Source: Gammaproteobacteria bacterium (lineage in GTDB: Bacteria > Pseudomonadota > Gammaproteobacteria > GCA-001735895). Taken from it: 41,629 nucleotides of DNA. The translations under genes were made by a program, and so were the position numbers. The number at the start of each line of letters is the position of its first letter. Positions within the stretch are counted from its first letter, which is position 1. The DNA is taken from the NCBI GenBank assembly GCA_022340305.1, contig JAJDOF010000066.1:1-41629 (forward strand). The letters are read 5' to 3'. The notes under the pieces were generated by a model that did not search any database, had not been told where the DNA came from, and saw only the letters and a list, made by a program, of their open reading frames with translations. Of the stretch, positions 1 to 41,629 are shown piece after piece.

Positions 1-52
1 TGCAGGCGGCAGTGACAATTGCCCAGGCTTCAGTTGACCAGATATTTCGCAT
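1..52 (-). CDS. Possible start of PhoR-type sensor kinase (cut by window edge)
   Basis: On the minus strand an ATG at 52-50 opens a frame reading MRNIWSTEAWAIVTAAC before the window ends. It lies 72 bp downstream of the phoB stop codon in the same direction, where phoR normally sits, and the visible residues could lead into a first membrane segment. Only 17 codons are visible and there is no clear ribosome binding site, so the assignment rests almost entirely on gene order. Confidence 0.35.
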   Translation of the reverse strand, partial: MRNIWSTEAWAIVTAAC

Positions 53-124
53 GGTTCGATTATGCCCGAACTGGCTCGCATATTTCACCGAATTCGGTAG
101 CAGGCAATCGGTGAGATATGCGGG

Positions 125-814
125 CTAGTCCTTTAACGGGGAAATCCGGTATCCGGCCCCGCGAACCGTTGCTATCATGCCATCCGCGCCATGCGGTTTA
201 AGCGCCTTCCTGAGCCGCAAGATATGTACGTCGACCGTACGATCACCAAGATAGGCGTTCACGCCCCAGACTGCGTCCAGTATCTGCGCTCGGGAAAATA
301 CCTTTTTGGCGTTTTCCATCAACAGCTTCAATAGTTTGAACTCAGTCTTGCTGAGGTTCACGAGCGTAGCGCCGACAAATACCTCATGGGTGAGTGAATT
401 CAGCTTTATCGGTTCGAGTTCGATCGTATCGTTTATTTCCTGATAGACGGCAGGTCGCCTGAGCAGCGCTTTAACGCGTGCATTGAGTTCACGTAGCGAC
501 ATCGGCTTGGTCAGGTAATCGTCGGCGCCGGAATCCAGGCCAGTAATCATGTCGGCCTCCTGCGCGCGCGCCGTGAGCATCAACACCGGAATTTGCTGAA
601 ACCGATTCTTACGGCGCATCCAGCGGATCAACTCGATACCGGAGCCATCGGGCAGCATCCAGTCGACTACCAGGCAATCAGGACTGTGTTCGATGAGTGA
701 CTGCTTCGCCTCCTGGACATCGCGACAGGCAATCGTATGAAAATCGTTCTGCGCCAGTGACATGCAGACCAGTTCGCGGATATCGCGGTCGTCTTCAACT
801 ACCAGAATATTCAT
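125..814 (-). CDS. phoB: Phosphate regulon response regulator PhoB
   Basis: An OmpR/PhoB-family response regulator of 229 residues, the same length as E. coli PhoB. The receiver domain has the acidic pair E7-D8-D9, phospho-acceptor D51 (VVDWMLPDGSG), the TAR threonine and the LTKP lysine. The C-terminal winged helix (about residues 125-225) ends in the typical RTVDVHILRLRKAL and RGAGYR motifs. The start at 814 is preferred over one ten codons upstream because AGGAG lies 5 nt before it and the protein then begins at the receiver. A Pho box upstream implies autoregulation under phosphate limitation. A probable phoR follows downstream. Confidence 0.93.
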   Translation of the reverse strand: MNILVVEDDRDIRELVCMSLAQNDFHTIACRDVQEAKQSLIEHSPDCLVVDWMLPDGSGIELIRWMRRKNRFQQIPVLMLTARAQEADMITGLDSGADDYLTKPMSLRELNARVKALLRRPAVYQEINDTIELEPIKLNSLTHEVFVGATLVNLSKTEFKLLKLLMENAKKVFSRAQILDAVWGVNAYLGDRTVDVHILRLRKALKPHGADGMIATVRGAGYRISPLKD

Positions 815-860
815 CGTACTCCTGCGGATATTAAGAATTTCCACAAGCTATTAGAGTGAT

Positions 861-878
861 GTGACAGTTTCATGACAA
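861..878 (-). promoter_or_regulatory. Pho box upstream of phoB
   Basis: Read on the minus strand this is TTGTCATGAAACTGTCAC, which matches 16 of 18 positions of the enterobacterial Pho box (two CTGTCA-type repeats 11 bp apart). It ends 47 bp before the phoB start. A -10-like TAATAG follows at 853-848, close to the spacing seen at PhoB-activated promoters. This supports both phoB identity and autoregulation. Confidence 0.75.
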
Positions 879-915
879 AATCAGCAGGCTTGACATTTCC
901 GCAATGCGTTTTCCT

Positions 916-1746
916 TCACAGCAATGTGATCTGGTGTTTTTCAATGGTGATGCGTTGCTGTTTGTAGAGCTGCCCCAGGGCCTTCTTGTAACTCGCCTTG
1001 CTGACCCCGAAAGTCTGGTAGATGTCATCGGGGGGGCTCTTGTCGGTAAGCGCCGATACCCCGTCATTGTTTTGCAGGTGCTCGACAATTGCATCGCTTA
1101 ATGCATCGCGTTGTAAATGCGACGGCAACTGCAGCATTAAATCGATGCGCCCATCCGCACGCAGCTGTTTGATGTAACCGTTGATTCGCTCTCCGTAATG
1201 CAGCGGCGTGAAGGTTTCGTTGCTGTAAAGCTGGCCGAGGTGGGTGCCGTTGATCAGCGCCTTGAAGCCGAGGTCGCTTTTACCGTAAATCAGCAGCTCA
1301 ACCGCTTGCCTGGGCCGATATCCGCTGGCGTCACTCGACAACCAGTTTTCCAGTTTGGTGGACGCGGCGATGCGTTGGGTGCTGGTGTCAACGAACAGGT
1401 ACACGGTATACGAGTAGCCTTTTTGCATCGGTCTTTGCTGTTCGCTGAAGGGCACCAGCAAGTCCTTGGGCAGGCCCCAGTCGAGAAAGGCGCCATAGTG
1501 GCTGGTACTGACGACACGCAGATAGGCACATTCACCAACCTCGGCCCGCGGTCGCAAGGTGGTCGCGATGATGCGGTCTTCAGAATCGTTGTAGAGAAAT
1601 ACCTCGAGCTGTTCGCCGACCTGCATCGCATCGGTGACGTACTTGCGCGGCAACAGGATGTCGCCGAGATCGCCAGCGTCGACAAAAACACCGATATCGG
1701 TGCGACGAATGATGGGCAGCGTGTTGTAGTGTCCGAGTTCAGCCAT
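916..1746 (-). CDS. CvfB/YitL-family S1 RNA-binding protein
   Basis: The family has tandem S1-like OB domains followed by a winged helix; it binds RNA and is linked to post-transcriptional control of virulence factors in Firmicutes. The protein opens with GHYNTLPIIRRTDIGVFVD, then GDILLPRKYV, matching the first CvfB OB fold. A second S1-like segment (YLFVDTSTQRIAAS) follows, and the C-terminal 60 residues (SDKSPPDDIYQTFGVSKASYKKALG type) form the winged helix. I chose the ATG at 1746 (276 residues) because family members begin just before the YNTL motif. An in-frame ATG at 1818 would add 24 residues. Neither has a strong Shine-Dalgarno sequence. Confidence 0.8.
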   Translation of the reverse strand: MAELGHYNTLPIIRRTDIGVFVDAGDLGDILLPRKYVTDAMQVGEQLEVFLYNDSEDRIIATTLRPRAEVGECAYLRVVSTSHYGAFLDWGLPKDLLVPFSEQQRPMQKGYSYTVYLFVDTSTQRIAASTKLENWLSSDASGYRPRQAVELLIYGKSDLGFKALINGTHLGQLYSNETFTPLHYGERINGYIKQLRADGRIDLMLQLPSHLQRDALSDAIVEHLQNNDGVSALTDKSPPDDIYQTFGVSKASYKKALGQLYKQQRITIEKHQITLL

Positions 1747-1908
1747 GCGCGCATTGTACACCAGCAGCGGTTTGTGGGGAGTTACCAGGCGTTTTTTAAG
1801 CGGATAGCTGTGTGCCATGGAAAGATGACAGAACTGGCATCCCTGGGTTAGCGGTTAGCGGTTTGCGGTTTGCCGGCATGGGGCGAGCCGGGGAAAGTTA
1901 CGCAGTGA

Positions 1909-2613
1909 TTATATTTGCGCGCGCATGCGTGTCGGGAAATCGGTGAAGATTCCAGCGATGCCATTTTGCCTGAGGGTTTGCACCCGCTCGCTATCGTTGA
2001 CGGTATAAACCAGCGCAGCCACGCCCCGGTCGCGCAGGTAGCGGACGTGTTCAAAGTCTAGATACTCGTCGTCGAAGTGCCAGGAATAAGGCGCCAGCTG
2101 TTCCAGCTCAGCGTCATATTGCAGTGGGATGCCACTGCTGATCGGTGCCAGTGGCCACGGGCAGGCAAGTCTTCTCAATTCCAGCAGGACGGCGTGGTTA
2201 AACGACGAAATCAGGATCCATGGCAGGCCGCTTGACGCTACGGGCGCGGGATAGCGCGCCAGCAGGTCGAGCAGCAGCTGCGGCTCGTCGACGGATTTGA
2301 TTTCGATGTTCAGTGGTAGCTTGCCCCAGTAGAGGTCGAGTACCTGTTTCAGCTCCGGCACGGGTTCGCCGTTGCGCAGGTTTACAGCTGCCGGGTCCGG
2401 CCGATCTTCAAACCAGCCCGCCGTGCCGGTCAGGCGTTCCAGGTCGTGGTCGTGAATCACCCACAGGCGCCCGGAATGCTGGCGAATATCGAGCTCCACG
2501 GCGTCGATACCGAGCGTCAACGCGTGCCTGAATCCATCGAGACTGTTTTCCAGGCGCTCGCCGGCGGCACCGCGATGTCCGATGATATAGCAGGGATTAT
2601 TGGCAGGGGGCAT
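1909..2613 (-). CDS. ugpQ: Glycerophosphodiester phosphodiesterase
   Basis: A 234-residue GDPD-family enzyme that hydrolyses glycerophosphodiesters to glycerol 3-phosphate and an alcohol. The family signatures are present in order: IGHRGAAGERLENS near the N terminus, VELDIR (metal ligands), then VIHDHDLERLTG with the second His. The C-terminal half includes NIEIKS and the end-of-barrel GIFTDFP. It has no signal peptide, so it is probably the cytoplasmic UgpQ type rather than periplasmic GlpQ. It would suit phosphorus scavenging alongside phoB and the ppk genes in this window, but no Pho box is visible in front of it. Confidence 0.87.
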   Translation of the reverse strand: MPPANNPCYIIGHRGAAGERLENSLDGFRHALTLGIDAVELDIRQHSGRLWVIHDHDLERLTGTAGWFEDRPDPAAVNLRNGEPVPELKQVLDLYWGKLPLNIEIKSVDEPQLLLDLLARYPAPVASSGLPWILISSFNHAVLLELRRLACPWPLAPISSGIPLQYDAELEQLAPYSWHFDDEYLDFEHVRYLRDRGVAALVYTVNDSERVQTLRQNGIAGIFTDFPTRMRAQI

Positions 2614-2775
2614 TGGCGTTTTCCTGGAGCGAGCGTTGGTCGGCGGCTCAAAGCAGTAAACTATACCCGTGATTTCACGGTGCGGATATGGCCGTATGAC
2701 GAATATTGTTTTGTGGTGGTTATCCGGGATTGAATTGCTGGCAATGTTGATGGCCGGGTATTAATCTATTTACCG

Positions 2776-3459
2776 ATGATCTACCTGATAGCCATAATTC
2801 TGATATTGCTGCTGGTGTATGGACCGCAGCTCTGGGTGGGGCGGGTGCTGGAGCGGCACAATCGCCAGGTGGAGGATAATTTTCCGGGTAGCGGGGGCGA
2901 GCTGGCGCGACATTTGCTCGACCGCTGTAACCTGCAGGAGGTCAAGGTTGAAGTGACCGAGCAGGGTGATCACTACGATCCCATGGCGCGCACGGTGCGG
3001 CTCACGCGCGACAAGTTCGAAGGCAAAACCCTGACCGCGATCACCGTTGCGGCGCACGAATGCGGGCATGCCTACCAGCATGCCGCAGCGGAACCCCTGT
3101 TTCTGCTGCGCACCCGCCTGGCAAAAATATCGATCCTGGCCCAGCGCATCGGCTCGTTGTTGTTATTCGCGGCGCCTTTTAGCGTACTCATTACGCGCCT
3201 GCCGTCGGCCGCGTTCTTCAACATCAGCGGGGCATTTTTAATTATGGGATTTGCAATTGCGATGCACCTGTTGACCCTGCCGGTCGAAATCGACGCCAGT
3301 TTCAAAAAGGCGCTGCCATTGCTGACCAAAGGTTATCTGCTACCTCGCCAGATTCCGGCAGCGCGTTCGATACTGCGCGCGGCAGCCTGGACCTACGTGG
3401 CGGCATCGCTCGCGTCATTGCTTAATTTCTGGCGCTGGATGGCCCTGTTGAGACGTTGA
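2776..3459 (+). CDS. Membrane zinc metallopeptidase, YugP family
   Basis: A 227-residue protein of the Zn_peptidase_2 (YugP) family. The metal motif is HECGH at residues 94-98, in AAHECGHAYQHA. The N-terminal 17 residues form a membrane helix, two more hydrophobic segments lie near residues 128-147 and 150-172, and a last one near 205-222. This gives a membrane-anchored peptidase with the active site next to the bilayer. The physiological substrate is not established for the family. It is divergent from ugpQ. The ATG at 2776 has no clear Shine-Dalgarno sequence, but it places the membrane helix at the N terminus as in homologues. Confidence 0.86.
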   Translation: MIYLIAIILILLLVYGPQLWVGRVLERHNRQVEDNFPGSGGELARHLLDRCNLQEVKVEVTEQGDHYDPMARTVRLTRDKFEGKTLTAITVAAHECGHAYQHAAAEPLFLLRTRLAKISILAQRIGSLLLFAAPFSVLITRLPSAAFFNISGAFLIMGFAIAMHLLTLPVEIDASFKKALPLLTKGYLLPRQIPAARSILRAAAWTYVAASLASLLNFWRWMALLRR

Positions 3460-3523
3460 ATCCAGGTGTCGTATTTCCAGGCGCACGGCGTCAGCGATTG
3501 CGATGGCCTGTCGTTTACCCGGT

Positions 3524-5152
3524 TTAGTCGGCTACTGCAAGGTTGCGCTCGATGATGGATCCTGCCATGCGCAGGGCATCGATCCGTTGCTCGAGTAAAT
3601 TTTCCGCGCCGAGGCGCTCAACAACCCCGGTCTGTTGCAAGATGTCTTTGACGCGTTGGCGTGCACCGAACAATAACACCTGGTCGCCATCGTCGTTCAG
3701 GCGCTGTATCACCTCATCGAGGGCTGCGCATGCCGAACTGTCGATAAAGGGTACATCGCGCAGATCGATTGCCAGCACGTCTTTTTCGATGGTGGATTGC
3801 AGCAGGCGGGCGACCTCGCGAGCGGAACCGAAACTGAGCGGCCCCTCGACATGAAACAGAACGATACGGCCCGCGCCGTGCTCCAGGATTTCAGCCTCTT
3901 CGGGGGTTAGATTCTCGAGCTGGTCGGCGCCGAAGGCAAAGCGTGCGTTGTTGATCTGCGCGTCCGCCATGCGAGCCACGAATAACACCGATGCCATGAT
4001 AAAGCCGACTGCAAAGGCGGTAATCAAATCCACCAGCACGGTGAGCAGTAGCGTCGACATCATGATCACGACCCCGGCGCGGGGCGCGCTGAACAGGCGG
4101 CGGAGATAATTCCAGTCGATGATGTCGATACCGACCTTGAACAATATACCGGCGAGTACGGCGAGCGGGATGTGGCTGACTGTGCGGCCGAAACCAAGCA
4201 CGATCAACAGCAACAACAGCGAGTGTATGACACCGCTGAGCGGTGTGCTGCCACCGGCGCGGACATTGATCAAGGTACGCATGGTCGCCCCTGCACCCGG
4301 CAGGCCGGAAAACAGGCCGCTGGCGATATTACCGATGCCCTGGCCGATCAGTTCGCGATTCGAGTCGTGGGTGCTGCGCGTCAAGCTATCGGCAACGATC
4401 GATGTCAGCAGTGAGTCGATCGAGCCGAGGAAGGCGAGCACCAGCGCGAACCGGATCACGTAGGGCAGTTCGTCGAGGCTGAAACTGGGAATGCCGAATT
4501 GCGGCACTCCGGTTGGTACGGCGCCGATCTGCGCAATATCGAGCGACAACACCACCGCCAGCGAACTGCCGATCAACAGTGCAAGTAGCGGTGTCGGGAA
4601 ATAACGGTTAATTTTGGCCGGGGTGAAAAACATGATTCCGATTACCGCCAGGCCCAGCAACAAGGCATTGATGTCGAGTGACATCGCCATTTGTGGAATT
4701 GCCGAGAGTATCGTCAGGGTAGAACCCTCGAAGCCGACAACGCCGAACAGCGCTGGCAGTTGCAGGATTATGATAATGATACCGATGCCGCTCATGAATC
4801 CTGAAACGACCGGTTGCGGCACCAGTTTGATGTAGCGGCCGATGCCGAATTTACCGAACAGTATCTGTAACAGGCCCGCCAGTATCACCACCGCAAAAGC
4901 GGCGGGCAGGTCGCCCTCGAAATGGATCACGATCAATGCCATGACGACGGTCATCGGCCCGGTCGGGCCGGTAATCTGCACCCGGGTGCCGCCGCACACC
5001 GCGGCGAAGGCGCCGGCAAAGATGGCGCCGTAAAGGCCCGCTAGCGCGCCCGCACCTGACGAAACCCCGAAGGCGAGGGCCAGTGGCAATGCGACGACGG
5101 CGGTGGTGATACCGCCAAAAAAATCGCCCCGGTAGTTTTTACTGCGAATCAT
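3524..5152 (-). CDS. SulP-family anion transporter with STAS domain
   Basis: A SulP/SLC26 permease with 10 or more hydrophobic segments (about residues 15-390) and a cytoplasmic STAS domain at the C terminus (about 420-530). The SulP signatures are clear: YRGDFFGGITTAVVALP at the start, QITGPTGPMTVV, and GLFSGLPGAGATMRT. The STAS domain carries LRDVPFIDSSACAAL, the region of regulatory phosphorylation in STAS proteins. Substrates in the family include sulfate, bicarbonate (BicA) and dicarboxylates (DauA); sequence alone does not decide. The ATG at 5152 fits family N termini; an in-frame TTG at 5179 would add nine residues. Confidence 0.88.
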   Translation of the reverse strand: MIRSKNYRGDFFGGITTAVVALPLALAFGVSSGAGALAGLYGAIFAGAFAAVCGGTRVQITGPTGPMTVVMALIVIHFEGDLPAAFAVVILAGLLQILFGKFGIGRYIKLVPQPVVSGFMSGIGIIIIILQLPALFGVVGFEGSTLTILSAIPQMAMSLDINALLLGLAVIGIMFFTPAKINRYFPTPLLALLIGSSLAVVLSLDIAQIGAVPTGVPQFGIPSFSLDELPYVIRFALVLAFLGSIDSLLTSIVADSLTRSTHDSNRELIGQGIGNIASGLFSGLPGAGATMRTLINVRAGGSTPLSGVIHSLLLLLIVLGFGRTVSHIPLAVLAGILFKVGIDIIDWNYLRRLFSAPRAGVVIMMSTLLLTVLVDLITAFAVGFIMASVLFVARMADAQINNARFAFGADQLENLTPEEAEILEHGAGRIVLFHVEGPLSFGSAREVARLLQSTIEKDVLAIDLRDVPFIDSSACAALDEVIQRLNDDGDQVLLFGARQRVKDILQQTGVVERLGAENLLEQRIDALRMAGSIIERNLAVAD

Positions 5153-5326
5153 TTCAGGGTCACTAAAAACGAGCAACAAGTGCTCACAGTTAAACGGGTA
5201 TTGCGCTGAATCTCAAGCTTTTCCTCGCCCAAACTAACTTGCGGCATATCCGCTAAATGTCGGCCTGTTTGCTCGTTCTGGCGCTGGCGCAATTATTCTT
5301 GCTGTTAATATTGCATCGATAATCAT

Positions 5327-5346
5327 ATTGTATACAATACGTATAC
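5327..5346. promoter_or_regulatory. Palindromic operator for the GntR/FCD regulator
   Basis: ATTGTATACAAT at 5327-5338 is a perfect 12-bp palindrome, followed 2 bp later by a second GTATAC at 5341-5346. Operators with a TTGTATACAA-like core are typical of FCD-type GntR regulators. The site ends 18 bp before the regulator's start codon, where binding would block transcription of the regulator and the genes behind it. Function is inferred from sequence and position. Confidence 0.62.
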
Positions 5347-5364
5347 ATATAAAATGCTAAAACC

Positions 5365-6048
5365 ATGATGGACAAGCAAGCCATATACAACGATCTGAAA
5401 AAGCAGATCCTGACCATGAGCCTCGAACCCGGCGCCTCGCTCGATGAGGCCAGCCTGTGTAAGCGTTACGAGATCTCGCGCACGCCGTTACGCGAGATCC
5501 TGCGCGCGCTGGCGGGTGAGGGTTGTGTTGAAATTGTCAATAATCGCGGGGCTTACGTATCGTCGATGAGCCACAAGGTGATGCGCGATTTCTTTGTCAC
5601 CGCGCCAATGATTTACTCGGCGATCGGTCGCCTCGCGGCATTGAATGCCAAACCTCTGCAGATTCAGGAGATGCGCACTATCCAGGAAAAATTCCGCGCG
5701 GCAATCGGCTCGGGCATCGGTGCGGACATGGTGTATTGGAACCAGTGTTTTCACGCCCTGATGGGGGAGATGGCCGACAATCCCTATTTGAAACCGAGCT
5801 ACGACCGGCTGTTGATCGATCACGCACGCATCAGCCAGACTTTCTATCGACCGCGCGATCCCCAGATGGAGCCTCGCATGTACCGTGCGCTCGACCATCA
5901 CGACGAGATGATCGCCGCGATCGAGGCGGGCGATGGCGAGCGCATCGTCGATCTGATCGTCGAGCACTGGGAGTTATCGCGTGACTTGATCGAATACTTT
6001 GTCAAACCCGATCCGCTTGCCTTCGAGATGGCGGCGGTCAATTCCTGA
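5365..6048 (+). CDS. GntR-family transcriptional regulator, FCD subfamily
   Basis: A 227-residue regulator. Residues 5-70 are the GntR winged helix (LEPGASLDEASLCKRYEISRTPLREILRALAGEGCVEI). Residues 80-215 are the all-helical FCD ligand domain with the usual metal-binding Asp/His positions (NQCFHALM and HHDEMIAAIEAGD). Such proteins repress catabolic operons until a small acid binds. The next gene starts 12 bp after its stop, so it probably controls the lyase-dehydrogenase-oxidoreductase operon and itself. Two adjacent ATGs (5365, 5368) could both serve as the start; neither has a strong Shine-Dalgarno sequence. Confidence 0.9.
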   Translation: MMDKQAIYNDLKKQILTMSLEPGASLDEASLCKRYEISRTPLREILRALAGEGCVEIVNNRGAYVSSMSHKVMRDFFVTAPMIYSAIGRLAALNAKPLQIQEMRTIQEKFRAAIGSGIGADMVYWNQCFHALMGEMADNPYLKPSYDRLLIDHARISQTFYRPRDPQMEPRMYRALDHHDEMIAAIEAGDGERIVDLIVEHWELSRDLIEYFVKPDPLAFEMAAVNS

Positions 6049-6060
6049 AACAGGTGTGTG

Positions 6061-6972
6061 ATGAAATTTGAAGGCATATACACCCCGGTGATTACACCTT
6101 ACCGGGATGACGCGAGCATCGATTACCAGCGCCTCGGCGAAATCGTCGATTTCCTCATTGACGCCGGGGTGCACGGCATAATCAGTGCCGGCACCACGGG
6201 CGAATATTACGCGCAGACCATGGAAGAGCGTTTCGAGTTGATGAAGTTCATTCACCGGCAGATCCGCGGGCGGACGAGTTACATCGTGGGTACGGGGGCA
6301 TTCCGTACCGAGGAATCGATCGAATATGCAAAGGCGGCGGTCGCGGTAGGCGCCGATGCGCTACTGGTGGCAACACCCCCTTATTCGCTGCCGACCGAGC
6401 GTGAAAACGCGCTCCATGCGCTGGCGATCGATCGTGCCGCCAATTTGCCGATACTGCTTTACAACTATCCCGGGCGCATGGGAGCGATGATGGGTGAGGA
6501 ATATCTCGATCGCGTCGGTCGTTCGTCCAATTTTTGTGCCATCAAGGAAAGCTCGGGCGACCCGAACCGCATCCACTTGCTGGCGCGCCATTATCCGCAT
6601 ATCCAGATGTCCTGCGGGATGGACGACCAGGCGCTGGAATTTTTCGCCTGGGGTGCGCGCTCCTGGGTTTGCGCGGGATCCAATTTTGCCCCCGAAATTC
6701 ACCTGGCCCTGTACCAGGCCTGTGCCGTTGAAGGCGATTTTACCAGGGGTCGTCGCATCATGTCGGCGATGATGCCGTTGATGGCGGTGCTCGAACAGGG
6801 TGGTAAGTTTATCCAGTGCGTTAAGCACGCGATGAGCGCGCGCAACCTGCCGGCGGGACCGCCGCGCAAGCCGTTGCAACCCCTGAACAAAGACGATCGG
6901 CGCTCCCTGGAACAGGTGATCCGCGTCATGAACACTACTTTTGCAGACATCAAAGAGGGTAACGGACAATGA
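6061..6972 (+). CDS. DapA-family (dihydrodipicolinate synthase-like) lyase
   Basis: A 303-residue class I aldolase-fold enzyme of the DHDPS/NAL superfamily. The pyruvate-handling GTTGE motif (SAGTTGEYY), catalytic Tyr134 (YNYPGR) and Schiff-base Lys162 (AIKESSGD) are all present at the positions expected from DapA. Because it lies in a catabolic operon, and lysine synthesis genes do not normally sit in one, it is more likely a catabolic lyase, deaminase or dehydratase than true DapA. One known parallel is pyrroline-4-hydroxy-2-carboxylate deaminase of hydroxyproline degradation. The ATG at 6061 follows AGGTG by 5 nt; the GTG just before it is less likely. The stop overlaps the next start. Confidence 0.88.
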   Translation: MKFEGIYTPVITPYRDDASIDYQRLGEIVDFLIDAGVHGIISAGTTGEYYAQTMEERFELMKFIHRQIRGRTSYIVGTGAFRTEESIEYAKAAVAVGADALLVATPPYSLPTERENALHALAIDRAANLPILLYNYPGRMGAMMGEEYLDRVGRSSNFCAIKESSGDPNRIHLLARHYPHIQMSCGMDDQALEFFAWGARSWVCAGSNFAPEIHLALYQACAVEGDFTRGRRIMSAMMPLMAVLEQGGKFIQCVKHAMSARNLPAGPPRKPLQPLNKDDRRSLEQVIRVMNTTFADIKEGNGQ

Positions 6973-8492
6973 CCGATAAAGAGAGTGAGAAATTGCTCAC
7001 CCACGGCGAATACCAGGCAATCGCAGGGGAATTGAACCTGCCCTGCAACGCCTTCATCGATGGCAGGTTTCAACCGGCTAAATCGAAGAAACGCTTTGCC
7101 TCGATCAATCCGGCGACCGGCAGGACGATTGCCGAGATTGCCGCCTGCGATAGCAAGGACGTCGATTTCGCGGTCAACAAGGCGCGCGATGCTTTCGAGG
7201 ATGGCCGCTGGAGCAAGCTGCATCCGGGCGAACGCAAGCAGATCCTGATTCGACTCGCCAGGTTGATGCGACGCAACAGTCATGAACTTGCGGTCATGGA
7301 AAGCATCGATTCCGGCAAGCCGGTGCGCGACTGTGCGAGCATCGATTTGCACGAGACCATCCAGTGCCTGATCTGGCATGCCGAGGCCGTCGACAAGATA
7401 TACGATCAGTCGGCACCGGTCGGCGACGATGCGATGGCGCTGATCGTGCGCGAGCCGGTGGGTGTGGTTGGCTGCGTGTTGCCGTGGAACTTCCCGATGT
7501 TGATGATGGCCTGGAAGATCGCGCCGGCGTTGGCGGCGGGCAATTGCGTGGTATTGAAACCGGCCGAACAGACCAGCCTGACGGCGCTGCGTATCGCCGA
7601 ACTTGCCTGCGAGGCGGGGTTGCCGCGGGGCGTATTGAACGTCGTTCCCGGCATGGGTCCGGACGTCGGCGAGCCGATGGGCCGTCACCCCGGCATCGAC
7701 ATGCTTTCGTTTACCGGTTCGACCGAGACCGGACGTCGTTTCCTCAAGTACTCGGCGGAATCCAACCTGAAGAAAATCGTGCTTGAATGCGGCGGTAAGA
7801 ACCCGGCGATCGTACTCGAAGATGCCGAGGACCTGGATCTGGTTGCGGCACACATCGTCAATGGCGCCTTCTGGAACATGGGCGAAAACTGTTCGGCGAG
7901 CTCGCGCCTGATCGTGCATGAAGCGGTCAAGGATCGGTTGATGCCGCGCATTATAGCGCGCACGCGCGAATGGAAGACCGGCGATCCGCTGGATCCGGCG
8001 AACCACCTGGGCGCGTTGGTCGATAAGGAGCATTTCAGGAAAGTGAGTTCGTATTTGAAAAAGGGCAAGCTACTGGTCGGTGGTAAAACCGAAAAGGGCT
8101 GTTTCGTGCTGCCGACCATCATCGATGGAGTCAAACCGGCCGACAAGCTGGCGCGGGAAGAGGTTTTCGGGCCGGTGCTCGCGGTAATCACCGTGCGCTC
8201 TACCGAGGAGGCGATCAACGTCGCCAATCAGACCGATTATGGCCTGGCTGCGAGCCTGTTCAGCGCCAACGGCAAGCGCGCATTGCGCGCGGCGCGCGAC
8301 ATTCGCGCGGGTACGGTAACCGTGAACTGCTACGGTGAGGGTGATATTACGACACCGTTTGGCGGCTACAAGCAATCGGGTTTCGGTGGGCGCGATAATT
8401 CGCTGCACGCGCACGACCAATACACCGAGTTGAAGACCATCTGGATTGATTTAAGCGATCGTAACCAGGCCGATCCGATTGACCAGGGCTGA
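6969..8492 (+). CDS. NAD(P)-dependent aldehyde dehydrogenase (PuuC-like)
   Basis: A 507-residue ALDH-superfamily enzyme that oxidises an aldehyde to the acid. Catalytic Cys308 (MGENCSASSR) and general base Glu273 (VLECGGKNPA) are present, as are the cofactor motifs PWNFP and FTGSTETG and the C-terminal PFGGYKQSGFG. The overall pattern resembles gamma-glutamyl-aminobutyraldehyde or related omega-aminoaldehyde dehydrogenases, but substrate cannot be fixed by reading. Its ATG overlaps the lyase stop codon (ATGA), a sign of translational coupling. It should oxidise the aldehyde made by the lyase or by the FAD enzyme encoded next. Confidence 0.92.
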   Translation: MTDKESEKLLTHGEYQAIAGELNLPCNAFIDGRFQPAKSKKRFASINPATGRTIAEIAACDSKDVDFAVNKARDAFEDGRWSKLHPGERKQILIRLARLMRRNSHELAVMESIDSGKPVRDCASIDLHETIQCLIWHAEAVDKIYDQSAPVGDDAMALIVREPVGVVGCVLPWNFPMLMMAWKIAPALAAGNCVVLKPAEQTSLTALRIAELACEAGLPRGVLNVVPGMGPDVGEPMGRHPGIDMLSFTGSTETGRRFLKYSAESNLKKIVLECGGKNPAIVLEDAEDLDLVAAHIVNGAFWNMGENCSASSRLIVHEAVKDRLMPRIIARTREWKTGDPLDPANHLGALVDKEHFRKVSSYLKKGKLLVGGKTEKGCFVLPTIIDGVKPADKLAREEVFGPVLAVITVRSTEEAINVANQTDYGLAASLFSANGKRALRAARDIRAGTVTVNCYGEGDITTPFGGYKQSGFGGRDNSLHAHDQYTELKTIWIDLSDRNQADPIDQG

Positions 8493-8495
8493 GCA

Positions 8496-9848
8496 GTGGC
8501 AGCCGTCATAGCGGTTGAACTGAAGCCCGCCGACCTGGGTCGAAGTGGCTGGGACGCGATTCTGCCCGGGCGCGCCGCAAAGGCGTCACTCGAGCACGAT
8601 ATCGACTGCGATTACCTGGTAGTCGGCGCCGGTTTTGCCGGCTTGTCCGCGGCGTGGCGTCTGCGCCAGCTCGACGCCCAGGCACGCATTGTAATTCTCG
8701 AGGCTCAGCAGGTGGCCAGTGGGCCGGCGGGGCGGAATTCCGGATTCATGATCGATTTGCCACATGCGCTCGCCAGTGGCAGCTATGCCGGGGATGATTC
8801 CGCGGACCGGCGCAATATCCGCATGAATCGCACCGCAATTGCTTTTGCCGGCAACATCGCAGGCGAATGCAACTTTCCCGACGAGGCCTTTGATCCCTGT
8901 GGCAAGATCAATGCAGCGGCAAGCCCGGTTGGCACGGCGCACAACAGTGCTTATGCACGCCATCTCGAAGCGCTCGGCGAACCATTCGAATTGCTCGACG
9001 CCGACGCGATGCAGCGTGTCTGTGGTAGCGATTATTACCAGGGTGGGTTGCGCACGCCTGGCACCGCGATTATTCAACCGGCGCTTTACGTGCGCTGCCT
9101 GGCAGATGCAGTGCAGGGGCGGGCGCACTGTGACCTGTTCGAGAATTCCGCCGTGCAGCAACTGGCGCGTAACGGCGAGCGCTGGGTTGCACAAACGGCG
9201 CGCGGCTCGGTCACCGCTGCGCGCGTAATCCTGGCAGTGAACGGACTGATCGAATCCTTTGGCTTTTATCGGCATCGATTGATGCACATCAATCTCTACG
9301 CCTCGATGACCCGGGCCCTGGATGCCGGGGAGATCGCGGCGCTCGGCGGTGAAGCACGCTTTGGTTTCACCCCGTCTGATCCGATCGGCTCGACTTTGCG
9401 CCGTATCGACGGTAGCGGCGGCACGCGGCTGGTGATCCGCAACCGCTGTACCTACGAGGCTTCGTTGACACTTCCACAAAACCGGCTGGACTCGATAGCA
9501 CAGGACCACCTGCGTACCTTTCATGCGCGTTACCCGATGTTGCCTCGAGTCGAAATGGAGTATTGCTGGTCGGGTCGACTGTGCCTCAGCCGTAATGAAG
9601 TCTGGGCGCTCGGTGAATTGCACCCCGGCCTGTATAGCGCCTGTTGCCAAAACGGTCTCGGTACCACGCGCGGTACCGTTGCCGGTATCGTGGCTGCGGA
9701 AATGGCAAGTGGCTGCAGCGGGCAAAGCCTGGTGCCCGATTACCAGCCGCAAGCCTTGCCGAGTCGTTTGTTTCCAGAGCCGTTCATGACCCTGGGAGCG
9801 CGCAGCGTGATCCGTTTTCGGGAATGGCAGGCGGGCAGGGAACTGTAA
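8496..9848 (+). CDS. FAD-dependent amine/D-amino-acid oxidoreductase (DAO family)
   Basis: A 450-residue DAO-superfamily flavoprotein. The dinucleotide-binding motif is YLVVGAGFAGLSAAWRL around residues 45-60, followed by LEA and the GRNSGF segment seen in PuuB-like gamma-glutamylputrescine oxidases. The C-terminal FAD contact region is NGLGTTRGTVAG. Residues 1-40 form an N-terminal extension before the Rossmann fold, also usual for PuuB relatives. It starts with GTG three bases after the dehydrogenase stop, with AGGG upstream. An oxidative deamination or ring-nitrogen oxidation feeding the other two enzymes is the likely role. Confidence 0.88.
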   Translation: MAAVIAVELKPADLGRSGWDAILPGRAAKASLEHDIDCDYLVVGAGFAGLSAAWRLRQLDAQARIVILEAQQVASGPAGRNSGFMIDLPHALASGSYAGDDSADRRNIRMNRTAIAFAGNIAGECNFPDEAFDPCGKINAAASPVGTAHNSAYARHLEALGEPFELLDADAMQRVCGSDYYQGGLRTPGTAIIQPALYVRCLADAVQGRAHCDLFENSAVQQLARNGERWVAQTARGSVTAARVILAVNGLIESFGFYRHRLMHINLYASMTRALDAGEIAALGGEARFGFTPSDPIGSTLRRIDGSGGTRLVIRNRCTYEASLTLPQNRLDSIAQDHLRTFHARYPMLPRVEMEYCWSGRLCLSRNEVWALGELHPGLYSACCQNGLGTTRGTVAGIVAAEMASGCSGQSLVPDYQPQALPSRLFPEPFMTLGARSVIRFREWQAGREL

Positions 9849-9908
9849 TATCGGGAAAAAAGGTCCGGCTTGGGCGGCAAATACGGGTAACCGATTGCCG
9901 GTTACGTC

Positions 9909-10265
9909 CTAGTCGGATTTGCCCATGGTGAACTTGGTTCCGGGAGGGGGGTCGTTTGCGCTAATCTTCTGGCCGCGCAGGACAAGGATGCGGTGCTGGT
10001 CGAGCAGCAACTGGTAGAGGAACATCAGTTCTTCCTGTACATCGACCGGAAATCCGGCCCGGTGCTTGCCACCTTCGACCACGATCAGTTCTTCCAGGTA
10101 GTTTTTGCCTTCAGAGTAGCGCCACAGGCCGGTGATGGTTTTGACAACGCGCGGGAAAGACTCGACTGCTGCGGGTACGCCGGCACGCTTGCGCTTCAAC
10201 ATTTCGCTCTTGCGAAACATCTGCTGCGCCAGCTCAGGTTTTATGACTCGATTATCAATTGCCAT
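9909..10265 (-). CDS. Small conserved-looking protein of unknown function
   Basis: A 118-residue charged protein that I do not recognise. It begins with a basic stretch (FRKSEMLKRKRAG), then a segment with hydrophobic periodicity (NYLEELIVVEGGKHRAGFP and ELMFLYQLLLDQHRILVL), and ends in a Pro/Gly/Lys-rich tail. No signal peptide or membrane segment is seen. It is convergent with the oxidoreductase gene and divergent from zapE across a 284-bp AT-rich spacer that must hold both promoters. Codon use is like that of its neighbours, which favours a real gene. Confidence 0.6.
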   Translation of the reverse strand: MAIDNRVIKPELAQQMFRKSEMLKRKRAGVPAAVESFPRVVKTITGLWRYSEGKNYLEELIVVEGGKHRAGFPVDVQEELMFLYQLLLDQHRILVLRGQKISANDPPPGTKFTMGKSD

Positions 10266-10549
10266 TTTTCTGCAAGGTCGTCCGGTTACACTATTTCAAT
10301 CGAATTAATATTGGGCTGAAATTAGCTGAGTAAACTTTACAATCTTTACTCGGCAGCAGTTTGCCGATCGAAAAAGTATATCTTGATTGGTATTTAATTC
10401 AATATTGTCAACCAGCCCTGTCCTGATATTAGCAATAAACATTAAAAAAGCACGATAAGATATTGAAAAGAATATATTTCTGATTTTTTTCCATAATGCT
10501 AAGCTGCCTTCGCATGGTTAAATTATACTGATGAGAGTTTCCTGGGCCC

Positions 10550-11641
10550 TTGAAGCCGTCACAAAAATACAAATCCCTGCTGCGTCAACCCGGGTTTGAG
10601 TCCGATACGACTCAACTGCAGGCGGTCGCTTTACTGGATAATCTGCATCAACAGGTGATCGCTGCTGGTAGCGACAGTGGTTGGCGTGACTGGTTTTCGC
10701 GACGTTCGCAGCCGACCAGGATTCGCGGCCTCTATTTCTGGGGCGGTGTCGGTCGCGGTAAAACCATGTTGATGGATTTGTTTTACCAGTCTCTAGACGC
10801 GAATATCAAGTGCCAGCGAACTCACTTCCACAGCTTCATGAACCAGATTCACGCCTCGTTGCGGCAGAAAACGAAACGTGCAAAGCCGTTACAGGCGATC
10901 GCGCAAGATATCGCGACTGATGTGCAGGTGCTGTGCCTGGATGAATTCGTGATAATCGATATCGGTGATGCCATGATCATGGCTGGATTGCTGGAGACGC
11001 TGTTCGCCGAGGGCGTGGTGCTGGTGACCACGTCAAATGCCGCGCCGCAGGAATTGTATCGTGACGGATTACAGCGAGCCCGGTTTATTCCAGCTATCGA
11101 TTTGTTGCAGCGTCATTGCCAGGTGGTAGAACTCGATGGTGGGCAGGATTATCGCCTGCGTTTCCTGCAGCAGACCGACCTGTACTCGGTTCCGCACGAT
11201 GACGCTTGCGAAAAGCGTATTCGCGCCTACCTGGATCAGCAGGTATCGGCGCTGCCGACAGCGCAGCGCGACCTCGTGGTAAACGGCAGGATACTGGCGC
11301 ATCATTTCTGTGCCGGTGATACCGTCTGGTTCAGTTTTGCCGAACTTTGTGAAACCACGCGTAGTCAGGCCGATTACCTCGAACTGGCCCGCTTTTTCAA
11401 TACGGTTATCGTTACCGGGATTCGCCAGATGGACAACACCAGTGACGATGTTGCGCGGCGCTTCGTGTTGCTGATCGATGTGCTCTACGATCATCATGTC
11501 AAATTGATCTGCAGTGCCGCGGTGAGTCCCGAGCGGCTTTACCTCGGCAGTCGGCTCAGTTTCGAGTTCGAGCGCACCGTGAGTCGATTGCTGGAAATGC
11601 AATCCAGTGAATACCTCGCACAGGCGCACAGTCAGCAGTAA
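10550..11641 (+). CDS. zapE: Cell division ATPase ZapE (AFG1 family)
   Basis: A 363-residue AFG1/ZapE P-loop ATPase, close to the 375 residues of E. coli ZapE, which destabilises FtsZ polymers and helps constriction under stress. The Walker A motif is GGVGRGKTMLMD (about residues 65-72), followed by the family-typical HFHSFMNQIH. Walker B is VLCLDEFVIIDIGDAM, then LVTTSNAAPQELYRDGLQRARFIPAI. The annotated start is a TTG at 10550; no in-frame ATG precedes the conserved region. The stop lies 6 bp from the stop of the convergent EEP gene, leaving no room for a separate terminator. Confidence 0.88.
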   Translation: MKPSQKYKSLLRQPGFESDTTQLQAVALLDNLHQQVIAAGSDSGWRDWFSRRSQPTRIRGLYFWGGVGRGKTMLMDLFYQSLDANIKCQRTHFHSFMNQIHASLRQKTKRAKPLQAIAQDIATDVQVLCLDEFVIIDIGDAMIMAGLLETLFAEGVVLVTTSNAAPQELYRDGLQRARFIPAIDLLQRHCQVVELDGGQDYRLRFLQQTDLYSVPHDDACEKRIRAYLDQQVSALPTAQRDLVVNGRILAHHFCAGDTVWFSFAELCETTRSQADYLELARFFNTVIVTGIRQMDNTSDDVARRFVLLIDVLYDHHVKLICSAAVSPERLYLGSRLSFEFERTVSRLLEMQSSEYLAQAHSQQ

Positions 11642-11647
11642 TGCCGG

Positions 11648-12622
11648 CTACCATCGGTGCCGGGCGAGCAGGCCGGCGTGGTCGGAAAACGAGTAGTCGA
11701 TCACTGCAAAAGCAACCTCTTCAACCGTATCGGCAAGCGCCTGGTTGCCGAACATGTAATCGAGTTGCTGTTTTTTCTGCCGAAAGATATACGAGTAGCG
11801 CCGCTGGGTCGGGATCCGCCGGGTCAGGTCGATCAGGTCGGGGTCGAGCAGGTCGTGAGACTTGAGGCGTGCGCGGGTGTTGTCCGGGTTGCCACGAATG
11901 ATACCGGCCACGTCGACGTGCGCGTCGGCCGGTGTCAGGGCATTGAAATCGCCGAGAATCATCAACAGGGAGTCGCTATTTATCCCCTGGAAGCGATTGG
12001 CCCAGGCCGCGATCGTTTCGGCCTGACGCAGACGCTTGTGGGCGACGCGCTGACCGCGCGCGGCATCGTCAATGCCACGCATCGAGCGCAGGTGCAGATT
12101 CAACAAAGTCAGGCAACGTGCCAGGTAGCAGACTTCGAGGTAGAGTGGTGGTCGCGAAAACAATGGACTGCCGTCAAGCGGCAGTCGGCGTTCACGAAAC
12201 AGTTGCTGTGTTTTCCTGATCTCGACGTCGGCCTGTACCATGAAGGCCAGGTTGATTGCGGAGATATCCTGGCCGGGAATAAGCACCACCCGGTAGTCAA
12301 TCGCGTAGTGTCGACGAATCTCGGTGGCAATCTGCCGCAGCACGTTTACATTTTCGACTTCCTGCAGTGCGATCACCCGGGGCAGTGAAAAGTTTTCGGA
12401 AAATTTACGCGCCGCCTGCACCACGCGCGCACGGAAGGCGGTTTTGGAGAGGATTTTTTCATTGTTGCCGTCGTCAACGTCATCGAACAGACGATTCATG
12501 TTCTGGCTGAGGATGGTGAATGACTCGGCTGCAGCGGGCGGCGGGGCGGCGAGAACGATTAGCGCCAGCAGCCACGGGCGGGCTGATTGCTTTAACCGGC
12601 GTCGCCGAGCGTCGATGTCCAT
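11648..12622 (-). CDS. Exported endonuclease/exonuclease/phosphatase (EEP) family protein
   Basis: A 324-residue EEP-fold metal-dependent phosphoesterase. The signal peptide comprises a basic start (RRRRLKQ), the hydrophobic stretch PWLLALIVLAAPPP and AAAES. Fold motifs follow in order: LSQNMNRLFDD, ALQEVENV (metal-binding Glu), ILGDFNAL and a final FSDHAGL with the catalytic Asp-His. The family covers DNases, phosphoinositide phosphatases and sphingomyelinases, and the substrate here is unknown. Its start lies 31 bp inside the end of the upstream phosphatase gene, implying cotranscription and coupled translation. Confidence 0.85.
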   Translation of the reverse strand: MDIDARRRRLKQSARPWLLALIVLAAPPPAAAESFTILSQNMNRLFDDVDDGNNEKILSKTAFRARVVQAARKFSENFSLPRVIALQEVENVNVLRQIATEIRRHYAIDYRVVLIPGQDISAINLAFMVQADVEIRKTQQLFRERRLPLDGSPLFSRPPLYLEVCYLARCLTLLNLHLRSMRGIDDAARGQRVAHKRLRQAETIAAWANRFQGINSDSLLMILGDFNALTPADAHVDVAGIIRGNPDNTRARLKSHDLLDPDLIDLTRRIPTQRRYSYIFRQKKQQLDYMFGNQALADTVEEVAFAVIDYSFSDHAGLLARHRW

Positions 12623-13401
12623 AGTTTGAATAAGGTGGGATTACTTGCGGCAATTACCGAGCGTGGTTTCAGTGATTGTTTGAAAACGGGTTCGCCGTTG
12701 AAGGTTGTGCTGCAACCACCGGCCTCATGGGTCAGTAATTCACCGGCGGCATAATCCCAGATGCGCTCACTGCCGTGCACCAGCAGGTTCGCTCGCCCCG
12801 CAGCAAGCCAGGCCCATTCCAGTGCACAGGTGCCGATGTTGCGCTGTGATTTATACGGGGGGTGCTCCACCAGGGCCCGTCCTACCTGGCTGTCCAGGCG
12901 TTTGAAATCGACAAACGCGATACAACCGGCAAGTTTTTCAGGTTGCTGAGGGCGCTCGAAGCGTTCGCCGTTGATCCACATACCCTGGTCGCGGATGGCC
13001 CCGAAAAATTCGTTGCGGTTGGGGTCGTAGACGATACCCAGGACCACCTGGCCATGACTGATCAACGCGAGGGAAACCGAAAACAGGGGCATGGTGGCAT
13101 GAAAATTGGTGGTGCCGTCCAGCGGGTCCAGGCACCAGAATTCAGCTGAACTTCTCACCACTTCCCGCTGTATGGTTTCAGTCAACTCTTCGCTGAGCAT
13201 TTGAACCCGGGGATAGCGTTCGGCGAGTCCACTGGTAACCGCCTGCTGCATCATCAGGTCGGCTTCGGTAACGATAGAGCCATCACTTTTATAGTCTGCG
13301 GTGGATCGACTGTAGTAGACTGGGAGGCAACTCTCCGTCGCGCTGCGAATAATATCCTGGGCCGCAATCAGATCGTCGTAGTCATAGTGATACTGTGGCA
13401 T
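12592..13401 (-). CDS. Inositol monophosphatase-family phosphatase
   Basis: A 269-residue protein of the lithium-sensitive, Mg-dependent phosphatase family (SuhB/CysQ/HisN-like). Metal-site motifs are SEE (MLSEELTE), LDPLDGTTNF and the distal IWDYAAGELLTHEAGG. It may act on inositol phosphate, PAP or histidinol phosphate, which cannot be separated by eye. The ATG at 13401 is preferred over the 21-residue-longer start because GGAG lies 6 nt upstream and the extension (VVVYTSRYDLFQ) is not family-like. It overlaps the EEP gene and is divergent from the damX-like gene. Confidence 0.88.
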   Translation of the reverse strand: MPQYHYDYDDLIAAQDIIRSATESCLPVYYSRSTADYKSDGSIVTEADLMMQQAVTSGLAERYPRVQMLSEELTETIQREVVRSSAEFWCLDPLDGTTNFHATMPLFSVSLALISHGQVVLGIVYDPNRNEFFGAIRDQGMWINGERFERPQQPEKLAGCIAFVDFKRLDSQVGRALVEHPPYKSQRNIGTCALEWAWLAAGRANLLVHGSERIWDYAAGELLTHEAGGCSTTFNGEPVFKQSLKPRSVIAASNPTLFKLWTSTLGDAG

Positions 13402-13490
13402 TGTGCTCCACGAGTGGAATAAGATTTGAAAAAGGTCGTAGCGGGAAGTATAAACGACGACCATGAATTTACCTTAGAAAATACTATAAA

Positions 13491-14789
13491 GTGCCTGTGC
13501 GTAAACCTTTTTTCCTGACCCGTCAAACTGCGAATTTGATGGAAGACTTTGCCCGTGAGCTAAAATCGGGCGCCTGCGTGTACCTGTTTCACGGTGACGA
13601 GGGTGTCGGCAAGACGCGATTGCTCGACGAATTGGTGCACAGCCGCTTGCAGGACGTTAAGGTCCGCTGGATAGATCTGGGGGCGGGTGGTATCAGTGGG
13701 GATGGCGGCCTGGTCGATTCCAGCGTGCTGGTCGAGGAAATCTTCGCCAGGGCCCGGCAAGGGGATGTCATCATCGCAGATCATTTCGAGATGGCGCTGA
13801 AGAGGACCCGTCACCAGCTGTTTTTGAGTTGGTCGACCTACGGCGTCGACAAGCAACTCAGCCTGATCATCGTCAGCAATAGCAGTAATTTTAACGAGTT
13901 GCGTCAGCTCGCCCAGCACTACCAGGTAAGCGTACAAAGTTTCCAGCAAATGCCGTTCAACGCAAATGAGGCTGCCACCTTTCTCGGCTTCTACCTGTTC
14001 CCTGATCGGCCCATCGGCAAGTTGTCGATTCCCCCGTTGTTGCGCGATCAATTCTCCCAGGTGCAGGGGAGTGTCGGCAAGATTGTGGAAATTGCCGAGC
14101 GGGCCGGCGATCAGATAACCTCTGCACCGGTGAATGACACCGAGTCAATGCGCGTTGGCAGCCGCGTCATCGTCGCTGTGTTAGTCGCCGTAGTCATAAT
14201 CATTGGCGGTGCCTGGTACTTTCTCAGCCAGTCGACGCCAACAGATGAAGTGTCAGTCGCCGAAGTCGAGCCATCCGTTGTCAACCAGGTACTGCGGCAA
14301 CCCGCGCCCCAGGATGAACTTGAGGAAAGTAATCCGCTTCCGGCAGCTGTTATCCCGGCAACAGTTGAACAGCAAGCTGACCAGGTGGCCGACGCGGCGG
14401 CCGATGATAGTGACCTTCCCCCGGCTGTGCCCCTGACTGATGAGGAGGATGGCGTCGCCGCGGAGCTCGTGCAAGTGGATGCTTCCGCGGTCGTTGCCGG
14501 GTCCGAGGATATGCTCCCGGCCGAGGCCGCGTCAGCTGCTGTTGAAGAGCTTGCAATAACATCGGAGCCTTTGCCCGCCGCATCGCAGGTGCAGGAAGGG
14601 ACAGTTAACGACGACGCGGTTGCGCTGGACAGTATGCAATCCGAGTCTACGCTATCGCCAGCTACGCAAGTCGAAATGACGCAAGCGGAGCAATCCGAAA
14701 CCAGTCGCTTGCAGCGCGATCTGCAGGCATCGCTCGAATGGATAAATAATCGTGATAGCAGCTCGGTACTTTGCAAATCATGTTGCTGA
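13491..14789 (+). CDS. DamX-like P-loop membrane protein, N-terminal part of a frameshifted gene
   Basis: Residues 1-215 are an ExeA/DamX-like ATPase domain with Walker A GDEGVGKT at 35-42 and a Walker B-like VIIADHFE. Residues 222-246 form one membrane helix (VIVAVLVAVVIIIGGAWYF). The remaining 180 residues are a low-complexity Glu/Ala/Val-rich periplasmic linker. The frame then ends abruptly at SSSVLCKSCC. The expected C-terminal SPOR domain is present immediately downstream in the -1 frame, so the gene has lost or gained a base near 14764-14766. DamX-type proteins bind septal peptidoglycan through SPOR. The start is a GTG without a strong Shine-Dalgarno sequence. Confidence 0.8.
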   Translation: MPVRKPFFLTRQTANLMEDFARELKSGACVYLFHGDEGVGKTRLLDELVHSRLQDVKVRWIDLGAGGISGDGGLVDSSVLVEEIFARARQGDVIIADHFEMALKRTRHQLFLSWSTYGVDKQLSLIIVSNSSNFNELRQLAQHYQVSVQSFQQMPFNANEAATFLGFYLFPDRPIGKLSIPPLLRDQFSQVQGSVGKIVEIAERAGDQITSAPVNDTESMRVGSRVIVAVLVAVVIIIGGAWYFLSQSTPTDEVSVAEVEPSVVNQVLRQPAPQDELEESNPLPAAVIPATVEQQADQVADAAADDSDLPPAVPLTDEEDGVAAELVQVDASAVVAGSEDMLPAEAASAAVEELAITSEPLPAASQVQEGTVNDDAVALDSMQSESTLSPATQVEMTQAEQSETSRLQRDLQASLEWINNRDSSSVLCKSCC

Positions 14790-15055
14790 GCCAGAAACGC
14801 TTCGATGAACGGGCTTATTATGATTACGTTGAGCGCCTGATCAGTCAGGGTATCGACGTTTCCAGGCTACGCATTTTCGAGACTTACACGGTTAACCAGA
14901 AAGTCTATAGCGTCGTTTACGGGGAGTTTCCATCCAGGGGGGCGGCCAGCGCCGCAAAGGTGGGGTTACCGAAAATTCTGCAGGAAGTTGCCCCGATTCC
15001 GCGCAGTGTCGGCGGACTCATGACGGAAATTCAGCGACTCGAAGGCAAGAATTAG
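14765..15055 (+). pseudogene. SPOR domain separated from its damX-like gene by a frameshift
   Basis: Read in the frame starting at 14765, the DNA gives GTLQIMLLSQKRFDE, then VERLISQGIDVSRLRIFETY, VYSVVYGEFPSRGAASAA and a short tail. This is a typical SPOR fold beginning with the TLQI strand. If the tcg codon at 14763-14765 is followed by ggt (reusing one g), the protein reads continuously as DSSSGTLQIM. A missing G in a would-be GGG run explains the break. No ribosome binding site precedes the fragment, and no classic slippery heptamer is present, so programmed frameshifting is unlikely. It ends 31 bp before sthA. Confidence 0.78.
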
Positions 15056-15086
15056 ATATATTTGCGTTAGCCGAGGGGGACAGGTT

Positions 15087-16478
15087 TTGAATTTACATTA
15101 CGACATGATAGTGATCGGCAGTGGGCCAGCCGGTAAACGCGCTGCGATTCAGGCGGCCAAGGTCGGTAAAAGGGTGATGTTGGTTGAGAAAAACGAGGTT
15201 GTTGGCGGTGTCACCGTCCACACCGGTACGATACCGAGTAAAACGCTGCGCGAGACTGTATTGTTTCTGTCCGGTTGGCGTCAACGCGGCATTTACGGGC
15301 GCAGTTACAAGGTCAAAGGCCATATCACTGCGGACGACCTCAAGCAGCGACTGACCACAACGCTCGGGCATGAAATCGAAATCATCCAGCATCAATTGAT
15401 GCGCAACGGCGTGGATATACAGCACGGGCATGCGCGCTTCACCGGCGAAAAATCGATTGCTGTCGAAGATCGCGAGGGAATCATGCACGATTTCACCGCC
15501 GATTATTTCGTAATCTGCGTCGGTACCAAAACACGGCGCCCGGATTCGGTACCCTTTGATGGCGAATCGATCATGGATAGCGACGAAATCCTCGATCTCA
15601 AGCGGATACCGAAAAAAATGCTGGTGGTCGGCGGCGGCGTCATCGGCCTCGAATACGCCACCATTTTCAAAGCCCTCGATATCGAGGTGACGGTACTCGA
15701 AACCAACGATTCCCTGCTCGGATTTGTCGACCGCGAAATCATCGATGAGCTGATTCATCACTTACGTGATTGCAATATCCAGGTGCGCCTCAGCGACCAG
15801 ATCAGCACCATCAAGAAATTTGACGACGGCAAGGTTGTGGTCAAGTTCAAAAGCGGCAAAAGCATGGCGGTGGATACGGTGCTGTTTGCCGCCGGGCGCC
15901 AGGGGGTTACCGATGACCTGGCACTGGACAAGGTCGGTATCCAGGCTGACAACCGCGGACGTATCCTGGTCAATGAGGATTACCAGACAGAGCAGCCGCA
16001 TATCTACGCGGCCGGCGACGTTATCGGCTTTCCAAGCCTGGCGTCGACGTCGATGGAGCAGGGCAGGCACGCCGCCTGCCATGCCTTTGGCGCCGATGTC
16101 GCGAGCCAGCCGGAACTTTTCCCTTACGGGATTTACGCCGTTCCCGAAATCAGCATGGTTGGCCTCACCGAACAGGAGTGCAAACAGCGCGGTATTGCCT
16201 ACGAGGTCGGCATCGCGCGCTTTCGTGAAACCGCCCGTGGACAGATCATCGGCCTGCGCGAAGGGATGCTGAAAATGTTGTTTTCGATCGAAACCCAGAA
16301 ACTGTTGGGTGTGCACATTATCGGTGAAGGCGCGACCGAACTGGTACATATCGGGCAGGCTGTCATTTCGCTTGGTGGCACACTCGATTACTTCGTGCAG
16401 ACGGTCTTCAACTACCCCACCCTGGCCGAGGCCTACAAGGTTGCCGCGCTCGACGCCTATAACCGCATGACCTTTTGA
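15087..16478 (+). CDS. sthA: Soluble pyridine nucleotide transhydrogenase SthA
   Basis: A 463-residue flavoprotein disulfide reductase-fold enzyme that exchanges reducing equivalents between NADPH and NAD+. The FAD motif is IVIGSGPAGKRAA and the NAD(P) motif VVGGGVIGLEYA. The active-site segment reads HTGTIPSKTLRE, lacking the redox cysteine pair of lipoamide dehydrogenase; this loss is the mark of SthA/UdhA. The C-terminal dimer interface (NYPTLAEAYKVAALDA) is intact. The start is TTG at 15087 behind a purine-rich AGGGGGACAGG, and gives the usual short lead into the FAD motif. Confidence 0.93.
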   Translation: MNLHYDMIVIGSGPAGKRAAIQAAKVGKRVMLVEKNEVVGGVTVHTGTIPSKTLRETVLFLSGWRQRGIYGRSYKVKGHITADDLKQRLTTTLGHEIEIIQHQLMRNGVDIQHGHARFTGEKSIAVEDREGIMHDFTADYFVICVGTKTRRPDSVPFDGESIMDSDEILDLKRIPKKMLVVGGGVIGLEYATIFKALDIEVTVLETNDSLLGFVDREIIDELIHHLRDCNIQVRLSDQISTIKKFDDGKVVVKFKSGKSMAVDTVLFAAGRQGVTDDLALDKVGIQADNRGRILVNEDYQTEQPHIYAAGDVIGFPSLASTSMEQGRHAACHAFGADVASQPELFPYGIYAVPEISMVGLTEQECKQRGIAYEVGIARFRETARGQIIGLREGMLKMLFSIETQKLLGVHIIGEGATELVHIGQAVISLGGTLDYFVQTVFNYPTLAEAYKVAALDAYNRMTF

Positions 16479-16806
16479 GCGGCACGGGAGTTATTGCTGC
16501 CCGGTTGCGGATAGTCATGCTCTTTGCCGTTTTCACAAAATCTCCGGGATCAATATTTGCAGTCATCCCCGCGCAAGCGGGGATCTTGCAATGGTTGATC
16601 GGGATCCCCGCCTACGCGGGGACGACAATACTAGCGAGTCATCCCCGCGCAAGCGGGGATCTTGCAATGGTTGATCGGGATACCCGCCTACGCGGGGACG
16701 ACAATACTAGCGAGTCATCCCCGCGCAAGCGGGGATCTTGCAATGGCTTTACCCGGATTCAGCACTGCTTATACGCAAGATTACCTGCACACAAACCAAG
16801 CCAGAA
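16479..16806. other. Gene-free spacer filled by palindromic repeats
   Basis: Between sthA and the rhodanese gene there is no plausible gene. The middle is occupied by the 76-bp repeat array described separately. Reading frames that cross it encode only the translated repeat (IPAQAGI and IPAYAGTT), a well-known source of false gene calls. Confidence 0.8.
16561..16746. repeat. REP-like palindromic repeats in a 76-bp tandem array
   Basis: A 76-bp unit starts at 16561 and again at 16637, and a third, 34-bp partial copy starts at 16713. Each full unit contains two palindromes, TCCCCGCGCAAGCGGGGA and a partner of the form CCCGCCTACGCGGG, in opposite style around TTGCAATGG. Copies 1 and 2 are almost identical, differing at one base in the second palindrome (gatcccc and gataccc). 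These are the common GTCATCCCCGC-type extragenic palindromes of many proteobacteria. Confidence 0.85.
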
Positions 16807-17235
16807 TCAGCATTGCTCCCAGGGCAGTCCATCGTGGCGCCAACCACTGACCGTGCTGCGGTGATGATGTTCATCAAGTTCGCCTTCGAATCCATGCTCG
16901 ACGTTATACACGTGCTTGAAACCGTGCTCGATGAGCAGTTTGCCGGCTTCCTCCGAACGATTGCCACTGCGGCAAATCAGTACTACCGGAACGCTGTCGT
17001 GTGCGGACGACTCGATAATACCGCCGAGGATGAGTTTGCGCACTTCGCGCTCGAAATTCGGGTTGACGACGAAATCGGGTTCATCGATCCAGGGAATGCT
17101 CACCGCGCCCGCCGGATGACCGATGAACAGGTATTCCATATCGGAACGCACATCGATAAACGCCGTGCTCGGTTCGCGCTGGATCAGGGCGAAGGCATCG
17201 GTGGCACTGATATGTTCGACTTTACTTTCAGACAT
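16807..17235 (-). CDS. Rhodanese-like sulfurtransferase domain protein
   Basis: A 142-residue single-domain rhodanese. The N-terminal IDVRSDMEYLFIGHPAGAVSIPW matches CH2-type motif 1, and the active-site loop is LICRSGNRS with catalytic Cys88, which would carry a persulfide. The end is the typical NVEHGFEGEL segment. No signal peptide is seen, so the protein is cytoplasmic. It probably transfers sulfur or participates in thiosulfate/sulfide handling; no sulfur genes adjoin it. The ATG at 17235 has GAGAA just upstream. Confidence 0.88.
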   Translation of the reverse strand: MSESKVEHISATDAFALIQREPSTAFIDVRSDMEYLFIGHPAGAVSIPWIDEPDFVVNPNFEREVRKLILGGIIESSAHDSVPVVLICRSGNRSEEAGKLLIEHGFKHVYNVEHGFEGELDEHHHRSTVSGWRHDGLPWEQC

Positions 17236-17628
17236 TTCTCTAACTATATGATAATAATATATATTATGATTTAGAATAGTTCGAAGCCGTTATCCAATCA
17301 TGCATATTCCGCGTTGACCCGTCGAGTTAGCCGGGTTAATTCTCACTGGTTAGCCAGTTTGACCCAGCGCAACGGTCTTGTATTGATAGATATCGGCTCG
17401 AATCCCTCCTGCATGCGAATCGACCAATCATACTTCGGTCATGGTTTTCCGGCCAGTTAAAAGATGCTCAATCGAGTGCTGCCTCCACGTATCGGGTTCA
17501 GCGCTACTGATACTGCGCACGCGCCCGGCAATGGCTAATCCAGGCGACGGGATCGGGTACCGGGCCCGACTCGGGTGCTGATGTTACCGGCTCCAGGCGA
17601 AACGCCAGTTCCTGATTCATCGCTTCAC

Positions 17629-17692
17629 CGTTATTCCCGCGCAGGCGGGAATCTCAGCGTTGTTGCAAGATCCCCGCCTGCGCGGGGATGAC
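17629..17692. repeat. Pair of REP-like palindromes
   Basis: ATTCCCGCGCAGGCGGGAAT and, in opposite orientation, ATCCCCGCCTGCGCGGGGAT flank a short spacer (CTCAGCGTTGTTGCAAG). They belong to the same family as the array at 16561. Another degraded copy (ATTCCCGCACAAGCGGAAAT) lies at about 17908-17927, directly before the sixA start. Confidence 0.8.
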
Positions 17693-17693
17693 T

Positions 17694-17847
17694 GAAAAAC
17701 TGCTACCGATGTGCCCGGCTCTACAAGATCGTGATTCTAGTGCGTCGAACCGGCACTTACGCGGGGATCCGAAAAAGTGCTACCGATGTGCCAGGCTCTA
17801 CAAGATCGTGATTCCAGTGCGTCGAAGCGGCACTTACGCGGCGATGC
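17694..17847. repeat. 77-bp imperfect tandem duplication
   Basis: The segment beginning GAAAAACTGCTACCGATGTG at 17694 recurs at 17771 as GAAAAAGTGCTACCGATGTG, and similarity continues through CTACAAGATCGTGATTC, AGTGCGTCGAA and GGCACTTACGCGG. The two copies differ at a handful of bases. The period (77) is nearly that of the REP array at 16561 (76), and the unit abuts a REP palindrome, so the two arrays may have formed the same way. Confidence 0.8.
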
Positions 17848-17944
17848 CGAATGACTGGTGACGCCACTTCGTGGACCGCAGGCACCTGGGGTGAAAGGAC
17901 AACCGTTATTCCCGCACAAGCGGAAATCTTGTAATATCGGCTGC

Positions 17945-18463
17945 ATGAAATCCCTGTACCTCTTGAGACATGCCAAGTCGAGTTGGTCCGTTGCCGGGCT
18001 CAGCGATCAACAACGCCCACTGAACAAGCGAGGTTTAAACGACGCGCCAATGATGGGCCAGCGCTTTGAAGCCCGTGGAGAACGCCTCGACCATATCGTC
18101 AGCAGTCCGGCATTGCGCGCGCAAACTACCGCCGAATTGTTTGCAGAAGCCTGCGGATTTGACAGTGACGAGATAGAGATCAACCCCGATCTTTACTTCC
18201 TCGGCAGCGGGTCGATAGAGGACGTGATCCTCGCACAGGATGATCGGCTAACATCGTTGATGCTGGTATTTCATAATCCCGACATCACGCACTTCGCCAA
18301 CTCTATCGATTATGAATTCCACGTCGATAACATTCCAACCTGCGGGTTGATCAAGCTGAACTGCGATATAGCCCAGTGGCGCGACTGGTCGCGCAGCAAT
18401 ACAGGTTTTGACTATTTCGATTTCCCGAAGAATGACGCGGGCGTGGTGCAGTGTTCGCCCTGA
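17945..18463 (+). CDS. sixA: SixA-like histidine phosphatase
   Basis: A 172-residue branch-2 histidine phosphatase of the SixA family. The catalytic motif LLRHAKSSW comes at the very N terminus (His9), with RPLNKRG, then SSPALRAQTTAE and LVFHNPDITHFAN containing the second His. E. coli SixA (161 residues) dephosphorylates a phosphohistidine on a phosphotransfer protein. The ATG at 17945 is chosen because the RHG motif always begins a few residues after the start; an upstream in-frame ATG (17858) would add 29 residues translated from repeat DNA. The ribosome binding site is weak. It is convergent with ppk1. Confidence 0.86.
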   Translation: MKSLYLLRHAKSSWSVAGLSDQQRPLNKRGLNDAPMMGQRFEARGERLDHIVSSPALRAQTTAELFAEACGFDSDEIEINPDLYFLGSGSIEDVILAQDDRLTSLMLVFHNPDITHFANSIDYEFHVDNIPTCGLIKLNCDIAQWRDWSRSNTGFDYFDFPKNDAGVVQCSP

Positions 18464-18497
18464 GCGGGCCTGTGCCCACCCAGTTGCGAAACGATTG

Positions 18498-20771
18498 CTA
18501 ATGCAAATGAATGTTGCGGCGGCGCGCCGCCTGTGGCTTGCGCCGCTTCAGGCGTTTGGCATCGCGAATGCGCTCCTGCGCATCCTCGATCAGCGCCTGC
18601 TGACTGCTTGCGCCGCTTTCATCGCTGCCCACCAGGCGGGTATAGGAACCGTCGGAATTCATCTGCCAGACGCTGTGCTTGCTGGACAGCAGCGTGTCGA
18701 GGATATTGCGTAAGCCAGCCTGGAGCTCGGGTAGCTCCACCGGCACCAGTACTTCGACGCGGTGTTCCAGATTGCGTTTCATGGTGTCAGCCGAGCCGAT
18801 GTAATAGTCGGGATTGCCATTGTTGTGAAAATAGTAGATTCGGCTGTGTTCGAGAAAGCGGCCGACGACGCTGAACACCTGAATATTATCCGACAGGCCG
18901 GGGAGACCGGGGCGCAGGCGACAACTATCACGCACGATCAGGTCGACCTTGACGCCGGCAATCGATGCCTCGTAAAGCGCGCGCACGATGTCCTGGTCTT
19001 CCAGTGCGTTGACCTTGAGCTGGATATGGCCGTTCTTGTGATCGATTTCGCGCTGGATTTTGTCGAGCAGGGCGCGCTTCAGCAATTTGGGCGCGGGCAG
19101 GATCTTGCGGTAGTTGCGCTTGGGGGTGAAGCCCGTGGTCAGGTAGTTGAACAGCTCGGTGATATCGCGGCCGATGTCCTGGTCGCAGGTGAGCAGACCG
19201 AGATCGGTGTAGAGGCGCGCATTGCCGGCGTGATAGTTGCCGGTGCCGATGTGCACATAGCGCCGTAGCCCGTTGTAATCATTGCGCACCACCATGATGA
19301 CCTTGCAATGCGTCTTCAAATCCATCACCCCGTAGGTGACGTGGATGCCGGCTTCCTCCAGTCGGCTCGACCAGCGAATGTTGGCCGCCTCGTCAAAGCG
19401 CGCCTTGAGTTCGACCACGACGGCAACCTGCTTGCCGTTTTGTGCCGCATCGACGAGGTAGTCGATGACCTTGGTGTCGCCGGAGGTGCGGTACAGCGTC
19501 ATCTTGATCGCGCGCACCTTGGGGTCGCGGCTGGCTTCGCGCAGCAGGCGCTCGACCGAAGTCGAAAAGGATTCGTAGGGATGCTGTAGCAGTAATGAGC
19601 CGCTATCGCGCACCACGTGAAACATGTTCGGCATGTTGATCAACCGTGGGTGATCGATGGGGTGATGAGGCGTGTAGCGCAACGCGGGTATTTCAAGATC
19701 GCACAGTGCAAGCAGATCGCGGGTCGCCAGCAGGCCTTTCTTTTCGAATACGTCGGCCTCGTCGAGGCCCAGTTCGGCGGCAAGCATGCCGCGCCGTGTC
19801 GGATCCATGTCGTGCTGCACCACCACGCGCACGATCTTGGCGAAGCGACGATGGCGAACTTCGGATTCGATGATTGCGAGTAAATCGTCGGCCTCGTCTT
19901 CATCGTGCGCGGTATTGGCGTTACGCGTCACGTAAAACAGTTCGCTGTCGACGATTTCCATCTTCGGAAACAACAGGTCGAGGTTTTTCGCCATGACGCT
20001 TTCCAGCGGTACGAAAATATTGGAATCGGGTACCTGCAGGAAACGGGGTATGCCGAGGCCAACGGGCACCTTGACGCGTGCGCGCATCTCATCTTCGCTG
20101 TCGCTGTGACGCAAGGTCACCAGCAGGTTCAGCGACAGGTTGGAAATAAACGGGAAGGGGTGCGCCGAGTCGACGCCCTGCGGTGTGACCAGCGGATATA
20201 TGTTGTCAAAATAATAGTTGCGGATGGTTTCCTGGGTTTCGGCGCTGAGGGCGTCGAAAGCGGTAATGTGAATATCCTGTTGCGCCAGCTGCTCGATGAG
20301 CAGCGGAATCAGATCATCCTTTACCGCCTCGAGTTCGCGCACCTTGACGTAGCATTCCTCGATCTGGCGAGCCGGCAGCCGGCCGTCGACGCTGTAATCC
20401 AGAATGCCGGCGCCAACCTGCTGCTTGAGTCCGCCGATGCGTTTCATGAAAAACTCATCGAGATTCGCGCTGACGATGCCGACGAATTTCAATCGCTCCA
20501 GCAGCGGATTGGATTCATCGATGGCTTCATGCAGCACCCGGTGATTAAACTCGAGCCAGGTCAGTTCGCGATTCAGATACAGCTCGGGCGAATCCAGGTC
20601 CAGTGGTTGCTGGATATCCTGCGGCGCTTCATTCTGCGCAGGGGTATCCGGCATTACCTCGATCGTCTCGGCATCTTCCGCCGTGGTTACCGGGACGCTC
20701 TCATCCGCGTCCGTATCCGAGCCGGGATTGACCACGGAGAGCGTGTTCTTGATCTTGCTGGGAGTAACCAT
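18498..20771 (-). CDS. ppk1: Polyphosphate kinase Ppk1
   Basis: A 757-residue enzyme that reversibly polymerises ATP gamma-phosphate into polyphosphate. The N-terminal domain starts at about residue 58 with SPELYLNRELTWLEFNHRVLHEA. The phosphorylated His488 lies in LKTHCKVIMVV and the second essential His642 in FLEHSRIYYFHNNG; both correspond to E. coli H435 and H592 with an offset of about 50. The first 55 residues are an acidic, disordered extension absent from E. coli Ppk1, so a start at Met40 is possible. It lies 22 bp downstream of ppk2 on the same strand, which implies one transcript. Confidence 0.94.
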   Translation of the reverse strand: MVTPSKIKNTLSVVNPGSDTDADESVPVTTAEDAETIEVMPDTPAQNEAPQDIQQPLDLDSPELYLNRELTWLEFNHRVLHEAIDESNPLLERLKFVGIVSANLDEFFMKRIGGLKQQVGAGILDYSVDGRLPARQIEECYVKVRELEAVKDDLIPLLIEQLAQQDIHITAFDALSAETQETIRNYYFDNIYPLVTPQGVDSAHPFPFISNLSLNLLVTLRHSDSEDEMRARVKVPVGLGIPRFLQVPDSNIFVPLESVMAKNLDLLFPKMEIVDSELFYVTRNANTAHDEDEADDLLAIIESEVRHRRFAKIVRVVVQHDMDPTRRGMLAAELGLDEADVFEKKGLLATRDLLALCDLEIPALRYTPHHPIDHPRLINMPNMFHVVRDSGSLLLQHPYESFSTSVERLLREASRDPKVRAIKMTLYRTSGDTKVIDYLVDAAQNGKQVAVVVELKARFDEAANIRWSSRLEEAGIHVTYGVMDLKTHCKVIMVVRNDYNGLRRYVHIGTGNYHAGNARLYTDLGLLTCDQDIGRDITELFNYLTTGFTPKRNYRKILPAPKLLKRALLDKIQREIDHKNGHIQLKVNALEDQDIVRALYEASIAGVKVDLIVRDSCRLRPGLPGLSDNIQVFSVVGRFLEHSRIYYFHNNGNPDYYIGSADTMKRNLEHRVEVLVPVELPELQAGLRNILDTLLSSKHSVWQMNSDGSYTRLVGSDESGASSQQALIEDAQERIRDAKRLKRRKPQAARRRNIHLH

Positions 20772-20793
20772 GACGGAATCAACCTGCCTGCGA

Positions 20794-21603
20794 TTAGTGA
20801 TGTTCGGGTACGAAGGTTTGATCGGTCATCGGCGGTCGCACGTAACCGCTGGCCTTTACCCGCGGTTCGAGTTTGATCGGTTCCGGGGTCAGATCTTCGT
20901 AAGGGATGAGACTCAGCAGGTGCTTGATGCAGTTCAGACGCGCATGCTTTTTGATGTCGGCGTTTACCACGTACCACGGTGCCTGCTTGATATCGGTATG
21001 GGCAAAATTGTCATCCTTGGCTTTTGAATATTCGACCCAGAGTTTGCGTGACTCCACATCCATCGGGCTCAGTTTCCAGCGCTTGGTCGGATCCTTGATG
21101 CGACCCTGGAAGCGCAGTTCCTGCACTTCGTCGCTGACCGAAAACCAGTACTTGATCAGCATGATCCCGGAGCGTACCAGCATGCGTTCGAATTCGGGGC
21201 AGCTGCGCATGAATTCACTGTATTCGTCCTCGGTACAAAACCCCATCACTCGCTCGACGCCGGCACGGTTGTACCAGCTGCGATCGAATAACACCATCTC
21301 TCCTGCTGCCGGCAGGTGGGGTACGTAGCGTTGAAAATACCACTGCGTTTTTTCGCGCTCGGTTGGCGTACCCAGCGCGACGACGCGACAGATACGCGGA
21401 TTCAGGCTTTCGGTGATGCGCTTGATGACACCGCCTTTACCGGCTGCATCGCGCCCTTCGAATATACACACCACTTTCAATCCTTTTGCCTTGATCCACT
21501 CCTGCAGCTTGACCAGTTCAATTTGTAACATGGCCAGTTCTTTTTCGTATTCCTTATTCGAAATTTTAGTATTTTTAGCGCTGGATTTGTTCTCGTCAGT
21601 CAT
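20794..21603 (-). CDS. ppk2: Polyphosphate kinase 2 (PPK2)
   Basis: A 269-residue PPK2-family kinase that uses polyphosphate to phosphorylate nucleotides, mostly nucleoside diphosphates. Walker A is FEGRDAAGKGG (about residues 49-58), Walker B is MVLFDRSWYNRAGVERVMGF, and the lid contains RIKDPTKRWKLSPMD. The single-domain length suggests class I (NDP to NTP). The ATG at 21603 has GGAGG 12-16 nt and GGGGAG 8-12 nt upstream, and a TTATAGT -10-like element lies about 40 nt upstream. The pairing with ppk1 couples synthesis of polyphosphate with its use. Confidence 0.93.
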   Translation of the reverse strand: MTDENKSSAKNTKISNKEYEKELAMLQIELVKLQEWIKAKGLKVVCIFEGRDAAGKGGVIKRITESLNPRICRVVALGTPTEREKTQWYFQRYVPHLPAAGEMVLFDRSWYNRAGVERVMGFCTEDEYSEFMRSCPEFERMLVRSGIMLIKYWFSVSDEVQELRFQGRIKDPTKRWKLSPMDVESRKLWVEYSKAKDDNFAHTDIKQAPWYVVNADIKKHARLNCIKHLLSLIPYEDLTPEPIKLEPRVKASGYVRPPMTDQTFVPEHH

Positions 21604-21893
21604 TAGTTACTCCCCACCTCCGGTTGCTTGATCCCCCAAACTATAACAAACCACAAAAACTGTCCACACACCTGGTCAGTAAATGTAGAGATAAACAGGT
21701 ATAGCATATCGTTGGTTACGGCGGGGATATTGACGGGGAGCATCGATTTTGTCGATGATCCCGTCAAGTCGCTCCGCGGATTGTTTTCTCATCCGGGGCG
21801 CCGGGCCGCGGCATCTACCGGGAAGCCTAAAAGCGGGTTCTGCAATCGATAGGAAACATTTTTTTTCGCGGAATGCTCGAGATAGAAACCCGG
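21604..21893. other. Spacer upstream of ppk2 and downstream of the TlpA-like gene
   Basis: There is no credible gene. The first 60 bp hold the ppk2 ribosome binding site and a probable -10 element on the minus strand. The middle holds the inverted repeat at 21730-21767. I saw no good Pho box here. Confidence 0.6.
21730..21767. repeat. Two-tier inverted repeat
   Basis: TTGACGGG at 21730-21737 pairs perfectly with CCCGTCAA at 21760-21767. Inside it CATCGA at 21741-21746 pairs with TCGATG at 21752-21757 around a TTTTG loop, with a small 3/2-base internal bulge. There is no T-tract on either side, so it is not a plain terminator. It could end the TlpA transcript or act as an operator for ppk2. 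Confidence 0.6.
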
Positions 21894-22499
21894 TTACTGA
21901 ATTTGACTGTGCTGCTCCTGGTCCAAAATAAGCGAAGTCGTACTGGATCCAGATACCAACAGGTTGATCAGCAGGTCTGTACGTTCCTCATCCCAATTGA
22001 TGTTGCTGCGAAGCAAGCCCATTGCCTGGCCCTGTCGGTCGATGATGATCGATGTGGGGAGTACGTCGACCGGGAAGTCCTGACCCAGGACCTCGGCCGA
22101 TTCGCGGTAGAAACCCAGGCCCTTGAGCTTTAGCTTGTCTGAGAAAACCGCTTTCGCCGCATTGATATCCTCATCGATTGTAACCGCCAGGATAACAAAG
22201 TCGGACCGATTCATTCTATTTTGCAGGCGGTCGAGCGCGGGTAACTCGGTGATACAGGGTTTACACCAACTGGCCCACAGGTTTAACAGCACGATCTTGC
22301 CGTTGAATTGTGAAATACTGACGTTTTCACCGTGCTCGTCTTTAACCGTCACGTGGTTGACTGATAGCGGTGTCTTGAGCCAACGAAAACTGTTAATGGT
22401 GCCGTCATAGACCTCGTTGGAATCATGGTTCGCAAAAACGTTCATGCTGCACGTGAGCAGAAACACCAGGAAAAATATGGATTTGGCACGACCGATCAT
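21894..22499 (-). CDS. Exported TlpA-like thioredoxin-family protein
   Basis: A 201-residue thioredoxin-fold protein with a signal peptide (basic MIGRAK, then IFFLVFLLTCSMNVFA). The redox motif is WASWCKPC with Cys79 and Cys82, followed by the cis-proline segment VLPTSIIID. TlpA/ResA-type proteins reduce disulfides in the periplasm, often during haem or copper protein maturation. That would suit the cytochrome c, multicopper oxidase and haem peroxidase encoded nearby, but nothing in the sequence ties it to them directly. The ATG at 22499 has AGG 5 nt upstream. Confidence 0.87.
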   Translation of the reverse strand: MIGRAKSIFFLVFLLTCSMNVFANHDSNEVYDGTINSFRWLKTPLSVNHVTVKDEHGENVSISQFNGKIVLLNLWASWCKPCITELPALDRLQNRMNRSDFVILAVTIDEDINAAKAVFSDKLKLKGLGFYRESAEVLGQDFPVDVLPTSIIIDRQGQAMGLLRSNINWDEERTDLLINLLVSGSSTTSLILDQEQHSQIQ

Positions 22500-22978
22500 A
22501 ATACCTGCTTACCCTTGATTACATAATGCAGGGCATTTTACTCAAATACACTACCCATCGATGTGCATGAAATCACATTAAGCGGACAAATACTGTTCCA
22601 GGGTATTCGATGAATTCTGCCGATTCGGTCGTCGACAATATCGGAAAGCATTTTCATGCACTGTTTAGCCTGTTAGCTATTCGAAATTGTTCACAGCGAA
22701 ACCGTCACCAGGAGAAAACCTATCACCGGAGACGACAAATTGCATTGTCAAAAGGATCTGTTTTACCTAATCCACGGTCCAGATTTAGTAGTACCAAAGT
22801 ATAGTTTTTCAAAATTTACCCTGTTTGGGTGAAGACGACGACCTTCCATAAAACCTATAGTCACGTGCAAATCTGCAGGCACCCGAATTTCAGGCTTTTC
22901 ACCTGACCGTATCTGCAAATGGCTGTTCAGGTCCTCAAAAAACGCAAGAACAAGTAAAAAAACTGATGGAGATAAAAT
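22500..22978. other. Regulatory spacer between the TlpA-like gene and the first LuxR gene
   Basis: This 479-bp divergent spacer has no convincing gene. It contains the two-box promoter element of the LuxR gene at 22791-22861. After it comes an untranslated leader of about 110 nt ending in GGAG before the ATG. The first 290 bp are unexplained. Confidence 0.65.
22792..22861 (+). promoter_or_regulatory. Composite two-box promoter element, copy A (first LuxR gene)
   Basis: Box 1 is TACCAAAGTATAG at 22792-22804. Box 2 is the inverted repeat ACCC-tgttt-GGGT at 22818-22830, followed by GAAG. The two TACC motifs start 25 bp apart. A good -10 hexamer, TATAGT, lies at 22856-22861, 25 bp after box 2, so box 2 would abut the -35 position, as at class II activated promoters. 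The same architecture is found before three other genes in this window. Confidence 0.68.
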
Positions 22979-23626
22979 ATGGTAAGTCCAATCCGAATTG
23001 CAATTTTCGATCAAAGCCCGATCACAAGGCGCGGCTTAAAGGCTATTTTAAGTACCGATAACGGCCTGGAAACTGTATTCGAGGTATCTTGCCCTGCTGA
23101 ATTAATCGAGCGTCTAAATGCCGATGAAATAAATATTATCCTGATCGGCCAGCACGAGCTCGCGCCAGCGGAATTGAAAAACCTGGCGGGGAAAATCCAT
23201 GCCAGGCCTGGCACGAAAATAATTGCCATGTTCGATTGCAGTGACCGGGAACAACTCGGCAAAGCCGTCGAAATGGGCGCCAAAGGCGTCCAGTGTACAC
23301 ACGATTTTGTCACCGAGGAATTCATCAAGATGATCCATACGGTACATCTCGGTGGCACAAGCCTGTCGGCAAATTGCGTAATGAATTTGATCGGTGGGAT
23401 GCATTCGGTTAATGGGAGGTTACCATCGCAGCAAACTCAACTACCCGTGGTGAATCTCAGCTCGCGTGAGCAGCAGGTGCTCAGCCTGGTCGCCAAGGGT
23501 AAGACCAATAATGACATCGCAGAAAATCTATTTATCAGCCCGCGCACGGTTAAATTCCACGTCAGTTCGATTCTGTCCAAGTTGAATGTCAAAAACCGGA
23601 CCGAAGCGGCCCTCCGGTGTGTTTGA
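22979..23626 (+). CDS. LuxR/NarL-type regulator with degenerate receiver (paralogue 1)
   Basis: A 215-residue NarL/FixJ-type protein. Residues 5-120 fold like a receiver, but the phospho-acceptor position is Gly57 ([10 protein letters not shown]) instead of Asp. The conserved lysine near GVQCTHD is also gone, while Asp11 of the acidic pocket remains. Residues 150-212 are a complete LuxR helix-turn-helix ([38 protein letters not shown]). It probably binds DNA without classical phosphorylation. The ATG has GGAG 7 nt upstream. The paralogue at 39418 shares the Gly57 change, and both genes carry the two-box promoter. Confidence 0.9.
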
Positions 23627-24401
23627 TATTGAGTTAGGAGTTCGCGACAAGCCGGTCTGTGATCTGGAATAGGTGTTGTCCCTAATCTAGTCTCCGCCAG
23701 GTCCGGATCCTGCTACCACAGCGCCACTAAAACTTCGATTACGGCCTGTGCCCAATGCAGTTAGGGATAGTTTTACAAAACTATCGAAGGAGCAAATGAC
23801 ACTGGCCTCTATCACACTGGCATCCCGACGAAGCGCCCAGGACAGGGGCTTTGCTGAACCGATTGTTCATCGTGCCGATACATTCTCTTCGATACTCACC
23901 GCCTCCCAGTAGCAGGCGCGTACCGTTTTAGCGGTTCTCCCGATCAGCCGTGAGACTGCGCTAGTAACTTTCAGTGATTCATCCCGAGCGATGCATCGGC
24001 CTGATTTAGCCGCTGGCGCCTTGCGCGTCAGGTTCTACCGGCCAGGACCCCTTAAAATCAGCCAGCGGAAGTTGCCCCTGGAATCTCATAGAGAATTATC
24101 GATGAATGCATTTTGGATGCCTCAGGCCGAATTATTGTGTGTCAATCTACCTGGCTTCATCCATTCTCACGAATATAAATCACGGGCAGGCGATACGACG
24201 GTGGCATTGGTGACGGTAAATGAGGTCATCGATACCTTTACTTGAGTGATTTCCGGACACTGAAGGAATGGCAGAAAAGGTAAGCTTCCAGCGAAGCCAG
24301 GCGGTTGATTTTCGCAGGGTTGAATGGACTGATTTTCATTTTCGAGATCAGACATGACGAGGCGCAAATATCGTGGCAAGTCCGAGTGGCGGTACCTGGT
24401 C
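23627..24401. other. Gene-poor spacer after the first LuxR gene
   Basis: No credible gene. It holds a perfect inverted repeat, GATAGTTTT-AC-AAAACTATC, at 23766-23785. Five bases later GGAG precedes an ATG at 23796 that opens a 38-codon frame ending at 23912. The peptide (MTLASITLASRRSAQDRG...) resembles nothing I know and is probably chance. The rest shows no recognisable feature. Confidence 0.55.
23766..23785. repeat. Perfect 9-bp inverted repeat
   Basis: GATAGTTTT and AAAACTATC are separated by AC. There is no T-tract, so it may be an operator or a weak transcript end for the LuxR gene 140 bp upstream. Confidence 0.5.
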
Positions 24402-25049
24402 AAACAGCAGCCTTGCAGCGGCCGTTGCGCAACGGGGTACCTGGATTGTTATCAGAGTTAGCTGCAGGTAAAGGGGTATACCGGGTATGTATACATCGAC
24501 GTTTTCCTGGCTGGCTGCTGCGCCCATATGCACGGCTGAAGTTGATCGAAAATCCAAAAAGATCAGGTCAAGGGCAGAGCCGACCGGGCGATCGGCCGCT
24601 TGTGCAATCTCCGCTGAAGCGAATCCGAGATCAAGGGCTGTAGGAGCAAAGGCAGGTCGCTAATTCGCCTGAAGATCGCGCAGCAGCTGCTCGATCAGCT
24701 CAAATCCTGGCTGGAAAGGTCAGCTTTGCAGGTACTACCGAAATCAGCAATTGGCGCGGCCGTCGCATCTAGTCTCGGGCAATGGGGAAAATCCGAAGGT
24801 TGATTTGAAAGCGGCCATCGGCAAATCGCCAACAACCGCGCCGGACGGGTAATCAAGCGTTTCGTCATCGGCCGTAGCAACTGGACGTTCGCCACTGGCG
24901 CTAACGCGCGCGATCCCCTTCAGGCGGATTCGAACAACCAGGGCCTGCAGTCTCAAGCCTGCAGCTACGCGGATGAAAGAGTTCGTGAAAAACTCGATAC
25001 ACATCGATCAGCTGCTAGCGGGGAATGTTGCCCGGCCAAAACCGCATGA
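24402..25049 (+). pseudogene. Fossil IS66-family transposase (C-terminal half)
   Basis: A single frame read through five internal stops (24459, 24537, 24543, 24615, 24801) resembles the C-terminal half of an IS66 TnpC. Recognisable pieces, in order, are LQVKGYTGY, LAGCCAH (CwAH motif), KDQVKGRADRAIGRL, LKSWLERSALQVLPKS, SLGQWGKSEG, ESGHRQIANN (DNN region), IKRFVIGRSNWTFA (GRkNWlF) and a decayed TAKANG/LR helix. The frame ends at TGA 25047. I found no insertion or deletion across about 215 codons, only substitutions. No IS66 terminal repeats, tnpA or tnpB were seen. It is long dead. Confidence 0.78.
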
Positions 25050-25080
25050 TTAACAGGGGAGGGGACGCAGGACGCTTACC

Positions 25081-25165
25081 ATTAGAATATTCCGGCAATT
25101 AGAATATTCCGGCGGCGGATACCAAATAAGCGACCTAACCCGGGATGGGTGTTACCCACCCCGGG
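25081..25165. repeat. Short tandem repeat and strong hairpin
   Basis: ATTAGAATATTCCGGC occurs twice in tandem (25081 and 25098, 17-bp period). At 25139-25165 the sequence CCCGGGATGGGT-gtt-ACCCACCCCGGG forms a strong, near-perfect hairpin. There is no T-tract downstream on the plus strand. It lies 120 bp beyond the stop of the SCO-cytochrome gene and could end that minus-strand transcript. Confidence 0.55.
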
Positions 25166-25283
25166 CCGAGTCCCTTGTCATGACGAAATAGTCGTGAAGC
25201 GAATAACACGCCAATGAACATCAGGTTAAGTCGAAGGCTACCCCAGCGACAAACCCTGATGAATAAAACTCGGGATATCCCGT

Positions 25284-26327
25284 TTATTCCCCAGATTCGC
25301 CGGCGGAGCTTGCTACCGTTCCATTACTCAATTTTTCAGTTTCTGCTTCCATGTAGTTGATAAGATCTTCAACATCCTGCGTAGTCAGGCCCATATTGGG
25401 CATGCGAACTTTGTATCGATTGAAAAGACTCATCGCCAGGGGATCTTTTTCTGCCAGCATTTTGTCAGGCTCCATCAACCATCGCACCAGCCAGGCGGGA
25501 TCACGCTGTTTTGTCACCCCCTGCAAATCAGGACCGACGCCGTCCTTGCCGAAACCATGGCAAGAGCTGCAACGGGTGCGAAAAATAGTCTCTCCCGGAA
25601 CCATTTTCTTTAGTTTAGGTGCATCGGCATAATCCTTGGTATTAACCGAGGCTGTTTTCCAGTTATGCAACCAGTCACTCATTTGCGTGGCCATAACATA
25701 CGGATCTTCAAAGGGTGAACGCTTCATCCAGCGCCCGGTGGCCTGGTTGCCGATAATCATGCTGAGATTATGATCATTCGGGTTGTCCGGATTATTCTGG
25801 ATATCATCGATGTACAAACCCAGCTTCTTGCGTAACTCGATGATATCCGCCCTGTTACCGGTTAAGAAGGGCCATTCCGGGCCGACATTGAATTTTTTCT
25901 TGTAGGCTTTGAGAACAGTGGGTGTATCGATATCGGGATCGATACTGATCGAGTAGAAAAAAATATCCTTGCCGACACGATCACCCAGGATTTCGGCTAC
26001 TCTTTTAAGTTTCGCGGTCTCCAGCGGGCACAATTCTTCGCAGGAAGTGTATATAAAGTTTATGGCAACGACCTTACCCTCGATCAGGTCGTCGAAAAAC
26101 CTGACTTTTTCGCCATCCTGGGTAATCAGGGTGGGGTTGGGAAAGTAATCTCTGCCCCAGACGGTACTGGTCCCGGGCTTGACCGCGACACTTGCCGTGA
26201 CGACCGGCTGGGCATCGCTGGAGGGAGCCTGGTGGGTGACGCCGTCGTGCGCCAGCGTCACGTTGACAAGCAGCAGCGTGGCAGCGAGGGTGGTGAGCAA
26301 ATTGCCTGGAAAATTAAGCGGGTTCAT
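25284..26327 (-). CDS. SCO1/SenC copper chaperone fused to cytochrome c
   Basis: A 347-residue exported protein. A signal peptide (LLTTLAATLLLVNVTLA) is followed by a SCO domain with copper ligands Cys96 and Cys100 (YTSCEELCP) and His186 (DHNLSM). From about residue 243 there is a class I cytochrome c domain with haem motif CSSCH (Cys253, Cys256, His257) and an axial Met in RMPNMGL (309 or 312). SCO proteins deliver copper to metal centres and act as thiol reductases; the cytochrome may supply or accept electrons. It lies 169 bp downstream of the multicopper oxidase on the same strand, so copper loading of that enzyme, or electron transfer from it, is a reasonable inference. Confidence 0.92.
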   Translation of the reverse strand: MNPLNFPGNLLTTLAATLLLVNVTLAHDGVTHQAPSSDAQPVVTASVAVKPGTSTVWGRDYFPNPTLITQDGEKVRFFDDLIEGKVVAINFIYTSCEELCPLETAKLKRVAEILGDRVGKDIFFYSISIDPDIDTPTVLKAYKKKFNVGPEWPFLTGNRADIIELRKKLGLYIDDIQNNPDNPNDHNLSMIIGNQATGRWMKRSPFEDPYVMATQMSDWLHNWKTASVNTKDYADAPKLKKMVPGETIFRTRCSSCHGFGKDGVGPDLQGVTKQRDPAWLVRWLMEPDKMLAEKDPLAMSLFNRYKVRMPNMGLTTQDVEDLINYMEAETEKLSNGTVASSAGESGE

Positions 26328-26397
26328 TGTGTTTGAATCCTCGGTTTGAAATGAATGCTGGATGGGTAGGATGATAAAGTCCCGGTGGTAAAACGGC

Positions 26398-26426
26398 TGT
26401 GTGCTGGGTCACAGACCCAGCACACA
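26398..26426. terminator. 12-bp perfect hairpin between oxidase and SCO gene
   Basis: TGTGTGCTGGGT and ACCCAGCACACA pair perfectly around a 5-base loop. On the minus strand the stem is followed by GCCGTTTTACC, a short T-run four bases away. It may partially terminate or stabilise the multicopper oxidase transcript and so reduce expression of the downstream SCO gene. Confidence 0.5.
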
Positions 26427-26496
26427 GACAATTTGACTGCCTTACTTACTCTAAAAACATCTTTAGATTAAGGCTGTCTTTCATCCCGGTTTGACC

Positions 26497-29127
<2,631 letters not shown>

Positions 29128-29263
29128 GATGTTGCTCCCAGGGTTCTATAGTCCATAATTTTTGTCGAAATATTTGACCATCGGATACAGGACAGCCAGC
29201 TTCGTACAAATATTACCGATGTATTGATTTCTGTATCACTGGCACATGGAAGAGATTTCCTAG

Positions 29264-29276
29264 CCCAAAGGTACAG
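29264..29276. promoter_or_regulatory. Isolated box 1 motif on the oxidase side
   Basis: CCCAAAGGTACAG at 29264-29276 matches box 1 of the composite element (consensus TACCAAGGTACAG). No ACCC-N5-GGGT partner lies within 60 bp on either side. Its position 137 bp upstream of the multicopper oxidase start makes it a candidate weak site for that gene. Confidence 0.4.
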
Positions 29277-29602
29277 TTTTCGGTCAGACCATGGCCTGAT
29301 AGCAGGTCTGAATCCCGGTAACTTACGGTGTCGTTCCCGGCTGGACTTCCGCATTTCGCGCGGGCTTCATATATCGAGTTACTGCAGCAATCGAGGTTTA
29401 ATCCTTGACTGCAATAGTATCCATCAGATGAAGGTTTGAGCCGTAACCGCGCGTTAAACCTGTGCCCTTTGTTAACGCCTGCTCTCCTTCATGATTCCCT
29501 GTCCCCTGGTCCGGGATGCCAGATTGACGATAGCGACCCCGAAACCGACCTAGGTCTGCCCCGGGGAGGGATTATTGCTCGATCGGCAGGGGATACGCCC
29601 AG

Positions 29603-29669
29603 TACTTTGGTACAGTTTTGCAGGCAAATACCCCGTTTGGGGGATGATCTTCGGGGCATCGATTGTTAT
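29603..29669 (+). promoter_or_regulatory. Composite two-box promoter element, copy B (peroxidase)
   Basis: Box 1 reads TACTTTGGTACAG at 29603-29615; its TAC-TTTG-GTA core is the exact reverse complement of the TAC-CAAA-GTA core in copy A, as expected for a dyad site. Box 2 is ACCC-cgttt-GGGG at 29630-29642, followed by GATG. The TAC motifs start 26 bp apart. A -10-like TGTTAT lies at 29664-29669. Confidence 0.65.
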
Positions 29670-29803
29670 TTTCCAAGCCGTAGTCAAATCGCCGACAGCA
29701 GATTCGATCCAGTGGATTTTTGGGGAGCAGGGGTGATGGGGACATACAGTTTCCCCAGGCCGGACAATTTGTGGCGTCGACACCAGTCAAAGAGAGCTAA
29801 TTC

Positions 29804-32800
29804 ATGAATGATAAATTGCAAAAGATACTCGAGCAGATCTCCCGCATCTCAACCTTCACCACCTTGCTGACCCTTGGGGTGCTGGCGTTGAGTCTGTTGG
29901 CTTTGTCACTTCCCCGGGTCGCGTCAGCGAATCACTGCGGTAACGCGGGCTGCTCGGCAAACGCGGACCTCGCCTTTGACACCGAAGACCTGAAATTCAT
30001 CCTCGATCAGATCAGGATCGCCGAGCGCCACGCCGCGGGCGAGAACCTGGCTGACCTCATTCCCAACAAGAGCCTTCCCTGGGGTCTGCGCACGGTCGAC
30101 GGTTCCTTCAACAACCTGATCCCGGGCCAGGAGGATTTCGGCGCGGCCGACCTCGAATTCCCGGTTTTGGGTGAACGCGATTTTCCGCCGGCGCAGAACG
30201 GCACCAGTTATCTTAGCGGGCAGACCGTGCAGGACTCCACGCCGCGCCTGATCAGCCACCTGATTGTCAACCAGTCGAGCGATAACCCGGCTGCAGTCGC
30301 CGCTGCCATCGCGGAAGGCGGCGTCAATATCGGCCCGGACATCACCGGTATCGACCAGTATTTCATTCCGAATACGGGGCCTGACGCGGCCCTCTCGGCG
30401 CCGACCAACGCCTTCATGACATTCTTCGGCCAGTTCTTCGATCACGGCCTCGACCTGGTAAACAAGGGCGGCAACGGTGTCGTCATGATCCCCTTGCAGC
30501 CGGATGATCCGTTGTATGATCCCACACCCGGTGCACCGAACTTCATGATCATGCCGCGCGCAACCCGTGGCGCCGGCGCCGATGGTATCGTCGGCACCGC
30601 GGATGATACCTTTGTCAATGCCACGACCCCGCACGTCGACCAGCAACAGACCTATGCCTCGGAAGCCTCGTCGCAGATATTGCTGCGACACTACGAGGTC
30701 AGGAACGGCGTGCTGCAGGATAGCGGGCGCCTTCTCAATGGCTATGGTGTCGATCGCGTGCTCGATAGTGCGGACGATGGTGGCATGGCGACCTGGGATA
30801 CCGCCCGGGCGCAAGCCCGGTTGAAATTCGGCATCGACCTCGATGATCACGATGGCAACAACATTCCGATGATCCTGGCCGATCCCTACGGCAACTTCAT
30901 CCCCGGGCCGGTGAGTGGCTTGCCGCAGCTGGTGACCGCGATCGTCGGCGGCATCCCGACACTGCTCGAGGGCAACCTGGCGACTCCGGTGGATGCCAGC
31001 CAGGCGCTGCGGGTCAACCACAGTTTCTTTCTCGACGTGGCTCACACGGCGGCGCCAGAGGGCCTGCCCGACGTGGACACGGTGATCAACCCGCGCACCG
31101 ACGTGCTCAGCGGTCAGGCCACTCGCGGTATTCGCGCGTCTTCACCTGCAGGCTTCTATGACGACGAACTGCTTGGTGCCCACTTTGTCTGTGGTGATGG
31201 CCGCTGCAATGAAAACATCGCCCTCAGTACGGTACATAGCATTTTCCATCACGAGCACAACCGACTCGTCGAGGTGACCAAGCGGGTCCTGCTGGATGCC
31301 GGCGACCTGGTGTTGTTGAACGAGTTTCTGGACGCCCCGGTCGCGGTATTTCCCGCCTGGGCCGGCCTGCCGTTCCCGATCTCCGATGCGGCGCTGACGC
31401 ACCAGGCACAGGCGCGGGTGGCGATTGCCGCGTTGAACCTCGACTGGAACGGCAAGCGTATTTTCCAGGCCGCGAGATTCGGTACCGAGATGCAGTACAA
31501 CCGCATCGTGTTCGATGAATTCGCGCCCACCATCGCCGGACTGAAAGATGTCTTCACCGGTTTTCACACCAGCATCGACCCGGCGATTACGGCTGAATTC
31601 TCCCAGTCCGTTTATCGCTTCGGACACTCCATGCTGACCGAGACGGTGGATCGTTACGACGCTAATTTCAATCCCATTGTCGAGGCAGTTAGCGGAGACC
31701 CGGCGCAGTTGGGACTATTCGAGGCCTTCCTCAATCCGCTCGCGCTGTATAATGCCGATGCCAACGGTGTGCCCACGCTCGATCCCGAGGCTGCAACGGG
31801 CGCCGTCATCCGCGGCCTCACGCGCACCACGGCCAACGAGATCGACGAATTCGTCACCGGAGCCTTGCAGAACAACCTGGTCGGTCTGCCACTGGATCTC
31901 GGCGCCCTCAACATCGCCCGCGGACGCGATGTGGGTAACCCGTCATTGAACGCCGCGCGGCGCATGTTCTATTCGGCGACCGCCGACTCCCGGCTTACGC
32001 CCTACGCGCACTGGGCCGACTATGCGGACAACCTGCGGCACGAGGCCTCGCTGGTAAATTTCATCGCCGCATACGGAACCCACGTGACACTCGCCGGTGT
32101 GGACGGGATCGTCGGTAACGCGGACGATCCCTACCAGAGCTACGCCGAGCGACGTGCGGCGGCCTGCGCCATCGTCGGCGAACTGACCACCATCAATGAT
32201 CTTACCCCGGATCCGGCGGCGTATTGCGTGCGCAACGGTTTCGGCACACCGCCCCCGACGCCGGCTGACGCGATGGACTTCCTTTACAGCATGGGCGCCT
32301 GGCAGAGCGACGCCAACGGTCGCACGATTACCGGCCTGGACGACGTCGATTTCTGGAACGGGGGCCTCGCAGAAGAGCGCATGCCGTTCGGTGGCTATCT
32401 CGGTTCGACCCACAACTACGTGTTCGAGTCGCAGATGGAAAGTCTGCAAAATGGCGATCGCTTCTACTACGTGGGGCGTACCGCCAACCTGCACCTGCTC
32501 GCCGAGCTCGAATCCAATACCTTCACCGCGCTTGCCATGCGCAGCACCGATCTCGGTGAGCAGGACGGCGGTAAAATGTCGCTCAACATATTCCTGACAG
32601 CGGATGCCATTCTCGAGGTCGATCAGGCCCAGCAGTTCAACGCCACGGGCGATGGCACGACGGCCGATCCCACGGGCACCGCGGAGCTGACCCCGCTGGT
32701 TATCCGTGATGCGAGCCTGGCGACTACCAACGTTTTTATTGCCGACACGACGCGTTTTCTGCAGTTTACCGGCGCGGTACACGCGACCATCAATGGTACC

Positions 32801-35332
32801 AGCGGCGACGATACCATACTTGGCGGTATTGACGACGACACGATACTCGGCGGTGCGGGCAACGACCGCATCGACGCGGGAGATGGCCCCGACCTGGTCG
32901 AGGGTGGAAGCGGCGATGACATCATCACCGACCTCGGCGGCATGGACGTGATCCAGGGCGGCGCCGGCAACGACGCCATCTCGAGCGGCAACGAGGCCGA
33001 CGTAATCTTTGGTGACGAGGGCAACGACTTCATCGTCAATCCGAGCGAGTTCGGCGAGATCTTTGCCGGCCTCGGGGACGATTACATTCTCGACGGACCC
33101 AGTAACAGCCACATTCGGGGCGGCGCCGGCGCCGACTGGATGGAAAACCTGGGCGGCGGTGCGGACCTGTTCCAGGGCGACAACGGTGCGGCGCCCGAGG
33201 CGGGCGAACCCCCGATCAAGGGTCACGACGTATTCATCAACCGCGCCGGTAACGCCGACGGCGACATGGAAAGCGGTGACGACATTTACGTCGACGGTCC
33301 CGGCATCGACCGGGTCGTGGGCCAGCTGGGATTCGACTGGGTGAGCTTTGCGAATGATCGCTTCGGGGTCGACGTCGACCTTGACCTGTTCGTTCTCGAG
33401 CCACCCAAGGTACCCTCATCGAACGCCACGGTACTGAACCGTTATGACCGTGTCGAAGGCCTCAGTGGCTCGCGCCACAGTGATGTGCTGCGCGGCACGC
33501 CGAATCAATTTGGCGTCGCTGTAGTCGGCGAAGTGGGCATCGGCATCGGTGGCGGACCGGGTAACGAGCTGGTCAACTTCGACCTGATCACCGGGCTCAG
33601 TGAACTCGTACCGCTGAGCGAACGCGCAGATCTACCGAATGATCCGGTGACCGGTGAAGCCCAGTTCGGCTGGGCCGATGGCGAAATCATTCTTGGCGGC
33701 GCAGGAAGCGACCTCATGGTCGGCGAGGGCGGCGATGACATCATCGACGGCGACGCCGCGCTCGCGGTAATGATCGCAACGCCCGACCCGGCGATCAGAA
33801 CCGGGCCGGAATGGGTGGCGTATCGCGCCGCCAGATCGCTCGCTGTATCGACCGCATCTCAGGCTGAAAAGGATGCGAAGGCTGCGCTGGCCTTTGTCGA
33901 GGCAGGCGAGGCGGCACAGCTTGCGCTGGATGCGGCGACTGCGTCCGCCACGGCGGCGATCGCCGCGGCCGATGCCGCCGCGGCCGCATTGACCAACGAT
34001 ATTACCGTCAAGTCCGAAGTCACCAACTTCATTAGTGGTGGACGCCTGTCTGGTGCACGGCTGATACAGCGGCAGATCTGGCAGGACTTCGTCAACCGAT
34101 GTGGCGCACTGCTGATCGATCTCGATATGCAGCTACAGGAAACTACTGCCGATACCGCGGCTGAAGCGGTTGCGCTGCAGGCGCAGGCGGTTGCGAAGCA
34201 GATTGCCTCGCAGCAGTCAGCCCTGGAAGCGACTGCCGCGGCATCAGCCCTGGCCGCGGAGACGGCCCAGGTTGACCTGGTCGTGGCGCAGGCCGCTCTG
34301 CCGGCTGACGTCATGACGCTGGTTCCCAGCATGGAAGATCTGCTGGATGCCGTGTTCGAAGGCTTCATCAATCCGGGTGAGCTGTCGATTTCGCGCGTAA
34401 TCAGCGATAACGACCCGACCGATATCGATACGGATACGGCTGTATTCCAGGGCAAGCGACTGAACTACACGATCAACGTGAGTGCGGTTCCGGGTTTCAT
34501 CATGGTTACCGATAACCGCAACTTTACCAATCTCGTGGGTGTTGGCGGCGGAATTTTTGTCGGCAATGGACGCGATCTGCTGAGGAACGTTGAACGGCTG
34601 AAATTCGAGGACGAGACCGTTATCGTCGGCAACCTGCCTGGACGCACCGAAAACACCAGTAACAGCGTGGCGCTCGGTCAGGCCGCGGTTACGGGGATTG
34701 CCGAGGTGCCCAATACCCTGACGGCCTCGATTGCGAACGTTACCGACGCTGACAACGTTAGTGTGGAAAATCCTGCTGGTGCGATCAATACTCCGGTCGC
34801 CTGGACCTGGGAGTCTGAATTGCGGCCCGGCAGCGAGGTGTTCACACCGATCATTCGCGTCGGCATCAATGGTATCGGCGCGACCCGGGAGACCAATCCA
34901 ACCCTGGTATTGACTGCCGCCGAAGCGGGACTGCGGGTCAGGGTACAGGGGATATTCAAGGACGACGCCCAGGTGCTGGAAATGGTCCATTCGACACCGC
35001 TGCTGGTCGCGGGTGATCCCCTGGCACCGCCGGGTCCGGTTGCCGGTGCATTTCTGTCGATCCAGTCGGCTACCTTTTCCACGCGCCAGCTGAGGCTGCG
35101 GGTTGATGGCACCGTCGGTCCTATCATCAACACGACCCTTGCCCTGTTTGCGCCGGGAACGACAGACCTCAACGGTAACTGTACCGGCAGCTTCCTTGCC
35201 AACCTGACTTTTGCCCCGGATGGGACTTTCAGCTACGACAGTGGCGGTGGCGGATTTGCGGCGGACCCGGTCAGTGTCTGTGTGAGCTCCAATAACGGCC
35301 TGACGACAGCTGTTCCGACGACTCTGAACTAA
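29804..35332 (+). CDS. Giant animal-type haem peroxidase with RTX repeats
   Basis: An 1842-residue exported protein. A signal sequence (about residues 1-43, ending VASA) precedes an animal haem peroxidase domain (about 60-860). The catalytic residues are intact: Gln210, Asp213 and distal His214 (FGQFFDHGLD), Arg467 and Glu470 (GDGRCNEN), HHEHNRL, and proximal His608 (YRFGHSML). RTX-type GGxGxDxx calcium repeats cover about 998-1110, with a short second set at about 1290-1313. An Ala-rich helical block (about 1340-1510) follows, then the NPGEL...DTAVFQG...LRNVERLKFED domain and an Ig-like domain common to bacterial peroxidases of this family. The architecture recalls MopA-type Mn(II)-oxidising peroxidases. 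It has its own two-box promoter and terminator. Confidence 0.93.
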   Translation: MNDKLQKILEQISRISTFTTLLTLGVLALSLLALSLPRVASANHCGNAGCSANADLAFDTEDLKFILDQIRIAERHAAGENLADLIPNKSLPWGLRTVDGSFNNLIPGQEDFGAADLEFPVLGERDFPPAQNGTSYLSGQTVQDSTPRLISHLIVNQSSDNPAAVAAAIAEGGVNIGPDITGIDQYFIPNTGPDAALSAPTNAFMTFFGQFFDHGLDLVNKGGNGVVMIPLQPDDPLYDPTPGAPNFMIMPRATRGAGADGIVGTADDTFVNATTPHVDQQQTYASEASSQILLRHYEVRNGVLQDSGRLLNGYGVDRVLDSADDGGMATWDTARAQARLKFGIDLDDHDGNNIPMILADPYGNFIPGPVSGLPQLVTAIVGGIPTLLEGNLATPVDASQALRVNHSFFLDVAHTAAPEGLPDVDTVINPRTDVLSGQATRGIRASSPAGFYDDELLGAHFVCGDGRCNENIALSTVHSIFHHEHNRLVEVTKRVLLDAGDLVLLNEFLDAPVAVFPAWAGLPFPISDAALTHQAQARVAIAALNLDWNGKRIFQAARFGTEMQYNRIVFDEFAPTIAGLKDVFTGFHTSIDPAITAEFSQSVYRFGHSMLTETVDRYDANFNPIVEAVSGDPAQLGLFEAFLNPLALYNADANGVPTLDPEAATGAVIRGLTRTTANEIDEFVTGALQNNLVGLPLDLGALNIARGRDVGNPSLNAARRMFYSATADSRLTPYAHWADYADNLRHEASLVNFIAAYGTHVTLAGVDGIVGNADDPYQSYAERRAAACAIVGELTTINDLTPDPAAYCVRNGFGTPPPTPADAMDFLYSMGAWQSDANGRTITGLDDVDFWNGGLAEERMPFGGYLGSTHNYVFESQMESLQNGDRFYYVGRTANLHLLAELESNTFTALAMRSTDLGEQDGGKMSLNIFLTADAILEVDQAQQFNATGDGTTADPTGTAELTPLVIRDASLATTNVFIADTTRFLQFTGAVHATINGTSGDDTILGGIDDDTILGGAGNDRIDAGDGPDLVEGGSGDDIITDLGGMDVIQGGAGNDAISSGNEADVIFGDEGNDFIVNPSEFGEIFAGLGDDYILDGPSNSHIRGGAGADWMENLGGGADLFQGDNGAAPEAGEPPIKGHDVFINRAGNADGDMESGDDIYVDGPGIDRVVGQLGFDWVSFANDRFGVDVDLDLFVLEPPKVPSSNATVLNRYDRVEGLSGSRHSDVLRGTPNQFGVAVVGEVGIGIGGGPGNELVNFDLITGLSELVPLSERADLPNDPVTGEAQFGWADGEIILGGAGSDLMVGEGGDDIIDGDAALAVMIATPDPAIRTGPEWVAYRAARSLAVSTASQAEKDAKAALAFVEAGEAAQLALDAATASATAAIAAADAAAAALTNDITVKSEVTNFISGGRLSGARLIQRQIWQDFVNRCGALLIDLDMQLQETTADTAAEAVALQAQAVAKQIASQQSALEATAAASALAAETAQVDLVVAQAALPADVMTLVPSMEDLLDAVFEGFINPGELSISRVISDNDPTDIDTDTAVFQGKRLNYTINVSAVPGFIMVTDNRNFTNLVGVGGGIFVGNGRDLLRNVERLKFEDETVIVGNLPGRTENTSNSVALGQAAVTGIAEVPNTLTASIANVTDADNVSVENPAGAINTPVAWTWESELRPGSEVFTPIIRVGINGIGATRETNPTLVLTAAEAGLRVRVQGIFKDDAQVLEMVHSTPLLVAGDPLAPPGPVAGAFLSIQSATFSTRQLRLRVDGTVGPIINTTLALFAPGTTDLNGNCTGSFLANLTFAPDGTFSYDSGGGGFAADPVSVCVSSNNGLTTAVPTTLN

Positions 35333-35354
35333 GTTTGAGTCGGGGGTCTGTCAA

Positions 35355-35501
35355 GTCCTGATCTGTTGTTGAAGCAGTAGAATATGAGGGCCGGTGTGAC
35401 GTTCACTCCGGCCCTTTTTCAGTGGTCGCCGCGATGACTCTTGATGCATCATGGTCCGGGGGCGCCAGGTCCTGATTTATTGTTAAAGCAGTGAATATGA
35501 G
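35355..35501. repeat. Imperfect direct repeat flanking the terminator
   Basis: GTCCTGATCTGTTGTTGAAG at 35355, continuing CAGTAGAATATGAG, recurs at 35469 as GTCCTGATTTATTGTTAAAG continuing CAGTGAATATGAG. The second copy is not followed by a hairpin. It looks like a partial duplication of the region just after the peroxidase stop codon. Confidence 0.65.
35388..35419 (+). terminator. Rho-independent terminator of the peroxidase gene
   Basis: GGGCCGG...GTGA-cgt-TCAC...CCGGCCC forms an 11-pair stem with one mismatch, followed directly by TTTTT at 35415-35419. It begins 55 bp after the peroxidase stop codon. Confidence 0.85.
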
Positions 35502-35783
35502 CTTCAGTTTGCAGCTCTCTCCGACTCCATTGGGTGCCTGTGCGTGGCCTTTGAAACGATTTTCATCGAAACCGGGTATTTACCAGTCGGCCAGGTACCT
35601 CAGGCGGTAACACCCCCGGTTTCGCCTCTCGGCAGCGCTGCGTTACCCGCCTGCCATCCTGCCAGGCGCTTGCCAAAATGGATCTCCTGTGAACCTGGCG
35701 TGATTGATCGAAAGTCTCTGCACTCCGGGCACTTAGTTATAATTGCTGAGAACTTCTTGGCACAAAGGACCGACAGGAACCAA

Positions 35784-35875
35784 TACCAAGGTCCAGAAAT
35801 GACTGGCCATAGGACTAGAACTGATAGCTTATACCCTGTTTGGGTGATGTGCGGCATCTTATTAATTTCTACTAT
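35784..35875 (+). promoter_or_regulatory. Composite two-box promoter element, copy C (unknown secreted gene)
   Basis: Box 1 is TACCAAGGTCCAG at 35784-35796. A weaker related motif, CACAAAGGACC, lies about 23 bp upstream at 35761. Box 2 is ACCC-tgttt-GGGT at 35833-35845, followed by GATGTG. The TACC motifs start 48 bp apart. A -10-like TACTAT is at 35870-35875, 24 bp after box 2. Confidence 0.66.
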
Positions 35876-35970
35876 GCGCTCGGACAAAACCTGAAAGTGC
35901 ATATCGGAAGATGCGTGCTTAAACAGCAGCAGTCGATCATTCAAGTAAAACCAATAAGGAGCCAGACACC

Positions 35971-38193
35971 ATGCAATACAGCAAGCTAAACCAGAAAACG
36001 GCGGGGCGGACAGCAAGGGGACTTTCAGCCCTCGTGCTGTTAACCGGCCTGACCGCAGTGGGTACTGCGATGGCGCAAGCCGTCGTCAATCCACTTCAAA
36101 CCGTAGGGCGGGGAGCAAACGGCGAGACCGGCGCGATCTTCCTTTCTCATATCACCAATATCGTTATCGACGACCCGACCGATGTGTGGTCCAGTGGCAC
36201 GATTACACTCCAGGATGGTCACCAGGTTATCATCCCCAGGAACCTGGTGATGGATTTGCCCGCCAACCGCTTGACCCTGGCGAATTTCTGCCTGGGCGAC
36301 CAGGTGCCGGAAAATGAAAAGACTTTGGGTGGCGCCGACACCAACCTCTGTGGCGTCGGCCACCTGGCCAGCATCATCGCCAACCGCCAGGGTGACGGCA
36401 CCGTCATCGCCGGTGACGTGTTCATCAGCAAGGATGACGACTCTATCCAGGGTACGGTCACCGCAATCAATGACGACGGTTCGTTCGTTGTCGATGGTTT
36501 GCAGCTGGTGAAGCTGAACGACCCGGACGCGGTGCACAGCATTCAACCGGGGCCGAATAACGGCAGCCCGGACGTGCGTTACACCAACGATCCGAGTAAC
36601 TACACCTTCACCTTCACTACTGGTTACCCGGTTTGTATCCCGAACACGGCCACGCAATCGACCTGTTTTGCAAATTCAGGCCGCGGTGCGGGCGTCAGGT
36701 CCGGGACCGCGAGTGACGCCTCTCGCTTCGAACCGCTGCAAGTGGGCGATCATGTCACCACGGAAGGCGGTATCGAATGTGACGCCCTTGGCTTGAATTG
36801 CTACCAGTCCGCGCACACCATGATGGTGAACGCGGAAATCGCGACTGTTGGCCCGATCGATTACGTGCTCGTCGAGGAAGCGGAGTGGGATATCAACAAC
36901 TTTGCCAACGTGCGTATGCGTGGTCTCAACATCGGCGTCGTATCGGATGCTACTTCAGCCGTCCGGATGTATCGGATCGTGCTGAACGGCGCCTCCGACG
37001 CGCTCGGCGCAACCGGTTGTGTCGCGGATGAACTGATTGCCGATACCCAGGCCTGTGATGCCATCGGTGGTGCTGGTAGTTGTGGTGGCCAGGGAATTGC
37101 CGCAAACGGTGGCCAGGTGGTCAAGCAAAACTACGACTGGGACTTCCTGATCGGTGAAAGCAAGCCGGAAAGAAATCCGGTCGCGGTAGTTCGCCAGGCA
37201 GGAGATCCGGCTGGATTACTGGTAACTGGACTTTCTGACGCCGATAACGCGATCCGCGTTATGGCGCCCATCGGTCGCGACATCATCTACAAGTCGTCCA
37301 AGTGGACCACAGCGGTTGCTAATTTCGAAGCGGGCACGGGCCCCGATCCAAGCACCATGGCAACCGACGTCAGCGGTAATCCCGCACAGTGGGGCCAGTA
37401 CCTGTCGCCCAACGGCATCGGCCATCCTGAATGGAACGAGGTTGATCTCGCGGGTTTTGATACTCCCTTCATGTTCGAGGGAATCAACTGGAACCGTGAC
37501 CGTCGTCTTGGGCCGGAAGGTGGTTCTGATTCACTGGCCAGCGCACCGATGTACAGCCTGGGCCTCGACCCATTCCCGACTTCGGGCTTGAGTGGACTCG
37601 CCGTTATCGAAAGCCTGATTGCAGCGAATGGCGGCCGTAACGGCTCAGCCAACCAGCAGATCCTTGGCGTACCGGTGAACTTCCCTGCCGATATCCTGTA
37701 CAAGGATGCCTGTGCCGGACAAAAGGGTGATGGCAGCGTTCCAGTACCGAGTCTGGCCGCGCGTTCCCTGGTGCTCGACCCAACCGCTGCATTGGTAGCG
37801 CCGACTGTGATCGATGCCACCGGTGACGGAACCGTCGGCGTAGTTGCTGCGGGTACGGGTGCAGGTCAGGTCACCAGTCATGCGCTGCTGAGTGCTGACG
37901 GAACCCTTATCGGTACCATCAACAATGGCGATACCCTGAACGTCGCCGGAGTACAGGTGATAATCGAAGCGGTCGCCGATGCAGCGACTACTGCGGTAGG
38001 CATGGATATTCCGGGTGTTACCATTCGCGGCAATGCCGACTTCAGTCCTCGGTTCTACCTCGATGCCGATCTTCGTGGCATTGGCCTGGTAGCAAGAGAG
38101 TTGGCTCCGGGTACCTATACCCTGACGTCCACTCCGCTTAATGGTCGGTCCGCAGCAGGCACTTCGCTGACCACCACCTTTACCGTACAGTAA
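35971..38193 (+). CDS. Large secreted protein of unknown function
   Basis: A 740-residue protein I cannot assign to a family. A signal peptide is clear (RGLSALVLLTGLTAVGTAMAQA). The mature chain is acidic, rich in Gly, Asp, Asn and Val, and looks mostly beta. It carries several cysteines (FCLGDQ, NLCGVG, PVCIP, STCFAN, IECDALGLNCY, GCVADE, SCGGQG, DACAGQ), which could form disulfides. One stretch (IQGTVTAINDDGSFVVDGLQLV) looks like a small beta-barrel motif. The C-terminal 130 residues (LVAPTVIDATGDG to the end) look like a separate Ig-like domain. There are no haem, copper or RTX motifs. The ATG has AAGGAG 9 nt upstream. It shares its promoter type with the peroxidase gene. Confidence 0.85.
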   Translation: MQYSKLNQKTAGRTARGLSALVLLTGLTAVGTAMAQAVVNPLQTVGRGANGETGAIFLSHITNIVIDDPTDVWSSGTITLQDGHQVIIPRNLVMDLPANRLTLANFCLGDQVPENEKTLGGADTNLCGVGHLASIIANRQGDGTVIAGDVFISKDDDSIQGTVTAINDDGSFVVDGLQLVKLNDPDAVHSIQPGPNNGSPDVRYTNDPSNYTFTFTTGYPVCIPNTATQSTCFANSGRGAGVRSGTASDASRFEPLQVGDHVTTEGGIECDALGLNCYQSAHTMMVNAEIATVGPIDYVLVEEAEWDINNFANVRMRGLNIGVVSDATSAVRMYRIVLNGASDALGATGCVADELIADTQACDAIGGAGSCGGQGIAANGGQVVKQNYDWDFLIGESKPERNPVAVVRQAGDPAGLLVTGLSDADNAIRVMAPIGRDIIYKSSKWTTAVANFEAGTGPDPSTMATDVSGNPAQWGQYLSPNGIGHPEWNEVDLAGFDTPFMFEGINWNRDRRLGPEGGSDSLASAPMYSLGLDPFPTSGLSGLAVIESLIAANGGRNGSANQQILGVPVNFPADILYKDACAGQKGDGSVPVPSLAARSLVLDPTAALVAPTVIDATGDGTVGVVAAGTGAGQVTSHALLSADGTLIGTINNGDTLNVAGVQVIIEAVADAATTAVGMDIPGVTIRGNADFSPRFYLDADLRGIGLVARELAPGTYTLTSTPLNGRSAAGTSLTTTFTVQ

Positions 38194-38215
38194 GCGGTTA
38201 AAGGGGATTTGAGGC

Positions 38216-38257
38216 GGGCCCTCTCTCGGAAACGAGAGGGGGCCCGTCACTTTTTTA
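38216..38257 (+). terminator. Rho-independent terminator of the unknown secreted gene
   Basis: GGGCCCTCTCTCG-gaaa-CGAGAGGGGGCCC is a 13-pair stem with one wobble/mismatch and a GNRA-type loop. It is followed, five bases later, by TTTTTT. It starts 23 bp after the stop codon of the 740-residue protein. Confidence 0.87.
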
Positions 38258-39234
38258 AACTGGGAACAATCGACACCAACCCCCAACCAACAACCATCTC
38301 GCGGAATGTAGGCCGATGGACCCCTTCAAATCACATGGTGTATCCAGCTCTCCGCTGGCACACGACGATATTGAAGTATCGTAGTCAAGACAATAAGGCA
38401 AGCCACAGATCATCTATTGCCGCCATACTGGCGAATTCCATTCCGATGTCAGCATGTCCCTGGAGCACCATTTCGTTTTATCTTGACAGGGCGGTGAATT
38501 TTTATACCGAAGCAACGAGGCTATTTTCCTCTGAGTAGCTCACCAGGGTGATCCTGGACATTTCGTTCGAGAATTGGATTGAGTCGAATCGCGATGTCCT
38601 GTCCCGATTTTACACCGGGTTGAGCATGATAAAGAGGGTCAGAGATGTTGGTGACCGTTCGATCTGCGGTCCTTATGTGAACAAGCAACTGCGGCAGGTC
38701 AATGGACAATTTCGGCTTGCGCGCGCATCCGGGAGTCAGATCGATACGGCAGTTCGCGAAATCGAAGAAGGTGAAATCCTGGCTAACTACTAGCGGGTAA
38801 TGAAGTCATGGCGCAAGCGCTAGCGAAGCCAGGAGCAGGGCAGTCGATATCGCTCACGCTGACGCGTTCCCGGGAATTACAGGGCTATAGGCTGCGAGCC
38901 AGTCCGAATGCAAAGTAAGGCGCCAGACAGCGCGGCCTGATAGCCGACATGGGAGTAACAACGATTTAGTTTGCCGAATTATGAGGCGTTCAGGCCGTCA
39001 TCTCATGCGGTAACGATGTTCCTGGATCACCTGCAGAAGGAGGACACGCAGGTTATTCCTGGGGCCGGCTCCACGACTCCTGATTCGATGCAGGGACGCT
39101 GATCAAGTAAATTTCGAGGCGTGGTTTTATCGCCCTGGCCTGGTTTTGTCATGACAGGTCCCCGGTATAAAAGGATCCATCCAGGTGTCCAGCTGCTATC
39201 GATAGCGGGTGTCCTCGAAACGCTTGTCTATTAC
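38258..39234. other. Gene-poor spacer
   Basis: Nearly 1 kb with no confident gene. The best frame runs from a GTG at 38548 to 38793 (81 residues, including the charged helix SGSQIDTAVREIEEGEIL). It resembles nothing I recognise and has a weak ribosome binding site, so it may be chance or a remnant. No RNA gene or repeat was seen. Confidence 0.5.
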
Positions 39235-39336
39235 CCCAAGGTACAGGCCTGCCCCCTACCAAGGTACAGAACAGTAAATAAATTCAACAATTTACCTCGT
39301 TTGGGTGATGTGCCGATTCATTACAAGCTCTAATAT
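39235..39336 (+). promoter_or_regulatory. Composite two-box promoter element, copy D (second LuxR gene)
   Basis: Two box 1 motifs lie in tandem 23 bp apart: CCCAAGGTACAG at 39235-39246 and TACCAAGGTACAG at 39257-39269, the latter containing the perfect dyad TACCAAGGTA. Box 2 is ACCT-cgttt-GGGT at 39294-39306, followed by GATGTG. The nearer TACC motifs start 36 bp apart. A -10-like TAATAT lies at 39331-39336, 24 bp after box 2. The leader also contains AAGCAATTG (39351) and CAATTGCTT (39386) as a 9-bp inverted repeat. Confidence 0.68.
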
Positions 39337-39417
39337 TCCGTCCAACAAGAAAGCAATTGGTTCAATTCTCAAATAAGAGACCTATCAATTGCTTTCGATA
39401 ATTAGCAGGAGTTTTTA

Positions 39418-40038
39418 ATGTTTAATTCCATTCGAGTCGCCACCTGTGATGCCAGCCCGGTCACAAGATTTGGGATCAAGAATTTCCTAAGTGCCGACCC
39501 CGCAATAGAAATTGTACTCGAAGCATCCTCCCAGGCGGAAATGCTCGAGCGCGGAACCGGTATGGAACTGGATATTATCCTCAACGGCATCGAAAAAGAA
39601 ATGGAATTCAGTGAATTATTAAATCGGCTTCGTGAGACCCAGGTCAACGCAAAAGTAATCGCATTGAACGATTGTAGCCACCGTAACCGGATCAGTGCAA
39701 TCGCCGAACTGGGCGTCAAGGGCTTTCATTGCAAGCACCATACCAGCGCTAGCGAAATGGCGCGTGCGATTCATGCGGTGTACGAGGGCGGTGTGGAATT
39801 ATCTGCCTGCGCAATGGGTTCATTGTTGCACGATCTGCAGGAGAAGGAATCCAGGCCGAAAGTAAATCTCAGCAACCGGGAACGACAGGTACTGGATCTG
39901 GTTGCTCAGGGTAAGAGCAATAACGAGATAGCAAAGGATCTATTTATCAGTGCACCTACTGTTAAATTTCATGTGAGTTCAATTCTGTCTAAATTGAATG
40001 TTAAGAATCGGACCGAGGCGGCGATGTGGTCGCTTTGA
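39418..40038 (+). CDS. LuxR/NarL-type regulator with degenerate receiver (paralogue 2)
   Basis: A 206-residue paralogue of the protein encoded at 22979. The receiver-like domain again has Gly at position 57 ([10 protein letters not shown]) in place of the phosphorylated Asp. It keeps Asp11 (TCDASPVTR) and, unlike paralogue 1, the lysine in GFHCKHH. The C-terminal HTH ([45 protein letters not shown]) is almost identical to that of paralogue 1, so both probably read the same DNA site. AGGAG lies 6 nt before the ATG. The two-box element upstream suggests autoregulation or cross-regulation. The PEP-CTERM gene follows after 62 bp. Confidence 0.9.
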
Positions 40039-40100
40039 ATCCGTTAGTTAGAGAACCATTAGGCATAGTGATTTTTTTTAATACAAACGAGGCGTAAACA

Positions 40101-40736
40101 ATGAAAACAAGTTTGAAGAAAGTAATGTTTATTATTCTGCTGGGGGTGGCTAGCCAGACCCAGGCAGCGATTATAGACACAACGGGTACTAGTTTCGATT
40201 TAGGTGGTGTCACCTGGACTAGTTCTTTCCAATATTTTGCTGCACCCGGGGAGAGCACAACCCTGGATCCAGGTGGAATGATCTTGACCGGCACTGACGC
40301 GTTCAACAACGAGCTTGAAATTCAGGGCAGTAATAACGGCAGCGGTATCTATTCCGAGACTGCAATGTACTCAACAGCTACCGTCGATGGCACCCTGGAT
40401 TTCAGTTGGGTTTATGGTTCGAATGACCTTGCCAATTTCGATTTCTTCATCTGGATCAATGAAGGTGCTGGTGATGTCACTCGTACACTTGCGTTGGCAG
40501 CCGGTTCAGGTGTTGAGTCGCTCGTAGTCAGTGCAGGCAGCTTGTTCGGCCTGAGCATTGATTCCAGAGACAACACCCAAGGTGCTGGATTTGTTGATAT
40601 TTCCGGTCTGCAGTTTACCGCAGCGGGTGGTATTGGAGAAGTACCTGTACCTGGTGCGTTCGCGCTGTTTGGCATCGCGCTTGCCGGACTCGGTTTTGTC
40701 CGCAAGCAGAAAGTGCTGAGTAGTTCGGCCGCCTGA
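40101..40736 (+). CDS. PEP-CTERM-type sorted surface protein
   Basis: A 211-residue exported protein. The N terminus is a signal peptide (KKVMFIILLGVASQTQA). The body is a beta-rich, Gly/Ser/Thr-rich domain (SFDLGGVTWTSSFQYF, GSNDLANFDFFIWINEG). The C terminus has the tripartite exosortase tag: VPVPG in place of VPEP, a hydrophobic helix (AFALFGIALAGLGFV) and a basic end (RKQK). Such proteins are processed by an exosortase and linked to exopolysaccharide or biofilm surfaces. GAGG lies 9 nt before the ATG. It may be cotranscribed with the LuxR gene. A terminator follows. Confidence 0.85.
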   Translation: MKTSLKKVMFIILLGVASQTQAAIIDTTGTSFDLGGVTWTSSFQYFAAPGESTTLDPGGMILTGTDAFNNELEIQGSNNGSGIYSETAMYSTATVDGTLDFSWVYGSNDLANFDFFIWINEGAGDVTRTLALAAGSGVESLVVSAGSLFGLSIDSRDNTQGAGFVDISGLQFTAAGGIGEVPVPGAFALFGIALAGLGFVRKQKVLSSSAA

Positions 40737-40880
40737 AATTTCGACTATATTAAATAGGATTTACTGTGCCAGAACTTTCGGTCATGGCGCTGTACAAATC
40801 AAGTTTTGGGTCTGTGACCGGATTGTTGGGCCTTTTAAGACTAAAACTGTTGAGTCTGAAGTAAAGAAGGCTTTTGATGA

Positions 40881-40912
40881 AAAAAACCTCGGTGCAAGCC
40901 GAGGTTTTTTTT
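40881..40912. terminator. Bidirectional rho-independent terminator
   Basis: CCTCGG-tgcaag-CCGAGG is flanked by an A-run upstream (40880-40886) and eight T residues downstream (40905-40912), so it can work in both directions. It lies 150 bp after the PEP-CTERM gene and 24 bp before the next start codon. Confidence 0.88.
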
Positions 40913-40935
40913 CTCGGGGGGTACCTGGCAGAGGA

Positions 40936-41629
40936 ATGGTGATAAAGGTGTTGCAAAGACTTGCCCTCATTATTGGCATACTCGCTTTCACGGTGAGTTG
41001 TGGTCAGGCCCCGGACTCGGACTCGACTTCGCTGTGGCGAAGTGTAAACCCGCCCGCGGTCATACAGGGGACCCCAGCCATTAATCGGGCCGCGGCGCAT
41101 AGCCGGGCCGAGGCTTACTTCTCGAACGATTCTCCGGCGCTACGCCGCCTGCTCAGGGACGCCCCGCAAGAAATCAGCGGCGACCCCAGTCAAATTATTT
41201 CACTGCCGCTACCCGATGGCAGCCAGGCACGTTTCAGTATCATCGAATCTCCCGTGATGGCGCCTGCGCTCGCGGCCAAATTTCCCGAACTCAAGACCTA
41301 CAAGGTTTATGGTCTCGACGATACCAGCGCCAGCGGCCGTGTCGATATTTCCCCGCGCGGATTTCGCGGGCTGTTAAATACTGCCCGGGGTCGCGTCACC
41401 ATCGACCCGACGGGGGATCTTTACCACGTTCGCTATCGCAGTGGCGGTGACAGCGGGGCGGATTTTCAATGTCGCACCGGCGAACTCGATGCGGGCGCGG
41501 GTGTCGAATCGAATACGGCGCTCAGAACGATCCTGGACCTCGGCTCGGAGCAGACCTCCGACCCGCTGGTTGCCGGGCGTTCGGCGGTGGCGCAGCGGAT
41601 TAGCAACAACTACCTGGTGTATCGCCTCG
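40936..41629 (+). CDS. Secreted reprolysin-like metallopeptidase, N-terminal part (cut by window edge)
   Basis: An open frame runs from ATG 40936 to the window end (231 codons). It starts with a lipoprotein-type signal (LALIIGILAFTVSCGQA, Cys in the lipobox). It then has the propeptide pattern LPLPDGSQARFSIIESPVMAPALAAKFPELKTYKV, followed by GLDDTSASGRVDISPRGFRGLL. I know this pattern from the pro-region of M12B (reprolysin-like) zinc metallopeptidases of marine bacteria. The catalytic HExxH region would lie beyond the window. GAGG sits only 1 nt before the ATG, so the GTG at 40939 or 40948 could be the true start. Confidence 0.72.
   Translation, partial: MVIKVLQRLALIIGILAFTVSCGQAPDSDSTSLWRSVNPPAVIQGTPAINRAAAHSRAEAYFSNDSPALRRLLRDAPQEISGDPSQIISLPLPDGSQARFSIIESPVMAPALAAKFPELKTYKVYGLDDTSASGRVDISPRGFRGLLNTARGRVTIDPTGDLYHVRYRSGGDSGADFQCRTGELDAGAGVESNTALRTILDLGSEQTSDPLVAGRSAVAQRISNNYLVYRL

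What the first reader, a model, noticed from the sequence alone, without database searches (positions are those of the whole stretch)
22792..39336. One composite promoter element precedes four genes: a hidden regulon
Four upstream regions (22792, 29603, 35784, 39257) share box 1 (TACCAAGGTACAG, core a TACCAAGGTA dyad) and box 2 (ACCC-N5-GGGT followed by GATG or GAAG). The TAC-to-TAC spacings are 25, 26, 48 and 36 bp, so they differ by about 10-12 bp, as if both boxes must face the same side of the helix. A -10-like hexamer begins 22-26 bp after box 2 in all four, with no good -35, which is what an activator-dependent class II promoter looks like. The genes controlled are two LuxR regulators, a giant haem peroxidase and an unknown secreted protein. 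The motifs and spacings are seen directly; the regulon and class II mode are inferred.
Basis: partly seen in the sequence, partly recalled or inferred. Interest (0 to 1): 0.9.

Follow-up and report, generated by a model that had tools for sequence, protein, structure and literature searches.

The report
Genus-wide activator box drives matrix regulon
A 16-base DNA switch found before four genes here recurs across much of this bacterial genus at a fixed distance from the transcription start signal, in front of surface-matrix genes and an uncatalogued small RNA, so the hidden regulon looks real although the protein that reads it is not yet known.

Summary
The four sites exist as described. The two boxes, however, are different things.

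Box 2 (TAMCYYRTTTGGGTGATK, a near-palindrome) is the regulon element. It occurs 27 times (up to 2 mismatches) in the own genome against 4 for the reversed control. In 16 relatives with a conserved small RNA the count is 46 against 6; other genus members 10 against 12; outside the genus 9 against 18. A -10 hexamer sits exactly 22 nt after it (TANNNT in 26 of 62 sites; at most 4 at any other offset) and no -35 is seen, as in a class II activator-dependent sigma-70-type promoter.

Targets include VPLPA-CTERM sorted proteins, polysaccharide sugar transferases, LuxR regulators, two giant RTX haem peroxidases, and a syntenic ~205-218 nt sRNA candidate with no Rfam match (17 of 31 genus genomes, 0 of 84 others).

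Box 1 accompanies box 2 at 5 of 19 own-genome sites. Its five near-matches elsewhere lie inside genes. It is a local add-on. Helical phasing is not significant once the period is chosen (p = 0.13).

The site differs from the published sigma-54/PrsR site of PEP-CTERM genes.

The parts
22772..22804 (+). Box 1 tandem pair upstream of LuxR1: CCACGGTCCAG (22772-22782) and CCAAAGTATAG (22794-22804), 22 bp apart
22817..22832 (+). Box 2, LuxR1 promoter (TACCCTGTTTGGGTGA)
22856..22861 (+). -10-like TATAGT, 23 nt after box 2
22979..23626 (+). LuxR1: GerE protein, 215 aa, receiver-like N-terminus without the usual acidic pair or phospho-acceptor Asp
   Evidence: acidic residues judged by eye
29605..29615 (+). 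Box 1 copy CTTTGGTACAG (overlaps minus-strand CCAAAGTACTG at 29600-29610)
29629..29644 (+). Box 2, giant peroxidase promoter (TACCCCGTTTGGGGGA)
29667..29672 (+). -10-like TATTTT, 22 nt after box 2
29804..35332 (+). Giant protein, 1842 aa, probably secreted: animal haem peroxidase domain plus RTX calcium-binding repeats
   Evidence: secretion inferred
35786..35796 (+). Box 1 copy CCAAGGTCCAG; a possible weak second copy at 35807 by eye
35832..35847 (+). Box 2, promoter of 740-aa protein
35870..35875 (+). -10-like TACTAT, 22 nt after box 2
35971..38193 (+). 740-aa protein with a signal-peptide-like start (by eye); no Pfam match at E 0.001 and no NCBIfam match at E 0.01
39236..39269 (+). Box 1 tandem pair CCAAGGTACAG at 39236 and 39259 (23 bp apart)
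39293..39308 (+). Box 2, LuxR2 promoter (TACCTCGTTTGGGTGA)
39331..39336 (+). -10-like TAATAT, 22 nt after box 2
39418..40038 (+). LuxR2: GerE protein, 206 aa, receiver-like N-terminus without phospho-acceptor Asp (by eye)
40101..40736 (+). 211-aa protein ending in a sorting-signal-like tail (VPVPGAFALFGIALAGLGFVRKQK; family matches below cut-off), 62 bp after LuxR2, possibly in its operon
   Evidence: operon inferred

Best explanation
Box 2 is the dimer-binding site (inverted repeat, ideal form TCACCCATTTGGGTGA) of one transcription activator. It is centred near -42 relative to the expected start, overlapping where a -35 would be, and followed at a fixed 22 nt by a sigma-70-type -10. The activator, most likely of the NarL/LuxR (GerE) kind, recruits RNA polymerase by class II contact. 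In this genus it switches on a surface-matrix programme: exosortase-type VPLPA-CTERM proteins, polysaccharide genes and a conserved ~205-218 nt small RNA. In the window's species, lineage-specific genes (two giant RTX peroxidases, the 740-aa protein, three LuxR paralogues) have come under it. Box 1 is an extra site at five of these promoters only, probably for a second factor or a modulator. Shown by computation: enrichment, fixed geometry, lack of a -35, restriction to this genus among the genomes compared, synteny of two intergenic units. Inferred: activation, class II contact, regulator family, matrix function, that the RNA is made.
For: Own genome: 27 hits at up to 2 mismatches against 4 reversed-control; 15 against 0 for TADCYYGTTTGGGTGA at up to 1 mismatch. 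sRNA-positive relatives 46 against 6, other genus members 10 against 12, 26 genomes outside the genus 9 against 18. TANNNT at offset 22 in 26 of 62 de-duplicated sites, next best offset 4; N-A-N3-T in 42 of 62, at most 10 at the other offsets compared; own genome alone TANNNT 12 of 17. No -35: 0 of 62 reach 5 of 6. sRNA: its terminator module, searched without box 2, is in 17 of 31 genus genomes and 0 of 84 others. Sixteen of the 17 have box 2 upstream (one with a mismatch) with GATACT 38 nt from the box start, 39 in the own genome, beside NUDIX and kinase (srkA-type) genes. Targets: VPLPA-CTERM proteins, sugar transferases, the XrtD locus.
Against: No regulator follows the site exactly: window-type LuxR in 4 of 17 sRNA-positive genomes, P0007 in 14, P0006 in 15, GacA-like in all 17 but also in 11 of the other 14. 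No expression or binding data. G011, G021 and G028 lack the sRNA yet have plausible box-2 promoters, so site and sRNA do not co-occur strictly. Several own sites have no protein gene close downstream (C92, C116) or genes off the matrix theme (SCO1/PCuAC, cytochrome c/DsbC, APS kinase), some at two-mismatch sites. LuxR orthologues in G005, G017, G023, G032 and G035 have no box 2. 36 of 62 sites lack a full TANNNT at +22. The 19 own sites were chosen by eye from 27.
Confidence: 0.72

Rival explanations
1. One reading: boxes 1 and 2 are one composite element, both needed and on the same helix face, defining a small four- or five-gene LuxR/peroxidase regulon.
For: Best box-1 scores at the four window promoters have shuffle p 0.002-0.006, partly circular because the matrix came from them; at the second peroxidase promoter, not used to build that matrix, p is 0.002. 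Copies lie at start distances near 23-25, 34-37, 45-46 and 57, with one at 50.
Against: 14 of 19 own box-2 sites lack box 1, as do 42 of 45 relatives' sites. Phasing p = 0.13 after period choice. Many sites have box 2 and the fixed -10 without box 1.
Confidence: 0.12
2. The window's LuxR proteins (LuxR1, LuxR2 and paralogue LuxR3) themselves read box 2 in this species, giving positive feedback. They share one recognition helix ([14 protein letters not shown]).
For: All three genes carry box 2, LuxR3 with mismatches; recognition helices are identical; the genome with three paralogues has most sites (15; next 6). Nearest solved structures are VraR and NarL; CsgD, NarL and other models match below cut-off.
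Against: Within the genus only G000, G005, G017 and G023 have this recognition helix among the hits at E up to 1e-15, so most box-2 genomes must use another reader. In G005, G017 and G023 the orthologues are preceded instead by a GGCACGRAGNTTGCT sigma-54-like sequence (read by eye).
Confidence: 0.35
3. Box 2 is the -35 element of an alternative (ECF-type) sigma factor rather than an activator site.
For: Strong conservation of GGGTGAT just upstream, a fixed distance to the -10, and no other -35.
Against: Box 2 is a near-palindrome, a form expected for a dimer. The gap from GGGTGATK to the -10 is 20 nt, longer than sigma spacers as I recall them, and the -10 is TANNNT, sigma-70-like.
Confidence: 0.08
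4. The motif is a mobile or repeat sequence or common descent of duplicated promoters, not a regulatory site.
For: The two peroxidases are 75% identical paralogues; several relatives' sites are orthologous.
Against: Sites were de-duplicated at 62% identity and per-position conservation is confined to the box, a few bases beside it and the -10. Two intergenic units keep it in synteny across 16 and 9 genomes with diverged flanks.
Confidence: 0.03

Closest known systems
PEP-CTERM cis-regulatory site with sigma-54, PrsK/PrsR (Haft et al. 2006, PMC1569441, passages seen)
   Same: A shared intergenic element upstream of exosortase-sorted protein genes and exopolysaccharide loci in Proteobacteria
   Different: The published site is a -24/-12 sigma-54 motif plus a separate activator motif; box 2 is a dyad at a fixed distance from a TANNNT -10, and the consensus of 62 sites shows no -24/-12 pair
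RpoN1-dependent pepA of Aquincola (PMC9850573, passages seen)
   Same: Regulated transcription of a PEP-CTERM gene
   Different: Start site mapped to TGGCAC/CTGCTT -24/-12; sigma-54, not sigma-70-like
NarL/LuxR-family (GerE) inverted-repeat sites
   Same: Dyad with outer T-N-A-C-C half-sites, class II position, candidate regulators present; P0007 comes near the NarL model (217 bits, cut-off 250)
   Different: Spacing and letters differ from the NarL 7-2-7 heptamers as I recall them; no binding test
CsgD/VpsT matrix regulators
   Same: GerE proteins with degenerate receivers controlling matrix genes (recalled); LuxR2 matches the CsgD model weakly (69.9 bits, cut-off 250) and VpsT by its DNA-binding domain only
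   Different: Far below the equivalog cut-off; a GGGTGA half-site in CsgD is recalled, not confirmed (listings)
GacA/UvrY-activated sRNAs (CsrB, RsmY/Z)
   Same: A response regulator activating an intergenic sRNA; a GacA-like protein is present (260.5 bits, cut-off 280)
   Different: Box 2 is not the GacA box as I recall it; the sRNA has no Rfam match at gathering scores and one chance-level match at E up to 1

Membership tests
Class II activator-dependent sigma-70 promoter | Activator site centred near -41.5, overlapping the -35 region | tested here: met
   Box centre 30 bp before a -10 at a fixed offset, 26 of 62 TANNNT and 42 of 62 N-A-N3-T; start site itself not mapped
Class II activator-dependent sigma-70 promoter | -10 present, consensus -35 absent | tested here: met
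   0 of 62 sites with 5 or more of 6 to TTGACA at spacer 15-19; mean 2.77 against 2.91 shuffled
Class II activator-dependent sigma-70 promoter | Transcription depends on the activator | not testable with these tools
   needs mutants or in vitro transcription
PEP-CTERM sigma-54/PrsR site | -24(GG)/-12(GC) element | tested here: not met
   Per-position consensus of 62 sites shows TANNNT and no GG/GC pair; definition from PMC1569441. Individual sites were not scanned for a -24/-12 element
NarL/LuxR (GerE) regulon | Reader is a GerE protein present wherever the site is | tested here: inconclusive
   Four GerE candidates compared; none both complete and specific; the GerE listing was cut off
NarL/LuxR (GerE) regulon | Purified protein binds the dyad | not testable with these tools
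   none
XrtD/VPLPA-CTERM sorting system | VPLPA-specific exosortase in the genome | tested here: met
   TIGR04152, 575.5 bits, cut-off 400, at G000:C133; but PF09721 is found at E up to 0.001 in only 4 of 31 genus genomes
XrtD/VPLPA-CTERM sorting system | Box-2 targets carry the sorting signal | tested here: met
   Pass TIGR03370 cut-off 25.35: C133 protein 27.3, G011 protein 28.1; below it: C102 and G012 proteins, 21.2 each; P0003 has no TIGR03370 match; others by eye
CsgD | NCBIfam equivalog NF007505 at cut-off | tested here: not met
   50.9 (LuxR1) and 69.9 (LuxR2) bits, cut-off 250
Known sRNA families (Rfam 15) | Match at gathering score | tested here: not met
   0 matches in 7 of the loci; best weak match PhrS 12.3 bits, E 0.77

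The most novel reading that the evidence does not exclude
Box 2 defines a second, sigma-54-independent control system for exosortase-sorted matrix: one GerE activator switches on surface proteins and polysaccharide and, in the same stroke, two conserved non-coding RNAs. One of these (pntB-cupin interval) appears to have evolved from the 3' end of a VPLPA-CTERM gene, keeping its promoter, sorting-signal words and terminator while losing the reading frame, and could act as a decoy or mimic of sorted-protein mRNAs.
Probability: 0.25. Interest if true: 0.82.

Novelty: new variant of a known kind. Interest (0 to 1): 0.62.

Why it matters
The control of exosortase-sorted surface proteins that my searches turned up in print is sigma-54/PrsR (open-access library, listings and passages only). 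Box 2 gives a testable second route in a gammaproteobacterial lineage whose named records are all MAGs, with a sharp promoter grammar (dyad, 22 nt, TANNNT). It allows regulon membership to be predicted from sequence and exposes a small-RNA candidate absent from Rfam at gathering scores. It also shows lineage-specific genes, such as giant peroxidases, under an older genus-wide promoter.

Tried and rejected
Composite two-box element: rejected as the general rule. Helical phasing: weak. The window LuxR family as the genus-wide reader: not supported. P0006 and P0007 as exclusive readers: both track the sRNA-positive clade imperfectly, and the tests ignore phylogeny. For one search, close orthologues were hand-listed: about 78% identity or more for P0006, 84% or more for P0007 (two partial copies included). 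'GacA-like' means the 30-35% identity second tier; only the own-genome protein was tested against the GacA model. Conserved 5' hairpin of the sRNA: single folds of most copies show one, but RNAalifold on the alignment and a script with gaps placed in mid-sequence gave no support outside the terminator. Coding role of the sRNA: ORFs of 15 or more codons are listed for 11 of 14 copies, none in the other three and no one frame shared by all. Rfam: nothing. Papers for a CsgD motif: listings only, motif not confirmed.

Mended after a recheck: one search took 4 of 15 one-mismatch sites to lie in the window; the list has 3, and one search gives the corrected figures.

Rows dropped: of 27 own-genome hits I used 19, leaving out by eye C22, C124, C31, C78:15744, C92:57499, C107, C130 and C141; 17 own sites pass the stricter pattern. 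Of 74 sites, 62 remained after de-duplication; these include a few one-mismatch hits inside genes or outside the genus. sRNA alignments A2-A4 hold 14 copies; of the 16 loci first aligned, L050 (no sRNA) and L096 (insert) were left out; the G012 and G029 copies came later. R1 searched 115 genomes with stricter filters that lose weak matches.
Full report
Observation. All four sites are present at the stated places. The 16-bp form TACCYYGTTTGGGKGA is exact at 22817, 29629, 35832 and 39293 and has only two further hits at up to 3 mismatches in the window (6 against 1.2 expected; 0 of 100 shuffles reach 6). Box 1 is looser: exact once, one mismatch three times. It is better described as CCAAGGTMCAG, in tandem with a 22-23 bp period at 22772/22794 and 39236/39259; a pair at 35786/35807 is by eye only.

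Box 2 is genome-wide and occurs in much of the genus. In the window's own genome (G000, 169 contigs, 86% complete) up to 2 mismatches gives 27 hits against 4 for the reversed pattern. TADCYYGTTTGGGTGA with up to 1 mismatch gives 15 against 0. Four of the 27, three of the 15, and four of the six exact hits fall in the window's 16.5 kb (Poisson 4e-6, 3e-5 and 1e-8). Tallies, summed: 16 sRNA-positive relatives 46 sites against 6 control; 14 other genus members 10 against 12; 26 genomes outside the genus 9 against 18. The second group is not empty: G011, G021 and G028 have plausible box-2 promoters.

Promoter grammar. From 74 sites in own and relatives' loci, 62 remained after de-duplication at 62% identity over 85 nt. 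Conservation is confined to the box, ATT just before it, a T-G/T just after, and a -10. TANNNT begins at offset 22 in 26 of 62 and at most 4 at any other offset from 0 to 49. A at +23 with T at +27 occurs in 42 of 62; over the other offsets compared the mean was 3.9 and the maximum 10. In the own genome alone TANNNT is at +22 in 12 of 17. In the window it is +22 at three sites and +23 at LuxR1. No site of 62 has a -35 with 5 of 6 matches at spacer 15-19, and the mean best match (2.77) is no better than shuffled (2.91). The box centre therefore lies 30 bp before the -10, near -42 if the -10 begins at -12: class II geometry. Dependence on an activator is inferred.

Box 1. A matrix built from the window copies scores well at 5 of 19 own box-2 promoters: LuxR1, peroxidase 1, the 740-aa gene, LuxR2, and peroxidase 2 on contig C94, which was not used to build it. 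The other 14 have no significant copy (p 0.13 or more). In relatives 3 of 45 pass the cut-off, all one-mismatch sites, against about 0.5 expected from shuffles. Genome-wide, TACCAAGGTACAG with up to 1 mismatch gives 7 against 1; the five outside the window lie inside reading frames of more than 120 codons, without box 2 within 150 bp. Box 1 copies tend to lie at steps of about 11 bp from box 2, but the Rayleigh test is 0.13 after period choice.

Targets. Own genome: three LuxR genes, two RTX haem peroxidases (75% identical over the first 900 residues), the 740-aa protein, VPLPA-type proteins on C133 and C102, a gene with a sub-threshold GerE match followed by a sugar transferase on C133 (a two-mismatch site), a glycosyltransferase, SCO1 plus PCuAC, a cytochrome c/DsbC protein, APS kinase. 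C133 also holds the VPLPA-specific exosortase XrtD (575.5 bits, cut-off 400). In relatives: sorted proteins (one in G011 passes TIGR03370) and sugar transferases in G011 and G023. The peroxidase (first 900 residues) has no relative at E up to 1e-40 in the 56 other genomes searched. The 740-aa protein has partial matches in one distant genome, G052. So these window genes are lineage-specific.

Two syntenic intergenic units. (a) Box 2, 22 nt (23 in own), GATACT, then a ~205-218 nt stretch ending TTTAATCGCGCAATRTTTGCGGGCC-loop-GGCCTTTTTTTT, between a NUDIX gene and a convergent kinase gene (NF008738, 440 bits, cut-off 194; I call it srkA from memory). Of the 16 copies placed, all 16 have the NUDIX gene and 15 the kinase; the sixteenth contig ends first. 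A covariance model of the terminator module alone (R1) finds one copy in each of 17 of 31 genus genomes and none in 84 others, with filters that can lose weak matches. Sixteen of these have box 2 210-224 nt upstream (382 in G004, which has an insert; one mismatch in G012) with GATACT 38 nt (own 39) from the box start. G029 keeps the 3' end without box 2. Rfam has no match. An exact 23-mer of this promoter occurs in 12 stretches of the 84,980-species collection, all titled Gammaproteobacteria MAGs. (b) Box 2 followed by a short stretch with sorting-signal words and an AGCAGCC...GGCTGCTTTTTTT terminator, downstream of pntB in 9 genomes and upstream of a ChrR-like cupin gene, 0.2-2.1 kb away, in 8 of those. 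The frame VPLPSAVWLFGS..GFIG is readable in G023 and G017 and nearly so in G015 but broken elsewhere, so it is either a decaying gene or an RNA derived from one.

Who reads box 2. The dyad suggests a dimer. GerE candidates: the window family (4 of 17 sRNA-positive genomes, 0 of 14 others), P0007 (14 of 17, 3 of 14; NarL model 217 bits, cut-off 250), P0006 (15 of 17, 3 of 14), GacA-like (17 of 17, 11 of 14; own protein 260.5 bits, cut-off 280). The P values (0.001 and 0.0003 for P0007 and P0006) ignore shared ancestry. P0007 lies about 34-37 kb from the sRNA in G000, G002, G003 and G030 and from the G029 remnant (places). None is decisive, and the GerE listing was cut off. LuxR1, LuxR2 and LuxR3 share one recognition helix; LuxR1 and LuxR2 lack the phospho-acceptor Asp, while LuxR3 seems to keep it (by eye).

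Comparison with the known. Haft et al. 2006 (PMC1569441, passages only) describe a sigma-54 -24/-12 motif with PrsK/PrsR upstream of 99 of 167 proteobacterial PEP-CTERM genes. The Aquincola pepA start was mapped to such a promoter (PMC9850573, passages only). Box 2's consensus does not fit that definition. My searches for PEP-CTERM or VPLPA-CTERM with LuxR, promoter or conserved upstream motif listed no paper on such a box; the library is open-access only.

Verdict. The motif, the regulon idea and the class II geometry hold up and become stronger with relatives. The composite element and helical claim do not generalise, and the regulator is open.

Noticed in passing
L055:3722-4101 (-) (G000:C39 near 56570-56840) and 16 relatives: Conserved small-RNA candidate between NUDIX and kinase genes, box-2 promoter in 16 of 17, strong terminator, no Rfam match.
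   Followed up: yes
L058, L073, L079, L081, L086, L090, L095, L109, L111 (alignment): Short box-2 unit after pntB with mostly broken VPLPA-CTERM words and a terminator; decayed gene or derived RNA.
   Followed up: partly
L214 (G004:C225): About 160 bp inserted between the sRNA's -10 and its conserved 5' part; box 2 still exact.
   Followed up: no
L125, L127, L128 upstream of the LuxR orthologues: GGCACGRAGNTTGCT sigma-54-like sequences (by eye) precede the LuxR orthologues in G005, G023 and G017, while the own-genome copies have box 2: a promoter swap.
   Followed up: partly
L078 minus strand 3978 and 3998: Two box-2 copies 20 bp apart upstream of an epimerase-family gene in G020.
   Followed up: no
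window 16561-16746 and 17681-17851: Tandem repeats with 76-77 bp units (2.4 and 2.2 copies).
   Followed up: no
window 25284-29127 (-): A protein with SCO1 and cytochrome c domains and an 876-aa multicopper oxidase next to the peroxidase; with SCO1/PCuAC on C14 after a box-2-like site, a possible copper/oxidant theme.
   Followed up: no
L113 (G021) and L099 (G013): Tails such as LPSAVWLFGSALIGFIG occur in genomes where PF09721 finds no exosortase (found in only 4 of 31 genus genomes).
   Followed up: no
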